Below are positions 1-64,000 of a DNA stretch of 64,000 nt, in pieces. Under the pieces are notes generated by a model, which was given only the letters and a program-made list of their open reading frames with translations, was not told where the DNA came from and made no database searches. The position numbers and the translations under genes were made by a program. Source of the DNA: Streptomyces soli (GTDB lineage Bacteria > Actinomycetota > Actinomycetes > Streptomycetales > Streptomycetaceae); the NCBI RefSeq assembly GCF_003999195.1, contig NZ_RJVR01000049.1:1-64000 (forward strand). Reading direction: 5' to 3'. Positions within the stretch are counted from its first letter, which is position 1. Each line of letters opens with the position of its first letter.

Positions 1-232
1 CCCCACGCCGCCGCCCGCACGGCTGCCGCGGCTCCCGCGCCGCCGCACGGCCGCGCGCCGGCTCGCCGTCACCGCCACGATGGCGAGCGCCGTCTGGGTC
101 GGCGCGGTCGGCACCGGGATCGCCGCCACCCATCAGGCACCCGTTGTGATGCGCACCATCCATCACACACTGGACGGCGATGACGGCGTGTCGCCCCCGC
201 CGGCGTCGCCGTCACCGGAAGGATCCCGCTGA
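1..232 (+). CDS. C-terminal end of an unidentified membrane protein (partial)
   Basis: The reading frame is open from base 2 to a TGA at 230-232. Its last base is the first base of the ATG of the deacetylase gene that follows (TGATG), which indicates co-translation. About 76 residues are visible: a Pro/Arg-rich stretch, one hydrophobic segment at window residues 22-44 that is probably membrane-spanning, and a Pro/Ser-rich tail after a short acidic stretch. No family can be named from this fragment. The tight coupling suggests a role linked to the cell-envelope deacetylase downstream, which is inference only. Confidence 0.55.
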   Translation, partial: PTPPPARLPRLPRRRTAARRLAVTATMASAVWVGAVGTGIAATHQAPVVMRTIHHTLDGDDGVSPPPASPSPEGSR

Positions 233-963
233 TGACCGCTTCCCGCGCCTTCCGCGCCGCCCGCACAGCCGCGTACGTGGCGCTGCCCGTCCTGGCCGCC
301 GCTCACGCGGCCCCGGTCCTGTCGACCTTCGGGCCGCTGCGCAACCGCCTCATGCCCCGCCTCTCCGGGCAGGGCCGGACCGACCACGTGGCACTGACCT
401 TCGACGATGGCCCCGATCCGCTCTCCACTCCGTTCTTCCTGCGGCAGTTGGAGGCGCGCCGGATCCACGCCACCTTCTTCCTCCTCGGCAGCGCCGCCCG
501 GCGTACGCCGGACCTCGTACGGGAGATGGTGGCCGCCGGACACGAGATCGCCATCCACGGCTGGCAGCACCGCCCACTGCTGCTGCGCGGCCCCCGGGCC
601 ACGTACGACGACCTGGCCCGCGCCCGCGACACCGTCGGCGACATCACCGGCACGGCGCCGACGCTCTTCCGGCCCCCGTACGGTGTGATGACCACCTCGG
701 CGCACCTGTCCGCCCGGCGCCTGAACCTGACCCCGGTCCTGTGGACCTGCTGGGGCGAGGACTGGCGGGCCCGCGCCACCCCGCACTCCGTCCTTCGTAC
801 CGTCACCGCCGACCTGCGCGGTGGCGGTACGGTTCTCCTCCACGACTCCGACTGCACCTCCGCCCCCGGCTCGTGGCAGAACACCCTGGGTGCTCTTCCC
901 CGTCTCCTCGACACCTGCGACGAACGCGGCCTGCGCGTGGGCCCGTTGCGCGAGCACGGCTAG
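232..963 (+). CDS. Polysaccharide deacetylase (NodB domain)
   Basis: This 243-residue protein has the carbohydrate esterase 4 (NodB) motif set: TFDDGPDP near residue 56 (catalytic base Asp and metal Asp), HEIAIHGWQH near residue 103 (metal-binding His pair), RPPYG near 145, and LLHDSD near 202 (catalytic His). Family members remove N-acetyl groups from cell-wall or extracellular polysaccharide. The N-terminal hydrophobic stretch at residues 12-30 is a signal peptide or membrane anchor, so the enzyme should act outside the membrane. The ATG overlaps the preceding stop codon by one base. A second, divergent deacetylase-like protein follows about 120 bp downstream. The fold is certain; the substrate is unknown. 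Confidence 0.9.
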   Translation: MTASRAFRAARTAAYVALPVLAAAHAAPVLSTFGPLRNRLMPRLSGQGRTDHVALTFDDGPDPLSTPFFLRQLEARRIHATFFLLGSAARRTPDLVREMVAAGHEIAIHGWQHRPLLLRGPRATYDDLARARDTVGDITGTAPTLFRPPYGVMTTSAHLSARRLNLTPVLWTCWGEDWRARATPHSVLRTVTADLRGGGTVLLHDSDCTSAPGSWQNTLGALPRLLDTCDERGLRVGPLREHG

Positions 964-1085
964 CCGACGCACACAATCCCTCCTCGCAAGCACCACGGAA
1001 CCAATCGCGCTCGGTATTCGTACTGAAACGTGACTGTGATACTTGGCCCCGCACATGTGTGCGTGTCCCAAGAGGGGTGACCGAG

Positions 1086-2402
1086 GTGAGGACGCTGGCC
1101 GTTCCGCGAACAGCGGCAGTGGCGACGGCGGGGGCGACTGTGGCCTTGGCGCTGCTCGTGTCCACCATGGGATCGGACGGAGACAGCGGGGGCACCGCGT
1201 CGGCGGCCGCCAACGCGTCGGGCGGGGACAGCGGGGGCACCGCATCGGCGGCCGCCAACGCGTCGGGCGGGGCCTCCGCGCAGGCTAAGAAGAATTCCGG
1301 CAGCGGGAAGAAGACCACCGCCGGCGGGACCCGGATCATCGGCGACGGCTCGACGTCCGACACCGGGGCCCAGCCCGGCCGGCTCAAGCCCACCAAGCTG
1401 AAACCGGGGGAGAAGCCGCCGCAGTTCGTGGTCTTCTCCTGGGACGGCGCGCTGGAGGGCGACGACCATCTGTTCTCCCACTTCCGCGAGTTGGCGAAGC
1501 AGAACAACGCCCATATGACGTTCTTCCTCACCGGCATGTACCTGGTGCCCAAGTCCAAGCGGAAGCTCTACCACCCGCCCCTGCACCCCGTCGGCACCGC
1601 CGCCATCTCCTTCGCCACCGACCAGCACATCAAGGACACCCTGACCCAGCTCACCGCGGCCTGGGAGGACGGCAACGAGATAGGCACCCACTTCAACGGC
1701 CACTTCTGCGGCGACCCGGGCCAGGGAGGCGGCGGCGACTGGACCGTCGCCCAGTGGAAGAGCGAGATCAAGCAGGCGTACTCCTTCGTCGAGAACTGGA
1801 AGACCAACACCGGCTGGACCGGCATCGATCCGCTGCCCTTCGACTACCAGAAGGAGCTCGTCGGCGGCCGCGCCCCCTGCCTGGAGGGCCAGACCAACCT
1901 GCTTAAGGCGGCGAAGACCTTCGGCTGGCGCTACGACGCCAGCTCGCCCGGCGACTTCCAGATATGGCCCGCCAAGAAGAACGGCATCTGGGACTTCCCG
2001 CTCCAGCTCCTCCCCTACCCGAACAACGATTTCCAGGTCCTGTCCATGGACTACAACCTCCTCGCCAACCAGTCCGGCGGCAGCACCGACGGTGACTCCT
2101 CCCAGTACACGAAGTGGGGGAAGGAGTCCCGCGACGCCTATCTCAACGGCTTCGAACGGGTCTACAACGGCAGCCGCGCCCCGCTCTTCATCGGAAACCA
2201 CTTCGAGGAGTGGAACGGCGGCATCTACATGAAGGCCGTCGAGGACGTGATGAAGAGCGTCTGCAAGCGCAAGGGCGTGCAGTGCGTGTCCTTCAAGGAG
2301 CTGGCCGACTGGATGAACGCCCAGGACCCGGCGGTGCTGCAGAAGTTGCGGCTGCTGGACCCGGCGCAGTCGCCGGACTGGAAGACCTACCTCAAGAAAT
2401 AG
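1086..2402 (+). CDS. Divergent secreted polysaccharide deacetylase-like protein
   Basis: The chosen GTG start has AGAGGGG eight bases upstream; an in-frame GTG at 1077 is the alternative. The 438-residue product begins with a signal peptide (hydrophobic residues about 9-25), then a Gly/Ser/Ala-rich linker holding two copies of a 15-residue repeat. The body resembles a degenerate NodB fold: FSWDGA replaces the FDDG motif and GTHFNGHFCG supplies the metal-binding His pair. The later motifs are hard to place. Related Streptomyces proteins are usually called polysaccharide deacetylase family or hypothetical. The SWDG variant keeps one Asp, so activity is plausible but unproven. It lies downstream of a canonical deacetylase on the same strand and ends about where the opposing PBP gene ends. 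Confidence 0.75.
   Translation: MRTLAVPRTAAVATAGATVALALLVSTMGSDGDSGGTASAAANASGGDSGGTASAAANASGGASAQAKKNSGSGKKTTAGGTRIIGDGSTSDTGAQPGRLKPTKLKPGEKPPQFVVFSWDGALEGDDHLFSHFRELAKQNNAHMTFFLTGMYLVPKSKRKLYHPPLHPVGTAAISFATDQHIKDTLTQLTAAWEDGNEIGTHFNGHFCGDPGQGGGGDWTVAQWKSEIKQAYSFVENWKTNTGWTGIDPLPFDYQKELVGGRAPCLEGQTNLLKAAKTFGWRYDASSPGDFQIWPAKKNGIWDFPLQLLPYPNNDFQVLSMDYNLLANQSGGSTDGDSSQYTKWGKESRDAYLNGFERVYNGSRAPLFIGNHFEEWNGGIYMKAVEDVMKSVCKRKGVQCVSFKELADWMNAQDPAVLQKLRLLDPAQSPDWKTYLKK
1182..1271 (+). repeat. Two tandem 45-bp repeats in the deacetylase-like gene
   Basis: Units 1182-1226 and 1227-1271 differ at a single base and encode a 15-residue Gly/Ser/Ala-rich linker twice. The repeat keeps frame, so copy number can change without breaking the gene. 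It spaces the catalytic domain from the membrane or signal region. Confidence 0.9.
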
Positions 2403-4516
2403 CCTTCAGGTACGAGGTCCAGATCGACGCCGGGGAGTCGTTCATCACCGTCGTGCGCAGCGGCAGCAGTTCCTGCTTCTTCGGGTCGACCCGGAAGACC
2501 GCCACCGCCGTCGACACCTTCGTGCCGTAGCCCACGAACCACCCCGCCGACCGGTCCTCCGTCGTCCCCCGGCTTCGCCGCGAAACCCCGTCCGGCCGCG
2601 ACCGCGGCCTTCCCGGCGCCGTAGCTCGCCGAGCCCCGCAGCCCCGCCGACACCGCCTCAGCGGTCTTCGCGCTCACCGCCCTTACCGCCTTGGCGTGCT
2701 GGGCGAAGACGGTCCCGCCGTGCCGCGTCACGCGCTGCACCGAGTACGGCTCCTGATGCATCCCGCCGACCGCGAAGGTCGCGTACGCGTCCGCCATCCG
2801 GATCGCGCTCGGGGTCGAGTTGCCCAGCGAGAAGGCCGGCACCCGCGCGCCCAGGCTGCTGTGCAGGATCCCGGTGGCGGTGGCGGTGGCGGCCACCCCG
2901 GCCAGGCCGACGTCCATGCCGAGCTGGATGAAGGGGGTGTTGACGGACTGCACCATCGCGGTGTTCAGCGTGACGGGCCCCCAGGAGGTGTGCCCGTCGT
3001 TGCGCCCGGTCACGATCTGCCCGCCGCGGTCCCAGTACGGGCCCTCGGGCGTCATCACCTTCACCTTGTCATTGCCGTCGTACGTGGTGGCCGAGGTCAC
3101 CGGCGTACGGCTGCCGTCGCGCACCTTCTGCACGCCCTTCTCCAGGGCGGCGGCGTACACGAAGGGGGTGAAAACCGTACCGGCAGGCACGATCGAGGAG
3201 TTGGCGTCGTTGAAGCCCTGCTTGAGGTAGTCCCGGCCGCCGAAGAGCGCGACGATCCGCCCGTCGGTGGCCACCGACGCCGCGCCGGCGCGTACATGGC
3301 TGTCAGCGGCACTCTTCTTGCTGTCGAACTCGGCCAGCGCCGCGTTCGCGGACGCGGCGAGCGCGTCGACCTTCGGCTTCTCGAAGGTGGTGTGCACCTG
3401 GTAGCCGCCGAGCGCGAACTCGGCGTCGCTGATGCCGGTATGGGCGGTGACGTAAGCCTCCGCTGTCTCGACCAGATAGCCGGTCTGGCCGTTGAGCCCC
3501 TCCAGCTTCGGCGGGTCCTTCGGCTCGGGGAAGGTCTTGTAGCTGTCCCGTTCGGCCTGCGACAGCTGGCCGGTCTTGACCATCCGGTCCAGGATCCAGT
3601 CCCAGCGCTCCACGGCCCGCGCGCGGTTGGCCTTGCTGATCGCCGGGTCGTACAGCCCGGCGCCCTTGAGCAGCGAGGCGAGGAAGGCGCCCTCGCTGAC
3701 GTTGAGTTCCGAGGCGTCCTTGCCGTAGTACGCCTGCGCGGCGCGCTGGATGCCGTACGTGCCGCGCCCGAACCACGAGGTGTTGAGATACCCCTGCAGG
3801 ATCTGGTCCTTCGACATCTTCTTGTCGAGCTTGATCGCGATGAAGATCTCGGTGGCCTTGCGGGAGACGGTCTGCTGCTGGTTGAGGTACGCGTTCTTCA
3901 CGTACTGCTGGGTGATCGTGGAGCCGCCCTGCGTGTCGCCGCCCGAGCCCATCCTCAGGACGGCCCTGCTGATGCCTCTCAGGGACACCCCGGAGTCGGA
4001 GTAGAAGCTCTCGTTCTCCGCTGCCAGCACCGCCGAGCGGACCCCCTTCGGCACCTTGGACAGCGGCATCTCCTGTCGGTTGACCTGGCCGGTCCTGGCC
4101 ATCTCGGTGCCGTCGGCCCAGTAGTAGACGTTGTCCTGCTGGGTCGCGAAGGAGTTCAGGTCCTTGGGTATCTGGGTGTTGGCGTACGCGATGCCCACGA
4201 CCGTCGTCAGCGTCGCGAAGCCGAACAGCACCAGCGACAGCCACTGCCGCCACGACGGCATCCAGCGCCGCCAGCCCATCCGCGCCGGGCGCGGGTACTC
4301 CCAGCGCAGACGCCGCGCGAAGGGCGACAGGCGCGCCCCCAACGGCGACGGGCGCGCCACGAACGGCGACAGGCGCGCCCCCAACGGCGACAGGCGCGCC
4401 ACGAACGGCGACAGGCGCGCCCCCAACGGCGACAACCGCGCCACGAACGCGGTAACCGCCGCCAGCCCCCCTACCAGCGCCGCCGGCCGCTTCCTCGCGT
4501 GCCGCTGCTTACTCAT
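2387..4516 (-). CDS. Class A penicillin-binding protein with C-terminal frameshift and degenerate transpeptidase site
   Basis: The product is a bifunctional-type peptidoglycan synthase of about 709 residues. It has a repeat-rich cytoplasmic N-terminus, a membrane anchor near residues 89-110, a GT51 glycosyltransferase domain (GGSTITQQ and the K-x2-IL-x2-YLN motif) and a transpeptidase domain. Two things are unusual. The SxxK nucleophile motif reads T447-V-F-T450, so the catalytic Ser and Lys are both missing, while an SVN motif is retained. At the third motif (K648-P-G) an extra G, seen as C5 at 2566-2570 on the plus strand, shifts the frame. Restoring it gives KPGTT, then WFVGYGT, with a stop at 2392-2394. 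As read, the last 60 or so residues are unrelated sequence. The glycosyltransferase should work; the transpeptidase probably does not. The gene converges on the deacetylase-like gene. Confidence 0.85.
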   Translation of the reverse strand: MSKQRHARKRPAALVGGLAAVTAFVARLSPLGARLSPFVARLSPLGARLSPFVARPSPLGARLSPFARRLRWEYPRPARMGWRRWMPSWRQWLSLVLFGFATLTTVVGIAYANTQIPKDLNSFATQQDNVYYWADGTEMARTGQVNRQEMPLSKVPKGVRSAVLAAENESFYSDSGVSLRGISRAVLRMGSGGDTQGGSTITQQYVKNAYLNQQQTVSRKATEIFIAIKLDKKMSKDQILQGYLNTSWFGRGTYGIQRAAQAYYGKDASELNVSEGAFLASLLKGAGLYDPAISKANRARAVERWDWILDRMVKTGQLSQAERDSYKTFPEPKDPPKLEGLNGQTGYLVETAEAYVTAHTGISDAEFALGGYQVHTTFEKPKVDALAASANAALAEFDSKKSAADSHVRAGAASVATDGRIVALFGGRDYLKQGFNDANSSIVPAGTVFTPFVYAAALEKGVQKVRDGSRTPVTSATTYDGNDKVKVMTPEGPYWDRGGQIVTGRNDGHTSWGPVTLNTAMVQSVNTPFIQLGMDVGLAGVAATATATGILHSSLGARVPAFSLGNSTPSAIRMADAYATFAVGGMHQEPYSVQRVTRHGGTVFAQHAKAVRAVSAKTAEAVSAGLRGSASYGAGKAAVAAGRGFAAKPGDDGGPVGGVVRGLRHEGVDGGGGLPGRPEEAGTAAAAHDGDERLPGVDLDLVPEGYFLR
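4323..4448 (-). repeat. Six tandem 21-bp repeats in the PBP N-terminus
   Basis: Six 21-bp units alternate between two versions, so the array can also be read as three 42-bp units. On the coding strand they give the heptad RLSPLGA or RLSPFVA and related forms. The segment is basic and lies before the membrane anchor, so it is cytoplasmic. It is a coding minisatellite, not a CRISPR array. Confidence 0.9.
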
Positions 4517-4590
4517 GCGCCCCCGCCCCCGCCCCTGCCCCGCTCGACACCCTTGTCCCGTAGTCCCCCGCTAGAACATATATCCCGTCC

Positions 4591-5010
4591 CTATGCGGTG
4601 CGCCCCGGACGGTAGGTGCACAGCGACCAGATGATGAACACACCCATCGCGATCAGCACGACGGACCAGACCGGCGAGTACGGCAGGAAGAGGAAGTTCG
4701 CCAGCACACTGAGGCCTGCCAGGGCGACACCGACGTACCGGGCCATGGGGGAGCCGCCCAGCACCCCCATGCCGGTCAGGACGAGCACGATGCCGAGGCC
4801 CAGGTGGACCCAGCCCCAGGACGCCAGGTCGAACTTGAAGGCGTAGTTGCCGACCAGGGCGTAGACATCGTTCCTCGCGATCCCGGAGATGCCCTGCAGG
4901 ATGGCCAGCACACCGTCCACCAGCAGCAGCACCCCGGCGAACACCGTGCCGCCGGCAGCCCACGGGCTGCCTCCGACCCTGTCGGCCCTGTGCGGAGTGG
5001 TCGTTGTCAT
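4591..5010 (-). CDS. Small four-helix membrane protein (DUF7144-like)
   Basis: This 139-residue integral membrane protein has four hydrophobic segments separated by short polar turns, a pattern I associate with the DUF7144 family in Streptomyces; no function is known. The ATG at 5008-5010 was preferred over one 42 bases upstream because GGAAAGGA lies eight bases before it. The gene stands alone, about 75 bp upstream of the PBP gene on the same strand and divergent from the CorA gene. The C-terminus is short and basic, so it is probably on the cytoplasmic side. Confidence 0.8.
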   Translation of the reverse strand: MTTTTPHRADRVGGSPWAAGGTVFAGVLLLVDGVLAILQGISGIARNDVYALVGNYAFKFDLASWGWVHLGLGIVLVLTGMGVLGGSPMARYVGVALAGLSVLANFLFLPYSPVWSVVLIAMGVFIIWSLCTYRPGRTA

Positions 5011-5121
5011 GGCGATTCCTTTCCGATGGCCCCCTCGGATGCCCCCCGCCACAACCGTCCCCCTGATCCCATTAGCCCACCGTTCGGCCCACCCCGCACA
5101 TCGGCGCGTTACGCTGCGCTG

Positions 5122-6273
5122 GTGTCGTCAGATCGTCGTATTCGTGCCCTTCGCGCCCTGAAAAGCTCCGCGAAGCGCCGCGTCGTGGCCGAGCCCGCGC
5201 CCGCGGCGCCCGTTGCTGTGCCGGGGCCCGTGGAGGACGAGGACGCGCCGCAGAGCAGCGTCATCGACGCGGCCCTGTACCGCGACGGGCGGCGGGTGAG
5301 CACGCCGTCGACGCTCGCGGAGGCCTACGCGCAGCTGCGCCAGGAGCCAGGCGCGATGGCGTGGATCGGGCTGTACCGGCCGAGCGAACCGGAGCTGGTG
5401 TCGCTGGCGAAGGAGTTCGACCTGCACCCGCTGGCGCTGGAGGACGCGATCCAGGCGCATCAGCGGCCCAAGCTGGAGCGCTACGGCGAGACCCTCTTCG
5501 TGGTGCTGCGGGCCGCCCGCTATCTGGACGCCCCCGAGGAGGTCGACTTCGCCGAGCTGCACATCTTCGTCGGCCCCGGCTTCGTACTGACCGTGCGGCA
5601 CGGCTCGGCACCGGATCTGTCCACGGTCCGGCGCCGCATGGAATCAAGCCCCGAACTGCTGAAACTCGGCCCTGAGGCGGTGCTGTACGCGATCCTCGAC
5701 ACGGTGGTCGACGGCTACGCGCCGGTCGTCGCGGGCGTCGAGAACGACATTGACGAGAGCGAGATCCAGGTCTTCGGCGGCGACCCGCAGGTGTCCCGGC
5801 GTATCTACGAGCTGTCGCAGGAGGTTCTGGAGTTCCAGCGTGCCACCCGCCCGCTGGCCCCGATGCTCGAGGCGCTGACGGCCGGCTTCGCCAAATACCG
5901 CACGGACGAGGAGCTGCAGCGCAATCTGCGGGACGTGCAGGACCACGTCCTGCACACGATCGAGCGCGTGGACGTCTTCCGGCAGTCGCTGTCCGACATG
6001 CTCACCGTCAACGCCACGCTCGTGGCGCAGCAGCAGAACGCGGAGATGAAGGCACTGACCGAGGCCAGCTTCGAGCAGAACGAGGAGATCAAGCGGATCT
6101 CCTCCTGGGCCGCTATCCTCTTCGCGCCCACCCTCGTCGGCACGATCTACGGGATGAACTTCACGCACATGCCGGAGCTCACCTGGGAATTCGGCTACCC
6201 CTTCGCCATCTTCCTCATGGCGGTTGTCTGCGGCGGCCTCTACGTCATCTTCAAGCGCCGCGGCTGGCTCTGA
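5122..6273 (+). CDS. corA: CorA-family magnesium/cobalt transporter
   Basis: This 383-residue protein has the CorA layout: an N-terminal cytoplasmic alpha/beta domain, a long helical stalk (about residues 210-320), and two C-terminal transmembrane helices. The signature YGMNF lies just before the periplasmic loop (Gly344-Met-Asn346). CorA pentamers carry Mg2+ or Co2+ down the electrochemical gradient. The GTG start is the first in frame after the divergent neighbour's promoter region. It has no clear ribosome-binding site, so a leaderless message is possible. The C-terminus RRGWL is typical of actinobacterial CorA. A strong hairpin follows the stop. Transport specificity is assigned by family only. 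Confidence 0.93.
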   Translation: MSSDRRIRALRALKSSAKRRVVAEPAPAAPVAVPGPVEDEDAPQSSVIDAALYRDGRRVSTPSTLAEAYAQLRQEPGAMAWIGLYRPSEPELVSLAKEFDLHPLALEDAIQAHQRPKLERYGETLFVVLRAARYLDAPEEVDFAELHIFVGPGFVLTVRHGSAPDLSTVRRRMESSPELLKLGPEAVLYAILDTVVDGYAPVVAGVENDIDESEIQVFGGDPQVSRRIYELSQEVLEFQRATRPLAPMLEALTAGFAKYRTDEELQRNLRDVQDHVLHTIERVDVFRQSLSDMLTVNATLVAQQQNAEMKALTEASFEQNEEIKRISSWAAILFAPTLVGTIYGMNFTHMPELTWEFGYPFAIFLMAVVCGGLYVIFKRRGWL

Positions 6274-6283
6274 ACGCCGACAA

Positions 6284-6314
6284 GCGGGCCGGCGGCTCGA
6301 AGCCGCCGGCCCGC
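6284..6314. terminator. Terminator hairpin between corA and the Lys-rich peptide gene
   Basis: A perfect 14-bp GC-rich stem (6284-6297 with 6301-6314) closes a CGA loop 10 bases after the corA stop. It sits between two convergent genes and could stop transcription from both sides. There is no clear U-tract, as is common in Streptomyces. Confidence 0.85.
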
Positions 6315-6346
6315 CCTTCAGGTGCGGGTACCGCTACGCGTCGGCG

Positions 6347-6466
6347 TCAGCCACCGATGGGGCGGTGTACGACCTTCTTCTGCTTCTTCTTGGCGACCGG
6401 CTTCGCGGGCTCGACCTTCTTGGCGGTCTTCTTCTTGGCGACCGGGGTGAGGATACGCAGGCTCAT
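6347..6466 (-). CDS. 39-residue Lys-rich basic peptide
   Basis: A short frame with ATG at 6464-6466 and TGA at 6347-6349. AAAGGGG stands seven bases before the start. The peptide starts MSLRILTP, contains VAKKK twice (near residues 9 and 24) plus AKK and QKK, and ends HRPIGG. Twelve of 39 residues are Lys and there are no acidic residues except one Glu. It resembles histone-H1-like or ribosome/nucleic-acid-binding tails, but I recognise no family. The Shine-Dalgarno sequence, the repeat structure and the adjoining shared terminator support a real gene. Confidence 0.65.
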   Translation of the reverse strand: MSLRILTPVAKKKTAKKVEPAKPVAKKKQKKVVHRPIGG

Positions 6467-6507
6467 GATTTTCCCCTTTCAAGGGATCGGCTTCGACACG
6501 GAAAACA

Positions 6508-6849
6508 TTACGCACCGATTTTGAGTTGGCCCCTGAAATGGAAATGAGACTTCTTCTCACGGCCCTGACGCAACCGGAGTTGGGGCCACCAGTCGCTGTC
6601 CCTCGTCAGGATCAGCGTGCCGGTGCCGCGCACGGTGAGGCTGCTCGTGCCGCTGATCACACCGGTGTACGTGGTAGTGCCGGCCGGCACCTTCACCACG
6701 GTGTCCCCGGACAGCGTCACATTCCGGTCGACCAGGATGTCCGCCGTGATGTCCCCGCTGCCGGCCGCCCGCGCCACCGTGGCGGGCGCCGGCAGGGGCA
6801 CGGCCAGGACTGCCAGGGCCGCCGCGAGCGATCTTCTTCGTGCCGCCAT
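6508..6849 (-). pseudogene. Truncated secreted protein, probably 5' remnant of a beta-helix or pectate-lyase-like gene
   Basis: From the ATG at 6847-6849 the frame encodes 113 residues: an Arg-rich start, a signal peptide ending near Ala29, then alternating Val/Thr/Gly strands (for example VRGTGTLIL) typical of the first coils of a right-handed parallel beta-helix. The pattern stops at TRDSD, about residue 85. The remaining 28 residues are Lys/Arg/His-rich and lack beta-helix spacing. Full-length relatives would run for several hundred residues, so this is probably a truncated copy. No clear ribosome-binding site precedes the ATG. It might instead be a short functional secreted protein. Confidence 0.5.
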
Positions 6850-6907
6850 GCACAGGAGACGTCCGGCGACCCCGGCGGATAACAGAAACTCTCGCCGTGG
6901 CCGGGGC

Positions 6908-8632
6908 TTACGCGTCCGGGTCGCCGCCGAAGCGCTCCTCGTACGACGCCAGGTCCTCATCGGTGATCTTCGCGAAGAGCACCGGAGGGACGGTGAAGCC
7001 GGTGCCCGCCGGGACGGCGGACAGGGCGCGGGCCTCATCGGGGCTGACCCATGCGGCGGTGTCGTCGGGGAGGGCGAAGGCCGAACGCATGGCGCGGCTG
7101 CTGGAGGGGATGAAGGGCTCGGAGACGACCGCGTAGAGGTGGATGAGGTTCATCGCCGTGCGGAGGGTGAGCGCGGCGCCGTCCTGATCGGTCTTGATCT
7201 CCAGCCAGGGGGCCTTCTCCTCCAGGTAGGAGTTGCCCGCGCTCCACAGGGCACGCAGCGTCTGCGTGGCCTTGCGGAACTGCAGGGTCTCCATGTGGCC
7301 CTCGTACTCCGCGAGGAGCTGCGCGATCTGCTCGCCGAGCTTCCGCTCCGCCTCGCCCGCCTCGCGGCCGGCCGGGACCTCGTCGCCGAAGCGCTTGCGG
7401 GAGAAGGACAGGACCCGGTTGACGAAGTTGCCGAGGGTGTCGGCCAGGTCCTTGTTGACGGTGGCGGCGAAGTGCTCCCAGGTGAAGGAGGTGTCGTCGG
7501 ACTCGGGCGCGTTCGCCATCAGGAAGTAGCGCCAGTAGTCGGCCGGCAGCAGCTCCAGGGCGGCGTCGGTGAAGATGCCGCGACGCTGGGAGGTGGAGAA
7601 CTTGCCGCCGTAGTAGTTCAGCCAGTTGAAGGCCTTGACGTAGTCGACCTTCTTCCACTTGTCCCGGGTGCCCAGCAGGGTCGCCGGGAACATGACCGTG
7701 TGGAAGGGGACGTTGTCCTTCGCCATGAACTCGGTGTAGCGGACGTCGGTGTCCACGTCGTACCACCAGGACTTCCAGTCCCGGACCTCGCCCTCGGGCG
7801 CCGCGTCCGACCATTCCTTCGTCGCGCCGATGTACTCGATCGGGGCGTCGAACCATACGTAGAAGACCTTGCCCTCGGCCGCCAGCTCGGGCCAGGTGTC
7901 GGCGGGAACAGGGACGCCCCAGTCGAGGTCGCGTGTGATGGCGCGGTCGTGGAGGCCTTCGCTCAGCCACTTGCGGGCGATGGAGGAGGCGAGGACCGGC
8001 CAGTCCTTGCCGTGCTCGTCGACCCAGGCCTCGACCTCGTCGGCCAGCTTGGACTGCAGCAGGAACAGGTGCTTGGTCTCGCGCACCTCGAGCCGGTCGC
8101 TGCCGCTGATGGCGGAGCGGGGGTTGATGAGGTCGGTCGGGTCCAGCACGCGGGTGCAGTTCTCGCACTGGTCGCCGCGGGCCTTGTCGTAGCCGCAGTG
8201 CGGGCAGGTGCCGACGATGTAGCGGTCGGGGAGGAAGCGCTCGTCGTCCAGGGAGTAGACCTGACGGATGGAGCGCTCCTCGATGAAGCCGTTGGTCTTC
8301 AGCTCGCGCGCGATGGTCTGGGTGATCTCGATGTTCTGCGGCGACGAGCTGCGGCCGAAGTAGTCGAAGGCGAGCGCGAAGCCGTCGTAGATGGCCTTCT
8401 GCGCCTCGTGCTGCTGGGCGCAGAACTCGGCGACCGGCAGACCGGCCTCCTTGGCGGCCAGTTCGGCGGGGGTGCCGTGCTCGTCGGTGGCACAGATGTA
8501 GAGGACGTCGTGGCCGCGCTGGCGCAGATAGCGGGAGTAGACGTCGGCCGGGAGCATGGACCCCACCATGTTGCCCAGGTGCTTGATCCCGTTGATGTAC
8601 GGAAGGGCGCTGGTGATGAGGTGTCGAGCCAT
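6908..8632 (-). CDS. metG: Methionyl-tRNA synthetase
   Basis: This class I aminoacyl-tRNA synthetase charges tRNA-Met with methionine. The 574 residues include HLGN (residues 18-21, the HIGH motif), a four-Cys zinc knuckle (CPHC then CENC, around residues 140-160) in the connective peptide, and KFSTS near residue 344 (the KMSKS loop). The anticodon-binding helical domain follows. There is no C-terminal EMAP/Trbp111-type extension, as is normal for short actinobacterial enzymes. The ATG follows GGGAG by nine bases. It is the only metG visible here and presumably essential. Confidence 0.97.
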
Positions 8633-9034
8633 TGCCGGCTGCTCCCAAGTAGTTACTGTGGGTGAGGATTTCCTCTACGGACCGTCAATATCGTATCCGA
8701 CCCGCAATGGCCAACGGTCCGCGCCCGGGTGGTTCCGGGCCGTGCGGTGCATCAGCGCCGACTGTCGTGGACGCCGTTTGCTTGATTCTTTCTGGGGCAG
8801 CCGGGCCCGGGCGGAAGAATCCGCGCGGCGTGAACCGCTGGGGCCATTGCGGGCGTCTTTTCGGGTGCCCGCGTTCTGGTGTGCCGGAGGTGCCCGAGGC
8901 CCCTCCGGCGGGGGTTCACTCTCAGTGACCGCACGTGCGCATGCACGTGCAGATGCACAGGATTTTTTTCGTGGTTATCATCTCCCCCATCTGACAACGC
9001 AGTTCACCCGCCCACTGTTTCCCTGGAGAGTCAC
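8633..9034. other. 402-bp intergenic region between divergent metG and the DUF397 gene
   Basis: No convincing protein or RNA gene is visible. The metG end carries its promoter region. The DUF397 end carries the paired GCACGTGC motifs (8931-8957) and a T7 run (8963-8969). The middle is GC-rich without good codon bias in any frame. Confidence 0.6.
8931..8957. promoter_or_regulatory. Candidate operator upstream of the DUF397 gene
   Basis: Two copies of the palindrome GCACGTGC (8931-8938 and 8943-8950) lie within a larger motif, ATGCACGTGCAGATGCA (8941-8957). A near-identical 17-mer, ATGCACGTGCATTTGCA, occurs at 9808-9824 upstream of the XRE gene. Sharing within this small cluster suggests a binding site for the XRE protein; this is inference. 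Confidence 0.5.
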
Positions 9035-9268
9035 ATGCGCCACAGGTTTAACGGCATGGCAGCGACCGAGCTCCAGGGCGTTGTGTGGCAGAAGAGTCGG
9101 CACAGCGACGCAAACGGCACTTGCGTGGAAATGGCGGCATTGCCCGATGGCGATGTCGCGGTGCGGAATTCACGCTTCCCCGACGGGCCCGCGCTGATAT
9201 ATACCCGAGCTGAGATCGAGTCGCTGATTCTCGGCGTCAAGGACGGCGAGTTCGATCACCTAATGTGA
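9035..9268 (+). CDS. DUF397 domain protein
   Basis: This 77-residue protein has the DUF397 signature: WQKSRHSDANGTCVEMA near residue 18, then VRNSRFPDGPALIYT. Such small proteins are abundant in Streptomyces and normally pair with an XRE-DUF5753 regulator; BldB and the partner of WhiJ are known relatives. They are thought to modulate the DNA-binding partner. GGAG precedes the ATG at 9035; a start at the internal Met8 is possible. It overlaps the opposing ATPase gene by nine bases. Here the XRE gene is on the same strand about 670 bp downstream, with the ATPase gene between. Confidence 0.9.
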   Translation: MRHRFNGMAATELQGVVWQKSRHSDANGTCVEMAALPDGDVAVRNSRFPDGPALIYTRAEIESLILGVKDGEFDHLM

Positions 9269-9721
9269 TGGTTCTTCCGATTCCGGCAGCCGGAAAAGGG
9301 CCCATACGACCTTTCCGGCACCCCCGATGGGGTGCCAGCCCCAGGTCTCGCTGAAGGACTGGACGAGGTGCAGTCCGCGCCCGGACTCGGCGACGAAGTC
9401 GGCGACCTTGGTGACCGGCCCGTAGTTGCTGGGGTCACGGACGGCGCAGACGACGCGAGTCGACCATCTGACCAGACTGAGCCGCACCGCCCCCTCAGGG
9501 GCCTCCTCGGGTACGGCGTAGCGCAGCGCGTTGGTGACAAGTTCTGAAGCGACCAACTCGACGCCGTCCAGCATGGCTTCGAGCTGCCAGTGGCGGAGGG
9601 TCGTACGGGTGAAGCGGCGCGCGTCGCGCACAGCGTCGTACCTCGGCGGGAGCGCGCAGGACGTTGCGCTCGACGATGACAGCCGCTCAGAGACCAGTCC
9701 ATTCCATAACGGCTTGGACAC
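9260..9721 (-). CDS. RsbW-like ATP-binding regulator (HATPase)
   Basis: This 153-residue protein has a single GHKL ATPase fold: N-box VASELVTNALRYA near residue 58, G1 region VRDPSN, G2 box ESGRGLHLVQ near 112, and a terminal KVVWALF strand. Streptomyces encodes many such orphan anti-sigma-like proteins, several beside DUF397/XRE pairs. The GTG at 9719-9721 was chosen because GAGGG lies seven bases upstream; an ATG 30 bases earlier is possible. The gene is divergent from the XRE regulator and converges on the DUF397 gene, overlapping it. The partner and phosphorylation target are unknown. Confidence 0.88.
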   Translation of the reverse strand: MSKPLWNGLVSERLSSSSATSCALPPRYDAVRDARRFTRTTLRHWQLEAMLDGVELVASELVTNALRYAVPEEAPEGAVRLSLVRWSTRVVCAVRDPSNYGPVTKVADFVAESGRGLHLVQSFSETWGWHPIGGAGKVVWALFRLPESEEPSH

Positions 9722-9807
9722 TGTCACGCCCTCAGTCCACATGCGCACCACCCGGTATCGGCACGTTCTTCATCGTCTCCGATGTGGCGCCGACGATGCA
9801 AGGGCGG

Positions 9808-9850
9808 ATGCACGTGCATTTGCAAGACTGGATGCATGTGATGCACCTGT
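9808..9850. promoter_or_regulatory. Candidate operator between the ATPase and XRE genes
   Basis: ATGCACGTGCATTTGCA (9808-9824) closely matches the motif upstream of the DUF397 gene. It is followed by two more half-sites, ATGCATGTG and ATGCACCTG (9832-9849). It lies in the 212-bp divergent intergenic region, so one protein bound here could control both flanking promoters. Confidence 0.5.
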
Positions 9851-9933
9851 GGCGATCGAGGGTGACTGTTCAAGTACTCAACGCAGCCACTTAGTGGCAG
9901 ACTGCTTGAGCCACGGGGAGAAGGTGGGCACAC

Positions 9934-10803
9934 ATGACGACGGTTCAGTCGGGCAGCGGGTCGATGGTCCGCCGCATCCTCCTGGGCTCCCAGCTGCGCA
10001 GGCTGCGGGAGACAAAGGGCATCACCCGGGAGGATGCGGGCTATTCGATCCGGGCTTCGGAGTCCAAGATCAGCCGGATGGAGCTTGGCCGGGTCAGCTT
10101 CAAGGAGCGCGATGTCGCGGACCTGCTGACCCTGTACGGCATCAATGACGAGAGCGAGCGCGACGCGCTGCTCTCCCTGGTGCGCGAGGCCAACATCGCC
10201 GGCTGGTGGCACGGCTACGGCGATGTGCTGCCCTCCTGGTTCCAGACGTACGTCGGCCTGGAGGAGTCCGCCTCCCAGATCCGCACCTTCGAGGTGCATT
10301 TCGTGCACGGGCTGCTGCAGACCGAGGACTACACCCGCCAGGTCTACTCGCTGGGCCATCCGGGCGCTACCAGTGAGGAGATCAGCCGCAGGGTCGATCT
10401 GCGCCTGGAGCGGCAGAAGCTACTGGTCTCGGAGCGGGCGCCACAAATCGTCGCGGTGATGGACGAGCTGGCCATCCGGCGCCGGGTCGCCGGGCCCGAG
10501 GTGATGCGGGCCCAGATCGAGTATCTGCTGGAAATCGGCGAGCGCCCGAATGTGTCGATCCAGGTGCTACCACTGGAGTTCGAGGGATATCCGGCGGCGG
10601 GCGGGCGGCCGTTCACGATGCTCCGCTTCCCGGAGTCCGACCTCGCTGACCTGGTGTACGTCGAGCAGCTCACAGGCGCGATGTATATCGACAAGCGGGA
10701 CGAAGTGGACCAGTACGGAAAAGCTATGGACAGCCTGTGCGCGAATAGCCTCTCCGCGCAGAAAACTGTGGATCGGCTGAGGAATATCCTCCGCGACCTC
10801 TGA
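9934..10803 (+). CDS. XRE-family regulator with DUF5753 (Scr1-type)
   Basis: This 289-residue protein has an N-terminal helix-turn-helix (about residues 17-70, including QLRRLRETKGITREDAG and ASESKISRMELGR) followed by the DUF5753 domain (about 100-280). This domain pair defines the WhiJ-like regulators that work with DUF397 proteins. GGAGAAGG precedes the ATG. With the ATPase and DUF397 genes next to it, it forms a three-gene regulatory cassette. Repeated GCACGTGC motifs upstream of two of the promoters are the likely DNA targets. The signal and the regulated process are unknown, though related cassettes affect development and antibiotic production. Confidence 0.92.
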   Translation: MTTVQSGSGSMVRRILLGSQLRRLRETKGITREDAGYSIRASESKISRMELGRVSFKERDVADLLTLYGINDESERDALLSLVREANIAGWWHGYGDVLPSWFQTYVGLEESASQIRTFEVHFVHGLLQTEDYTRQVYSLGHPGATSEEISRRVDLRLERQKLLVSERAPQIVAVMDELAIRRRVAGPEVMRAQIEYLLEIGERPNVSIQVLPLEFEGYPAAGGRPFTMLRFPESDLADLVYVEQLTGAMYIDKRDEVDQYGKAMDSLCANSLSAQKTVDRLRNILRDL

Positions 10804-10876
10804 GCAGACGCTTTACGCGTAGCATGACAGTGAATCAACTCGCGTGCAGTGCTCGGGGGTTCGCGAAAGGGATGCG

Positions 10877-12352
10877 ATGGCTGACTTCTCGGACTTCTCG
10901 GACCTCTCGAGTTTCGCCCATCAGTACATCGACGGTCAGTGGCTGCCCGGCAGCGGATCCTGGGACGTCGTCGACTTCAACCCCTACAACGGGGACAAGC
11001 TCGCCTCCATCACCGCGGCGACCGTCGACGAGGTCGACCAGGCCTACCGCGCGGCCGAACGGGCACGGCACGCCTGGGCGGCAGCAGGACCGTACGCACG
11101 AGGGCTGGTCCTCGAACGGTCGCTGCGCGTCGTGGAGGACCGCGAGCGGGAGATCACCGAGCTGATCGTCGCAGAGCTCGGCGGGACGCGCCTGAAGGCG
11201 GCCTTCGAGATCGCACTCGCCAAGGACATGCTGCGGGAGGCCGCGCAGATCGCGATGCGGGTCGAGGGACGGATTCTGCCCTCACCGGTGGCGGGCAAGG
11301 AGAACCGCGTCTACCGGCTCCCGGTCGGGGTGGTCGGGGTCATCAGCCCGTTCAACTTCCCGCTGTTCCTTGCGCTCAAGTCGGTGGCGCCCGCGCTGGC
11401 GCTCGGCAACGGCGTGGTGCTCAAGCCTCACCAGAACACCCCGATAACCGGCGGCACACTGATCGCCAGGATCTTCGAGGAGGCCGGGCTGCCGCACGGC
11501 CTGCTGAATGTGCTGGTCACCGACATCGCGGAGATCGGCGACGCCTTCATCGAGCACCCGGTGCCCCGGGTCATCACCTTCACCGGCTCCGACAAGGTCG
11601 GCCGGCATGTGGCCTCGGTGGCCGCCCGGCACTTCAAGCGTACGGTCCTCGAACTCGGCGGCAACAGCGCGCTGATCGTCATGGCCGACGCCGACCTGGA
11701 CTACGCGGTGGACGTCGCCGTCTTCAGCCGCTTCGCCGACCAGGGGCAGATATCCATGGCCGCCAACCGCGTCCTGGTCGACCGGGCGGTGGAGGCGGAG
11801 TTCACCGAAGCCTTCACGGCGCGCGTCGCGGCCCTGCGGGTCGGCGATCCGGCGGATCCGGCCACCCAGATCGGCCCGCTCATCGACCAGGCCTCGGCCG
11901 ACACCATCACCGCCCAGATCGACCAGGCCGTGGCCGGCGGTGCGGTCGCCCTGCTGCGCGGCACCGCCGAGGGCACGCTGGTCTCCCCCTCGGTCCTCAC
12001 CGGCCTGGCCCCCGACGCCCCGATCCTGCGCCGGGAGCTGTTCGGTCCGGTCGTGCTGATCGTGCCCTTCGACGGCGAGGACGAGGCCGTACGGATCGCC
12101 AACGACACCCCGTTCGGGCTGAGCGGGGCCGTGCACACGGCCGATGTGGATCGGGGCATACGGATCGCCCAGCGCATCGAGACCGGGATGATCCATGTCA
12201 ACGACAGCACGATCAACGACGAACCGCTGGTCGCTTTCGGCGGCGAGAAGCAGTCCGGTCTCGGCCGGCTGAACGGCGACTCGGCGATCGAGGCCTTCAC
12301 CACGACCAAGTGGATTTCCATCCAGCACGGGCGCAGCAAGTTCCCGCTCTGA
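10877..12352 (+). CDS. Aldehyde dehydrogenase family protein with Ser in place of the catalytic Cys
   Basis: This 491-residue protein has the NAD(P)-dependent aldehyde dehydrogenase fold: SPFNFPLFLALKS near residue 157, FTGSDKVGRH near 236, the Glu motif LELGGNSAL near 258, and a C-terminal KQSGLGR segment. The catalytic loop, normally GQICMA, reads G-Q-I-S-M-A; Ser293 is encoded by TCC at 11753-11755. The general-base Glu is kept. Without the Cys, the oxidative half-reaction through a thiohemiacetal is not expected, so it may be inactive, have another activity, or reflect a base-call error. The close relatives are benzaldehyde-dehydrogenase-like. AAAGGG precedes the ATG at 10877. It appears monocistronic. 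Confidence 0.9.
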   Translation: MADFSDFSDLSSFAHQYIDGQWLPGSGSWDVVDFNPYNGDKLASITAATVDEVDQAYRAAERARHAWAAAGPYARGLVLERSLRVVEDREREITELIVAELGGTRLKAAFEIALAKDMLREAAQIAMRVEGRILPSPVAGKENRVYRLPVGVVGVISPFNFPLFLALKSVAPALALGNGVVLKPHQNTPITGGTLIARIFEEAGLPHGLLNVLVTDIAEIGDAFIEHPVPRVITFTGSDKVGRHVASVAARHFKRTVLELGGNSALIVMADADLDYAVDVAVFSRFADQGQISMAANRVLVDRAVEAEFTEAFTARVAALRVGDPADPATQIGPLIDQASADTITAQIDQAVAGGAVALLRGTAEGTLVSPSVLTGLAPDAPILRRELFGPVVLIVPFDGEDEAVRIANDTPFGLSGAVHTADVDRGIRIAQRIETGMIHVNDSTINDEPLVAFGGEKQSGLGRLNGDSAIEAFTTTKWISIQHGRSKFPL

Positions 12353-12380
12353 GCCAAGAAGACCCGTAATTCAGAGCCGT

Positions 12381-12398
12381 TTCACTCGATCGAGTGAA
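12381..12398. promoter_or_regulatory. Perfect 18-bp palindrome before the STAS gene
   Basis: TTCACTCGATCGAGTGAA is a perfect palindrome 28 bases after the aldehyde dehydrogenase stop. A TTGACA hexamer (12406-12411) starts eight bases later, so the palindrome abuts a likely -35 element. It has no loop and no T-tract, which fits a dimeric repressor or activator site better than a terminator. Confidence 0.6.
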
Positions 12399-12449
12399 GG
12401 GGCGCTTGACATACTCCCCCCGAACTCCATCCGATGATCTCATTCGCCG

Positions 12450-12794
12450 GTGAGCCGGTACATGCGCACCTATCCGAGGCACGGCTGTGTGGTGGTGGAG
12501 TTGAGCGGCGACATCGACGTCGAGGCGGCCGCCGTCATCACGCCCGCACTCGACACGCTCACCGACCGGCCCGGGCCCGACCTGGTCGTCGACCTCGGGC
12601 CCGTCGACTTCCTCGACTGCTCCGGCCTGTCCCTGCTCTGCCGCGCCCGCCGCCGCGCGACGCGGCACGACAGAAGGCTGCACCTGGTCTGCGACCACCC
12701 GATGACCCTGCGGATCATGCGAGCCACCGGGCTGATCGCCACCTTCCGGCCGGTCCCGACGCTGGAGCAGGCGCTCGCCGGTTACGAACCCTGA
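12450..12794 (+). CDS. STAS-domain anti-anti-sigma factor
   Basis: This 114-residue protein is a single STAS domain of the SpoIIAA/RsbV type. VVVELSGDIDVEAA near residue 14 forms the first strands. VDFLDCSGLSLLCRARR near residue 52 contains the Ser that RsbW-like kinases phosphorylate. Such proteins release sigma factors by binding anti-sigma ATPases. The start is uncertain: GTG at 12450 or ATG at 12462, neither with a strong ribosome-binding site. It overlaps the convergent CBS gene by 13 bases. A likely -35 hexamer and an 18-bp palindrome lie upstream. The partner is not adjacent; two HATPase proteins lie within 4 kb on either side. Confidence 0.88.
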   Translation: MSRYMRTYPRHGCVVVELSGDIDVEAAAVITPALDTLTDRPGPDLVVDLGPVDFLDCSGLSLLCRARRRATRHDRRLHLVCDHPMTLRIMRATGLIATFRPVPTLEQALAGYEP

Positions 12795-13267
12795 GCCGTA
12801 CCGGCCATACCGGACGTAGTGCTCCCGGCCGTCGCCTCCAGCGGCTGCTCGGCGCAGACCGCCGCCACGAACTCCGCGATCCGCTCCTGGGGCAGGTGGC
12901 GGGCCACGTCCGCCTCGCTGATCATCCCGATCAGCCGGTGCGCCGGGTGGTCGATCACCGGGAGCCGGCGGATCTGGTGTTCCTCCATCAGCTCCAGGAC
13001 CTGGTCGATGTCGTCCTCGCCTTCGACGATCAGCGGCCGGCCCTGCGCCATTTCGCCCGCCGTCATCGTCGCCGGGTCCCGGCCCTCCGCGACGCACTTG
13101 AGCACGATGTCCCGGTCCGTGATGATCCCGATCAGCACGTCGTCGTCACCGCAGATCGGCAGTGCCCCAACGTGCTGTTCCCTCATGATCCGCGCCGCGT
13201 CGGCCACGGACTCGCGCTCCCCGACGCACAGGGCGCCCGTGTGCATGATTTCCAGAGCAGTGGTCAT
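12782..13267 (-). CDS. Two-CBS-domain protein
   Basis: This 161-residue protein is a tandem pair of CBS domains (about residues 8-65 and 72-130). Each has the typical G-I-x-T/S-x-x-D ending: GIITDRDIV and GMISEADVAR. Stand-alone CBS pairs bind adenosine nucleotides and act as energy or ligand sensors. GGGAGG lies six bases before the ATG at 13265-13267. The C-terminal 30 residues are low-complexity. It converges on the STAS gene and is divergent from the DUF1876 gene. Streptomyces has many such proteins in stress-response neighbourhoods, and the STAS neighbour fits that, but no partner is shown. Confidence 0.9.
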   Translation of the reverse strand: MTTALEIMHTGALCVGERESVADAARIMREQHVGALPICGDDDVLIGIITDRDIVLKCVAEGRDPATMTAGEMAQGRPLIVEGEDDIDQVLELMEEHQIRRLPVIDHPAHRLIGMISEADVARHLPQERIAEFVAAVCAEQPLEATAGSTTSGMAGTAQGS

Positions 13268-13385
13268 GGTGGGCCTCCCGGTGTGCGTGGCTGGCCACTC
13301 ACTCCATCGTGGTCCTCCGAACGGGGTTTCGCCATTGCTCCCGCAGGGGCGCAAGCTGGAAGGGCAGCCGCTGGAGGTGGTCGTG

Positions 13386-13655
13386 ATGCAGACACTCGTG
13401 GGATGGCACATCGAGATGGACTTCCGGGAGGACGGCGCGAGGACCAAGGCCGCCGCCATGGTCCGGCTTCCCGACGGCACCGAACTGAGGTCGCACGGGC
13501 ACGCCAACCGGCACCCCTCCGACCCCGGCCAGGAGCGGGTCGGCGAAGAACTGGCGGCGGCCCGTGCCCTCAACGACCTCGCCAGGCAGTTGCTCAGCAA
13601 GGCGGCGGACGAGATCGAGGACGTCACTCACATGCCCGCGCACCCGAGGATGTGA
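13386..13655 (+). CDS. DUF1876 (dsRBD-fold) protein
   Basis: This 89-residue protein begins MQTLVGWHIEMDF and contains RTKAAAMVRLPDGTELRSHG and a helical C-terminus. These are features of the DUF1876 family, whose members adopt a double-stranded-RNA-binding-like alpha/beta fold. The function is unknown; the fold name comes from structure, not proven RNA binding. GGAGG lies eight bases before the ATG. It is divergent from the CBS-domain gene (118 bp apart), an arrangement common in actinobacterial dormancy and stress loci. Confidence 0.88.
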   Translation: MQTLVGWHIEMDFREDGARTKAAAMVRLPDGTELRSHGHANRHPSDPGQERVGEELAAARALNDLARQLLSKAADEIEDVTHMPAHPRM

Positions 13656-13660
13656 CGGGC

Positions 13661-14020
13661 TCAGCCCTCGCCGGTTTTGTCCGCGTCGGGGTCGACGCCG
13701 AGCGTGAGGTGGGCGCGTACGCCCTTGGCGATGTGGCCCTTGGGGCACTGGAGGTACAGCAGGCCGCCCTGCGGGCCGTTGCCCGGGTAGATGGTGTCCT
13801 CGTCGAGGGTGGTGCGGGTCGTGGTGCTGGTGCTGTACGGCTCGACCTCGGCGGCGGCGAGCACCGCCTTCTCGGCGAAGAAGAGCTGGCCGGTGTGGGC
13901 CGTGTTGCCGCCCGCGTAGCCGTCGTCCGACAGGGTGCCACCGATGTGCACCTTGACGTGCATGTGCACGCACCGGCCCCGGTACCAGCCCGGGAAGACG
14001 GTACGGAAGGCGAGCTTCTG
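13661..14020 (-). pseudogene. C-terminal fragment of an intradiol ring-cleavage dioxygenase-like protein
   Basis: On the minus strand the frame gives FRTVFPGWYRGRCVHMHVKV, then an HTGQLFF segment and LDEDTIYPGN. This is the C-terminal half of secreted intradiol dioxygenase-like proteins, with the Tyr and His metal ligands (WYRGR and H-x-HVKV). A TGA at 14021-14023 is in the same frame just upstream, and no start or N-terminal half exists, so about the first 150 residues are missing. An ATG inside the fragment (13969) could give a 102-residue product, but it would lack the N-terminal part of the fold. It converges on the DUF1876 gene with a five-base gap. Confidence 0.65.
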
Positions 14021-14059
14021 TCATGTCCATGATGTTACGCGTAGGACGCCCGTGCGAAA

Positions 14060-14101
14060 GGGCCCCGTGCCGCCACCGGACGGGGTGGCGGCACGGGGCC
14101 C
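14060..14101. terminator. Terminator hairpin after aspS
   Basis: A perfect 18-bp stem (14060-14077 with 14084-14101) closes a six-base loop 15 bases downstream of the aspS stop. It contains no T-run but is very stable, like other Streptomyces terminators. Confidence 0.88.
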
Positions 14102-14116
14102 TCAAGGACGTTGCGG

Positions 14117-15883
14117 TCAGGCCTTCTTCGGCGGCAGCCGCAGCGCGATGTGCAGTTCCTTCAGCCGAGCCTCGTCGACCTCGCTCGGGGCGCCCATCAG
14201 CAGGTCCTGGGCGTTCTGGTTGAGCGGGAAGGCGATGGTCTCGCGGATGTTGGGCTCGTCGGCCAGCAGCATGACGATGCGGTCGACGCCCGGGGCGATG
14301 CCGCCGTGCGGCGGGGCGCCGTAGTGGAACGCCCGCAGCATGCCGCCGAACTCGTGCTCCACGGTGTCGCGGTCGTAGCCGGCGATCTCGAACGCCTTGT
14401 ACATGACGTCGGGCTCGTGGTTACGGATCGCGCCGGACGACAGCTCCACGCCGTTGCAGACGATGTCGTACTGCCAGGCCAGGATGTCCAGCGGGTCCTT
14501 GGTCTCCAGCGCCTCCAGGCCGCCCTGCGGCATGGAGAAGGGGTTGTGGGAGAACTCGATCTTCCCGGTGTCCTCGTTCTTCTCGAACATCGGGAAGTCG
14601 ACGATCCAGCAGAAGCGGAAGACGTCCTCCTTGAAGTGCCCGGCGCGCTTGGCGGCCTCGACGCGCACCGCGCTCATGATCTTCGAGACCTCGTCGAACT
14701 CACCCGCGCCGAAGAAGATCGCATGGCCGGGCTTGGCGTCCACGGCCGCCAGCAGCGCCTTGACGTCGTCCTCGGTGAGGAACTTCGCGATCGGGCCGGA
14801 CAGCGTCAGGTCGTCGCCGACCCGGACCCAGGCCAGGCCCTTGGCGCCCTGCTCGACCGCGTAGTCGCCGAGCTGGTCGAAGAACTTGCGCGACTGGCCC
14901 GCGGTGTCCGGCACCGGCAGCGCCCGGACGTGCTTGTCGGCGAAGGCCTTGAAGCCGGAGCCGACGAAGATCGAAGAGACGTCGACCAGTTCGAGCTTGG
15001 CGCGCAGGTCGGGCTTGTCGTTGCCGTACTTGATGATCGACTCGCGGAACGGGATGCGCGGGAAGGGCGAGGTCACATGGCGGCCGCCGCCGAACTCCTC
15101 GAAGACATCCGTCATGACCTTCTCGATGACGCCGAAGACGTCCTCCTGCTCGACGAAGCTCATCTCGACGTCGAGCTGGTAGAACTCGCCCGGCGAGCGG
15201 TCGGCGCGGGAGTCCTCGTCGCGGAAGCAGGGCGCGATCTGGAAGTAGCGGTCGAAGCCGGCGATCATCAGCAGCTGCTTGAACTGCTGCGGCGCCTGCG
15301 GCAGCGCATAGAACTTGCCGGGGTGGACACGCGACGGCACCAGGAAGTCGCGGGCGCCCTCCGGGGAGGTCGCCGACAGGATCGGGGTCGCCAGCTCGTT
15401 GAAGCCGAGCGCGGTCATCTCGCGGCGGAGGAAGGAGATGACCTGGGTGCGCAGCATGATGTTGCGGTGCATGCGGGCGCGGCGCAGGTCGAGGAAGCGG
15501 TTGGTGAGCCGGGTCTCCTCATTGGCGTTGTCCTCCGGGAAGACCGGGAAGGGCAGCGGGTCGGCGGCGCCGAGCACCTCGAAGGAGGAGACCTCGACCT
15601 CGACCTCGCCGGTCGGCAGCTCCGGGTTGACGTTCTCCGGGCTGCGGGCGACGACCCGGCCGTCGACCCGGATCACGGATTCCTTCGACTGGCTGCTCAG
15701 CGCGTCGTACGCGGGCGAGCCGGGCCGTACGACGAGCTGCACGAGGCCGTAGTGGTCCCGGAGATCGACGAAGAGGATGCCGCCCAGATCGCGTCGATTG
15801 TGCAGCCAACCGCTGAGGCGCACTTCGGCGTCTACGTCAGTGGCGCGCAGCTCACCGCAGGTGTGGGACCGGTACCGATGCAT
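14117..15883 (-). CDS. aspS: Aspartyl-tRNA synthetase
   Basis: This 588-residue class II synthetase is of the bacterial long type. It has an N-terminal OB-fold anticodon-binding domain ([20 protein letters not shown] near residue 25), catalytic motif 2 ([19 protein letters not shown] near 215), a GAD insertion domain, and motif 3 ([13 protein letters not shown] near 530). It charges tRNA-Asp and, in bacteria lacking asparaginyl-tRNA synthetase, often tRNA-Asn as well; which applies here cannot be decided. The ATG at 15881-15883 matches the usual N-terminus MHRYRSH. It is divergent from the mini-ATPase gene, 101 bp away. Confidence 0.97.
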
Positions 15884-15970
15884 CGTTCGTCCAAGTCGTC
15901 GGATTCTGGGGATCAGGCCCTTCAGTCTACGGGCGTACGAAGGCCCGACCCCATTCGTATGATCAGCCCA

Positions 15971-15976
15971 TAGACT
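15971..15976 (+). promoter_or_regulatory. Likely -10 of a leaderless transcript (mini-ATPase)
   Basis: TAGACT lies eight bases before the GTG at 15985, with no ribosome-binding site between. This fits an RNA starting at or next to the start codon. Confidence 0.4.
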
Positions 15977-15984
15977 CATAAACT

Positions 15985-16203
15985 GTGGCAATGCGCATCG
16001 AGGATGTGCTCGCCGCGGTCGGGACGGGTGTGTGGCTGTGGGACAACGCGATCCGCAACGACGACATGCCGCACCGCCGCAGCCCCGGCGAGATGGCCTC
16101 CTCGGGGCGCGGGCTGGTGCTGACCGAGACCCTGGCCGACGCGTGGGGCGTCGAGCCGCGCGGCGACGGCAAGGCCATCTGGTTCGAGCTGTACGAGCGG
16201 TAG
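15985..16203 (+). CDS. Mini ATP-binding protein (G2-box fragment of the HATPase fold)
   Basis: This 72-residue protein carries only the C-terminal part of a GHKL ATPase: [20 protein letters not shown] (G2 box and following helix) and a final [10 protein letters not shown] strand. The N-box and most of the G1 region are absent. An N-terminal half, [19 protein letters not shown], replaces them. It cannot bind ATP in the normal way alone and may pair with another protein. The start is GTG 15985 or ATG 15991. A similar short protein beside aspS is, as I recall, conserved in Streptomyces, which argues against simple decay. SseB follows 9 bp later. Confidence 0.8.
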
Positions 16204-16206
16204 TCT
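16201..16206 (+). promoter_or_regulatory. Likely -10 of a leaderless sseB-like transcript
   Basis: TAGTCT overlaps the stop codon of the previous gene and ends six bases before the GTG at 16213, the usual spacing for a leaderless start in Streptomyces. The gene may be read from its own promoter as well as from upstream. Confidence 0.4.
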
Positions 16207-16212
16207 GACCGC

Positions 16213-16659
16213 GTGTACGGCTACGACCAGAACGTGAACCCGCAGGGCGCCGCACAACCGATGGCCGGGGGCATGCAGGGGGCGAGCTACCCCGAGCCCT
16301 CACCGCCATCCCTGGCCGACGCCGTCCGCGCCTTCACCACCGGCTCCCTGTCCGCCGAGGACTTCCAGGCGATCTTCGCCTCGTCCAAGGTCTACTGCCC
16401 GCGCGGCGACAACCCCGGCTTCCTGGCGCTGCATGACACGCAGCAGCCGGTGATCCCGATGTTCACCTCGCTCAAGGAGCTGCGCCGCTACGCCGGCAAG
16501 GACTCCAAGTACTTCGTGATCACCGGCGCCGAGGTGCTTGACCTGCTGCCGACCGGATACGGCTTCGTCCTCGACATGGAGGGCCAGCACCGGATGGTCT
16601 TCGACGCCAAGGCCGTCGAGCAGATGGTCGACTTCACGATGCGCCGGATGTACGGCTAG
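16213..16659 (+). CDS. SseB family protein
   Basis: This 148-residue protein has a Gln/Pro-rich N-terminus (residues 1-35) and then an SseB-type domain (about 36-146). The [12 protein letters not shown] and [14 protein letters not shown] segments fit the family, and an [10 protein letters not shown] helix is near the end. SseB-domain proteins in Streptomyces have no established function; the name comes from an enterobacterial protein and says little here. It follows the mini-ATPase by nine bases and may be co-transcribed, though a -10-like hexamer at the junction suggests a second promoter. Confidence 0.8.
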
Positions 16660-16700
16660 CCGTCATCGCTTCGCAGACGGCAAGGAATACTTGGCGGAAG

Positions 16701-16729
16701 TTCATCCTTCAACTAAATTGAAGGTTGAA
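16701..16729. promoter_or_regulatory. Inverted-repeat operator before the pirin gene
   Basis: TTCATCCTTCAA (16701-16712) and TTGAAGGTTGAA (16718-16729) form 12-base arms with one mismatch around a five-base AT-rich spacer. The TTGAA half-sites resemble those of redox-responsive MarR or HxlR regulators. The site lies 23 bases before the pirin ATG, where binding would block transcription or translation initiation. Confidence 0.6.
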
Positions 16730-16752
16730 CATCCCGGAGTAGGAGGCACCCC

Positions 16753-17703
16753 ATGCCCGCCGTGACCGTAGAAAATCCGCTCACCCTGCCACGCGTCCAG
16801 GCCCCCGCGGATGCGGCCCCGCGCCGGGCGCTCCAGGTGACCACCGCCCCCACCGGCTTCGAGGGCGAGGGCTTCCCCGTCCGCCGGGCGTTCGCGGGCA
16901 TCGACTACAAGAACCTCGACCCGTTCATCATGATGGACCAGATGGGCGAGGTGGAGTACGCGCCCGGAGAGCCCAAGGGCACGCCCTGGCACCCGCACCG
17001 GGGCTTCGAGACCGTCACGTACATCATGGACGGCACCTTCGTTCACCAGGACTCGCACGGCGGTGGCGGCACCATCACCAACGGCGACACCCAGTGGATG
17101 ACGGCCGGCTCCGGCCTGCTGCACATCGAGCAGCCGCCGGAGGAACTCGTGGTCAGCGGTGGCCTCTTCCACGGCCTGCAACTGTGGGTGAACCTGCCGC
17201 GCAAGGACAAGATGATCGCCCCGAAGTACCAGGACATCCGCGGCGGCAACATCAAGCTGCTGGCCTCGGCGGACGGCGCTTCCCTCATCCGCATCATCGC
17301 CGGTGAGGTCGGCGAGCACGCCGGTCCCGGTGCCACCCACACCCCGATCACCATGATCCACGCCTCCGTCAGCCCCGGCGCCGAGCTGACCCTGCCCTGG
17401 CGCTCCGACTTCAACGCCCTCGCGTACGGACTCGCCGGGCGCGGCTTCGCGGGCCCGGAGGGGCGCCCCTTCCGGATGGGCCAGTCGGTCGTCTTCGGCC
17501 GGGGTGACTCGCTCACCGTCCGGGCCGACGAGACCCAGGAGTCCCGCAGCCCGAACTTCGAGGTCGTGCTGCTGGGCGGGCAGCCGATTCGCGAGCCGAT
17601 GATGCAGTACGGCCCGTTCGTCATGAACACCCACGCCGAGCTGGCCCAGGCCTTCGACGACTTCCAGGCCGGCCGCCTGGGGACGATCCCGGCCGGAGCC
17701 TGA
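16753..17703 (+). CDS. Pirin family protein
   Basis: This 316-residue bicupin has the pirin signature GTPWHPHRGFETVTYIMDG (residues about 76-94), which supplies metal-binding His residues, followed by H-Q-D and the C-terminal pirin domain (residues about 190-295). Bacterial pirins often act as quercetin dioxygenases or bind metabolic enzymes; the role here is not decided. GTAGGAGG lies before the ATG. The upstream inverted repeat suggests control by a redox- or quinone-sensing repressor. It is monocistronic with a clear terminator. Confidence 0.93.
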   Translation: MPAVTVENPLTLPRVQAPADAAPRRALQVTTAPTGFEGEGFPVRRAFAGIDYKNLDPFIMMDQMGEVEYAPGEPKGTPWHPHRGFETVTYIMDGTFVHQDSHGGGGTITNGDTQWMTAGSGLLHIEQPPEELVVSGGLFHGLQLWVNLPRKDKMIAPKYQDIRGGNIKLLASADGASLIRIIAGEVGEHAGPGATHTPITMIHASVSPGAELTLPWRSDFNALAYGLAGRGFAGPEGRPFRMGQSVVFGRGDSLTVRADETQESRSPNFEVVLLGGQPIREPMMQYGPFVMNTHAELAQAFDDFQAGRLGTIPAGA

Positions 17704-17710
17704 CCCACGC

Positions 17711-17739
17711 GAACTCCCGTGGCCCTGCCACGGGAGTTC
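17711..17739 (+). terminator. Terminator after the pirin gene
   Basis: A perfect 13-bp stem (17711-17723 with 17727-17739) closes a CCT loop seven bases after the stop codon. Confidence 0.88.
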
Positions 17740-17772
17740 CGTCACATCATGACGGTTTGGGGTTGCGCCTTA

Positions 17773-17805
17773 TTACCGACGGGTAGCATCATTGCCAACC
17801 GGTAA
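17773..17805. promoter_or_regulatory. Promoter and candidate operator of the acyl-CoA dehydrogenase gene
   Basis: TTACCGACGGGTAG (17773-17786) is a near palindrome overlapping a TAGCAT -10 hexamer (17784-17789). A CGGTAA half-site follows at 17800-17805. TetR-type fatty-acid regulators use sites of this form. Overlap with the -10 implies repression. Confidence 0.45.
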
Positions 17806-17875
17806 GTGATAAAGCTGCGAGGACTGCGTACCCACACGTTCACGCCCTCCCCTCGACCCCGACGGAGCCGTCGCC

Positions 17876-19705
17876 ATGGGCCACTACAAGTCAAACCTCC
17901 GCGACATCGAGTTCAACCTCTTCGAGGTGCTCGGCCGCGACAAGCTCTACGGCACCGGCCCCTTCGCCGAGATGGACGTGGAGACCGCCAAGGACATCCT
18001 GTCCGAGGTGAACCGCCTCGCCGAGAACGAGCTGGCCGAGTCCTTCGCCGACGCCGACCGCAACCCGCCGGTCTTCGACCCGGACACCAACACCGCACCG
18101 GTCCCGGACACCTTCAAGAAGAGCTACCAGGCCTACATGGACTCCGAGTACTGGCGTCTGGGCCTGCCAGAGGAGATCGGCGGCACCACCGCCCCGGCGA
18201 CCCTGATCTGGTCGTACGCGGAGCTGATCCTCGGCTCGAACCCGGCGGTCTGGATGTACTCCTCCGGCCCGGCCTTCGCCGGCATCCTCTACTCCGAGGG
18301 CAACGAGACCCAGAAGCACATCGCGAGCATCGCGGTCGAGAAGCAGTGGGGCTCCACCATGGTCCTCACCGAGCCGGACGCCGGCTCGGACGTCGGCGCG
18401 GGCCGCACGAAGGCCGTGGAGCAGGAGGACGGCTCCTGGCACATCGAGGGCGTCAAGCGCTTCATCACCTCGGGCGAGCACGACATGTCCGAGAACATCA
18501 TCCACTACGTGCTGGCCCGCCCCGAGGGCGCCGGCCCCGGCACCAAGGGCCTGTCGCTCTTCATGGTCCCGAAGTACGAGTTCGACTTCGAGACCGGCGA
18601 GCTGGGCGCCCGTAACGGCGTCTACGCCACCAACGTCGAGCACAAGATGGGCCTCAAGGCCTCCAATACCTGCGAGATGACCTTCGGCGACCAGCACCCC
18701 GCCAAGGGCTGGCTGATCGGCGACAAGCACGACGGCATCCGCCAGATGTTCCGGATCATCGAGTTCGCCCGCATGATGGTCGGCACGAAGGCCATCGCCA
18801 CCCTGTCGACGGGCTACCTCAACGCGCTGGAGTACGCCAAGGAGCGCGTCCAGGGCCCCGACCTCGCGCAGTTCATGGACAAGACCGCGCCCAAGGTCAC
18901 CATCACGCACCACCCCGACGTCCGCCGCTCCCTGCTGACGCAGAAGGCGCACGCCGAGGGCATGCGGGCCCTCGTTCTCTACACGGCCTCGGTCCAGGAC
19001 GCGATCGCCGTCGCGGAGTCGGCCGGCGAGGACTCCGAGACCCTGCACGCGCTCAACGACCTGCTCCTCCCGATCGTCAAGGGCTACGGCTCCGAGAAGT
19101 CGTACGAACAGCTCGCCCAGTCCCTGCAGACCTTCGGCGGCTCCGGTTACCTGCAGGAGTACCCGATCGAGCAGTACATCCGGGACGCCAAGATCGACAC
19201 CCTCTACGAGGGCACCACCGCCATCCAGGGCCAGGACTACTTCTTCCGGAAGATCGTCCGTAACCAGGGCGCCGCCCTGACCACCCTCTCCGAGGAGATC
19301 AAGAAGTTCCTCGCCGAGGCCGTCGGCGGCGAGGAGCTGGCCACCGCCCGCGAGCAGCTCGCCAAGGCCGCTGTGGACCTGGAGTCGATCGTCGGCACCA
19401 TGCTGACCGACCTCGCAGGCACCGAGCAGGACGTCAAGAACATCTACAAGGTCGGCCTCAACGGCACCCGCCTGCTGCTCACCTCGGGCGACGTCGTGGT
19501 CGGCTACCTGCTCCTCAAGGGTGCCGCCATCGCCGCCGAGAAGCTGGCCGCCGGCGCCTCCGCCAAGGACGTCGCCTTCTACACCGGCAAGATCGCCGCC
19601 GCGAAGTTCTTCGCCGCGAACATCCTGCCGCTGGTCTCCGTCCAGCGCTCCATCGCCGAGAACGTCAGCCTCGACGTCATGGAGCTCCCGGAGGAGGCGT
19701 TCTAA
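17876..19705 (+). CDS. Acyl-CoA dehydrogenase (FadE-like, long form)
   Basis: This 609-residue flavoprotein has an N-terminal extension (about 1-80), the FAD/acyl-CoA fold with [15 protein letters not shown] near residue 162 and RFITSGEH near 199, and the C-terminal helical domains. A second C-terminal module (about 480-600) is typical of the large actinobacterial and FadE-like forms. It oxidises acyl-CoA to trans-2-enoyl-CoA and passes electrons to ETF. The catalytic Glu probably lies in the [14 protein letters not shown] segment near residue 445. It starts at ATG 17876 and is monocistronic, with a terminator after it. Chain-length preference cannot be told from sequence. Confidence 0.94.
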
Positions 19706-19730
19706 GGACGCCCTCCGGTAAGCCGTTCAC

Positions 19731-19760
19731 CGGAGGCCCCCGCTCCGGCGGGGGCCTCCG
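19731..19760 (+). terminator. Terminator after the acyl-CoA dehydrogenase gene
   Basis: A perfect 13-bp stem (19731-19743 with 19748-19760) closes a four-base loop 25 bases after the stop. Confidence 0.88.
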
Positions 19761-19831
19761 GCGTGTGTTCAGGGCCTCCGTCCACGCCATGGCGTGCGGT
19801 TCCGGCCCGGTGCCTACTTATCCTTGACCCC

Positions 19832-21127
19832 ATGAACGCGCACCCCCACTTCGACCGTACCCACACCGACGACCTGGCGGCATTCATCACCGCCAGCCCG
19901 TCGCAGTACCACGCGGTCGCGAGTGCCGCAGAGCGCTTGGAGAAGGCGGGATTCCGGCAGGTCAGCGAGACCGAGGCCTGGGACGGCGAGACCGGGGGGA
20001 AGTACGTGCTGCGCGGTGGCGCGATCATCGCCTGGTACGTGCCGGCCGGCGCGCGGCCCGAGACACCCTTCCGCATCGTGGGAGCGCACACCGACTCCAC
20101 GAACCTGCGGGTCAAGCCGGTGCCCGACACCGCCTCGTACGGGTGGCGGCAGATCGCGGTGGAGATCTACGGGGGAGCGCTGCTCAACACCTGGCTCGAC
20201 CGCGATCTGGGGCTGTCCGGCCGGATCGTGCTGCGGGACGGCACCACCCGGCTGGTCAACGCCGACCGGCCGCTGCTGCGTGTCCCGCAGCTCGCCGTCC
20301 ACCTCGACCGGGGCGTCAACGAGAAGGGCCTCACCCTCGACAAGCAGCGGCACATGCAGCCGGTATGGGGCCTCGGCGGCCACGACGAGGGTGCGCTGGT
20401 GCGACTGGTGGCCGAGGAGGCGGGGGTGGAGCCCGGCGACGTGGTCGGCTGGGACCTCATGACACATGACGTCCAGCCCCCGGCCTACCTCGGCCGCGAC
20501 CACGAGTTCCTCGCCGCCGGCCGGCTGGACAACCTGCTGTCCGTCCACGCCGGCACCGCCGCCCTCGCCGCCGCTGCCGCCGGGCGCTCGGAGCTGCCGT
20601 ACATCCCGGTCCTCGCCGCCTTCGACCACGAGGAGAACGGCAGCGAGTCCGACACCGGCGCCGCCGGCCCGCTGCTGGGCAACGTCCTGGAGCGCTCGGT
20701 CTTCGCCCGCGGCGGCGTCTACGAGGACCGGGCCCGCGCGCTGGCCGGCACCGTCTGCGTCTCCTCCGACACCGGCCACGCCGTCCACCCCAACTACGCC
20801 GAGAAGCACGACCCCACGCACCGGCCGCTCCCCAACGGCGGCCCCATCCTCAAGGTCAACGTCAACCAGCGTTACGCCACCGACGGCACCGGCCGCGGCA
20901 TCTTCACCGCCGCCTGCGACCGGGCCGGCGTGCCGTGGCAGGTCTTCGTCTCCAACAACGCCCTGCCGTGCGGCACGACCATCGGCCCGATCACGGCCGC
21001 CCGGCACGGCATCACGACGGTGGACGTCGGCGTGCCGATCCTGTCCATGCACTCCGCGCGTGAGCTGTGCGGGGTGGCGGATCCGTATCTGCTGGCGAGA
21101 GCGCTGAAGGCCTTCCTGGAGGGCTGA
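19832..21127 (+). CDS. M18 family aspartyl aminopeptidase
   Basis: This 431-residue zinc peptidase has the M18 motif set: GAHTDS near residue 76, LDNL near 232, the catalytic HEENGS near 266, SSDTGHAVHPNY near 311, and the C-terminal MHSARE near 407. It removes N-terminal Asp or Glu residues from peptides in the cytoplasm. The chosen ATG at 19832 gives the normal family start; TATCCT at 19819-19824 seven bases upstream and no ribosome-binding site suggest a leaderless transcript. The gene is flanked by terminators and is probably monocistronic. Confidence 0.93.
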   Translation: MNAHPHFDRTHTDDLAAFITASPSQYHAVASAAERLEKAGFRQVSETEAWDGETGGKYVLRGGAIIAWYVPAGARPETPFRIVGAHTDSTNLRVKPVPDTASYGWRQIAVEIYGGALLNTWLDRDLGLSGRIVLRDGTTRLVNADRPLLRVPQLAVHLDRGVNEKGLTLDKQRHMQPVWGLGGHDEGALVRLVAEEAGVEPGDVVGWDLMTHDVQPPAYLGRDHEFLAAGRLDNLLSVHAGTAALAAAAAGRSELPYIPVLAAFDHEENGSESDTGAAGPLLGNVLERSVFARGGVYEDRARALAGTVCVSSDTGHAVHPNYAEKHDPTHRPLPNGGPILKVNVNQRYATDGTGRGIFTAACDRAGVPWQVFVSNNALPCGTTIGPITAARHGITTVDVGVPILSMHSARELCGVADPYLLARALKAFLEG

Positions 21128-21237
21128 GCCGACGGGTCTGCAGCGATGTCAGCATCGTGTCGTCACGCGACTGTTAAGAACCTCCCGGATAATAGTGATC
21201 AACGCACACAGCGTCATCACACCTCGGGGGACCCATC

Positions 21238-21873
21238 ATGCGACTGCTTCACGCCGCCGCCGCCATCACCGCCACGTCCGCTCTGGCCCTGACGCTCACC
21301 GCCTGTGGTGGGAACGACAGCGGCAGCACCGCTGGCGACCAGTCGTCCGCGCCCGTGTCGTCGCCCACGGCCTCCGCCGCTGGCTCCGCGCCGGCGGACA
21401 ACGCGGCCGCCACCCGGGACTCGGACAGCGGCACGGGCACCGGGACCGGCACGAGCAGCACCCGCTGCCACACCGCCGGGCTGGCGTTCTCCTTCGGCTC
21501 CGGCGACGGCACCGTGAGCAGCTCCGACGACCAGCAGAAGCTGGCCGTCGTCCTGAAGAACAAGGGCTCCGCCACCTGCTCCCTCCAGGGCTTCCCCGGG
21601 GTGGACCTGAAGGCCTCCAGTGGCTCCTGGTCGCTGGCCCGCAGCAGCGTGACGCCCAAGAAGGTCACCCTGGCGCCCGGCGGCAGCGCGACGTTCACCA
21701 TCTCCTTCCTCCCGTGGACCAAGGACAGCGGCACCGAGTTCAAGGCCACCTCGGTCGTCGTCACCCCGCCGAACGAGACCACCTCCGCCACCCTGACCTG
21801 GCCCGGCGGCAGTGTTCTGCTGCAGGACGGCGCCACGCACCCGGGCACGTACACCGGGCCCGTCGGCGACTGA
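21238..21873 (+). CDS. DUF4232 lipoprotein
   Basis: This 211-residue secreted protein has a lipobox (ALTLTAC, Cys23), a Ser/Gly/Thr-rich linker (residues about 24-78) and a C-terminal immunoglobulin-like DUF4232 domain (about 79-211), including KLAVVLKNKGSATCSLQGFPG. It should be anchored on the outer face of the membrane. Function is unknown. GGGGGA precedes the ATG. A long inverted repeat lies just downstream. Confidence 0.9.
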   Translation: MRLLHAAAAITATSALALTLTACGGNDSGSTAGDQSSAPVSSPTASAAGSAPADNAAATRDSDSGTGTGTGTSSTRCHTAGLAFSFGSGDGTVSSSDDQQKLAVVLKNKGSATCSLQGFPGVDLKASSGSWSLARSSVTPKKVTLAPGGSATFTISFLPWTKDSGTEFKATSVVVTPPNETTSATLTWPGGSVLLQDGATHPGTYTGPVGD

Positions 21874-21893
21874 GCCTCCCCAACACCCCTCGA

Positions 21894-21954
21894 CTGTGTG
21901 CCTGCTGTGAAGATGGGCCTATGATGCGACCCACCGGTAACAGCAGGCACACAG
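21894..21954. repeat. Perfect 15-bp inverted repeat with 31-bp spacer
   Basis: CTGTGTGCCTGCTGT (21894-21908) and ACAGCAGGCACACAG (21940-21954) are exact reverse complements. They start 21 bases after the DUF4232 stop and end 63 bases before the small secreted peptide gene. This could be a terminator with a long loop, a paired operator, or a structured leader. Confidence 0.8.
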
Positions 21955-22016
21955 ATATCGCCGCGGACCGGTTCTCGCTGCTTCAGCACTGACTTCAGTC
22001 CTGTGGGGGGACCTGT

Positions 22017-22214
22017 ATGAGACTCAAGCTCGCCGCGCTCGCCTGCGCGTCGACGGCCGCGACCCTGATGATCGGGCTGGCACCGGCCGCGTCGGCGGCG
22101 TCCATCGCGCCGACGCTGCTGGAGGCCGGAAACGTCCGCGTCGACCGACGACAACGCCGCCAGGCGAGAGCCATCGGCACGCGACACCGCCCCTCCTATT
22201 CGCGCGGCCTCTAA
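22017..22214 (+). CDS. Small secreted peptide (65 residues) or 5' remnant of a secreted protein
   Basis: GTGGGGGGA lies six bases before the ATG. The product has a clear signal peptide: MRLK start, hydrophobic core at residues 5-22, and an ASA-A cleavage site near residue 28. The mature part is only about 37 residues, strongly Arg-rich (RVDRRQRRQARAIGTRHR), and matches no family I know. Both a genuine basic exported peptide and a truncated gene fit. A hairpin (22271-22292) follows. Confidence 0.5.
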   Translation: MRLKLAALACASTAATLMIGLAPAASAASIAPTLLEAGNVRVDRRQRRQARAIGTRHRPSYSRGL

Positions 22215-22270
22215 GCCGGCCGGGACACCGCCGGTTCGTCTGCGTAGGCCCTCCGCACGGGGGTAGGCGA

Positions 22271-22292
22271 AGCCCTACGAGCCTGTAGGGCT
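22271..22292. repeat. Hairpin before the DUF6458 gene
   Basis: AGCCCTAC and GTAGGGCT (22271-22278 and 22285-22292) pair around a six-base loop. It may be a weak terminator for the peptide gene or an operator for the DUF6458 gene, whose GGAGG follows 10 bases later. Confidence 0.5.
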
Positions 22293-22315
22293 AACCCAGT
22301 TCGGAGGCGGACATC

Positions 22316-22537
22316 ATGGGCATCGGCGGTTGCATCGGTCTGATCGCGGTGGGGGCCATCCTCACATTCGCGACAGACTGGCACATGGCCGGAGTCAATC
22401 TCGATCTCGTCGGCCTGATCATGATGGCGGTCGGCGCGATCGGACTGGCCGCGTACATCAGCATCTTCAAGAAGCGGAGGGTCGTCGAACCCATGCCGGT
22501 GATGGATGAGCGCGCCCGGAACTACCCGCACGTCTGA
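22316..22537 (+). CDS. DUF6458 family small membrane protein
   Basis: This 73-residue protein has two transmembrane segments (residues about 4-20 and 28-50) joined by the WHMAGVNLDLVGLIMM region and a basic cytoplasmic tail. This is the DUF6458 pattern, common and uncharacterised in actinobacteria. TCGGAGG precedes the ATG. It converges on the thioredoxin-NHL gene with a 12-base gap. Confidence 0.85.
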   Translation: MGIGGCIGLIAVGAILTFATDWHMAGVNLDLVGLIMMAVGAIGLAAYISIFKKRRVVEPMPVMDERARNYPHV

Positions 22538-22549
22538 CGACACGTCCGA

Positions 22550-24322
22550 CTAGGCGTCAAGCCCGGCCAGTACGAGCGCGAGGCGCGTGTCGCCGCCCTC
22601 GGTGATCCGGACCGGGACGCCCCAGTCCTGCTGGTGGACGTGGCAGGCGGGGTACTCGTTGGCGGGGTCGTCGTCGCAGGACGCGGCCATCGCCGAGACG
22701 TGCAGCACCCCTTCCGCGATGCCGCCGTCGAGGACGAGTTCGCGGCTCAGATCCGTACCCTTGCCGGCGCCCTGGGCGAGCAGCCCGGGTGGCGTGGAGC
22801 TGACGAGCAGCCGGGTCGAAGGACCGTAGCGCTCGTCCAGCTTCTGGCCCGCCGGGGCGTGGAAGACCACGTCCAGACGGAGGGTGCCCGGCGCGACGTC
22901 GGTCGCGGGCCGCTGGGTGCGGTGCGCGGCGGCGTCGACCTGGACGGCCTCCTCCGGGAGCCGGAGCCGGGTGAGCCGGTGGCGGGCGGATTCGACGACC
23001 ACGATCTCCTCGCCGTCCAGCACCGCGTCGGACGGCTCGCGCAGATCCGTGGCCAGGGTGGTGACCTCGCCGGTGGCGGGGTCGTACCGCCGCAGCGCGT
23101 GGTTGTACGTGTCTGAGACCGCGACCGAGCCGTCCGGCAGCGCCGTGACGCCCAACGGGTGCTGGAGCAGCGCCTGTCCGGCGGCGCCGTCCCGGTGGCC
23201 GAAGTCGAAGAGGCCGGTGCCGACGGCCGTGTGGACGGTGAGGTCGCGGTCGACGTACCGCAGGGCGCTCGTCTCGGAGTCGGCGACCCAGAGCCGGTCC
23301 TCGGTGGCCGCCAGCCCCGACGGCTGCGCGAACCACGCCTCGGCCGCCGGCCCGTCGACCAGGCCCTCGTTGGTCGTACCGGCCGCCACCTCGACGGTCC
23401 CGGAAGCCGGGTCGTACGTCCAGAGCTGGTGCACGCCCGCCATCGCGATCCACACCTTGCCGCCCCACCACGCGACGTCCCACGGCGAGGACAGGTCCAC
23501 CTCGCGGGCGGGCCCGGCGGTCGGTGAGCCCTGCCACCACTGCCGGCCGGTCCCGGCGACCGTCTCGACGTCACCGGTGGCGGGGTCGTAGGTCCTGAGG
23601 GAGTGGTTCACCGTGTCGGCGACGATCACCCTGCCGTCCGGCAGCAGCGCGAGCCCCTGCGGCTCGTTGAAGGTGCCGCTGCCGCCGATCCGCCGTACGA
23701 CGGTCTCCGCGTCCGGCTCGAGCTCGACCAGCTGGTGCCGCGTCGTGTCGGACACCAGGAAACCGCCCGACGGCAGCCGCACCGCCTTGCCCGGGAAGCG
23801 CAGGTCCGTCGCCACCGGCTCCGGCGGCACGTACGGGCCGTCGCCGCGCCGCAGCGTGCCCTTCGCCGCGTGCTCGGTCTCCAGCGCGCTGATCAGCGTC
23901 TCCAGGGCGTGTGCGTGCCCCTCCCCGGAGTGCTGGGCGACCACATACCCCTCCGGGTCGATCACGGTCAGCGTCGGCCAGGCCCGTACGGCGTACTGCT
24001 TCCACGTCGCCAGCGCCGGGTCGTCCAGCACGGGGTGGTGCACGCCGTACCGCTCGACCGCGTCCACCACGGCGCGGTGGTCGGCCTCGTGCACGAACTT
24101 CGGCGAGTGGACGCCGACGATCACCACGGTGTCCCGGTGCTTCTCCTCCAGCTCGCGCAGCTCGTCCAGGACGTGCAGACAGTTGACGCAGCAGAAAGTC
24201 CAGAAATCCAAGATGACGATCGATCCCCGCAGGTCCGCGAGGGTCAGTTCCTTACCACCGGTGTTCAGCCAGCCGCCCTCGCCAATCAGCTCAGGGGCCC
24301 GGACGCGTGCACGTGTAGCCAT
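22550..24322 (-). CDS. Thioredoxin-domain protein with NHL repeats
   Basis: This 590-residue protein fuses an N-terminal TlpA/thioredoxin-like domain (about 1-150, redox motif FCCVNC near residue 46) to a six-bladed NHL beta-propeller (about 170-460, repeated pattern ADTVNHSLRTYDP / SDTYNHALRRYDP). A C-terminal beta domain follows. The domain order matches NHLRC2-like proteins. No signal peptide is seen, so it is probably cytoplasmic. The chosen ATG at 24320-24322 follows GGATGGA. It is divergent from the LURP-one gene, 40 bp away. A thiol-redox role is suggested by CxxC; the client is unknown. Confidence 0.9.
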   Translation of the reverse strand: MATRARVRAPELIGEGGWLNTGGKELTLADLRGSIVILDFWTFCCVNCLHVLDELRELEEKHRDTVVIVGVHSPKFVHEADHRAVVDAVERYGVHHPVLDDPALATWKQYAVRAWPTLTVIDPEGYVVAQHSGEGHAHALETLISALETEHAAKGTLRRGDGPYVPPEPVATDLRFPGKAVRLPSGGFLVSDTTRHQLVELEPDAETVVRRIGGSGTFNEPQGLALLPDGRVIVADTVNHSLRTYDPATGDVETVAGTGRQWWQGSPTAGPAREVDLSSPWDVAWWGGKVWIAMAGVHQLWTYDPASGTVEVAAGTTNEGLVDGPAAEAWFAQPSGLAATEDRLWVADSETSALRYVDRDLTVHTAVGTGLFDFGHRDGAAGQALLQHPLGVTALPDGSVAVSDTYNHALRRYDPATGEVTTLATDLREPSDAVLDGEEIVVVESARHRLTRLRLPEEAVQVDAAAHRTQRPATDVAPGTLRLDVVFHAPAGQKLDERYGPSTRLLVSSTPPGLLAQGAGKGTDLSRELVLDGGIAEGVLHVSAMAASCDDDPANEYPACHVHQQDWGVPVRITEGGDTRLALVLAGLDA

Positions 24323-24362
24323 GTTTCCATCCAACCTCATCCCGCTGGGTAGGCATTCCCCC

Positions 24363-24860
24363 ATGAAATATCTGGTTCGCGAGAAGATCCTCGCCCTCGG
24401 CGACGACTACTGGATCGAGGACGAGAACGGCAATCGCGCCTTCTACGTCGACGGCAAGGTGCTGCGCCTGCGCGACACCCTGGAGCTCCAGGACCCGCAC
24501 GGGACCGTCCTCGCCGTCATCCGCAAGAAGCTGGTCAGTCTCCGGGACACGATGACCGTGGAGCGGGACGGCGAGGAGCTGTTCACTGTCAAGAAGAAGC
24601 GGCTGACGCTGCTGCGGGACGCCTATCGCGCGAAGCTCGCCAGTGGCGAGGAACTGGAGATCCGCGGGGACATCATCGACAAGGAGTTCGACATCGAGTA
24701 CGAGGGGGAGAGGCTGGCCCGTATCAGCCGGAAGTGGTTCCGGGTCCGGGACACCTATGCCATCGGTGTGGAGCGGGAGGACGCGGACGTGGCGGTGCTC
24801 ATCGCGATCGCGGTGTGCGTGGACCGGCTCAGCGAGGCGGAGCAGGACGAGGAGGAGTAG
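24363..24860 (+). CDS. LURP-one-related family protein
   Basis: This 165-residue protein has the tubby-like LURP-one fold: MKYLVREKILALGDDYWIED at the start, then repeated strands such as AFYVDGKVLRLRDTLEL and LFTVKKKRLTLLRDAY, each pairing a Lys/Arg-rich turn with a hydrophobic strand. Function in bacteria is unknown; the eukaryotic relatives bind membrane phosphoinositides. TAGGCA seven bases before the ATG and no ribosome-binding site suggest a leaderless transcript. Its 3' end overlaps the opposing nitrilase gene by 32 bases. Confidence 0.88.
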   Translation: MKYLVREKILALGDDYWIEDENGNRAFYVDGKVLRLRDTLELQDPHGTVLAVIRKKLVSLRDTMTVERDGEELFTVKKKRLTLLRDAYRAKLASGEELEIRGDIIDKEFDIEYEGERLARISRKWFRVRDTYAIGVEREDADVAVLIAIAVCVDRLSEAEQDEEE

Positions 24861-25641
24861 GCAGCCCCAGCAGACGGTCCCGCAGGACGGGGAAGTCGGC
24901 GCGCGTCTTGGCGATGAGGGCGGGGTCGAGGTCGACGGTGAGGACTTCCTCGTCGTGGCCGGCTTCCGCCAGGACGGCGCCCCAGGGGTCGACGGCGATG
25001 CTGTGGCCGGCGAGCCGGAGCCCGCCGTGGGTGCCGGCGGTGCCGACGGCGAGGACGTAGGCCTGGGATTCGACGGCGCGGGCGCGGGCCAGGAGGGTCC
25101 AGTGCTCGCGGCGGCGTTCGGGCCACCCGGCGGGGATGACGAGGATCCCGGCGCCGGCGTCGACGAGCAGCCGGAAGAGCTCGGGGAAGCGCAGGTCGTA
25201 ACAGGTCGCGAGGCCCAGGACGGCGCCGCCGGGCAGCTCGGCTGTGACGATCGTCTCCCCCGCGGACATCAGGGCGGCCTCGCCGGTGTCGAAGCCGAAG
25301 CGGTGGATCTTGCGATAGGTGTGCCGCAGCTCACCGTCGGGCGAGAACAGCAGCGAGGTGTTGTAGATCTCACCGTCGGACGCCCGCTCGGGGATCGAAC
25401 CGGCGTGCAGCCAGACACCCGCGTCCAGCGCGGCGGCCGACATGACCTCCGCTGTGCGGCCGTCGACGGGCTCCGCCTCGATGGTGAACAGGTCCGCCGC
25501 GAAGGCACCCACAGTCCACAGTTCGGGGAGAACGACCAGGTCAGAGCCCATCTGACCGCGCACGAGTTCGGCAACCCGCTCGCGCCGGGCTTCGACCGTT
25601 TCGGCCGGGTCCACGTCGATCTGGATCAGAGAAACGCGCAC
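24829..25641 (-). CDS. Carbon-nitrogen hydrolase (nitrilase superfamily)
   Basis: This 270-residue protein has the Glu-Lys-Cys triad of the superfamily: PELW near residue 40 (Glu), YRKIHRF near 110 (Lys), and ATCYDLRFPELFR near 146 (Cys). It belongs to the amidase/omega-amidase group rather than true nitrilases, which would need more evidence. The GTG at 25639-25641 gives the family start VRVSLIQIDVDP. The 3' end overlaps the LURP-one gene in the opposite direction. It is divergent from the mycothiol-dependent isomerase gene, 132 bp away. Substrate not known. Confidence 0.92.
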   Translation of the reverse strand: MRVSLIQIDVDPAETVEARRERVAELVRGQMGSDLVVLPELWTVGAFAADLFTIEAEPVDGRTAEVMSAAALDAGVWLHAGSIPERASDGEIYNTSLLFSPDGELRHTYRKIHRFGFDTGEAALMSAGETIVTAELPGGAVLGLATCYDLRFPELFRLLVDAGAGILVIPAGWPERRREHWTLLARARAVESQAYVLAVGTAGTHGGLRLAGHSIAVDPWGAVLAEAGHDEEVLTVDLDPALIAKTRADFPVLRDRLLGLPTPPRPAPPR

Positions 25642-25773
25642 GCTACACCGTCCCTGAGTTCCGTACCTGCATACGGGCCTACGATCGTGACACGAAAGCA
25701 CTCCCGTGGTGTCACTGCGCAGCGTAATTTAGGCGCACACCACTACGACCGCGTCCGACCGTCGAGGGGTCCC

Positions 25774-26598
25774 GTGACCGTCCACAGCAAGCTCCAGCCG
25801 TACATCGACGCCTGGACCCACTCCATAGAATCCATATCCGAACTGGTCAGTCCTCTCGCCGAAGGCGAGTGGAACCGGCCCACCGCGTGTCCCTACTGGT
25901 CGGTGCGCGACGTCGTGTCGCACGTCATCGGTCTGGAGTGCGAGCTGCTCGGCGACCCGCGCCCGATCCACACGCTGCCGATAGACCTCCGCCACATCCA
26001 CAGCGAGTTCGCGCGCTACATGGAGGTGCCGGTCGACAAGCGGCGCCACCACACCGCGCCGGAGATGACCGGCGAGCTGGAGTACACAATCATCCGCCGG
26101 TCCCGTCAGCTGCGGAACGAGTCGCGCGAGCCCGACACGACCGTGCGCAGCCCGGGCTACGGCGACGTGACCCTCGAGAACCTGCTGTGGCAGCGCGTGT
26201 TCGACGTCTGGGTGCACGAGCAGGATCTGCGCCGCGCGCTGGGCAAGCCGGGCAAGCTGGACTCCCCGGCGGCCGGTTTCGCCCGCGACTGGCTGCTGGC
26301 CGCGATGCCGAAGACGGTCGCCAAGGACGCGGGCGCCAAGCCCGGTTCGGCCGTGGTCATCGACGTCCACGGGCCGGTGGAGTTCATGCGTACGGTCCGG
26401 GTCGACGACCAGGGGTACGGCACGATAGACGGCAGTGTGTCGCTGGGCCCCGCCGTGACGCTGACCATGGACTGGGAGACGTTCGTACGGCTGGCCTGCG
26501 GCCGGGTGCGGCCGCAGGTGGTCGCCGATCACGTCAAGGTCGAGGGCGACGAGGCCCTGGCGGAGCGGATCCTCGCCCACTTCGCCGTCACGCCGTAG
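25774..26598 (+). CDS. Maleylpyruvate isomerase family (mycothiol-dependent) protein
   Basis: This 274-residue protein has the DinB-like four-helix bundle of the mycothiol-dependent maleylpyruvate isomerase N-domain (ACPYWSVRDVVSHVIGLECELL near residue 39, with the His that binds metal, and VWVHEQDLRRALG near 146). A C-terminal domain follows (about 165-270). Family members use mycothiol, the actinobacterial thiol, as cofactor. Most have unknown substrates. GAGGGG lies before the GTG start. It converges on the MFS gene. Confidence 0.9.
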   Translation: MTVHSKLQPYIDAWTHSIESISELVSPLAEGEWNRPTACPYWSVRDVVSHVIGLECELLGDPRPIHTLPIDLRHIHSEFARYMEVPVDKRRHHTAPEMTGELEYTIIRRSRQLRNESREPDTTVRSPGYGDVTLENLLWQRVFDVWVHEQDLRRALGKPGKLDSPAAGFARDWLLAAMPKTVAKDAGAKPGSAVVIDVHGPVEFMRTVRVDDQGYGTIDGSVSLGPAVTLTMDWETFVRLACGRVRPQVVADHVKVEGDEALAERILAHFAVTP

Positions 26599-26608
26599 AA
26601 CACCGCCG

Positions 26609-26671
26609 GCGTTCACGTCCCTCCGGCCGCAGGTACCGGCAGGTCTCAGGTACTGGCGGGGACGTGAACGC
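26609..26671. terminator. Long-loop inverted repeat between convergent genes
   Basis: GCGTTCACGTCCC (26609-26621) and GGGACGTGAACGC (26659-26671) are exact complements 37 bases apart. The right arm is inside the last codons of the MFS gene. It sits between two convergent genes and probably stops transcription from either side. Confidence 0.6.
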
Positions 26672-27944
26672 TCTCCACGCGGCTGACCGCCACCCGCTGC
26701 CGCTCCAGCCGGGCCGCACGGCCGCGCAGCCGCAGGATCTGGGAGACGCCCAGGGCCTGGAGGACGAAGACGCTGGACCAGGCGACCCGGTAGTTGTCGC
26801 CGGTGGCGTCCAGCAGCACACCGATCGCGAGCAGCGTCATCATCGAGGCCGTGAAGCCGCCGATGTTGACGATGCCGCTGGCCGTGCCGAAGCGCTCCGG
26901 CGGATTGGCCGGGCGGGCGAAGTCGAACCCGATCATCGAGGCGGGCCCGGAGGAGCCGAGCACCACGCAGAGCAGGGTCAGCAGCCACAGCGGGGCGTGC
27001 GCCTGCGGCCAGGCCAGGACCACCGCCCACATCGTCGCGGTGGCGCCGATCACGCCGAGCGCGAGCGGCATCCGGGCGCCGTGGTGGCGGCCGATGACCT
27101 GTCCGAAGAGCATCCCGAAGACCATGTTGGCGATCACGACCACGGTCAGCAGCGTGCCGGCCGTCTCCCGCGACATGCCCTGCGCCTCGACCAGATACGG
27201 CAACCCCCACAGCAGCAGGAACACCATTGCGGAGAACTGCGTGGTGAAGTGGACCCACATCCCCAGCCGCGTCCCCGGCTCCCGCCAGGCCGTCGCGATC
27301 TGCCGCTGCACATAGCCCGCGCCGTGGTGCTCGGCGGGCGCCGGCTCGAAGCCCTCGGGGTGGTCCTTCATGAACAGCAGCACCAGTACGAGGACCAGCG
27401 CACCGCCCAGCGCCGTCCCCACGAAGGTCGACGTCCACCCGGCCGAGTGCAGCAGCCGGGCCAGCAGCACCGTGCTCATCAGATTGCCCGCGACACCGAA
27501 CAGCGCCGCGCCCTGCGCGATCATCGGCCCACGCCGCGCCGGGAACCACCGCGAGCCCAGCCGCAGCACGCTCACGAAGGTCATGGCGTCACCGCAGCCC
27601 AGCACCGCGCGGGCGGCCAGCGCCATCGCGTACGAGTGCGACAGCGCGAAGCCCAACTGCCCCACGGTGAAGAGGATGACGCCGATGCTCAGGACGCGCT
27701 TGGTGCCGAGCCGGTCCACCATGAGGCCGACGGGTATCTGCATGCCGGCGTAGACCAGGAGCTGGAGGATCGAGAAGGTCGAGAGGGCGGAGGCGCCGAT
27801 GTGAAAGCGCGCCGCCGCGTCGATCCCGGCCACACCGAGGCTGGTGCGGTGGACGACCGCGACCATGTAGACCAGGGTGCCGATGGACCAGACGGCGACG
27901 GCCTGCCGGCCGCCGGGCGGCTCACCGTGTGTCGCGGCGCTCAC
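26646..27944 (-). CDS. MFS transporter
   Basis: This 432-residue membrane protein has twelve predicted hydrophobic segments in two halves of six. It contains the MFS motif DRLGTKRVLSIG (loop 2-3) and VVHRTSLGVAG in the first helix region. The GTG start overlaps the stop of the GntR gene by four bases (GTGA), and GGGGGAG precedes it, so the two are translated together. A GntR-FCD regulator linked to an MFS carrier usually means import or export of a small organic acid or sugar acid; the substrate is not shown. Confidence 0.92.
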   Translation of the reverse strand: MSAATHGEPPGGRQAVAVWSIGTLVYMVAVVHRTSLGVAGIDAAARFHIGASALSTFSILQLLVYAGMQIPVGLMVDRLGTKRVLSIGVILFTVGQLGFALSHSYAMALAARAVLGCGDAMTFVSVLRLGSRWFPARRGPMIAQGAALFGVAGNLMSTVLLARLLHSAGWTSTFVGTALGGALVLVLVLLFMKDHPEGFEPAPAEHHGAGYVQRQIATAWREPGTRLGMWVHFTTQFSAMVFLLLWGLPYLVEAQGMSRETAGTLLTVVVIANMVFGMLFGQVIGRHHGARMPLALGVIGATATMWAVVLAWPQAHAPLWLLTLLCVVLGSSGPASMIGFDFARPANPPERFGTASGIVNIGGFTASMMTLLAIGVLLDATGDNYRVAWSSVFVLQALGVSQILRLRGRAARLERQRVAVSRVESVHVPAST

Positions 27945-28597
27945 AGCTCCCCCCGGGCAAGGAAGTTGACCCAGGTGACGTGCCGCTCGACCAGCGTCAG
28001 GGCGGCGCCGGTGTCCCCGGCCCGCAGCGCTTCGAGGATCTCGGTGTGCTCCGCGATGTTCTTGGCGATCCGGTCCGGCTCCGCGTTCATCGTCGCCACC
28101 CCCATCCGTAGCTGACGATCCCTCAACTGGTCGTACAGCTGCGCCAGAATCCTGTTCCCGCCCGCCCGCACGATCTCCGCGTGAAAGCACCGGTCCGCGA
28201 CCGCGAACGCCGCCAGGTCGCCCGCCGCCGCATGCCTCTTCTGTTCCTCCAGCAGCTCTTCGAGCCGCGCCGCGAGCCGCGGCGACGCCGGCGCGACCTT
28301 CTCCGCCGCGTGCAGCTCCACCAGCAGCCTGGTCTCCACGACGTCGGCGATCTCCTGCGCCGACACCGGCAGCACGAGCGCGCCCTTCTTCGGGTAGAGC
28401 TTCAGCAGCCCTTCCGCCTCCAGCCGCAGCAGCGCCTCGCGCACCGGGGTGCGCGAAACGCCTACTGCTTCGGCCAGTTCACCCTCGCTCAGGAGCGTCC
28501 CACCCTCGTAGCGACGGTCGAGAACGGCTTGCTTGACGTGGGTGTAGACGCGCTCTGCGGCGGGCGGGGGCTTGGTGATCGTACTGGCGGAATCCAT
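27941..28597 (-). CDS. GntR/FadR-type (FCD) transcriptional regulator
   Basis: This 218-residue protein has an N-terminal winged helix (about residues 15-80, LSEGELAEAVGVSRTPVREALLRLEAEGLL) and a C-terminal FCD ligand domain (about 90-210) with the metal-binding pattern D-x3-H (DRCFHAEI) and later EHTEIL and ERH. Ligands are typically organic acids. I chose the ATG at 28595-28597; an in-frame ATG lies nine bases earlier. The start codon overlaps a palindrome, so it probably represses itself and the downstream MFS gene. Confidence 0.92.
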   Translation of the reverse strand: MDSASTITKPPPAAERVYTHVKQAVLDRRYEGGTLLSEGELAEAVGVSRTPVREALLRLEAEGLLKLYPKKGALVLPVSAQEIADVVETRLLVELHAAEKVAPASPRLAARLEELLEEQKRHAAAGDLAAFAVADRCFHAEIVRAGGNRILAQLYDQLRDRQLRMGVATMNAEPDRIAKNIAEHTEILEALRAGDTGAALTLVERHVTWVNFLARGEL

Positions 28598-28627
28598 GAT
28601 GTGCACATCATAGATACAAGATGTATC
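28596..28627. promoter_or_regulatory. Double palindrome at the GntR gene start
   Basis: ATGATGTGCACATCAT (28596-28611) is a perfect 16-bp palindrome overlapping the start codon. GATACA-AGA-TGTATC (28613-28627) is a second dyad next to it. On the minus strand a TATGAT -10 (28612-28607) falls between them. Binding by the FCD regulator here would shut off its own operon. Confidence 0.6.
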
Positions 28628-28632
28628 CGGGG

Positions 28633-29652
28633 TCAGTCCTCGTCCGCGATACGGACGGGCATCAGCATGGAGAAGGACTCGTCCCGGCCGCCCGGCAGCC
28701 GGATGGCCAGCGGGCTGATCGGACCGCCGAGCTCCAGGACGAGCTGTTCGCGGGCCCCGGCGTTGAGGGCGTCGAGGAGGAAGTCCCGGTTGACGGCGAC
28801 CCCGTCAGCGGCCCTGTCGGAGACCGCGAGGGTACCGTCCGGGGTGACGGTGAGGACGCGGACCGCCTCGGGGCCGGCGGCCAGGGAGTCACGGAGGGCG
28901 GCGGCCTCGACGGTGACCCGGTGGACCGCGTCGTCGAGGCGGGTCAGGCGGCGGTAGTCGGGATAGTCGTGGTCCAGGCGCACCCCGGTGGCTTTGCGGC
29001 CCGCCGCCTCGGCGCTGATCCGGTCGTCGTCGAAGCTCACTTCGGCCTGATCGGCCCCGTCCAGCAGGGCGCGGATGTCGTCGGCCAGTGCGGTCGGCAC
29101 GATCACGCTCAGCGCGGCGTAGGCCTGTTCCACCGGCACCCGCGCCACCGCGAGCCGGTAGCGGTCGGTGGCGACCAACGTCAGCACACCGCCCTCCACG
29201 TCGAACAGCACGCCGGCCAGCGACGGCAACTCCGGGTCGGTGCTTGCCGCGAAGCGCACGGCATCCAGCGCCTCCGCCAGTTCCGGCGCGGGGATCGTCA
29301 GTCGGGTCATCTTGCTTGCCTCCGGTGCGAGTAGGGCCCGTACGGAGGAGAGCTCACGTCGCGCGTCGGCCAGACCGTCCTCGAGGCGCCGCACATGCGC
29401 GTCGAGAAGCCCGCGTACGGCATCGGGATCCGCCGCCCGCTCCGCCAGCACCCGCCGGATCTCCGGCAACGGCATCCCCACCCGACGCAACCGCGCGACC
29501 AACCGCGCATCGGGCAACTGCTCGTCGCCGTACCAGCGATACCCGCTCCGCGGATCCGTCCAGGCCGGGGCCAACACCCCGGCACCGTCGTAGAACCGCA
29601 GCGCACTGACGCTCAGCCCGCTGTCCCGGGCCATCTCGCCGATGCTGCGCAT
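28633..29652 (-). CDS. MerR regulator fused to a DNA polymerase III beta-clamp-like domain
   Basis: This 339-residue protein begins with a MerR winged helix (residues about 1-70: MRSIGEMARDSGLSVSALRFYDGAGVL and the YRWYGDEQL wing), followed by a coiled coil (about 72-110). It continues, in place of the usual ligand domain, into two or three sliding-clamp (DnaN-like) domains (about 115-339). The clamp part includes LSVIVPTALADDIRALL, ATDRYRLAVARVP, and a C-terminal ending in SFSMLMPVRI, close to the PMRI ending of DnaN. GGAG precedes the ATG. A MerR-type 19-bp-spaced promoter lies just upstream. What the clamp senses is unknown. The small membrane protein gene lies upstream on the same strand. 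Confidence 0.92.
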   Translation of the reverse strand: MRSIGEMARDSGLSVSALRFYDGAGVLAPAWTDPRSGYRWYGDEQLPDARLVARLRRVGMPLPEIRRVLAERAADPDAVRGLLDAHVRRLEDGLADARRELSSVRALLAPEASKMTRLTIPAPELAEALDAVRFAASTDPELPSLAGVLFDVEGGVLTLVATDRYRLAVARVPVEQAYAALSVIVPTALADDIRALLDGADQAEVSFDDDRISAEAAGRKATGVRLDHDYPDYRRLTRLDDAVHRVTVEAAALRDSLAAGPEAVRVLTVTPDGTLAVSDRAADGVAVNRDFLLDALNAGAREQLVLELGGPISPLAIRLPGGRDESFSMLMPVRIADED

Positions 29653-29671
29653 CTCGCTCTCCACACCGAGG

Positions 29672-29702
29672 ACTCTGGAGGCTCGACCAGGTCGAGGGTC
29701 AA
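29672..29702 (-). promoter_or_regulatory. MerR-type promoter with central dyad
   Basis: Reading the minus strand: TTGACC (29702-29697), then a 19-base spacer, then CAGAGT (29677-29672). The spacer contains the perfect dyad CTCGACC-T-GGTCGAG (29696-29682). A 19-bp spacer with a central dyad is the hallmark of promoters that MerR proteins twist to activate. This strongly suggests autoregulation by the MerR-clamp protein. Confidence 0.75.
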
Positions 29703-29707
29703 GCGCC

Positions 29708-29902
29708 TCAAGGGTGCAGGCTACCGACCACATCGGCGGTGGCGGTGATGCCGGAGGCGATGGTGGGCGCGAGGCTGGTGCCGGAGAGGCAGAAGCCGAG
29801 CAGGACGCAGAGCAGGGCGTGGGAGAACTTGAGGGCCTTACTGCGGAGCAGGACAAGGGCCAGGATCAGAAGCAGCAGGACCACGGAGATCGATACGGCC
29901 AC
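29708..29902 (-). CDS. Small two-helix membrane protein
   Basis: The GTG start at 29900-29902 has GGGAGG seven bases upstream. The 64-residue product has two hydrophobic segments (about residues 3-21 and 29-55) separated by a short basic turn. No family name is certain. Similar tiny proteins are frequent in Streptomyces. It ends just before the MerR-type promoter, so the downstream gene has its own control. Confidence 0.75.
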   Translation of the reverse strand: MAVSISVVLLLLILALVLLRSKALKFSHALLCVLLGFCLSGTSLAPTIASGITATADVVGSLHP

Positions 29903-30122
29903 GGCGGTACCTCCCGAAAGATGTCTGCTTACATATCCGCACGAATCACCCCAAAGGTGGCCGCGCCACGCACAACCAAGGGCCCGGACATCTGTCCATC
30001 CCCCCACGCCACGACTCCGCCTCGCCGCCAACCACGGCACGACGGCCGGAGGCCGGCGCAGCCGCCCGAAGCCAGCGAAGCGCCCGCGAGGGCGGCGAGG
30101 TGGCGGCGCCACGCGTAGCGAA

Positions 30123-30152
30123 GGGCCCGGACGTGCGTACGTGTCCGGGCCC
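30123..30152. terminator. Hairpin after the first bkd operon
   Basis: GGGCCCGGAC (30123-30132) pairs with GTCCGGGCCC (30143-30152) around a 10-base loop, 21 bases downstream of the E2 stop. A related sequence, AAGGGCCCGGACA, occurs about 150 bases away near 29977, in the same intergenic region. Confidence 0.75.
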
Positions 30153-30173
30153 TGTGCTGCGGGAACTAGGCCG

Positions 30174-31586
30174 TCAGGCCCAGGTCATGAGGCGCTTGGG
30201 GTATTCGAGGATGGCGGCGGTGTCGGCGAGGACGCGGGAGCCGAGTTCGCCGTCGACGAGGCGGTGGTCGAAGGAGAGGGCGAGGGTGGTGACCTGGCGG
30301 GGCTTGACCTTGCCCTTGTGGACCCAGGGTTGTTCCTTGACGGCGCCGAAGGCGAGGATCGCGGACTCCCCCGGGTTGAGGATGGGCGTGCCGGTGTCGA
30401 CGCCGAAGACGCCGACGTTGGTGATGGTGACGGTGCCGCCCTGCATGTCGCCGGGGGAGGTGCGCCCCTCGCGGGCGATGGCGACGAGGTCGCCGAGGGC
30501 GGCGGCCAGTTCGGGCAGGGTCTTGGCGTGGGCGTCCTTGATGTTGGGGACGATGAGCCCGCGCGGGGTGGCGGCGGCGATGCCGAGGTTGACGTAGCCC
30601 TTGTGGACGATTTCCTGGCGGCCCTCGTCCCAGGCGGCGTTGACGTCCGGGTTGCGGCGGATCGCGACCAGCAGCGCCTTGGCGACCAGCAGCAGAGGGC
30701 TGACCTTGAGCCCGGCGAAGGCCGGGTCGGCCTTGAGTTCCTGGACGAGCCGCATGGTGCGGGTGATGTCGAAGGTCAGGAACTCCGTCACATGCGGGGC
30801 CGTGAAGGCGCTGGCCACCATTGCGGCGGCCGTGGCCTTGCGTACGCCCTTGATCGGCACCCGGGTCTCCAGCGCCGACGGCTGGACCGACGTGACCGAA
30901 GGCTCCACCACCACAGGCGAAACCGCAGGGGCCGGGGCGGGCGCCGCCGGGGCGACGGCCGCCTGGATGTCCTCGCGGGTGATGACGCCGCCCGGGCCGG
31001 TCGGGGTGACCCCGGCCAGGTCCACGCCGAGGTCCTTGGCGAGCTTGCGCACCGGCGGCTTGGCCAGCGGGCGGGGCTCGGTCACAGTGGCGTGGCCGTT
31101 CAGCTCAGGACCGGCCTTGGCCTGGGCCGGCACAGCGGCCTTCTTGCGCGGGCGGCGCTTGGTCGAGGACGCGGCGACGCCGTAGCCGACCAGCACCGGC
31201 TGCCGCTTCGGCGCCTCCGGCTCGGGTGCCCTGACGGGCTCGGGCGCCTTTACGGCCACGGGCTCGGCCAGCGGCTCGGCAGCGGAGGCAGCAGCAGCCG
31301 GGGCCACCTCCCCGGCCGGGGCGCCCGGGTCGGTGTCGACAGCGATGATCACCGCGCCGACGTCCACCGTGTCACCCTCGCCGAAGTGCAGCTCGTGCAC
31401 GACGCCGTCGAAGGGGATGGGCAGTTCCACGGCGGCCTTGGCGGTCTCGACCTCGCAGACGACCTGACCGTCGGTGACGGGGTCGCCGGGCTTGACGTAC
31501 CACTTGAGGATCTCGGCCTCGGTGAGTCCTTCGCCCACGTCGGGCATCTTGAACTCGCGGAAGCGCTGTGCAGTCACGGTCGTCAC
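30174..31586 (-). CDS. bkdC: Branched-chain alpha-keto acid dehydrogenase E2 (first cluster)
   Basis: This 470-residue dihydrolipoyl acyltransferase has an N-terminal lipoyl domain with the ETAKA lipoylation site (Lys near residue 48), a Pro/Ala-rich linker, a peripheral-subunit-binding domain (VRKLAKDLGVDLAGVTPTG near 180), and a C-terminal catalytic domain ending with FDHRLVDG (His and Asp catalytic). It transfers branched acyl groups to CoA. The GTG start follows the E1-beta stop by nine bases with GGAGAGGG before it. Third gene of the operon. Branched-chain acyl-CoA also primes fatty acid and polyketide synthesis in Streptomyces. Confidence 0.95.
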   Translation of the reverse strand: MTTVTAQRFREFKMPDVGEGLTEAEILKWYVKPGDPVTDGQVVCEVETAKAAVELPIPFDGVVHELHFGEGDTVDVGAVIIAVDTDPGAPAGEVAPAAAASAAEPLAEPVAVKAPEPVRAPEPEAPKRQPVLVGYGVAASSTKRRPRKKAAVPAQAKAGPELNGHATVTEPRPLAKPPVRKLAKDLGVDLAGVTPTGPGGVITREDIQAAVAPAAPAPAPAVSPVVVEPSVTSVQPSALETRVPIKGVRKATAAAMVASAFTAPHVTEFLTFDITRTMRLVQELKADPAFAGLKVSPLLLVAKALLVAIRRNPDVNAAWDEGRQEIVHKGYVNLGIAAATPRGLIVPNIKDAHAKTLPELAAALGDLVAIAREGRTSPGDMQGGTVTITNVGVFGVDTGTPILNPGESAILAFGAVKEQPWVHKGKVKPRQVTTLALSFDHRLVDGELGSRVLADTAAILEYPKRLMTWA

Positions 31587-31595
31587 AACCCTCTC

Positions 31596-32576
31596 CTAGT
31601 ACGCCAGCGCGCGGTCGACGGCATCGAGTACCCGGTCAAGCCCTGGCAGGTACTCCTCCTCCAGCCGGGCCGGCGGGTAGGGGGCGTGGAAGCCGCCGAC
31701 CCGTAGCACCGGTGCCTGCAGGTGGTAGAAGCACCGCTCGGTGATCCGGGCCGCGATCTCGGCACCCATGCCGAGAAAGACCGGGGCCTCGTGCACTGTC
31801 ACCAGGCGTCCGGTCTTCTGCACCGACGCCTGGAGGGTGTCGAAGTCCACCGGCGACAGTGACCGCAGATCCACAACCTCAAGGCTACGGCCCTCCTCGG
31901 CGGCCGCGGCGGCGGCCTCCAGGCAGACCTTCACCATCGGCCCGTACGCGGCCAGGGTGACGTCCGTGCCGTCGAGCACCGTATGCGCGGTGTGCAGCGG
32001 GGCCGGGATGGCGGTCGGATCGACCTCGCCCTTGTCCCAGTATCGCCGCTTGGGCTCGAAGAAGATGACCGGGTCGTCGCAGTCGATGGCCTGCTGGAGC
32101 ATCCAGTAGGCGTCCTGCGGGTTCGAGGGGGAGACCACCTTCAGGCCCGGGATGTGCGCGAACAGCACCTCGGGGGACTCGGAGTGGTGCTCGACCGCGC
32201 CGATGCCGCCCGCGTACGGGATGCGGATGACGACCGGCAGCTTGATCTTGCCGAGCGCACGGGCGTGCATCTTGGCGAGCTGGGTGACGATCTGGTCGTA
32301 CGCGGGGAAGACGAAGCCGTCGAACTGGATCTCCACCACCGGCCGGTAGCCGCGCAGGGCCAGGCCGATGGCGGTGCCGACGATGCCGGACTCGGCGAGC
32401 GGGGTGTCGATGACCCGGTTCTCGCCGAAGTCCTTCTGCAGTCCGTCCGTGATGCGGAAGACGCCGCCGAGCTTTCCGATGTCCTCGCCCATGAGGACGA
32501 CCTTGGCGTCGGTCTCCAGGGACTTGCGCAATGCCTCGTTCAGGGCCTTGGCGATGGTCATGGTCGTGGTCGCCAT
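31596..32576 (-). CDS. bkdB: Branched-chain alpha-keto acid dehydrogenase E1 beta (first cluster)
   Basis: This 326-residue subunit has the transketolase-like pyrimidine-binding domain (LMGEDIGKLGGVF near residue 29, with the Glu that activates thiamine diphosphate; Q-F-D-G-F-V-F-P-A-Y near 83) and the C-terminal transketolase domain. It forms an alpha2-beta2 tetramer with the gene product upstream. The start ATG lies one base after the E1-alpha stop, so the subunits are made in equal amounts. Confidence 0.95.
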   Translation of the reverse strand: MATTTMTIAKALNEALRKSLETDAKVVLMGEDIGKLGGVFRITDGLQKDFGENRVIDTPLAESGIVGTAIGLALRGYRPVVEIQFDGFVFPAYDQIVTQLAKMHARALGKIKLPVVIRIPYAGGIGAVEHHSESPEVLFAHIPGLKVVSPSNPQDAYWMLQQAIDCDDPVIFFEPKRRYWDKGEVDPTAIPAPLHTAHTVLDGTDVTLAAYGPMVKVCLEAAAAAAEEGRSLEVVDLRSLSPVDFDTLQASVQKTGRLVTVHEAPVFLGMGAEIAARITERCFYHLQAPVLRVGGFHAPYPPARLEEEYLPGLDRVLDAVDRALAY

Positions 32577-32577
32577 G

Positions 32578-33732
32578 TCAGTGGCCCTCCTCGAAGGTCG
32601 CGAGGTACTCGGCGAACTGCGCCCGCTCCTCGTCGACGAGCGCGTGCCCGTCCGCGTAGACGTTCTCGAAGATCGCCATCGTGTCCGGGTCCGGCATGGT
32701 CCGTACGGCCTCGCGGACCCGCTTGCCGAGGGCCTCGCTCTCCGCCTCGATGCCGGCGAGGTAGGCCTCGTCGGCCAGGCCTTCCTTCTCCAGGTAGGTC
32801 CTCAAACGAAGGATCGGGTCCTTGCGTTCCCACTGCTCCCGCTCCTCGTCCAGGCGGTAACGGGTGGGGTCGTCGGAGGTGGTGTGCGCGCCCATGCGGT
32901 AGGTGAAGGCCTCCACCAGCATCGGGCCCTGGCCGCTACGGGCGTGCTCAAGGGCCGCCTTGGTGACCGCCAGCACCGCCAGCACGTCGTTGCCGTCCAC
33001 CCGGACGCCCGGGAAGCCGAAGCCGGCCGAGCGCTGGTAGATCGGGACGCGGGTCTGCTTCTCGGTGGGCTCGGAGATCGCCCACTGGTTGTTCTGGCAG
33101 AAGAACACCACCGGCGCGTTGTAGACGGCGGCGAAGGTGAAGGCCTCGGCGACGTCGCCCTGGCTGGAGGCGCCGTCCCCGAAGTACGCGATGACGGCCG
33201 AGTCGGTGCCGTCCATGGCCGCGCCCATCGCGTAGCCCGTGGCGTGCAGCGTCTGCGAGCCGATCACGATCGTGTAGAGGTGGAAGTTGTTCTCGTTGGG
33301 GTCCCACCCGCCGTGGTTCACCCCTCGGAACATCCCCAGAAGATTCGCCGGGTCCACCCCGCGGCACCAGGCGACGCCGTGCTCGCGGTACGTCGGGAAG
33401 ACGTAGTCGTCGGGGCGGGTGGCCCGGCCTGAGCCGATCTGTGCGGCCTCCTGACCCAGCAGCGAGGCCCACAGGCCCAGCTCCCCCTGCCGCTGCAGAG
33501 AGGTGGCCTCGGCGTCGAAGCGGCGGGTCAGCACCATGTCCCGGTACAGGCCACGCAGCTCGTCAGGGCTCAGGTCAATGGAGTACTCACTGTGCTGGAC
33601 GCGCTCGCCCTCAGGGGTCAGCAGCTGTACGAGTTCCGGCTCGCCAGTACCCCCACGGCGCTTCGCGCCGCCGCGGGTGCCCGTGCCCGTACGGGGCGTA
33701 CGGGGCTTCGCGGCAGTGCTCTTCACGCTCAC
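32578..33732 (-). CDS. bkdA: Branched-chain alpha-keto acid dehydrogenase E1 alpha (first cluster)
   Basis: This 384-residue thiamine-diphosphate subunit has the GDG-x26-NN type motif ([10 protein letters not shown] to FFCQNN) and a TYREHG substrate-site segment. A short basic Thr-rich N-terminal tail (about 30 residues) precedes the fold. The GTG at 33730-33732 has GGAGG eight bases upstream; another GTG two codons later is possible. It is the first gene of the three-gene operon, with a 336-bp divergent region shared with the response regulator gene. A paralogous operon lies 17 kb away. Confidence 0.95.
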
Positions 33733-34068
33733 GCTTCGCTCCTCCGTCTGTCCGGCCCCCGGGATCCGCCGGTGGCCAGTGCGGCTCCTACCCGCCTCGA
33801 CACGGCGCACGGGGTGTGTGCGGCACGGCCGAGCCGGGAGTGTTGTCTCGCCCCGGCAGGCAGCCCTGCAAAACGAACGTTACCCACACCTTCCGCTTTC
33901 GCGCGAAGAGTGTCTTACCTGCGGTTTTGCTTGGATTTCCTAGTAAATCGAGGTTCTCGCAAGGTTCTCGCAGGCCAACCGTGGGTCACCGGGACAACCG
34001 CACGGTATCCCGAGGACTCGAAGCTGCGTAAGAGGCCAGGGGATCGAATCCTGTGCGAGGCTGAGATA
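33733..34068. other. 336-bp divergent promoter region between bkd and response regulator
   Basis: No gene is visible. It holds an 11-bp tandem repeat, AGGTTCTCGCA (33951-33961 and 33962-33972), and a CTTTCGCGCGAAG dyad near 33895-33907. Either may be regulatory. The region is less GC-rich than its surroundings near 33900-33960. Confidence 0.6.
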
Positions 34069-34758
34069 GTGAGCGAACACGGCGAAAACACTGCAAACGG
34101 AGCAGACGGGGTCATCAGCGTTTTCCTCCTTGACGACCACGAAGTCGTCCGCCGTGGTGTCCACGAGTTGCTCTCCTCCGAACCCGACATCACCGTCGTC
34201 GGCGAGGCAGGCACCGCGGCTGAGGCGCTCGCCCGGATCCCGGCCGCCCGGCCCGACGTCGCCGTCCTCGACGTACGGCTCCCGGACGGCAGCGGCGTCG
34301 AGGTGTGCCGCGACATCCGCTCCCGGGAACCGTCGGTCAGGTGCCTCATGCTCACCTCCTACGCCGACGACGAGGCGCTTTTCGACGCCATCATGGCGGG
34401 CGCCGCTGGATACGCGCTCAAGGACATCCGCGCCAGCGACCTCGTCAGCGCCGTCCGCGACGTCGCCGCCGGCAAATCCCTCCTCGACCCCGTCGCCACC
34501 GCCCGCGTCCTCGAACGCCTCCGCACCGGCGCCCCCGAACCCGAGACCACCATCGCCGGCCTCACCGACCAGGAAGGCCGCATCCTCGACCTCATCGGCG
34601 AAGGCCTCACCAACCGCCAGATCGGCGAACGCCTCCACCTCGCCGAGAAGACCGTCAAGAACTATGTCTCCTCCCTGCTGGCCAAGCTCGGCATGGAGCG
34701 CCGCACCCAGGCAGCGGCGTACGTAGCCCGTACGAGGGCCGAGCGCGGCCGCGATTAG
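34069..34758 (+). CDS. NarL/FixJ-type response regulator
   Basis: This 229-residue protein has a receiver domain (about residues 14-130; acidic pocket LLDDHE and phospho-acceptor Asp in [11 protein letters not shown] near 68; Thr/Ser in LTSY; Lys in LKDI) and a LuxR-type helix-turn-helix (about 160-220, [29 protein letters not shown]). The pattern is DevR/DosR-like. No histidine kinase is adjacent, so it is an orphan. The GTG at 34069 follows GCGAGG by nine bases. An orthologue next to bkd genes is what I remember in S. coelicolor. A MITE-like element begins at its stop codon. Confidence 0.92.
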
Positions 34759-34969
34759 GGCCTGTCCGGCCGATCTCTGTGGGAGAAGGAGCGGCCCGCC
34801 GCGTCAGCGGCTGATGTCACAGCGGCGCCTGTGATCGCAAGGCGCTGGGGGCACTCTCCCCCAGACTCCGTCCGGTGGGGGTGCCCCCGGCGAAGCCAGG
34901 GGGAGGACCCCCACCCGCCGCCAGGCTGGGGGAGGCACGCGACGCCGCGGAGATCGGCCGGACAGGCCC
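34758..34969. mobile_element. MITE-like element with 20-bp terminal inverted repeats
   Basis: The 20-mer GGGCCTGTCCGGCCGATCTC (34758-34777) is exactly inverted at 34950-34969. The 172 bases between contain no gene and several GC-rich hairpins, including a G5/C5 arrangement near 34846-34858. Its left end lies at the stop codon of the response regulator. Similar repeats are, as I recall, scattered in Streptomyces intergenic DNA. No target duplication is visible. It may also act as a terminator. Confidence 0.6.
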
Positions 34970-35044
34970 AAAGGCCCAAGGGCCCGAGCCGGACAGGCCC
35001 GGAGCCTCTGTTCCGGGCCTGCAAACGCACCGCAGGCTGGCTCC

Positions 35045-35447
35045 ATGTCCACGGAGAAGGAGCGCGAGGCCGCCCTCGCGCTGCTGGGCCGCAGTGCCGT
35101 ACGGACGCCTCGCACTGACCCGCGAAGCGCTGCCGTACGTCGCCGTGGCGCGGCATGTCGTGGCTGACGGCCAGATCATCCTCCGTACGCACCGCGGCTG
35201 GGGCGTACACCGGGCGGGCGACGGCGCGGTGGTCGCGTACGAGGCAGACAACACGGCGACCGCACATCCGGACGCGTGGGTGGCGCACATCACGGGGACC
35301 GCGAGCGCGTTCACGCCCACCGAAGCGCAGCGCGAACTCTTCGGGGGGTTGCCGGTGTCGGCGGACGGCGAGCGGTTCGAGCCGGTGTACCTGCGGATCG
35401 AACCGAGGTACGCGAGCTCGTATCTCGTATACCGCGCAGAACGGTGA
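35045..35447 (+). pseudogene. Frameshifted pyridoxamine 5'-phosphate oxidase-family (PPOX) protein
   Basis: The ATG at 35045 opens MSTEKEREAALALLGRSA, a typical PPOX-like N-terminus. The frame then meets a stop within about 25 codons. The +1 frame from near 35100 continues the family sequence: YGRLALTREALPYVAVARH, then GWGVHRAGDGAVVAYEADN, the AWVAHITGTASAF region and an ending in the 35445-35447 stop. Removing one C (35097 or 35098) joins the two into a 133-residue protein of the F420/FMN-dependent pyridoxamine-oxidase-like class. Either a recent mutation or a sequence error. Confidence 0.75.
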
Positions 35448-35459
35448 GCCGCGTGATCT

Positions 35460-35465
35460 ACCATC
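35460..35465 (+). promoter_or_regulatory. Likely -10 for the APH-type kinase gene (leaderless)
   Basis: TACCAT ends six bases before the GTG at 35472, with no ribosome-binding site. It fits the leaderless spacing seen at several other genes here. Confidence 0.35.
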
Positions 35466-35471
35466 GGCCGG

Positions 35472-36500
35472 GTGATCGGGAGCACGGCGACGGCGCCGCC
35501 CACCGGCGAAACGCTGGACGCGCTGCTGCGCCGCTATAACGCCGGTGCCCCGCTGTCCTGTGAGCCCGTCGCCGAGGGCCTGCTGAACCGCGGCTACCGC
35601 TTGGCAACCACCCGGGGCCGCTTCTTCCTCAAGCTGTACGTGGACTCCGCCACCGCCGACCGCTCGGTCATCGCCCGTCAGCACCGGGCCACCCAGCGCC
35701 TCGACGAGCTGGGACTGCCCGTCGCGCCGCCGCTGCCCGACATCGACGGCGGCACGGTCGTGGTGCTCGGCGGCCGCTGCTTCGCCCTCTACCCGTGGGT
35801 CGACGGGCAGCACCGCGAGGGCGCCGAGTTGACCACCGGCCAGTCCTGGCGGCTGGGCGCGCTGCTCGGGCTGGTCCACACCCGCCTGGAGCAGGTGCAG
35901 CCGCCGCCCGCCGACCCGGGCCACCACGTCAGCGCCGACCCCGAGCGGACCTTCGCGCTGATCGACGATCTGCTGAAGCAGGTGCGCGGCCACCGCCCCC
36001 GCGAGGCCTTCGACGAGCTGGCGGAGCACCGCCTCCTCGAGCGCAGGGCTCTGCTGGAGCGGCACGCCCACCGCCGTCCGCCGGACGCCGGGGAGCCGGT
36101 CACCGGCTGGGTCCACGGCGACTTCCACCCGCTCAACCTGCTCTACCGCGAGGACGAGCCCGTCGCGATCGTCGACTGGGACCGCCTCGGCGTCCAGCCC
36201 CGCGCGGAGGAGGCGGTCCGGGCCGCCGTCATCTTCTTCGTCCAGCCCGCCGGCAGCCTCGACCTGGCCAAGGTCCGCGCGTACGCCCGCGCGTACCGTC
36301 TCGCCACCGGTGCACCGCCGGACGAGCTGGCCGCCGCCGTGCACCGCGTCTGGTGGGAACGCCTCAACGACTTCTGGATGCTCCGCTGGCGTTACCAGCG
36401 CCGCGACCGCCGCGCGGATCCACTCTTCCCGGCCGCCTCCGCACTCGCGGTCTGGTGGACCGGCGCGTACGACGCGGTGCGGGACGCCTTCACGGGTTAG
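35472..36500 (+). CDS. Phosphotransferase of the APH/homoserine kinase II family
   Basis: This 342-residue protein has an APH-type kinase fold: an N-lobe with NRGYRLATTRGRFFLKLY near residue 37 (the ATP-binding Lys in FLKLY), the catalytic WVHGDFHPLNLLY near 213, and the metal-binding VDWDRLG near 236. Members phosphorylate aminoglycosides, homoserine, choline or other small molecules. The substrate is not evident and nothing nearby suggests resistance. The GTG start is preceded by a -10-like hexamer. Confidence 0.87.
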   Translation: MIGSTATAPPTGETLDALLRRYNAGAPLSCEPVAEGLLNRGYRLATTRGRFFLKLYVDSATADRSVIARQHRATQRLDELGLPVAPPLPDIDGGTVVVLGGRCFALYPWVDGQHREGAELTTGQSWRLGALLGLVHTRLEQVQPPPADPGHHVSADPERTFALIDDLLKQVRGHRPREAFDELAEHRLLERRALLERHAHRRPPDAGEPVTGWVHGDFHPLNLLYREDEPVAIVDWDRLGVQPRAEEAVRAAVIFFVQPAGSLDLAKVRAYARAYRLATGAPPDELAAAVHRVWWERLNDFWMLRWRYQRRDRRADPLFPAASALAVWWTGAYDAVRDAFTG

Positions 36501-36536
36501 GCCCAGGCCCCCCTACCTTCGGGGCAGGCCTGGCAG

Positions 36537-38132
<1,596 letters not shown>

Positions 38133-38324
38133 TGGTCCTCGCCGTCGCTGTCGACACCTCTAACTTGCCACGCTACAGCGTTCCCCGTTATCGGTGATGT
38201 GACCGACCGAGTTGTGGAGGGATTCATACGCATCCAGTGACGAACAGGTCAACGAACTTGACCTCGGTAGGAGCTAGGGCAGACTTGGCGGGCAGACTTG
38301 GATCCATAGGGGGAAGCGGTACTG

Positions 38325-40109
38325 ATGAGCGGGGAATCCGCCGGGGACGGCGCGCGGGGGAATTACGCGGGACGCTCGGTCGGCGGCGGCCGCTATGTAC
38401 TTCGTGACCTGCTCGGGCAGGGCGGCATGGCCGCCGTGCATCTCGCGCATGACACCGTGCTTGACCGGCCGGTCGCCGTCAAGACGCTGCACTCGGAACT
38501 TGGCCGGGAAGCGTCGTTCCGGGAGCGCTTCCGGCGCGAGGCGCAGGCGGTGGCGAGGCTCAACCACACCAACATCGTGTCGGTCTTCGACTCGGGCGAG
38601 GACACCATCGACGGCGCGCTCGTGCCGTACATCGTCATGGAGTACGTCGAGGGCAAGCCGCTGCGGGCGGTGCTCGACGAGGATGTCGCGCAGTTCGGCG
38701 CGATGCCGACCGAGAAGGCGTTGAAGATCTGCGGGGACGTGCTGGCGGCGCTCGCGGAGAGCCACAGCGTGGGCCTGGTGCACCGGGACATCAAGCCCGG
38801 CAATGTGATGCTGAACCGGCGCGGTGTGGTCAAGGTCATGGACTTCGGCATCGCGCGGGCCATGCAGTCGGGGGTCACCTCGATGACCCAGACCGGCATG
38901 GTGGTCGGCACCCCGCAGTATCTGTCGCCGGAGCAGGCGCTGGGCAGGGGCGTGGACGAGCGTTCGGACCTTTATTCGGTGGGTTGCATGCTCTTCGAGC
39001 TGTTGACCGGGCGGCTGCCCTTCGACGGGGACTCGCCGCTGGCGATCGCGTATCAGCATGTGCAGGAGACCCCGCCGTCGCCGTCGCAGTTCAACCGGGC
39101 GGTACTGCCCGCGGTTGACGCGCTGGTGGCGCGGGCGCTGAAGAAGAACCCGGCGGAGCGCTTCCCGACCGCCGAAACCATGCGGGACGAGTCGGACCGG
39201 GTCATCCGGGGCGAGCAGGCGAGCGGCGGCCCGGCCACCCCGCTGGTCATCGGCGAGGGGCCCCGGGCGCGCGGGCGCGGCGAGGGCGTCTCGTCGGCGG
39301 TCTTCCCGCCGGTGCAGGGCGATCTGCACACCCCGCCGCCGCAGGTGCAGACTCCGTACCAGGCGCCTCAGATGCCTCAGGCGACCCCAGTGCCCCAGAT
39401 GCCCCACCAGACCCCACCGCCGCAGAGCCTGCCGCAGACCCCGCCTCCGTACGCACCCCAGCAGGGCGGCTGGGGCCAGACCCCGCCCCCCGGCCCGGGC
39501 TACGGCTACCCGCAGGCGGCCCAGCGGCAGCCCACCCCGCCGTACACGATGCTGCCCGCCGCGCAGCAGCAGCAGCAGCGTCCGGGCGGTGGTGGCAACC
39601 GGGGCGGCGGGGGCTCGACCGCCGTGATCGCCATCGGCGCGGTGGTCGCGGTCATAGCGGTCATCGTGGTGATCGTCCTCATCGTGCGGATGGGCAGCAG
39701 CGGAGGCACCAACGTCTCCGACTCCAACCCGACCGCCACGGACACCGCCACGGACACCGCCACCTCGAACGCCGCCGCCACGACGTCCTCCGACAACAGC
39801 GGCACGCCGGATCCGAGCGTCAGCCAGGGCGACCAGACCCGCACGATCGAGGCCTCGCGTTGCACCGACGCTACGAAGAGCTACCTCGGCGACGGCAACT
39901 CGGTCTACATGCCGGACTTCTACACCAAGTACGTCGACTCGGTGAAGTCCTGCATGGACGAGGCCGGTTGGAAGTACAAGATCAAGTACCAGGATGAGTC
40001 GGTGTACGGCAAGGGCACGGTCGTCGACCAGAAGCCCCAGAGCATCGACGACTTCAACCCGGACAAGGACACCGTCACCATCTGGGTGTCCACCGGCAAG
40101 ACCGGCTGA
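38325..40109 (+). CDS. PknB-like Ser/Thr protein kinase with one PASTA domain
   Basis: This 594-residue kinase has a catalytic domain (about 24-290: GQGGMAAVHL, VAVKTL, HRDIKPGNV, VMDFGIAR and TSMTQTGMVVGTPQYLSPEQ), a long Pro/Gln-rich cytoplasmic linker (about 320-420), a transmembrane helix (about 431-456), and a single PASTA-like module (about 525-594, VYMPDFYTKYVDSVKSCM to the WVSTG end). PASTA modules bind muropeptides. Most PknB proteins have four. Activation-loop Thr residues are present. A terminator follows. The two divergent kinases are close enough in sequence to be an old duplication. Confidence 0.95.
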   Translation: MSGESAGDGARGNYAGRSVGGGRYVLRDLLGQGGMAAVHLAHDTVLDRPVAVKTLHSELGREASFRERFRREAQAVARLNHTNIVSVFDSGEDTIDGALVPYIVMEYVEGKPLRAVLDEDVAQFGAMPTEKALKICGDVLAALAESHSVGLVHRDIKPGNVMLNRRGVVKVMDFGIARAMQSGVTSMTQTGMVVGTPQYLSPEQALGRGVDERSDLYSVGCMLFELLTGRLPFDGDSPLAIAYQHVQETPPSPSQFNRAVLPAVDALVARALKKNPAERFPTAETMRDESDRVIRGEQASGGPATPLVIGEGPRARGRGEGVSSAVFPPVQGDLHTPPPQVQTPYQAPQMPQATPVPQMPHQTPPPQSLPQTPPPYAPQQGGWGQTPPPGPGYGYPQAAQRQPTPPYTMLPAAQQQQQRPGGGGNRGGGGSTAVIAIGAVVAVIAVIVVIVLIVRMGSSGGTNVSDSNPTATDTATDTATSNAAATTSSDNSGTPDPSVSQGDQTRTIEASRCTDATKSYLGDGNSVYMPDFYTKYVDSVKSCMDEAGWKYKIKYQDESVYGKGTVVDQKPQSIDDFNPDKDTVTIWVSTGKTG

Positions 40110-40137
40110 GCTGAACACCAGCAGAACACAGGACGAA

Positions 40138-40170
40138 GGGGCCCGGCACGCTGTCCACGTGCCGGGCCCC
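40138..40170 (+). terminator. Terminator after the PASTA kinase
   Basis: A 13-bp perfect stem (40138-40150 with 40158-40170) closes a seven-base loop and is followed by TCTT. It also lies near the end of the convergent bpa gene. Confidence 0.9.
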
Positions 40171-40210
40171 TCTTAGGGATACGTCCTGCGTCCCGTCCCT
40201 GCCGACACCC

Positions 40211-40777
40211 CTACAGATACGGCCCCGAGCGGGCGCCCTGGTTGCCGGCGCCGTCCCCCTCGACACCCTCGTGCCCGCCGACACCCGGCGGCAGAGCTCG
40301 GCGCATCTGCTCCAACTGGGCGCGGGCGGCCATCTGCTGGGCGAACAGAGCGGTCTGGATCCCGTGGAAGAGGCCTTCCAGCCAGCCCACCAACTGAGCC
40401 TGGGCAATACGGAGTTCGGCCTCGGTGGGGATGGTCTCGTCGGTGAACGGGAGGGAGAGTCTTTCCAGTTCCTCGACCAGCTCGGGCGCCAGCCCGTCCT
40501 CGAGCTCCTTCACGGAGCTGCGGTGGATCTCCTTAAGACGCACACGGCTGGCCTCGTCAAGAGGTGCCGCGCGAACCTCCTCCAGGAGCTGCTTGATCAT
40601 GCTGCCGATCCGCATGACCTTGGCCGGCTGCTCGACCATCTCTGTCACGGGAACCTCGCGCTGCTGATCGCCGCCGCCAGGCTTGACGCCTCCGAGGGCC
40701 ATCCCGTCCTGCCCGACGACCAGGACCTGCGGGCTTTCCTGCGACCGTTCGTTCATCGGCATCTCCATGCCGTCCAT
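40211..40777 (-). CDS. bpa: Bacterial proteasome activator (Bpa/PafE, DUF2587)
   Basis: This 188-residue protein is mostly helical and has the DUF2587 pattern: QVLVVGQDG, AKVMRIGSMIKQLLEEVR near residue 53, LKEIHRSSVKELEDGLAPELVEELERLSLPF, and AQLVGWLEGLFHGIQTALFAQQ. In mycobacteria, ring-shaped Bpa opens the 20S proteasome gate through a C-terminal GQYL tail. Here the tail is GPYL, keeping the final Tyr-Leu. It would feed unfolded proteins to the proteasome without ATP. I chose the ATG at 40775-40777, nine bases after AGAGGA; GTG at 40783 is possible. The proteasome genes are not in this window. Confidence 0.9.
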   Translation of the reverse strand: MDGMEMPMNERSQESPQVLVVGQDGMALGGVKPGGGDQQREVPVTEMVEQPAKVMRIGSMIKQLLEEVRAAPLDEASRVRLKEIHRSSVKELEDGLAPELVEELERLSLPFTDETIPTEAELRIAQAQLVGWLEGLFHGIQTALFAQQMAARAQLEQMRRALPPGVGGHEGVEGDGAGNQGARSGPYL

Positions 40778-40896
40778 TGTCACCGATCCTCTGCGCGTGC
40801 CTCGCGCCGGTCGGCCCCCGGGATTCGGGGCCGCCGCCGACCCTCCCCCAGCCTACTGCTGGGGACGGGTCGGCAGCGGGTGCGCAATCCGGCGGC

Positions 40897-43728
40897 TCAG
40901 CCCTCCGCGCGACGCGCCAGCTCGGAGCGCGACCTCGTGACCAGCGCCGCGAGCAGCGCCGCGCCCAGGGGTACGGCCACGATCAGGGCGGCCAGGGTCG
41001 CCCACGGCACCACGATCGGCGTGTGCGGCAGGGTGTTGAGGCCCCAGCCATGGTCGAGGGACTCGTGGTACATCTTCAGCGCCTGCCGTTCCTCGGCCTT
41101 GCGCAGCCCCACGGCGGGCAGGGTGCCGGCCGCGGAACCGAGCAGCACCCCCATCGCGGCCACCACGCCACACTGGAAGCCGGACAGCGTACGGCGTACG
41201 CGCGGGGGCGCGCCGACAGCGGTCAGGGTCCGCAGATCCGGTTCGGCGTCGGCCTGGGCGAGGCCGGTGGCGATACCGGCGGCGCCGATGGTGACCAGGC
41301 CGGCGAAGATCGCGAGGGCCAGCATGATCACGCTGTTCTTGCTGACGTAGCCCTCTTCGACCCGGATGTTGGCCTGTACGCCCAGCTTGTCCATCGCCCC
41401 GTCGAGGGTCTGCCGCTCGGTGCTGCTGGGCATCCGGCTGGTGCTGACGATCATCCCGTACGGGACGGTGCGCACCCCGGCGGCCTTGGCGGCGGCCTGC
41501 GACACCACGGCGGTGACGCCGTAGCCGTTGGTCTTCCCGGTCTTGGGCCGGTACGCGACGAAGGTCTTGTGCGGGGACTTCTCGGCGGTGTTTTCGTCCG
41601 AGTAGTCCTTGATCAGCGCGAGGGTGATCCTGCCGTTCTTGTCGACCTGCCGCTTGTCGAAGACCACCGCCCGGCCGTCGGCGAGCGCCTTCTCGGCTGC
41701 CGTGTCGTGGACGCCGAGCGCCTTGAGGATGCTCGCGTCGCCGACCAGGATGCCGTCCGAGGTGTCCACCGCCACCGGCCGGCTGGTCGAGGCGCAGCGC
41801 CAGTTCTTGGCCCACTTACGCTTCTGGGCGGTGGACAACTTGCCATTGCGCTCGTCGTACAGCGGGCACTGGCTGGCCTTGGGCGTGACCAGCTCGCTGT
41901 AGCCGCAGCCGGTGTCGGACGACCACACGTCGCAGGTCTTCTCGCCCACCACGATCCGGCTGAAGTCCGCCACCCCGGCGACTGGGAGGTCCTTCTCCAC
42001 GGCGGCCTTGACCGCGGGCAGCTCCCGGCTTCCGGCGGTGTCGACGCTCAGGCTGACCGTGCCGTTCGGAAGGTACGCGGTGTATCCGTCCCTGGACTCC
42101 TGGTCGCTGCTGGCGGCGTACGTGGCGATGGCGACCGTACCCGCGACCGCGGCCAGCACCGCGGCCACCGCGGGAGCGGTGCGGCCCCGGTTGCGTACGG
42201 CGTCGCGCAGCGCGAGGCGGGGGGACAGCGGCAGCCAGCGCCCGAGCCGGCCGAAGAGGCCGACCAGGGTCGGAGTGAGCGCGACGATGCCCAGTTCGGC
42301 GATGGCCGAACCACCGCCCACCGCGAGGACGTTGTCGGTGTCGGTCGCGCCGATGAAGGCGAGGCCCGTGCCCAGGCATACCGCGGCCGCGCCGAAGACC
42401 GGCAGCACGCGATTGGCCCGGCGGATCCCGCGCCGCCCGGTGAGTGAGGACAGCACGCTCTGCCGGGAGGCGACCACGGCCGGCACGATCGCCGCCAGCA
42501 GCCCGGTGACCAGGGCCAGCAGCGCGATGCCGAGCAGTTCCAGGGGGCGGATCTCGATGCCGCCGAAGCGCTGGCCCGCGTATTCCTCCAGGAACGGCCG
42601 CAGCAGTACGGTCAGGCCGAGCCCCAGCGCGGTGCCGGTCACGGCCGCCACGGCGCCGATGACCCCGCCGCCGGCCAGCACGATCGCGCGGATGTGCCGA
42701 CGGTCGCCGCCGTTGGCGCCGACCAGACCGAGCTGGCGGCGCGACCGCCGGGCGCCCACGGCGAAGGCGGGCCCGGCGAGCAGGCAGATCTCCAGCATGG
42801 CCAGGCCGACGACGGTCGCGGTCGTGGCGAGCAGCGCGGTGTTGGCGGGAAGGCTGTTGCCTGATGTGGCGCCGTATTCGGGGTGCTTGACGTACAGCGC
42901 CACCTCGGAACGGGCCGGCGGGTCGAGCTTGACGGCGCGCGAAGTGACGTAGACGCCCTTGGTGTTGGCCTGCTTCACCATGTTCCACGTGAAACCATCG
43001 CTGCTTTTGACGTCGGCGAGGTAGGAGACCGTGGCGTCGGGGGACGACAGGCCCTTCGCGGTGAGGGCCTTCGCGTACGGGGCCAGGAGGGCACCCGGCA
43101 GGGCGTTGAGCTGCGCGTCCTTGAGAAAGTCGGGGAGTTCGTAGGAGCCGGTGACGGTGTACTTCCGGTCGAAGTCCCGGAAGCTCACCTCGTCGCCGAC
43201 CTTCAGCCCGCTCTGCTTGAGGAACTCGGTGGTCGCGGCCACCTCGTCCGCCTGCGCCGGGAAGCGTCCCTGCTTGAGCGTCATGATCCCGGCGGCCATC
43301 GGGTCGGCGGCCTTCAGCTCACGTATGTCGACGTCGAGCAGGCCGTGCGTCGTACGGGACTTGGCCGAGCCGCTCGTGTCCTCCAGCGTCCGCGCGCCGG
43401 CCGGGAAGGCCTTGGTGATGTCGGTGGGCTCGGACCGGTACGGGGCCTTCTCGTCGACCTGTGCGTACTCGTGGTCCTTCAGGCCCTGGTAGATCGGCAT
43501 ATTGGCAATGCCGGTGCCGTTCAGGCGGGCGTCGGCCGCTCCGATATCCCGGGTGAGCTGCTGCTCCATGGTCAGGTCGGAGCTGCGGACGGTGATGTCG
43601 ACGGCACTCACGCCCACGATGGGCAGCGCGATCATGCTCAGGACCAGCGCGCTGCGGCCCTTGAAGCGCCAGGCGTCGCGACGGGCGATCCGTATCGCCG
43701 CTCGCCAGGCGTGGAAGGGAGTGCTCAC
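40897..43728 (-). CDS. ABC transporter permease (FtsX/MacB type)
   Basis: This 943-residue membrane protein has ten or so transmembrane segments: one at the N-terminus, two FtsX-like blocks near the middle and C-terminus, and two large extracytoplasmic loops. The loops may engage substrate or lipoprotein partners. Its GTG start overlaps the ATPase stop by four bases (GTGA). In the LolD/MacB class the pair moves lipids, lipoproteins or antibiotics by pulling through the periplasmic domain rather than a pore. Substrate is unknown. Control by the adjacent PadR gene suggests a role in export of a toxic compound. Confidence 0.92.
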   Translation of the reverse strand: MSTPFHAWRAAIRIARRDAWRFKGRSALVLSMIALPIVGVSAVDITVRSSDLTMEQQLTRDIGAADARLNGTGIANMPIYQGLKDHEYAQVDEKAPYRSEPTDITKAFPAGARTLEDTSGSAKSRTTHGLLDVDIRELKAADPMAAGIMTLKQGRFPAQADEVAATTEFLKQSGLKVGDEVSFRDFDRKYTVTGSYELPDFLKDAQLNALPGALLAPYAKALTAKGLSSPDATVSYLADVKSSDGFTWNMVKQANTKGVYVTSRAVKLDPPARSEVALYVKHPEYGATSGNSLPANTALLATTATVVGLAMLEICLLAGPAFAVGARRSRRQLGLVGANGGDRRHIRAIVLAGGGVIGAVAAVTGTALGLGLTVLLRPFLEEYAGQRFGGIEIRPLELLGIALLALVTGLLAAIVPAVVASRQSVLSSLTGRRGIRRANRVLPVFGAAAVCLGTGLAFIGATDTDNVLAVGGGSAIAELGIVALTPTLVGLFGRLGRWLPLSPRLALRDAVRNRGRTAPAVAAVLAAVAGTVAIATYAASSDQESRDGYTAYLPNGTVSLSVDTAGSRELPAVKAAVEKDLPVAGVADFSRIVVGEKTCDVWSSDTGCGYSELVTPKASQCPLYDERNGKLSTAQKRKWAKNWRCASTSRPVAVDTSDGILVGDASILKALGVHDTAAEKALADGRAVVFDKRQVDKNGRITLALIKDYSDENTAEKSPHKTFVAYRPKTGKTNGYGVTAVVSQAAAKAAGVRTVPYGMIVSTSRMPSSTERQTLDGAMDKLGVQANIRVEEGYVSKNSVIMLALAIFAGLVTIGAAGIATGLAQADAEPDLRTLTAVGAPPRVRRTLSGFQCGVVAAMGVLLGSAAGTLPAVGLRKAEERQALKMYHESLDHGWGLNTLPHTPIVVPWATLAALIVAVPLGAALLAALVTRSRSELARRAEG

Positions 43729-44459
43729 TGCGCGGCCACCCCGCCCTGCAGAAGCGTTTCCGCTTGCGAGCGAAGCGTCGTGTCGGTCACCGAGCCGTCC
43801 CGCAGGAACACCACCCGGTCCGCCCACGCCGCGAAGCGCGGCTCATGGGTGACCAGTACCCCGGCCGCCCCCGCGTCGCACCGCGCCCGCAGCAGCCCCA
43901 GCACCGACTCCCCGGTCTCCGAGTCCAGCGCACCGGTCGGCTCGTCCGCCAGCACCAGGCGCCGGTCACCGACCAGGGCGCGGGCGATGGCCACCCGCTG
44001 CTGCTGGCCGCCCGACATCTCGTCCGGGAAGCGGTCCGCGAGCTGGCCGAGGCCCATCTCCTCCAGCGCGGCGAGCGCCTCCCGGCGCGCCTTGCGGGCC
44101 GAGGTGCCGTCCAGCTCGCGGGGCAGCGCCACGTTCTCGGCGGCGGTCAGCGCCGGGATCAGGTTGTAGTCCTGGAACACGTAGCCGATGCTGCGGCGGC
44201 GCAGTGCGGCCATCTGCTTGCGGGACGCCGTCGTAATGTCCGTGCCCTCGACCAGGACCTTGCCGGACGTCGGCGTGTCCAGGCCGCCGGCGATCGTGAG
44301 CAGCGTGGACTTGCCAGAGCCGGACGGGCCCATCACGGCCACGAGTTCACCCGGGAAGACGTCCAGGTCGATCCCCCGCAGCGCGTGCACCTCGGTCGCC
44401 CCGCTGCCGTGAACCCGGGTCAGTTCCTGCAAGCGCAGGACGGGCTGATCCTTTTGCAT
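43725..44459 (-). CDS. ABC transporter ATP-binding protein (LolD/MacB type)
   Basis: This 244-residue ATPase has Walker A GPSGSGKST near residue 44, the signature MSGGQQQRVAIARAL near 148, Walker B LVLADEPTGALD near 170, and the H-loop THEP near 208. The family partner is the permease directly downstream, with a 4-bp gene overlap. The ATG at 44457-44459 begins a typical MQKDQPVLRLQELTR start. It lies 48 bp after the PadR stop on the same strand and is probably transcribed with it. Confidence 0.95.
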   Translation of the reverse strand: MQKDQPVLRLQELTRVHGSGATEVHALRGIDLDVFPGELVAVMGPSGSGKSTLLTIAGGLDTPTSGKVLVEGTDITTASRKQMAALRRRSIGYVFQDYNLIPALTAAENVALPRELDGTSARKARREALAALEEMGLGQLADRFPDEMSGGQQQRVAIARALVGDRRLVLADEPTGALDSETGESVLGLLRARCDAGAAGVLVTHEPRFAAWADRVVFLRDGSVTDTTLRSQAETLLQGGVAAQ

Positions 44460-44507
44460 GGGTGTTTCCCCCTACTGATGGTGCTGATGTGTGTGGGCCC
44501 CGCGGTC

Positions 44508-45122
44508 TCAGCGACGCGCCGGGCGGTGGGTGGCGGAGTCCGTGCTGTCCGCCTGACGCTTGGGGGCGTCGTCGTCGGCCTGCCCGATCGACTCGGCGAG
44601 GCGTACGAGCCGTGCCTCGCAGTGGTCCAGCCAGCGGGCCTCGGCCTCGGCGGAGAAGATCAACTGCTCCAGCACCAGCAGCCACGCGACCTCGTCCCGG
44701 GTGGTCGGGCCCGTTTCGATGGCCTGCGCCTTCAGCCGTGTGTAGTCCTGCATTGCCCGGATGGTGTGCAGCCGCTGTGCCTGGATCACCGCCCGGATGT
44801 CGACCTCGGGCGACCCCACTGCCATCGCCAGCTTTATGGCCAGCTCGTCCCGTGGCGGGCTTTTCCGGTCCACCGGCCTCGCGAACCACTCGCGCAGCTC
44901 GGTACGGCCCTTGTCCGTGATCGCGTACAGCGCGTGTCCGCTGTCGTCCTCCCCGGCGGGTACGACCAGGCTGTCGCGCTCGAGCCGGGCGAGCGTCGTG
45001 TACACCTGTCCGACGTTGAGCGGCCAGGTTGCGCCGGTGCGTGACTCGAACTCCGTCCGCAGTTGGTAGCCGTAGCGAGGGCCTCGGTCTAGGAGGGCCA
45101 GAAGGCCGTGACGGATCGACAT
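44508..45122 (-). CDS. PadR family transcriptional regulator
   Basis: This 204-residue protein has the PadR winged helix (about 1-80: MSIRHGLLALLDRGPRYGYQLRTEFESRTG, then NVGQVYTTLARLERDSLV) and a helical C-terminal dimer domain (about 95-180). The start overlaps a tandem repeat of ATACCGAGTATGT, which is probably its own operator. PadR repressors often control adjacent exporters; here the ABC ATPase and permease lie directly downstream. The TATACA hexamer eight bases before the ATG suggests a leaderless message. The inducer is unknown. Confidence 0.92.
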   Translation of the reverse strand: MSIRHGLLALLDRGPRYGYQLRTEFESRTGATWPLNVGQVYTTLARLERDSLVVPAGEDDSGHALYAITDKGRTELREWFARPVDRKSPPRDELAIKLAMAVGSPEVDIRAVIQAQRLHTIRAMQDYTRLKAQAIETGPTTRDEVAWLLVLEQLIFSAEAEARWLDHCEARLVRLAESIGQADDDAPKRQADSTDSATHRPARR

Positions 45123-45146
45123 ACCGAGTATGTATACCGAGTATGT
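45121..45146. promoter_or_regulatory. Tandem 13-bp repeat at the PadR gene start
   Basis: ATACCGAGTATGT occurs twice in exact tandem (45121-45133, 45134-45146). Each contains the TATGT/ACATA half-sites typical of PadR operators. The repeat overlaps the putative -10 and the start codon, so bound repressor would block transcription of the whole operon. Confidence 0.65.
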
Positions 45147-45206
45147 ACACCTCCGGCAAGCTGCGCAGGCCAGGATGCGGTGCTGGCCGGCTGGCCGGAG
45201 GATGCG

Positions 45207-45293
45207 ACTCACTGGCGACGCACAGGCGGTGACTGAGCGGCGACGCACCGGCGGCGGTGACTCAGCGGCACGCACAGGGCTCGACTCAGCGGC
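45207..45293. repeat. Imperfect tandem repeats between PadR and the small membrane protein
   Basis: Three degenerate units of about 27 bases share GACT(C/G)A-N3-GGCGACGCAC. They overlap the start of the hypothetical protein's 3' end. No function is apparent. Confidence 0.4.
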
Positions 45294-45669
45294 CCCGACG
45301 CAGTCGCAGGCCGACGAACCCCAGCCCGGCCCCCATCAGGGTGAGCCCCACCCCCAGCGGCAGCACTTCGAGCGCCAGCTCACTGCCCGACTCCGCCCTT
45401 GTGGGGTCCGAGTTCGAATCACGCCCGTTTCCCGCGTCCGGGGTGGTGAGTACGGGCTCTGCCGCATCCGGCTCGACGGGCACCCGCAAGGCGCCCTCCT
45501 GGGGCCGTCCGGGGTGCTCCCGGCCCACGGCCGCCCGGTCGCCGGCCAGGGGGGTGGGCGGCGCGTGCGGGGGGCCGGAGGAGGGGACGGCACCCACCAC
45601 GGCACCGGCGACCGCACCCACGGCCAGCGCGCCCGTGGCCAGTCGTACGCCCGATATATCCCACTTCAT
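45286..45669 (-). CDS. Hypothetical secreted or membrane-anchored protein
   Basis: The 127-residue product has an N-terminal hydrophobic segment (about 8-28, Ala/Val/Gly-rich) that could be a signal peptide, a Pro-rich extracytoplasmic region, and a C-terminal hydrophobic segment (about 102-121) ending in RLRRGR. That C-terminal arrangement resembles a cell-wall or membrane stop-anchor, but no LPxTG motif is present. The function is unknown. It is divergent from mobA, with 56 bp between starts. Confidence 0.7.
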   Translation of the reverse strand: MKWDISGVRLATGALAVGAVAGAVVGAVPSSGPPHAPPTPLAGDRAAVGREHPGRPQEGALRVPVEPDAAEPVLTTPDAGNGRDSNSDPTRAESGSELALEVLPLGVGLTLMGAGLGFVGLRLRRGR

Positions 45670-45725
45670 ACCAGCAGGCTCACACACCCCTGCCGTTTGC
45701 GCCCCGCAGGAGTCACACTCACGGG

Positions 45726-46703
45726 ATGAAGCACGCAGCGTATGACGCAGTCGTTCTCGCAGGCGGCGCCGCCAGGCGCCTCGGCGGGGCGGACAAACCG
45801 GGCCTCGCCGTCGCGGGGCGAGCGCTGATCGACCGAGTGCTCGACGCGTGCGCGGGAGCCGGGACGACGGTCGTGGTCGGACCCCGTCGGCCGACCCCGC
45901 GCCCGGTCCAATGGTCCCGGGAGGACCCGCCGGGCGGCGGCCCGCTCGCGGCACTCGGGGCGGGACTGCGCGCGGTCACCGCCGAGTACGTCCTGCTGCT
46001 CGCCGCCGACCTGCCCTTTCTGACCCGTACGACAGTCCACGCACTGCTCACCGAGCTGGCCGCCGAGCCGTCATACGAAGGCGTCGTCCTCACCGACCCC
46101 GGCGGCCGCGACCAGCCGCTCGCCGCCGCCTATCGCACCGAGGCGCTGCGCCGCGAGCTCGCGCTGATCGCCACGGAGCACGGCGGGGTCGCCGGGCTGC
46201 CGCTGCGGATGCTGACGCACGAGCTGGCGCTGCGACGGCTGCCGGACCCGACCGGGAACGCGTCGTTCGACTGCGACACCTGGGATGATCTCTCCACAGC
46301 AAGGGCCCACATCAGGGAGCATGGGAACGTGTTGGATGAATGGATCGCCGCAGCCAAGGCCGACCTCGGGATCGATCTCGACGTCGACATCTCCGTTCTG
46401 CTGGACCTGGCCAGGGATGCCGCCCACGGCGTCGCCCGCCCGGCCGCCCCGCTGACCACCTTCCTGGTCGGCTACGCGGCCGCTCAGGCAGGCGGCGGCC
46501 CGGAAGCCGTCGCCGAGGCGTCCCGCAAGGCCGCCGCGCTGGCCGAGCGCTGGGCCAAGGAGTCGTCGGGGTCGTCGGGGTCGGCGGAGTCGTCAGGGTC
46601 GGCGGAGTCGTCGGGGTCGGCGGAGTCGTCAGGGTCGTCGGGGTCGTCGTCCGGGGGGTCGTCGGCCGAGGGCCCTTCGGCCGGGGAATCGTCGACCGCG
46701 TGA
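45726..46703 (+). CDS. mobA: Molybdenum cofactor guanylyltransferase fused to DUF6457
   Basis: This 325-residue protein starts with a MobA nucleotidyltransferase domain (about 5-195): VLAGGAARRLGGADKPGLAV holds the GTP-binding loop and Lys, and LLLAADLPFL holds the metal-binding Asp. It adds GMP to molybdopterin cofactor. A second domain (about 200-265, LDEWIAAAKADLGIDLDVDI) matches DUF6457, often found next to MobA in actinobacteria. The last 50 residues are a Ser/Gly/Glu repeat. The stop overlaps the moeA start by four bases. Confidence 0.92.
   Translation: MKHAAYDAVVLAGGAARRLGGADKPGLAVAGRALIDRVLDACAGAGTTVVVGPRRPTPRPVQWSREDPPGGGPLAALGAGLRAVTAEYVLLLAADLPFLTRTTVHALLTELAAEPSYEGVVLTDPGGRDQPLAAAYRTEALRRELALIATEHGGVAGLPLRMLTHELALRRLPDPTGNASFDCDTWDDLSTARAHIREHGNVLDEWIAAAKADLGIDLDVDISVLLDLARDAAHGVARPAAPLTTFLVGYAAAQAGGGPEAVAEASRKAAALAERWAKESSGSSGSAESSGSAESSGSAESSGSSGSSSGGSSAEGPSAGESSTA
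46560..46652 (+). repeat. 18-bp coding repeats in the mobA tail
   Basis: Units of 18 bases (GAGTCGTC-R-GGGTCGGCG) encode ESSGSA: a 27-base longer unit at 46560-46586, then 46587-46604 and 46605-46622, followed by a degenerating TCG run. The tail is a flexible low-complexity segment; repeats of this kind vary in number between strains. Confidence 0.85.
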
Positions 46704-47992
46704 ACACCTCACCGGGCTCACGCGACGCCGAACTTCACGCGCTGGACCAGGCACTGGCCCTCGCGAACGCTCAGCCTGCCGTTCCCGCCGCGCACGCCGC
46801 CGCTTCCGCCGGTGCCGCCACCGCCTGGCCCGAGGCTCGCCGCATCGCCCGCCGCGCCGGGGCGCCGCTGGCCAGAACCACGCTTCCGCTGAGCGAAGCG
46901 CTGGGGCACGCCCTGGCGGAGCCGCTGGCCGCGCTCACCGACCTGCCGTCCTTCGACACCTCCGCCATGGACGGCTGGGCCGTGGCCGGACCCGGCCCCT
47001 GGCGGCTCGCCGGGCAACTGCTGGCCGGCCAGCGCCCCGGTGAGCCCCTGCCGGACGGCCACGCCGTCGGGATCGCCACCGGGGCCGCCCTGCCGCCCGG
47101 CGCCACTGCCGTACTGCGCAGCGAGCACGGAGTCACTGACGCCGCGGGCCGCACCCTTCACGCCACCCACGGCGCGCCCGAACCCGGCCAGGACGTACGC
47201 CCGCGTGGCCAGGAATGCCGCGCCGGGGACGAACTCCTCACCACCGGCGCCCTGGTCACCCCGGCCGCGCTCGGCCTCGCGGCGGCGGCCGGCTACGACG
47301 TGCTGGCGGTGACGACCCGGCCCCGGGTGGACATCCTCGTCCTGGGCGACGAGTTGCTGGACCAGGGCCTGCCGCGCGGCGGCCGCGTACGGGACGCCCT
47401 CGGGCCGCTGCTGCCCGCCTGGCTGCGGGCACTGGGGGCCGAAGTGACCGCGCCCCGGCGGCTCGTGGACGACGCGGACATCCTTTACGAGGCCGTCACC
47501 GGCTCCACCGCCGACCTGATCATCACCACGGGCGGCACGGCCGGCGGCCCGGTCGACTTCGTCCACCCCGTCCTCGACCGCGCCGGCGCCAAGCTGCTGG
47601 TCGACGGCGTTGCGGTGCGCCCCGGCCACCCCATGCTGCTCGCCGAACTGCCCGCCGGCGGCCACCTGGTCGGCCTGCCCGGCAACCCGCTCGCCGCCGT
47701 CTCCGGCGTCCTGACCCTGGCCGCGCCGCTGCTGCGCAGGCTGGGCGGACGGCCCGCGCCCATCCCGTACGCCGCCCGGCTCACCGCCGCCGTCCCCGGG
47801 CACCCCACCGACACCCGCCTCGTGCCGGTCGTCTTCGACGAGGACTCGCGGGTCGTTCCGCTGCACTTCAACGGCCCCGCCATGCTGCGCGGCATCGCCG
47901 CCGCCGACGGCATGGCCGTCATCCCGCCCGGCGGCTCGGCTGAGGGCGCGCAGACGGTGGTGCTGGACGCGGCGTGGGGAGGCGGGAGTTGA
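46700..47992 (+). CDS. moeA: Molybdopterin molybdenumtransferase MoeA
   Basis: This 430-residue enzyme has DTSAMDGWAV near residue 90 (domain I/II), TGGTAGGPVDF near 275 (the domain III molybdopterin-binding motif, in a variant form of the usual GGTSVG), and GLPGNPLAAV near 327. It inserts molybdenum into adenylylated molybdopterin. The GTG start overlaps the mobA stop. An N-terminal extension of about 60 residues precedes the fold. With mobA it makes a two-gene cofactor operon; no molybdoenzyme is nearby. Confidence 0.93.
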   Translation: MNTSPGSRDAELHALDQALALANAQPAVPAAHAAASAGAATAWPEARRIARRAGAPLARTTLPLSEALGHALAEPLAALTDLPSFDTSAMDGWAVAGPGPWRLAGQLLAGQRPGEPLPDGHAVGIATGAALPPGATAVLRSEHGVTDAAGRTLHATHGAPEPGQDVRPRGQECRAGDELLTTGALVTPAALGLAAAAGYDVLAVTTRPRVDILVLGDELLDQGLPRGGRVRDALGPLLPAWLRALGAEVTAPRRLVDDADILYEAVTGSTADLIITTGGTAGGPVDFVHPVLDRAGAKLLVDGVAVRPGHPMLLAELPAGGHLVGLPGNPLAAVSGVLTLAAPLLRRLGGRPAPIPYAARLTAAVPGHPTDTRLVPVVFDEDSRVVPLHFNGPAMLRGIAAADGMAVIPPGGSAEGAQTVVLDAAWGGGS

Positions 47993-48191
47993 GGGGTGGG
48001 CGCGCGCCGAACGGCCCGTGCCCCGGGGCTGGGCCATGCGGCTGGGATCCGGATTCCCCTTTTTTGTGGGCTCAGTTCGCCTCCGCTGCGCTGAGTCACT
48101 GTGGGGGCACTCTCCCGTCTCGACAGCGACCGCTCCGCTTCGGCTCACTCGCCCCGTGGGCACCGGTGGTTGTTGAGCGGGGGGCGGGGGC

Positions 48192-49203
48192 ATGAGCACG
48201 GGCGGCGCAGCCCTGCTGCTGCCGCGGCGTGCCCATGCGGGGCCGCTGCGGCAGGTGGTGCGCAGGCTGCTGTACGCCCTGCTGTGCCTGGTCGCGACGG
48301 TGGCCATCGTCTATGCCGACCGGGGCGGCTATCACGACAACGCGGACGGCGCGGTGTCGCTGGTGGATTCCGTCTACTACGCGACGGTCACCCTCTCGAC
48401 AACCGGCTACGGCGATATCGTCCCGTACAGCACCGGCGCCCGGCTGAGCAATGTGCTGCTTGTGACGCCGCTGCGGGTGCTCTTCCTGATCATCCTGGTC
48501 GGCACCACCCTCGAAGTGCTCACCGAGCGCACCCGCGAGCAGTACCGGCAGCAGCGCTGGAGGTCCACCGTGCGCGACCACACCGTCATCGTCGGATATG
48601 GCACGAAGGGTCGGTCGGCCGCCAAGACTCTGGTCGGACATGGCATCCGGGCCGAGCAGATCGTGGTGGTCGACCCGGATCCGAAGGCGGTCGAGGCGGC
48701 GGCGGCCGGGTTCGCGGGCGTGACGGGGGACGCGACGCGCAATGACGTACTGCTGCGGGCGGAGACGCAGCGGGCCAAGGACGTCGTGATCGCGACGCAG
48801 CGCGACGACACGGCGGTGCTGGTCACGCTGACCGCACGGCAGCTCAACAAGCAATGCGACGGTCGTCGCCTCCGTACGGGAGGAGGAGAACGCGCCGTTG
48901 CTGCGGCAGTCCGGCGCGAACTCCGTCATCACCAGCTCGAGTTCGGCGGGCCGCATCCTCGGCATGTCGATGCTCAGCCCCAGCGCTGGGCGGGTGACGG
49001 AGGACCTGATCACGTACGGCAGTGGGCTTGACCTGATCGAACGTCCCGTCACCAAGGACGAGGTCGGACGCGCCCCGCGCGAGTTGCGCGATCTGGTCGT
49101 GTCGGTCAAGCGCGGGCACCGGCTGCTCGACCACGACGACCCGGAGGCAGCTCGGCTGGAGATCACCGACCGCATCATCGCCATCCGGCGCACGAGCGCA
49201 TAG
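48192..49203 (+). pseudogene. Potassium channel with RCK (TrkA-N) domain, frameshifted
   Basis: The first frame (ATG 48192, GGGGGGCGGGGG before it) encodes two transmembrane helices around the selectivity filter TTGYGDI (near residue 76), then an RCK nucleotide-binding domain (VIVGYGTKGRSAAKTL near 133). At ARQLNKQ (near residue 219) the frame goes to unrelated sequence and stops at 49031. The +1 frame carries the expected continuation ATVVASVREEENAPLLRQSG to a natural end at 49203. One extra base near 48855-48857 (AGCAATGCG) explains it. The restored protein would be about 336 residues. The pore and first part of the RCK domain would still be made. Confidence 0.82.
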
Positions 49204-49213
49204 CGTCAGTTCC

Positions 49214-50185
49214 ATGCATGCGATCACCATCCCCGAACCTGGTGGCCCCGAAGCGCTCGTATGGGCCGAGGTCCCCGATCCCGTCCCGGCCGAGGGCGAA
49301 GTCCTGATCGATGTCGCGGCCGCCGCCGTCAACCGCGCCGACCTGTTGCAGCGCCAGGGCTTCTACGACCCGCCCCCCGGGGCCCCGCCGTACCCGGGCC
49401 TGGAGTGCTCCGGGCGGATCGCCGCGCTGGGCCCCGGCGTGACCGGCTGGGCCGTCGGCGACGAGGTCTGCGCGCTGCTCGCGGGCGGTGGCTACGCCGA
49501 GCGCGTCGCCGTTCCGGCGGGCCAGCTCCTACCGGTCCCCAAGGGCGTCGACCTGGTCACCGCGGCCGCCCTTCCCGAGGTCACCGCCACCGTCTGGTCC
49601 AACGTCTTCATGGTCGCCCACCTCCGCCCCGACGAGACCCTGCTCGTGCACGGCGGTTCCAGCGGCATCGGCACCATGGCCATCCAGCTCGCCAAGGCCG
49701 TCGGCGCCCAGGTCGCCGTCACCGCCGGCACCGACGCCAAGCTCGCCCGCTGCCGCGAACTGGGCGCCGACCTCACCATCAACTACCGCGAGCAGGACTT
49801 CGTCGAGGCCGTCCGCGGCACCTACGGCGGCGCCGACGTCATCCTCGACATCATGGGCGCCAAATACCTCGAGCGGAACGTGGACGTCCTCGCCGCCAAC
49901 GGCCGCCTCGTCATCATCGGCCTCCAGGGCGGCGTCAAAGCCGAGCTCAACCTCGGCAAGCTCCTCGCCAAACGCGCCGCCATCGCCGCCACCTCCCTCC
50001 GCGGCCGTCCCCTCGACGAAAAAGCCGCCATCGTCGCCGCCGTCCGCGAACACGTCTGGCCCCTCATCGAAGCCGGCACCGTCCGCCCGGTCGTGGACCG
50101 CACCCTGCCCATGTCCGAGGCCGCCGAAGCCCACCGCGTACTCGAAGCCAGCGACCACATCGGCAAGGTCCTCCTGACGGTCTGA
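49214..50185 (+). CDS. Zinc-independent quinone oxidoreductase (MDR family)
   Basis: This 323-residue protein has the NAD(P)H:quinone oxidoreductase form of the medium-chain dehydrogenase fold: N-terminal catalytic domain with NRADLLQRQGFYDPPPGAP near residue 40 and ECSG near 61, and a Rossmann domain with VHGGSSGIGTMAIQLAK near 143. No zinc ligands are seen. It belongs to the PIG3/TP53I3-like quinone oxidoreductase subgroup. It starts 10 bp after the channel gene ends. A bidirectional terminator separates it from the bkd operon that converges on it. Confidence 0.93.
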   Translation: MHAITIPEPGGPEALVWAEVPDPVPAEGEVLIDVAAAAVNRADLLQRQGFYDPPPGAPPYPGLECSGRIAALGPGVTGWAVGDEVCALLAGGGYAERVAVPAGQLLPVPKGVDLVTAAALPEVTATVWSNVFMVAHLRPDETLLVHGGSSGIGTMAIQLAKAVGAQVAVTAGTDAKLARCRELGADLTINYREQDFVEAVRGTYGGADVILDIMGAKYLERNVDVLAANGRLVIIGLQGGVKAELNLGKLLAKRAAIAATSLRGRPLDEKAAIVAAVREHVWPLIEAGTVRPVVDRTLPMSEAAEAHRVLEASDHIGKVLLTV

Positions 50186-50404
50186 ATCCATATTCAAGGC
50201 ATTTAGGACTCCCGAGTCCGAGGGGCAGTCATTCGTTTAAATCGACTGCCCAAAGACGACAGAATCGACTGGTGACATAATGACAACCTCGGCAACCGCC
50301 GTTCTGCGGATACTCGTATGACAGCGTCGCCTAACCATGGAATGCGGTTGTGAGTAAGCAACCGAAAGCTTGTTTGACGGTAATCGTCGAATAAGCGAAT
50401 CTCG
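50186..50404. other. 219-bp lower-GC intergenic segment with several hairpins
   Basis: The segment is clearly less GC-rich than its neighbours and contains at least three small inverted repeats: GGGCAGTC/GACTGCCC (50223-50230, 50244-50251, AT-rich loop), GGACT/AGTCC (50206-50219) and CGGTTG/CAACCG (50345-50364). A TTGACG-like -35 lies near 50375. No protein gene is supported. A small RNA is possible. Confidence 0.4.
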
Positions 50405-50439
50405 CAGACGGCCCGCCGACTCTTTCGGCGGGCCGTCTG
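50405..50439. terminator. Bidirectional terminator between qor and the second bkd operon
   Basis: A 15-bp perfect stem (50405-50419 with 50425-50439) closes a five-base loop between two convergent genes, 10 bases from the E2 stop. Confidence 0.9.
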
Positions 50440-50449
50440 ACGGGGGAAG

Positions 50450-51697
50450 CTATACGTTCCGAAGCAGAGTCGCCGGCCGCTCCACGCAGTCCGCCACGAA
50501 CCGCAGGAAGCCCCCGGCGGTCCCTCCGTCGCACACCCGGTGGTCAAAGGTGAACGACAGCTGCACAACCTGCCGCACCGCCAACTCCCCCTCCCACACC
50601 CACGGTTTCGGCGCTATCCGCCCAACGCCAAGCATCGCCGCCTCCGGGTGATTGATGATTGGCGTCGACCCGTCCACCCCGAACACCCCGTAGTTGTTCA
50701 GCGTGAACGTCCCTCCGGTCAGCTCCGCCGGCGTCAAGGATCCCGCCCGCGCAGCCTCCGTGAGCCGCCCGATCTCCTCCGAGAGCCCCTCGACGGTCCG
50801 CGCCTGCGCATCCCGCACCACAGGCACGACCAGCCCGCGCTCAGTCTGCGCGGCGAAGCCGAGGTGGACGGCCGGCAGCCGTACGATCTCGTTCCGCTCG
50901 ACGTCCACCGTCGCGTTGATCTCGGGGAACCGGCCCAGCGCGGCCGTGCAGATCCGTGCGAGCAGGGCGAGCACGGACACCTTGGTCGTCGCACCGGCGT
51001 TCATCGCGGCGCGGGCGGCCAGCAGTTCGGTCGCGTCGGCGTCAACCCAGCACGTGGCGTCGGGTATCTCGCGGCGGCTCCGGCTGAGCTTCTCCGCGAC
51101 GGCACCGCGCATCCCGCGCAGGGGTATGCGGGAGCTGTCGCGCGGAGCGTCGGGGGCGGGAGCCGGCGCCTTGACAGCCGCCCGTTCGACGTCGGCGCGA
51201 AGGATCAGCCCGTCGGGGCCCGACCCGGCCAAGGACCGCAGATCAACACCGTGTTCCTTGGCGATACGCCGTACGAGCGGCGAGATGACGGCCACGGGAC
51301 CGTCGACCCGGGTGCCGTTCGCCGCAGGGGCCGCGACGGCCACGCCGGCCGTGACAGCCGCACCCCGCACTCGCCTCCGCCGCGCCGCGGGCGCACCCGT
51401 GCCGTAGCCGACCAGAACGTTGCCGGAGGTGTCGTCCCCGGGGGTCTCCCGTGGCCCGACGGCGACGGTGATCAGAGGCCGTCCGACGTCGAGCGACTCG
51501 CCCTCCTCACCGAACCGCGCGGTCACCACGCCCCCGTAGGGGCAGGGCACTTCCACCACTGCCTTCGCTGTCTCGACCTCGACGACGGGCTGGTCGATGG
51601 CGACGACATCGCCGACCCCCACCAGCCAGCGCACGATCTCGGCCTCGGTCAGCCCTTCTCCCAGGTCAGGGAGGAGGAACTCACGGACGACGGGCAT
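50450..51697 (-). CDS. bkdC: Branched-chain alpha-keto acid dehydrogenase E2 (second cluster)
   Basis: This 415-residue acyltransferase has the lipoyl domain with the ETAKA lipoylation motif (near residue 44), a linker, a peripheral-subunit-binding domain (VRRIAKEHGVDLRSLAGSGPDG near 147) and a catalytic domain ending FDHRVCDG. It is shorter in the linker than the first-cluster E2. The start overlaps the E1-beta stop by one base (TGATG). It is the third gene of the operon next to bkdR, and ends at a terminator. Confidence 0.95.
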   Translation of the reverse strand: MPVVREFLLPDLGEGLTEAEIVRWLVGVGDVVAIDQPVVEVETAKAVVEVPCPYGGVVTARFGEEGESLDVGRPLITVAVGPRETPGDDTSGNVLVGYGTGAPAARRRRVRGAAVTAGVAVAAPAANGTRVDGPVAVISPLVRRIAKEHGVDLRSLAGSGPDGLILRADVERAAVKAPAPAPDAPRDSSRIPLRGMRGAVAEKLSRSRREIPDATCWVDADATELLAARAAMNAGATTKVSVLALLARICTAALGRFPEINATVDVERNEIVRLPAVHLGFAAQTERGLVVPVVRDAQARTVEGLSEEIGRLTEAARAGSLTPAELTGGTFTLNNYGVFGVDGSTPIINHPEAAMLGVGRIAPKPWVWEGELAVRQVVQLSFTFDHRVCDGGTAGGFLRFVADCVERPATLLRNV

Positions 51698-52725
51698 CAC
51701 GCACCCCCTTCGTCCCACTGGAGGCGGGCGACCGCGTCCAGAATCCGGTCGACGCTGGGTAGATGGTGCCGTTCGAGCATGGGCGGCGGATACGGGATGT
51801 CGAAGCCGGTGACCCGCAGCACGGGCGCCTCCAGATGGTGGAAGCAGCGCTCGGTCACCCGGGCGGCGATCTCCGCCCCCGCCCCGCCGAAGCCGGCCGA
51901 CTCGTGGACGACGACAGCGCGGCCGGTCCGACGCACCGACGCGGTGAGCGTCTCGTCGTCGAACGGCATCAGACTGCGCAGGTCCAGCACCTCCAGGTCC
52001 CAGCCATCCGCCTCCGCCGCCTCGGCGGCTTCGAGGCACACCGGCACCGAGGGCCCGTACGTGATGAGCGTCGCCGAGCGGCCCGGGCGCCGGACCACGG
52101 CCTGCCCGATCCCCGGGACCTCGTCCGGGGCGTCGGGGGACCAGTCGGCCTTGGACCAGTAGAGGCGCTTGGGCTCCAGGAAGATCACGGGGTCGTCGGA
52201 GGCGATGGCGGCGCGCAGCAGCCCGTACGCGTCCGCGACGGTGGCCGGGGTGACGACGTGCAGCCCGGGTGTGTGCAGGTAGTACGCCTCGGAGGAGTCG
52301 CTGTGGTGCTCGACCCCGCCGATGCCGCCGCCGTACGGCACGCGAATGGTGAGCGGCAGCGGCAGCTCGCCGCGCGTGCGGTTCCGCATCCGCGAGACAT
52401 GGCTGACCAGTTGCTCGAATGCGGGGTAGGCGAAGGCGTCGAACTGCATCTCGACGACCGGCCGGAGCCCGTACATCGCCATGCCGACGGCCGTGCCGAG
52501 GATGCCGGCCTCCGCCAGCGGTGTGTCCGTACAGCGGCTGTCGCCGAACTCCTTGGCGAGCCCGTCGGTGATGCGGAAGACGCCGCCCAGGGTGCCGATG
52601 TCCTCGCCGAGGAGATGGACCGACGGATCGTCGGCGAGGGCGTCGCGCAGGGCGCGGTTGAGCGCCTGCGCCATGGTGGCGGGCTTTCGCGCGGTGGCAC
52701 GGGCGGTGGCAAGAGCGGTGGTCAT
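51697..52725 (-). CDS. bkdB: Branched-chain alpha-keto acid dehydrogenase E1 beta (second cluster)
   Basis: This 342-residue subunit has LLGEDIGTLGGVF near residue 38 with the activating Glu, and QFDAFAYPAFEQ near 94. A basic Ala/Thr-rich N-terminus (about 15 residues) precedes the fold. It overlaps the E1-alpha gene by four bases (ATGA) upstream and the E2 gene by one base. Together with E1-alpha it decarboxylates the keto acids of Val, Leu and Ile. Confidence 0.95.
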   Translation of the reverse strand: MTTALATARATARKPATMAQALNRALRDALADDPSVHLLGEDIGTLGGVFRITDGLAKEFGDSRCTDTPLAEAGILGTAVGMAMYGLRPVVEMQFDAFAYPAFEQLVSHVSRMRNRTRGELPLPLTIRVPYGGGIGGVEHHSDSSEAYYLHTPGLHVVTPATVADAYGLLRAAIASDDPVIFLEPKRLYWSKADWSPDAPDEVPGIGQAVVRRPGRSATLITYGPSVPVCLEAAEAAEADGWDLEVLDLRSLMPFDDETLTASVRRTGRAVVVHESAGFGGAGAEIAARVTERCFHHLEAPVLRVTGFDIPYPPPMLERHHLPSVDRILDAVARLQWDEGGA

Positions 52726-53822
52726 GACCCGGCCTCCGCGTCCAGCTCGGCGCGCAGCATCTCGGCCTGCTCCCTGAGCTGGGGGGTCGGCTCGGCGTAG
52801 ACGTGTGCGAAGAGGTCCATGGGATCCAGGGCCGGGTCCTCGTTCATGCGGTCGCGCAGGTCGGCCGCCATCCGCTCGGCGTCGTCCTCGACCTCGCTGA
52901 CCAGGCTCTCGTCGAACAGCCCCCGGGCCCGCAACTCCTGTTCCAGCAGGGCGATCGGGTCGCGGTCACGCCATGCCTCGACCTCGGCGTCGTCTCGGTA
53001 GCGGCCGGCGTCGTCGGCGTTCGTATGCGCCTCGATCCGATAGGTGACGGCCTCGACCAGCGTCGGGCCGCCGCCTTCCCGGGCCTGCCGCACCGCTTCG
53101 GTGAGGACCTCGTGGACGGCGGCCGCGTCGTTGCCGTCGACGAGCCGGCCCGGCATGCCGTAGCCGACGGCCTTGTGGGCGAAGGACGGCGCGGCGGTCT
53201 GCTTGGCGAGCGGCACAGAGATGGCGAAGCCGTTGTTCTGCACGAAGAAGACGACCGGCGCCCGCCATACGGCGGCGAAGTTCAGCGCCTCGTGGAAGTC
53301 GCCCTCACTCGTGCCGCCGTCGCCGACCATGGCGAGGGCCACGACATCGTCGCCCTGGAGCCGGGCGGCGTGCGCGAGGCCGACCGCGTGCGGCAGCTGG
53401 GTGGCGAGCGGGGTGCTGAGCGGCGCGACGTGGCATGCGCGGGAGTCGTAACCGGAATGCCAGTCGCCGCGCAGCAGCGTGAGCACCTGGACGGGGTCGA
53501 CGCCACGGGCGACGACGGCGAGGGTGTCGCGATAGCTGGGGAAGATCCAGTCCTGCGGCCGGAGCGCGAGCGCGGCGGCGATCTGGCAGGCCTCCTGGCC
53601 GGTGCTGGAGGGGTAGACGGCGAGCCGGCCCTGCTTGGTGAGCGCGGTGGCCTGCCGGTTGTAGCGGCGGCCGCGCACCAGCCGTCCGTACAGCTCGGTG
53701 AGCAGACCGGGCTCGAGCGTGCGGGCCTGCGGGGTGCCGAGCACACGGTAAGGCTCCGCGTCGGGCAGCAGCGGCGCGGGCTCGGTGCGGGGGTGCCAGA
53801 CGGGCTGGTCCAGGACGGTCAT
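52722..53822 (-). CDS. bkdA: Branched-chain alpha-keto acid dehydrogenase E1 alpha (second cluster)
   Basis: This 366-residue thiamine-diphosphate subunit has VGDGGTSEGDFHEAL to FFVQNNGFA near residues 170-205 (the thiamine-binding motif) and PSYRDTLAVVARG near 97. GGAGG lies eight bases before the ATG at 53820-53822; an ATG three codons earlier is possible. It is divergent from bkdR (188 bp apart). A TetR-type palindrome (53895-53908) in that region is shared with paa promoters. Products prime branched fatty acids and polyketides. Confidence 0.95.
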   Translation of the reverse strand: MTVLDQPVWHPRTEPAPLLPDAEPYRVLGTPQARTLEPGLLTELYGRLVRGRRYNRQATALTKQGRLAVYPSSTGQEACQIAAALALRPQDWIFPSYRDTLAVVARGVDPVQVLTLLRGDWHSGYDSRACHVAPLSTPLATQLPHAVGLAHAARLQGDDVVALAMVGDGGTSEGDFHEALNFAAVWRAPVVFFVQNNGFAISVPLAKQTAAPSFAHKAVGYGMPGRLVDGNDAAAVHEVLTEAVRQAREGGGPTLVEAVTYRIEAHTNADDAGRYRDDAEVEAWRDRDPIALLEQELRARGLFDESLVSEVEDDAERMAADLRDRMNEDPALDPMDLFAHVYAEPTPQLREQAEMLRAELDAEAGS

Positions 53823-53894
53823 CGCGAGCACCTCCTCGTGGGCGTGTTCGATTTCCCGGGTCTCACCGGGTCGAAGAGCGGGTATCGCTCCCCT

Positions 53895-53908
53895 ACCGAT
53901 TGTTCGGT
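53895..53908. promoter_or_regulatory. ACCGA-N4-TCGGT palindrome upstream of bkdA
   Basis: ACCGATTGTTCGGT is 73 bases before the bkdA start. It matches the palindromes at 56696-56709 and 61358-61371 upstream of paa genes, differing only in the centre. It is the likely binding site of the TetR protein encoded at 54520-55113. Confidence 0.6.
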
Positions 53909-54010
53909 CGTCGGAGGCATTTTGGCTACAGGTCGGTTGCGCCTGTGGACAAACGGTTCTCCACAGCCTGAGATGGAGCCAGTACGTCCATGGTAGGGAG
54001 GCTCGGGGGC

Positions 54011-54490
54011 GTGACAGATGAACAGATGGCCGATACCGCGCCGGCCGGGCGCCCTCTCGACGCCATCGACCGCGCGATCCTGCGATACCTGCAGGAGGAC
54101 GGACGCGCCTCGATACGGTCCGTCGCCGAACGCGTCCACGTGTCGCGGGCCAATGCCTACGCGCGCATCAACCGGCTCATCGAGGACGGCGTCATCCGTG
54201 GTTTCACCGCCCGCGTCGACCACGAACGCGCAGGTCACGGCGCATCCGCCTACATCACACTCAAGATCGTCCAGAATTCCTGGCGAACTGTCCGCGAAAA
54301 GCTCCTCGCCCTTCCCGGCGTCGCCCACATCGCCCTGGTGAGCGGCGACTTCGACGTCCTGATGCTGGTCCACACCCCCGACAACCGCAGCCTGCGCGAG
54401 CTGGTCCTCACCCGCATCCAGGCGGTGCCGGAAGTCCTGAGCAGCCGCACCCTGCTGGTCTTCGAGGAGACCGACCAGGTCCTGAGCTAG
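54011..54490 (+). CDS. bkdR: Lrp/AsnC family regulator BkdR
   Basis: This 159-residue protein has an N-terminal helix-turn-helix (about 15-65: LDAIDRAILRYLQEDGRASIRSVAERVHVSRANAYARINRLIEDG) and a C-terminal RAM ligand-binding domain (about 75-150). It is divergent from bkdABC, the position of the AsnC-type BkdR regulators in other bacteria, which respond to branched-chain amino acids. I chose the GTG at 54011 because GGGAGG lies nine bases before it; an ATG at 53990 is possible. Confidence 0.92.
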   Translation: MTDEQMADTAPAGRPLDAIDRAILRYLQEDGRASIRSVAERVHVSRANAYARINRLIEDGVIRGFTARVDHERAGHGASAYITLKIVQNSWRTVREKLLALPGVAHIALVSGDFDVLMLVHTPDNRSLRELVLTRIQAVPEVLSSRTLLVFEETDQVLS

Positions 54491-54519
54491 GCGCCGGGCC
54501 CGGTCCGCCCGGGCGGGGC

Positions 54520-55113
54520 CTACGCCCTGCGCAGGCCGTCGAAGGCCAGGCGCACCACCGCGTCCGCGACCTGGTCGCTTTCGAGGCCGCCGCCGTCGTC
54601 CTTGGGGCGGTACCACTCCACTATGGAGTTGATCATCCCGAAGAGCAGCCTCGTCGCCAGCCTCAGGTCCACGTCGGCGCGCAGATCGCCCTCCGCGGCC
54701 GCCGCCTTCAGCAGGTCCGTCACGCGGTGGTCGAACTCCCGGCGCCGCTCCATGGCCCACCGCTCGGTCTGCGTGTTCCCGCGCACCCGCAGCAGCAAGG
54801 TGACGTAGGGCAGCTCTGCCATCAGCACCTCGGCGGTGCGCCGCGTAACGTACTCCAGCCGCTCGACCGCCCGCCCGCCCTGTGCGCCGGGCTCATCAAG
54901 AATGCCGAACAGGCCGTCCAGCGCCCGCCCGACGGCCCGGCGCAGCAGCTCCTCCTTGCCACGTACGTGGTGGTAGATGGAAGACTTCGAGATTCCGGCG
55001 GCCCGCGACAGGTGCTCCATGGAGGTGCCGTCGTAGCCGCGCTCGATGAACACCTCGACGGCGACGGCGAGGAGGGTCTCGGGCGTGTACGTGTCGCGCT
55101 GGGCCATGGTCAT
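54520..55113 (-). CDS. TetR family regulator of phenylacetate degradation (PaaR-type)
   Basis: This 197-residue protein has the TetR helix-turn-helix (about 8-55: YTPETLLAVAVEVFIERGYDGTSMEHLSRAAGISKSSIYHHVRGKEELL) and an all-helical ligand domain. Its ATG lies two bases after the 3-hydroxyacyl-CoA dehydrogenase stop, so it is translated with paaH. Three copies of one palindrome near bkdA, paaN/paaH and paaA are its likely operators. Related PaaR proteins release DNA on binding phenylacetyl-CoA; I infer the same here. Confidence 0.88.
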   Translation of the reverse strand: MTMAQRDTYTPETLLAVAVEVFIERGYDGTSMEHLSRAAGISKSSIYHHVRGKEELLRRAVGRALDGLFGILDEPGAQGGRAVERLEYVTRRTAEVLMAELPYVTLLLRVRGNTQTERWAMERRREFDHRVTDLLKAAAAEGDLRADVDLRLATRLLFGMINSIVEWYRPKDDGGGLESDQVADAVVRLAFDGLRRA

Positions 55114-55115
55114 GA

Positions 55116-56639
55116 TTACAGCAGCCTCTCCTGGGAGGCCGCGCGGCGGATCAACAGGTGAGAGGGCGCGTAACGGCCGGTCGGATGTGTGGTGTGCATC
55201 AGCTTGAGGAAATCGCAGACCCAGTCCGCGCCCAGGAGTTCGCCCCACTGCAAGGGGCCCAGCGGGTAGTTGACGCCCAGGCGCATCGCGATGTCGATGT
55301 CGTCAGGTGACGCCACGCCCTTGGCGACCGCGTCAGCGGCGAAGTCCACCAGCATGGCGACGGTACGGGCGACGATCAGGCCGGGGGTGTCGTCAATGAC
55401 GCTGACCTTCTTACCCAGCGCCTGGAGGAGGCCGATCGCGGCCTGGACCGTCTCGGGGCGGGCCGTGTCGGACGGCGCCAGGGCGATGCGGGTGGCGGCG
55501 CGGTAGTCCAACGCGAGGTCGAACTGCACGCGGTCGTCGCCGAAGGCGGTCGCGAGGTCGCCGTCGGCCAGGCACAGCAATCCACCGCCGGGCAGCTCGA
55601 TGCAGCCGTCGAACGCGCCGTCCGGTGCGCCCTCCACCACCTCGATGCCCGCCTCGGCGATCAGTTCGGGGAGCACGGCGGCGGGCCCCTGCCCGCCCGG
55701 GCGCACGGTGACCTCGGCGGGCGCCTTCTCCAGTTCGGCCGTACGCGGTTCAGGGCGAGCCGCGCCGTCGTACGCGTACCAGCCCCGCCCGGACTTGCGG
55801 CCGAGCCGCCCGGCCTCCACCAAGCGCCGCTGCGCGAGCGACGGGGTGAACTTCGGGTCCTGGAAGAAGGACTCCCATACGGAGCGGGTGACCGCCTCGT
55901 TGACGTCCTGGCCGATCAGATCGGTCAGCTCGAAGGGCCCCATCCGGAAGCCGCCGCACTCGCGCAGCACCGCGTCAATGGTGGCGGGATCGGCCACGCC
56001 CTCCTCAAGGAGGCGGAACGCCTCCGCGTAGAAGGGGCGGGCGACACGGTTGACGATGAAGCCCGGCGTGTCGGTGCAGCGCACCGGCGTCTTGCCCCAG
56101 GCGACCATCGTCTCGTACGCGGCCGTGGCCGCCGCCTCGTCGGTGGCGGCGCCGGACACCACCTCGACCAGCGGCAGCAGGGGAGCGGGATTGAAGAAGT
56201 GCAGGCCCAGGAAGCGGCCCGGGCGGCGCAGGGCCGCGCCGACGGCGGTGACGGACAGGGAGGAGGTGTTGGTGGCCAGCAGGCAGTCGCCGCCGACGAC
56301 GGTCTCCAGGGCGGTGAAGAGCTGCTGCTTGGCGCCCAGGTCCTCCAGGATCGCCTCGATGACCAGCTCCGCGCCGGCCAGCTCGCCGAGCTCCTCCGCC
56401 GGGGCCAGCCGGGCGCGGGCGGCGTCCCTGGCGGCGGCGTCCAGGCGGCCCTTTTCGACCAGCCGGTCGAAGCGCTCCGTTATGGCCTGCTCGGCCAGCA
56501 CGGCGCGCCCGGGGGCGGCGTCGTAGAGCCGGACATGGTGACCGGCGGCCAGGGCGACCTGGGCGATTCCCTGGCCCATGGTGCCCGTGCCGACGACGGC
56601 GATCGTGCTGCTTCGGTCAAGCGGGTCCGGCGCGGTCAT
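55116..56639 (-). CDS. paaH: 3-hydroxyacyl-CoA dehydrogenase (PaaH/PaaC-type)
   Basis: This 507-residue enzyme has an N-terminal NAD-binding domain (VVGTGTMGQGIAQVALAAGHHV near residue 15) and two C-terminal 3-hydroxyacyl-CoA dehydrogenase domains (about 195-295 and 405-495; the second begins near VARTVAMLVDFAAD). The catalytic region includes NTSSLS and HFFNPAPLLPLVEVV near 142. It oxidises 3-hydroxyadipyl-CoA, a late step of phenylacetate breakdown. The ATG at 56637-56639 was chosen with GAGGAG upstream. It is divergent from paaN and shares its operator region. Confidence 0.92.
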   Translation of the reverse strand: MTAPDPLDRSSTIAVVGTGTMGQGIAQVALAAGHHVRLYDAAPGRAVLAEQAITERFDRLVEKGRLDAAARDAARARLAPAEELGELAGAELVIEAILEDLGAKQQLFTALETVVGGDCLLATNTSSLSVTAVGAALRRPGRFLGLHFFNPAPLLPLVEVVSGAATDEAAATAAYETMVAWGKTPVRCTDTPGFIVNRVARPFYAEAFRLLEEGVADPATIDAVLRECGGFRMGPFELTDLIGQDVNEAVTRSVWESFFQDPKFTPSLAQRRLVEAGRLGRKSGRGWYAYDGAARPEPRTAELEKAPAEVTVRPGGQGPAAVLPELIAEAGIEVVEGAPDGAFDGCIELPGGGLLCLADGDLATAFGDDRVQFDLALDYRAATRIALAPSDTARPETVQAAIGLLQALGKKVSVIDDTPGLIVARTVAMLVDFAADAVAKGVASPDDIDIAMRLGVNYPLGPLQWGELLGADWVCDFLKLMHTTHPTGRYAPSHLLIRRAASQERLL

Positions 56640-56687
56640 GGCGGAGCTGCTCCTCGGCGAGTTATCCACAGGTTCGGCCGACCCCTC

Positions 56688-56715
56688 TTGTCCCGACCGA
56701 ACATTCGGTTAATCT
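56688..56715 (+). promoter_or_regulatory. paaN promoter with internal ACCGA-N4-TCGGT operator
   Basis: TTGTCC (56688-56693), a 16-base spacer and TAATCT (56710-56715) make a plausible promoter. The palindrome ACCGAACATTCGGT (56696-56709) fills the spacer, so bound repressor would exclude RNA polymerase. The same site lies upstream of paaH on the other strand. Confidence 0.65.
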
Positions 56716-56780
56716 AGCGGTGTTGCCAGCATGAAGCATCCTGCCCATCCGCCCGCACCAGCTCGACGAGGAGTTGGCCC

Positions 56781-58487
56781 ATGGCTGCCGAGCTCACCGA
56801 TCCCACCGGTCTCACCGCTCTCCCCTTGATCGAACGGCATCGCGAGACCCTCGACAAGGGCCTCGCCGCTATCCGTACTCGCGAGTACTGGTCGCCGTAC
56901 CCCGAGCACCCCAAGGCGTACGGGGACGGCGAGACCGGCAAGGCCGCCTTCGACGCCCTGCTGCACAGCCGCTTCGACCTGGACCAGCCCGGCACCGACG
57001 GCTGGACAGGCGGCGAGGTGTCGCCGTACGGCATCGAGCTGGGCGTGGAGTATCCGCACCCGGATGCGGATGTGCTGCTCCCGGCGATGCGCGCCGCCCT
57101 CCCGGCCTGGCGCGACGCCGGCCCGGAGACGCGGGCCGCGGTCAGCCTGGAGATCCTCTCCCGGATCAACGCGCGGACCAATGAGTTCGCGCACGCGGTC
57201 ATGCACACCTCGGGCCAGGCCTTCATGATGGCCTTCCAGGCGGGCGGCCCGCACGCCCAGGACCGCGGCCTTGAGGCGATCGCGTACGCCTACGCCGAGC
57301 AGACCCGCACCCCGGAGAGGGCGGAGTGGGTCAAGCCGCAGGGCAAGCGCGATCCGCTGAGTCTGCGCAAGGACTTCAAGGCGGTGCCGCGCGGCATCGC
57401 CCTGGTCATCGGCTGCAACACCTTCCCGACATGGAACGGCTACCCGGGGTTCTTCGCCTCTCTGGCCACTGGCAATCCGGTGCTGGTCAAGCCGCATCCT
57501 CGGGCCGTGCTGCCGCTCGCACTCACGGTCAAGGTCGCCCGCGAGGTGCTCGCCGAGGCCGACTTCGACCCGAATCTGGTCGCCCTGGCCGCCGAACAGC
57601 CCGGCGAGGGCCTGGCCAAGACGCTGGCGGTGCGCCCCGAGATCCGCGTCATCGACTACACCGGCTCGACCGCCTTCGGCGACTGGCTGGAGGCCAACGC
57701 CCGCCAGGCGCAGGTCTTCACCGAGAAGGCCGGGGTCAACACGGTGATCATCGACTCCACCGACGACTACAGCGGCCTGCTGTCCAATCTCGCCTTCTCG
57801 CTCTCGCTCTACAGCGGTCAGATGTGCACCACCCCGCAGAATCTGCTGATCCCCCGCGACGGCATCGACACCGACGCCGGTCACAAGATGTACGACGAGG
57901 TGGTCGCCGACCTCGCCGCGGCCGTGGGCGGCCTGCTCGGCGACGACGCCCGGGCCAACGCCCTGCTCGGCGCCCTGGTCAACCCCGACGTGAAGAGCCG
58001 CCTGGAAGCCGCCCCGTCGGTCGGCGAAGTCGCCCTGGCCTCGCGGGCGGTGCCCAATCCGGAGTTCCCCGACGCCGTGGTCCGCACCCCGGTGATCGTG
58101 AAGCTGGACGGCGCCAAGCCCGACGACGAAGCGGCGTACATGACGGAGTGCTTCGGCCCGGTGTCCTTCGCGGTCGCCGTCGACTCGCCGGAGGCCGCGG
58201 TGGAGCTGCTGCGCCGCACGGTGCGCGAGAAGGGCGCCATGACGGTCGGCGCCTACACGACCTCCCCCGAGGTGGAGCGGCTGATCGAGGAGGCCTGCTG
58301 GGACGAGTCGGCGCAGCTGTCGCTGAATCTGACCGGCGGGGTCTACGTCAACCAGACCGCGGCGTTCTCCGACTTCCATGGCTCGGGCGGCAATCCGGCC
58401 GCCAACGCGGCCCTGTGCGACGGCGCGTTCGTCGCCAACCGTTTCCGGGTCATCGAGGTCCGCCGTCCCAGTGGAACAGCGTCATAG
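56781..58487 (+). CDS. paaN: Phenylacetic acid degradation protein PaaN (aldehyde dehydrogenase)
   Basis: This 568-residue protein is the single-domain PaaN form. It has an aldehyde dehydrogenase fold with IGCNTFPTWNGYPGFFASL near residue 212, IDYTGSTAFGDWLEANARQ near 291, and the catalytic loop SGQMCTTPQN near 348 (Cys intact). There is no C-terminal MaoC-type hydratase, unlike the bifunctional PaaZ. It oxidises the ring-cleavage aldehyde to 3-oxo-5,6-dehydrosuberyl-CoA. Its 3' end overlaps the convergent TrmH-type gene by 38 bases. Confidence 0.95.
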   Translation: MAAELTDPTGLTALPLIERHRETLDKGLAAIRTREYWSPYPEHPKAYGDGETGKAAFDALLHSRFDLDQPGTDGWTGGEVSPYGIELGVEYPHPDADVLLPAMRAALPAWRDAGPETRAAVSLEILSRINARTNEFAHAVMHTSGQAFMMAFQAGGPHAQDRGLEAIAYAYAEQTRTPERAEWVKPQGKRDPLSLRKDFKAVPRGIALVIGCNTFPTWNGYPGFFASLATGNPVLVKPHPRAVLPLALTVKVAREVLAEADFDPNLVALAAEQPGEGLAKTLAVRPEIRVIDYTGSTAFGDWLEANARQAQVFTEKAGVNTVIIDSTDDYSGLLSNLAFSLSLYSGQMCTTPQNLLIPRDGIDTDAGHKMYDEVVADLAAAVGGLLGDDARANALLGALVNPDVKSRLEAAPSVGEVALASRAVPNPEFPDAVVRTPVIVKLDGAKPDDEAAYMTECFGPVSFAVAVDSPEAAVELLRRTVREKGAMTVGAYTTSPEVERLIEEACWDESAQLSLNLTGGVYVNQTAAFSDFHGSGGNPAANAALCDGAFVANRFRVIEVRRPSGTAS

Positions 58488-59208
58488 CCACGCTGGTGGC
58501 GAGGTTGTAGCTGGAGACCTGGGGGCGCATGGGCAGCGCCACCAGCCGGTCCGCGCGGCTGCGCAGCTCCGCCGAGATGCCGTGCCGCTCTGAGCCGAAG
58601 GCGATCAGGGCGTCGTCGGGGATGACGACGGTCCGGATGTCCTCGCCCTCCGGGTCGAGGACGTGCAGCGGCCCGGGCGGCAGATCGTCGATGCCGAGCC
58701 GCTCCACGGCGGTGGCGTAGTGCAGCCCGGCCCCGGCCCGTACGGCATTGGAATGCCAGGGGTCCAGGTCGCCGGTGGTGACCACGCCCGTGGCGCCGAA
58801 GCCGGCGGCGAGGCGGACCACGGCTCCGACGTTGCCCAGGTTGCGGGGGTTGTCCAGAACGACGACCGGCGCTGGCCGGGGAAGCCGGGACAGGCTCTTC
58901 CGGTTGGCGTGCTCGCTCGGCCTGACCGCCAGCGCGGCGACCCCGGTCGGGTGCACCCTGGGCACAAGCTCCTTCAGCACGGCGGCCGGGACCTCGACGA
59001 GCGACGCGGCGAGCGCATTGGTGAGGTCGTCCGCCAGCTCGGCCGCGAGGCCGAGCACCGCGTCCTTGTCAGCGGCGACCGCCAGCTGTACATCCGCGCC
59101 GAAGCGCAGGGCGTGCTTCAGCGCGTGGAAGCCGTCGAGGAGCACAGCCCCCGGGGCCAGCTCACGCCATTCACCTGCGCCGGTCTTCGCCTCGTTGTCG
59201 CTGGTCAC
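58450..59208 (-). CDS. SpoU/TrmH-type RNA 2'-O-methyltransferase
   Basis: This 252-residue protein has a short N-terminal substrate-binding domain and the knotted SPOUT catalytic domain: motif 1 NPRNLGNVGAVVR near residue 121, motif 2 FGSERHGIS near 206, and motif 3 PMRPQVSSYNLATSVAM near 228. It methylates the 2'-hydroxyl of a ribose in tRNA or rRNA; the target is not given by sequence. It overlaps the HTTM gene by four bases and is the last of a three-gene operon. Confidence 0.93.
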   Translation of the reverse strand: MTSDNEAKTGAGEWRELAPGAVLLDGFHALKHALRFGADVQLAVAADKDAVLGLAAELADDLTNALAASLVEVPAAVLKELVPRVHPTGVAALAVRPSEHANRKSLSRLPRPAPVVVLDNPRNLGNVGAVVRLAAGFGATGVVTTGDLDPWHSNAVRAGAGLHYATAVERLGIDDLPPGPLHVLDPEGEDIRTVVIPDDALIAFGSERHGISAELRSRADRLVALPMRPQVSSYNLATSVAMTLFHWDGGPR

Positions 59209-60530
59209 CCCACGAGGTTAGACGGGGCGGGATCGGCAGAGGGCTCCGGCTGCCCCTGGGCCCCGGCGTCGGCCCCGGGCGCCGCCTCGGCCGCGGCCTC
59301 CGGGACCGTACGGCCGCCCATACGGCGCACCCGCCGGGAGACCCGGTCGCCCACCCAGCGCAGGAAGCCGGTCGGCAGGAAGACCGCGTCGGCGGTGATC
59401 ATCGCGAGGGAGAAGAACGGCAGCCCGAGCACGACCGCGATCGAGGCGTGCTCGACCATCATCAGCGCGAGCAGCACATTCTTCACCCGGCGGTTGAAGA
59501 GGGTGAAGGGGAAGGCGACCTGCACGATCACCGTGCCGTAGGTGATGACCATGACCATGAGGCCGCTGCTCGCCATGGCGTGGGACAGCTCGGGCCAGGG
59601 GCTGAAGTCGTCGAGGTGGAGCGGGTAGTAGAGCGCGGTGCCGTCCTGCCAGCGGTTGCCCTGGATCTTGTACCAGCCGGCGGTGGCGTAGATCAGGCAG
59701 ACCTCGACGATGATCACCAGCAGGGTGCCGTTGTGCGCGAGGTTGGCGAAGATGTCCAGGACGGTCCGGGGCTCACGGTCGGGCGCGTAACGGTTCACGG
59801 CCCACCAGACGGCCTGCGCGAGCCAGAAGCCCCAGAAGATGACCGCCCAGCCCCAGCTCAGCAGCCCGAGCGCGGTGACGAGCACCAGCGCCGCGCCCAG
59901 CACCGACCAGAGCACGATGCCGGTGGTGTCACGCTGCGGGCCCCGTTCCGAGCCGTCTTCCGGATCGTCGTCCTGGCTGTCCTGCGGACCGTCTTCCCGG
60001 CTGTTCTCCGCGATCCGGGCCCGGCGCCGCGAGTCCAGCGACCAGACCTGACCGCAGCGGGTCAGGACGAGATAGATGGCCATGAGGTGGATGACGTTGT
60101 CGCCGCCGTCGCCGACGAAGACACTGCGGTTCTGCAGCGACAGCACGCCGATCATGAACAGCAGCGAGGCGGTGCGGGTCCGCCAGCCGAGCAGCAGCAT
60201 CGCGGAGGCGACGATGGCGCCCGCGTAGACGACCTCGAACCACAGCTGGCCGCGGGTCCACATCAGGACGGAGAAGGCGTGGTTGTCGGCGATGAGCTGG
60301 TGCGCCATGTCCCAGCTCCACACGCCGTCCGGCCCGTAGAGCTCCTGGCGGTGCGGCCACTCGCGCAGCAGGAACAGCATCCAGGCCAGCGAGAAGCCCA
60401 TCCGGACGACCGCCGTCTGGTACCGGCCTATGGCCGTACCCGTGAGCCGGGCCAGACCGCCCGAGATGCCCTTGCCGAGGGCCCTTCCCAGGCCTGCGAA
60501 GGGGGACGGAACGATGCTCCGCTCACTCAC
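59205..60530 (-). CDS. HTTM domain protein (vitamin K-dependent carboxylase-like)
   Basis: This 441-residue membrane protein has about eight hydrophobic segments and the HTTM pattern: ARLTGTAIGRYQTAVVRMGFSLAWMLF near the start, WGWAVIFWGFWLAQAVWWAVN and a YATAGWYKIQGNRWQDGTALYYPLHLDDF segment near 290. HTTM is related to the gamma-glutamyl carboxylase transmembrane domain; bacterial versions are usually of unknown function. An acidic Glu/Asp/Ser-rich insertion (about residues 175-205) lies in a cytoplasmic or periplasmic loop. GTGA overlap (4 bp) joins it to the DUF5819 gene. Confidence 0.9.
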   Translation of the reverse strand: MSERSIVPSPFAGLGRALGKGISGGLARLTGTAIGRYQTAVVRMGFSLAWMLFLLREWPHRQELYGPDGVWSWDMAHQLIADNHAFSVLMWTRGQLWFEVVYAGAIVASAMLLLGWRTRTASLLFMIGVLSLQNRSVFVGDGGDNVIHLMAIYLVLTRCGQVWSLDSRRRARIAENSREDGPQDSQDDDPEDGSERGPQRDTTGIVLWSVLGAALVLVTALGLLSWGWAVIFWGFWLAQAVWWAVNRYAPDREPRTVLDIFANLAHNGTLLVIIVEVCLIYATAGWYKIQGNRWQDGTALYYPLHLDDFSPWPELSHAMASSGLMVMVITYGTVIVQVAFPFTLFNRRVKNVLLALMMVEHASIAVVLGLPFFSLAMITADAVFLPTGFLRWVGDRVSRRVRRMGGRTVPEAAAEAAPGADAGAQGQPEPSADPAPSNLVG

Positions 60531-61198
60531 GAGCCGTCCTCCTTTGTGTCCACGGGCCACCAGGGGAGCACCTGGAAGCTGGTCGCTGTGTTGATCTTCT
60601 CGTTGCTCCACGGGGGCGCTGCGATCGGCGTGGTGCTCGCGCGGACCTGGACGCGCTCGACGGCCCCTCCGTTGAGGCGCGGGCCGAAACGGGTCTCGAC
60701 GATGCGCTGGACGTACGCCCTGCTCATCTCGCCGCGGGTGCCGATCGGGCGGTTCTGGTCGCCGTGCGTGCTGGTGTAGAAGGACCAAGCCCGGCGCAGC
60801 TCGTTCTGCTTGGTGTGGCTGGGCGCCGGGTTGTGCCGGATGTCGGCGATGTCCATCGCTGTGAGGTCGACCCAGCCGGTGGTCTCGGTGCTGCCGTCGC
60901 CCTTGCGGACCTCGGCGCGCGCCCAGACGTGGATGTTCTGCTGCACCGGGTTGGGGGCGAACAGCTTCCAGTTCTGCTCGAACTCGGGGTAGATGTACTC
61001 CGCCACCAGGTCGCCGTGCTGCGTGGTGATGGTGTTCTCCGGCGCCACGTGCAGGAACACGGCGAGGAGGTGGACGGCGACCATGACCGCCACGGCGGCG
61101 ACGGCCAGCGCCACCGCTATCCGGGAGGGAAGCGACAGGGCGCCTACGCCGCCGCTGCCACCACCCGGTCGTGCCCGTACGTCCTCGGGTGGCTCCAT
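60527..61198 (-). CDS. DUF5819 family membrane protein
   Basis: This 223-residue protein has one N-terminal transmembrane segment (about 25-48) followed by an extracytoplasmic domain with YIYPEFEQNWKLFAPNPVQQNIHVW near residue 74. That is the DUF5819 pattern, regularly found next to HTTM genes, which suggests one complex. It is the first gene of the operon, starting with ATG at 61196-61198 behind GAGGAG. Divergent from paaA with 197 bp between. Confidence 0.88.
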   Translation of the reverse strand: MEPPEDVRARPGGGSGGVGALSLPSRIAVALAVAAVAVMVAVHLLAVFLHVAPENTITTQHGDLVAEYIYPEFEQNWKLFAPNPVQQNIHVWARAEVRKGDGSTETTGWVDLTAMDIADIRHNPAPSHTKQNELRRAWSFYTSTHGDQNRPIGTRGEMSRAYVQRIVETRFGPRLNGGAVERVQVRASTTPIAAPPWSNEKINTATSFQVLPWWPVDTKEDGS

Positions 61199-61357
61199 GT
61201 CGTCAGTACTCCTCGTTCCCCGCGTTGCTTTCCGCACGGAACGGTACTCATGCCACACAGCCGCAGTACAGCCATCCCGGTTATCTCGGTTGTCCACAGG
61301 CCGCCGGGGATTGACCTTGACACCGTCCGGGGCCCGGCCCACCATGGGATCGAGCAG

Positions 61358-61371
61358 ACCGAACGATCGGT
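61358..61371. promoter_or_regulatory. ACCGA-N4-TCGGT palindrome upstream of paaA
   Basis: ACCGAACGATCGGT ends 24 bases before the paaA ATG, with AAGGGGG between. It matches the palindromes near paaN and bkdA. Binding here would block initiation of the paaABCDE operon. Confidence 0.65.
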
Positions 61372-61395
61372 CGGTCGGGAGCAAGGGGGCTCTGC

Positions 61396-62354
<959 letters not shown>

Positions 62355-62358
<4 letters not shown>

Positions 62359-62645
62359 GCCCGGCAACCGACTGGCCGCTGTGGGAGGTCTTCGTCCGCA
62401 GTCGGCGCGGACTGAGCCACAGCCACGCGGGCAGTCTGCACGCGCCCGACGCGACCATGGCCCTGCGCCAGGCCCGCGACCTCTACACCCGGCGCGGCGA
62501 GGGCGTGTCGATCTGGGTCGTGCCGTCCTCCCAGATCACCGCGTCCTCACCCGACGAGAAGGACCCCTTCTTCGAGCCCGCAGCCGACAAGCCCTACCGC
62601 CACCCGACTTTCTACGAGATCCCGGAAGGGGTACGCCACCTATGA
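62355..62645 (+). CDS. paaB: 1,2-phenylacetyl-CoA epoxidase subunit PaaB
   Basis: This 96-residue subunit has the PaaB pattern: [52 protein letters not shown], with a final [25 protein letters not shown]. It bridges PaaA and PaaC heterodimers in the complex. The ATG overlaps the paaA stop by four bases (ATGA). Confidence 0.96.
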
Positions 62646-63373
62646 ACCGCGTACCTGTGACCGCCGCGATCGCGCTGGGCGACGACGCCCTCGTCCTCGC
62701 CCAGCGGCTGGGGGAGTGGGCCGGTCACGCACCGGTCCTGGAGGAGGACGTCGCCCTGGCCAACATCGCCCTGGACCTGCTGGGCCAGGCCCGGACGCTG
62801 CTCTCCATGGCCGGGGACGAGGATCAACACGCCTATCTGCGGGAGGAACGCGAGTTCCGCAACGTCCAGCTCGTGGAGCAGCCCAACGGCGACTTCGCCC
62901 ACACCATCGCCCGCCAGCTGTACTTCGCCACGTACCAGCAGCTGATGTACAGCGAACTGGCCACAGCTCAGAGCGAATTGGAGCAGGGTGGACTGGCGGC
63001 GCTCGCCGCCAAGGCGGTGAAGGAGGTCGCCTACCACCGCGACCACGCCGTGCAGTGGACGCTGCGGCTCGGCGACGGCACCCCCGAGAGCCATGAGCGG
63101 ATGCAGCGCGCCCTGGACGCCCTGTGGCGGTACACCGGCGAACTGTTCCAGCCGATGGAGGGGCTGCCCGTCGACCTCCCGGCCCTGCGCGAGCCGTGGC
63201 TGGCGGCGATCGGCGAGGTCGTGGCCCGCGCCACCCTGACCATGCCGGACGGCCCGGACCGCACCCCCTGGGCGGCCGGAGCGGGCCGCCAGGGCGTCCA
63301 CACTGAGTCCTTCGGCCGGATGCTGGCCGAGATGCAGCATCTTCACCGGGCACACCCGGGGGCGTCATGGTGA
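62642..63373 (+). CDS. paaC: 1,2-phenylacetyl-CoA epoxidase subunit PaaC
   Basis: This 243-residue structural subunit has the ferritin-like fold of PaaA but without catalytic iron: LGDDALVLAQRLGEWAGHAPVLEEDVALANIALDLLGQARTLL near residue 12, and AVKEVAYHRDHAVQWTLRLGDGT near 126. It holds PaaA active. The ATG overlaps the paaB stop by four bases. Confidence 0.96.
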   Translation: MNRVPVTAAIALGDDALVLAQRLGEWAGHAPVLEEDVALANIALDLLGQARTLLSMAGDEDQHAYLREEREFRNVQLVEQPNGDFAHTIARQLYFATYQQLMYSELATAQSELEQGGLAALAAKAVKEVAYHRDHAVQWTLRLGDGTPESHERMQRALDALWRYTGELFQPMEGLPVDLPALREPWLAAIGEVVARATLTMPDGPDRTPWAAGAGRQGVHTESFGRMLAEMQHLHRAHPGASW

Positions 63374-63864
63374 CCACCACTGCGCTGGAGGAAGGGCTGC
63401 GGCAAGCGGTCGGCGCCGTGCCGGACCCGGAGCTGCCGGTGCTGAGCCTCGAAGAGCTGGGCATCGTGCGCGGCGTCCACCTCCTGGGCCCGGGCCGGGT
63501 GGAAGTGGAGCTCACCCCGACCTACACCGGCTGCCCCGCCATCGACACCATGGCCGCCGACGTGACCCGGGTGCTGCGGGAGCACGGCATACCGGAGGTG
63601 TCGGTGTGCACCGTCCTGTCTCCCCCGTGGTCGACGGACGCGATCAGCGCCGAAGGCCGCCGCAAGCTGGCCGAGTTCGGCATCGCCCCGCCCCGGCCGA
63701 CCAGGGACGGCGGCGGTCCGGTGCCGGTCGGGCTGTCGGTGCGCTGCCCGCACTGCGGCTCGCTCGACACCACCCTGCTCAGCCGCTTCTCGTCCACCGC
63801 CTGCAAGGCCCTGCGCCGCTGCGAGAGCTGCCGCGAACCCTTCGACCACTTCAAGGAGTTGTGA
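63367..63864 (+). CDS. paaD: Phenylacetate-CoA epoxygenase assembly protein PaaD
   Basis: This 165-residue protein has the DUF59 (MIP18-like) fold with VPDPELPVLSLEELGIVRGV near residue 18 and YTGCPAIDTMAADV near 53, plus a C-terminal zinc ribbon (CPHCGS, then CESCREPF). It supplies or matures metal centres, probably the iron-sulphur cluster of PaaE. The start overlaps paaC by seven bases. Confidence 0.95.
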   Translation: MVTTTALEEGLRQAVGAVPDPELPVLSLEELGIVRGVHLLGPGRVEVELTPTYTGCPAIDTMAADVTRVLREHGIPEVSVCTVLSPPWSTDAISAEGRRKLAEFGIAPPRPTRDGGGPVPVGLSVRCPHCGSLDTTLLSRFSSTACKALRRCESCREPFDHFKEL

Positions 63865-64000
63865 ATGGCTGCCTTCCACCCGCTGCGCGTGGCGGAGGTC
63901 GAGCGGCTCACTGACGACTCGGTGGCCGTCACCTTCGATGTGCCGCCGGAGCTGCGCGAGGAGTATCGCTTCGCGGCCGGGCAGCACCTCGCCCTCCGCC
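63865..64000 (+). CDS. paaE: Phenylacetyl-CoA epoxidase reductase PaaE (partial)
   Basis: The ATG at 63865 lies directly after the paaD stop. The visible 45 residues, from MAAFHPLRVAEVERLTDDS to GQHLALR, are the start of a ferredoxin-reductase FAD domain. The full protein adds NAD and 2Fe-2S domains beyond the window and passes electrons to PaaA. This fifth gene completes the paaABCDE order. Confidence 0.92.
   Translation, partial: MAAFHPLRVAEVERLTDDSVAVTFDVPPELREEYRFAAGQHLALR

Follow-up and report, generated by a model that had tools for sequence, protein, structure and literature searches.

PaaR, a TetR-family repressor, very probably controls bkdABC, the genes of a 2-oxoacid dehydrogenase complex, as well as the phenylacetate genes in Streptomyces-type bacteria. 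This rests on a shared operator before all these genes in more than 100 related genomes and on a joint rise of their RNAs in published data. That PaaR regulates paa genes was established earlier, Streptomyces pristinaespiralis included, and bkdABC is the gain. Streptomyces carry two bkd clusters, described in the avermectin literature, of which the one next to paaN has lacked a clear role. Placing it under PaaR offers a function for SCO3833 and matters for engineering the supply of acyl-CoA and phenylacetyl-CoA as antibiotic precursors.

The window is the whole 64,000-nt stretch of DNA that was analyzed (Streptomyces soli, contig NZ_RJVR01000049.1, positions 1 to 64,000). It contains the following genes of the locus:

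50450–51700, minus strand, bkdC, E2 acyltransferase, start approximate; Pfam 2-oxoacid_dh, lipoyl and E3-binding domains
51697–52725, minus strand, bkdB, E1 beta; match to NF006667 (PRK09212) under its cut-off
52722–53822, minus strand, bkdA, E1 alpha of 2-oxoacid dehydrogenase, SCO3831/bkdA2 type
53990–54490, plus strand, lrp/bkdR, SCO3832 type, divergent from bkdA; Pfam AsnC
54520–55161, minus strand, paaR, TetR-family repressor, SCO3833 orthologue, start codon uncertain; PDB 2iai, E 2.9e-92
55116–56639, minus strand, paaH, 3-hydroxyacyl-CoA dehydrogenase, at the head of the paaH-paaR unit; NCBIfam NF006124, 632.9 bits
56781–58487, plus strand, paaN, ring-opening aldehyde dehydrogenase family; TIGR02288, 963.6 bits (cut-off 578.75)
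61396–62358, plus strand, paaA, at the head of the operon for phenylacetyl-CoA epoxidase; TIGR02156, 521 bits (cut-off 280)
62642–63373, plus strand, paaC; TIGR02158, 247.8 bits (cut-off 133.35)

Judged by its sequence, the TetR gene is orthologous to both SCO3833 and the PaaR of Streptomyces. Its product matches Pfam TetR_N and TetR_C_24, both above cut-off, and PDB 2iai is the structure of SCO3833, deposited just as a "putative transcriptional regulator". paaR overlaps and follows paaH, in whose operon it had been placed by the original prediction, adjoins paaN and lies 6 kb from paaA; this linkage is kept in relatives. PaaH scores 586.6 against the PaaH model TIGR02279, under the cut-off of 669.4. 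The epoxidase genes paaA, B, C, and D lie inside the window, as does a second E1-E2 cluster (30174–33810) that has no operator. In the published literature SCO3831 adjoins SCO3832 (PMC12323332), which is named bkdR (PMC8176718, PMC12323332) and described as a regulator of a branched-chain dehydrogenase complex (PMC8176718).

The palindrome ACCGA-N4-TCGGT occurs three times in the window against 0.06 expected, and none of 100 shuffles reached three. Sequences and coordinates agree exactly with the original prediction, and each site lies in a 5′ region as it had proposed:

53895–53908, no strand, predicted PaaR operator of bkdA, ACCGATTGTTCGGT, 73 nt before the bkdA ATG (53822, minus strand)
56696–56709, no strand, predicted PaaR operator of paaH-paaR/paaN, ACCGAACATTCGGT, between the divergent ATGs at 56639 (minus strand) and 56781 (plus strand)
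61358–61371, no strand, predicted PaaR operator in the paaA leader, ACCGAACGATCGGT, 24 nt ahead of the ATG of paaA (61396)
56688–56715, plus strand, paaN promoter assigned by eye, TTGTCC (56688–56693), 16 nt, TAATCT (56710–56715)

The bkdA operator is placed downstream of the likely bkdA promoter, with divergent lrp on its opposite side. Of the 16 nt that separate TTGTCC from TAATCT, 14 are taken up by the paaN operator, consistent with its predicted position in the −35/−10 spacer. These two hexamers were assigned by eye because an automatic scan of the paaN region returned no consensus sigma-70 promoter; the TTGTCC-operator-TAATCT block is kept in relatives.

The loose pattern was found at 26 places in the 9.4-Mb genome (reverse-pattern control, 10). 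It was rejected as a definition of the regulon, as 13 of its 23 copies outside the window lie within open reading frames and the pattern alone is therefore not specific. A tighter form that fits the sites, ACCGAWNNWTCGGT, occurs at four places in the 9.4 Mb (reverse-pattern control, one), namely the three window sites and one site 12 bp upstream of the unlinked paaI-paaK operon, so that every strict match stands at phenylacetate genes or bkdA. Many genomic copies across unrelated promoters, named in the original prediction as grounds for abandoning it, were thus obtained with the loose pattern and not with the strict one.

The bkdA operator is letter-identical in 79 of 79 named Streptomycetaceae loci, in all 34 same-genus relatives, and in all 19 genomes of genus g17. 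It occurs as one copy per genome across 37 genomes. Over 114 loci, its conservation is 100%, against 62–72% for the flanks. The bkdA-lrp intergenic region is conserved beyond the operator too, so conservation alone is not specific. Exact-pattern matches were found at paaN in 80/80 loci and at paaA in all 67 loci holding that gene, and relatives have matching sites also at a moved paaA and at paaK. Extra strict matches in the coding sequence of relatives (e.g., Thr-Asp-Arg-Ser-Val codons in a small conserved open reading frame) were set aside, and ACCGACGACTCGGT, which some genomes carry downstream of paaC, is probably part of a coding sequence.

The bkdA palindrome could instead be an autoregulatory or target site of the Lrp protein BkdR that resembles a PaaR site by chance. 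Its near-constant distance of about 95 bp from lrp within the genus and the naming of SCO3832 as regulator of a branched-chain dehydrogenase complex would suit such a role, but the chance of an exact strict match at bkdA is tiny and the distribution of the site points elsewhere. No operator was found at bkdA in any of 18 loci from families without PaaR (f18, f33, and genus g38 of f19). In genome G047, the operator stands at the bkdA beside paaR-paaN and is missing at the lrp-adjacent bkdA. In other families, it accompanies bkd copies that adjoin paaR without lrp, and two separate bkd lineages carry it. Ownership by Lrp was rejected on these grounds, together with the lrp-adjacent bkdA copies of genus g5 (family f3), f33, and f19 that have no site, and is very improbable. 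The site co-varies with PaaR. Its link to bkdA is lineage-specific, since no operator was found at bkdA in genus g5 or in the other sampled PaaR-bearing families, despite the presence of PaaR.

Published expression data agree with a common regulator. In S. rimosus HP126, log2 changes were +4.6 to +5.0 for bkdABC, +3.3 to +4.1 for paaEDC, +3.1 for an unlinked phenylacetate-CoA ligase, and −1.7 for valine dehydrogenase (PMC10612213). The co-induction of bkdABC and paa genes was read from these published data and not from a paaR mutant; as HP126 is a mutagenized strain, it may be indirect. The comparison uses expression data, with gene order deduced from locus-tag spacing. In this hyperproducer, the joint induction of bkd, paa, and the unlinked ligase gene resembles the output of a single regulon.

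The sites, their conservation, their co-variation with PaaR, and the S. rimosus co-induction make it most likely that four transcription units are under repression by PaaR, with bkdABC as the new member. A single regulator for the three window sites, as originally proposed, is supported by the PaaR orthologue, the strictest genome matches, positional conservation, the fourth match at paaI-paaK, and the S. rimosus data. The bkdA copy likewise appears to be a genuine part of the regulon, being identical at all 79 loci and tracking PaaR rather than Lrp. The TetR gene product, PaaR, would bind as a dimer to ACCGA-N4-TCGGT at bkdABC, paaH-paaR/paaN, paaABCD(E), and the unlinked paaI-paaK. At paaN, it would repress by occupying the −35/−10 spacer, and at bkdA, paaA, and paaIK by sitting just downstream of the promoter. 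Phenylacetyl-CoA would free PaaR, by analogy with PaaR proteins that have been tested. As paaR lies inside its own target operon, the system would limit itself.

PaaR of S. pristinaespiralis (SSDG_03033) is likewise a TetR repressor of paa genes in the same family of organisms; its putative site is printed as AACGA-N4-TCGGT (PMC10933834). Its effect has been explained in print by phenylacetyl-CoA supply for phenylglycine, and the accessible texts name no bkd target. In Burkholderia cenocepacia, the PaaR operator ACCGACCGGTCGGTT contains ACCGA-N4-TCGGT; it has been tested with a reporter and in gel shifts, compound II (phenylacetyl-CoA) brings about release, and PaaR there also serves several separated paa units (PMC9493321). 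Unlike here, the named targets of that PaaR are the paaA, paaH, and paaZ promoters only. The PaaR proteins of Corynebacterium glutamicum and Thermus thermophilus are also TetR repressors of phenylacetate genes, and bkd is absent from their targets named in a review. Phenylacetyl-CoA is the tested effector of Thermus PaaR, whose consensus, CNAACGNNCGTTNG, differs from the site described here. The bkd cluster and adjacent Lrp gene are the same as in BkdR (SCO3832) control of bkdA2B2C2. Known control of bkdA2B2C2 is by Lrp-type BkdR, with a proposed MtrA site, and the predicted PaaR input is new.

bkdABC most likely belongs to the regulon as a source of acyl-CoA entering the same pathway, presumably from phenylpyruvate or related 2-oxo acids. 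It is possible, if tentative, that the complex is the phenylpyruvate dehydrogenase of phenylalanine breakdown, making phenylacetyl-CoA directly and bypassing PaaK, which would account for the presence of one of the two Streptomyces bkd clusters among the phenylacetate genes under PaaR. bkdABC is the sole non-paa unit among the four, the second E1-E2 cluster (without a site) is present, the site occurs in two separate bkd lineages, and in S. rimosus bkdABC and paa genes go up together as valine dehydrogenase falls. Against this, E1 alpha and beta have no residue signature, and neighboring SCO3832 is described as a branched-chain dehydrogenase regulator. Pocket residues of E1 alpha and beta do not differ between PaaR-linked and unlinked copies, with only a few scattered positions differing, and specificity residues were rejected as a substrate clue. 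This likeness to unlinked copies at the compared positions and the adjoining lrp/bkdR would suit an ordinary branched-chain keto acid dehydrogenase, with PaaR balancing acyl-CoA supply and CoA demand across pathways as originally suggested. That role is rather unlikely, as the site-free paralogous cluster could serve branched-chain acids and valine dehydrogenase does not share the induction seen in S. rimosus. Putative conversion of phenylpyruvate to phenylacetyl-CoA is a better fit to the regulon than equally putative branched-chain keto acid oxidation, and the bkdABC complex may feed phenylacetyl-CoA from phenylpyruvate.

An unexpected DnaA-box-like element, TTRTCCACAG, is found at all three promoters. 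These are its sole copies in the window, and they are conserved:

53943–53952, minus strand, TTGTCCACAG, upstream of the bkdA operator, kept in 79/79 loci
56662–56671, plus strand, TTATCCACAG, upstream of the paaN operator, kept in 75/80 as TTDTCCACAG
61290–61299, plus strand, TTGTCCACAG, upstream of the paaA operator, kept in 57/67 as TTDTCCACAG

It is improbable that two things hold together: that Streptomycetaceae PaaR promoters are doubly wired, with DnaA or a protein of the same site tuning phenylacetate and bkdABC genes with replication state, and that bkdABC is a phenylacetyl-CoA-forming phenylpyruvate dehydrogenase. The elements lie about 20–60 bp upstream of the PaaR operator in the direction of transcription.

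The three copies of the 14-bp palindrome ACCGA-N4-TCGGT (53895, 56696 and 61358) were exact in both sequence and position; 0.06 copies were expected in the window, and 0 of 100 shuffles gave three. Genes were called from ORFs and family models:
minus strand, bkdC-bkdB-bkdA
plus strand, lrp, divergent from bkdA
minus strand, the TetR gene and paaH, overlapping each other
plus strand, paaN
58450-61309, minus strand, genes for a SpoU methylase, an HTTM protein and a DUF5819 protein, between paaN and paaA
plus strand, paaA, paaB, paaC and paaD

The first operator is 73 nt ahead of the bkdA ATG (53822), the second 57 nt ahead of the paaH ATG (56639) and 71 nt ahead of the paaN ATG, and the third 24 nt ahead of paaA. 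As proposed, the second occupies the paaN -35/-10 spacer, filling 14 of the 16 nt between TTGTCC and TAATCT. A sigma-70 scan detected no promoter at paaN, so this promoter was assigned by eye; the TTGTCC/TAATCT block is kept in relatives. The SpoU methylase, HTTM (SdpB/vitamin-K-carboxylase-like) and DUF5819 genes hold the same position in many relatives, and we know of no link between them and phenylacetate.

Searched across the 9.4-Mb assembly, the loose palindrome of the original prediction was unspecific, with 26 places (10 for the reversed pattern), and 13 of the 23 outside the window lie inside well-supported ORFs. Specificity was found for a strict form, ACCGAWNNWTCGGT, which fits all three window sites and occurs at only four places in the whole genome. 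A gap of 12 bp separates the fourth (G000:C141:9712, L016:4013) from a downstream thioesterase gene, and an AMP-binding ligase gene comes directly after that; the pair is paaI-paaK, unlinked to the window:
L016:2221-4026 (contig C141 of the same genome), fourth strict PaaR-type site and paaI-paaK operon

An MFS transporter gene and a GH18-like gene lie past this operon. Most genomes of the genus have 2–6 places for the strict pattern (reversed control, 0); additional places include paaK promoters (G002, G004, G009, G012, G023, G027, G033) and the relocated paaA of G028.

The TetR protein matches structure 2iai, SCO3833 of S. coelicolor (E 2.9e-92). The S. pristinaespiralis homologue is named PaaR, a paa gene repressor, and its putative site is printed AACGA-N4-TCGGT (PMC10933834). 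The palindrome in the window is also that of the B. cenocepacia PaaR operator ACCGACCGGTCGGTT, which was tested by reporters and gel shifts and is released by phenylacetyl-CoA, not phenylacetate (PMC9493321). Regulation of the three sites by one protein, predicted here to be PaaR, is supported by SCO3833/PaaR homology, strict-motif specificity and site distribution. Control of paa genes by PaaR is already known; bkdABC would be the new part of a putative four-unit regulon, and paaI-paaK would complete the set.

Each of 37 genomes, S. soli included, has a single copy of the bkdA operator, ACCGATTGTTCGGT (reversed control, none). This operator is letter-identical in 79/79 named Streptomycetaceae loci and in 19/19 genomes of sister genus g17, and is 100% conserved vs 62–72% in nearby flanks (114 loci). 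The bkdA-lrp intergenic region has further conserved blocks outside the operator, and conservation alone therefore does not prove a PaaR-bkdA link. The site is absent from all 18 bkdA loci of PaaR-less f18, f33 and f19-g38 (coded families and genera), and in the tree f18 bkdA genes nest among those of Streptomycetaceae. Family f3 offers the best natural test. PaaR and the paaN site are both present in its genus g5, yet the lrp-adjacent bkdA there lacks the site; in genera g6 and g7, an lrp-free bkdA adjoining paaR-paaN carries it (degenerate in G044). G047, also of f3, has both kinds of bkdA, with the site on the paaR-adjoining copy only. This distribution in f3 and the PaaR-less families excludes the alternative that the palindrome belongs to Lrp, encoded by the divergent gene. 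The two kinds of bkdA fall in different clades, which together with the site distribution suggests repeated recruitment of bkd genes to PaaR control. The link is not universal, as bkdA lacks the site in many other PaaR-bearing families. L090 (G007) has no paaN beside paaH and retains both the bkdA and paaH-side operators. In L111 (G035), from a family member that lacks a bkdABC homologue, the paa genes are in a single block with two operators, ACCGAATGTTCGGT, between paaA and paaI-paaK.

The regulon would be coherent if the bkd complex makes phenylacetyl-CoA from phenylpyruvate in phenylalanine breakdown, a step proposed in pristinamycin biosynthesis for the PDH-like pair PglB/C (PMC7089894). 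Proximity of bkd to PaaN was recorded in a synteny study, which suggested linkage and gave no mechanism (PMC13118837). PaaR-linked E1 subunits differ from unlinked copies at scattered positions only, with no pocket-motif signature, as the compared motifs are common to unlinked copies. A second bkd-type E1-E2 cluster in the window (30174-33810) has no PaaR site; its E1 alpha is about 42% identical and of the SCO3815-3817 type.

In the mutagenised S. rimosus strain HP126, expression changed by +5.0/+4.6/+4.7 for bkdA/B/C (SRIMR7_19995/20000/20005), +4.1/+3.5/+3.3 for paaE/D/C (SRIMR7_19935/19940/19945), +3.1 for the unlinked phenylacetate-CoA ligase 35410 and -1.7 for valine dehydrogenase (PMC10612213, Table 2). 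Values for bkd and the ligase returned to negative in an HP126-derived strain (PMC10612213). Tags 19995 to 19935 span thirteen genes, matching the bkdA-to-paaE count in window order, with S. rimosus order taken from tag spacing and paaE itself beyond the window. The authors described two upregulated pathways (PMC10612213); our findings point to one putative regulon of the bkd, paa and ligase genes.

Each PaaR promoter in the window also has one DnaA-box-like element, TTRTCCACAG (3 copies vs 0.03 expected), oriented toward its gene:
53943-53952, minus strand, at the bkdA promoter
56662-56671, plus strand, at the paaN promoter
61290-61299, plus strand, at the paaA promoter

Adding a G to the Streptomyces DnaA box TTGTCCACA gives this element (PMC4285127). 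As TTDTCCACAG it is kept in named Streptomycetaceae loci at bkdA (79/79), paaN (75/80) and paaA (57/67). Genome-wide, TTRTCCACAG is found 41 times and is almost always intergenic (29 of the 30 copies inspected). Read in the opposite direction, the bkdA-lrp copy could be the lrp -35 element.
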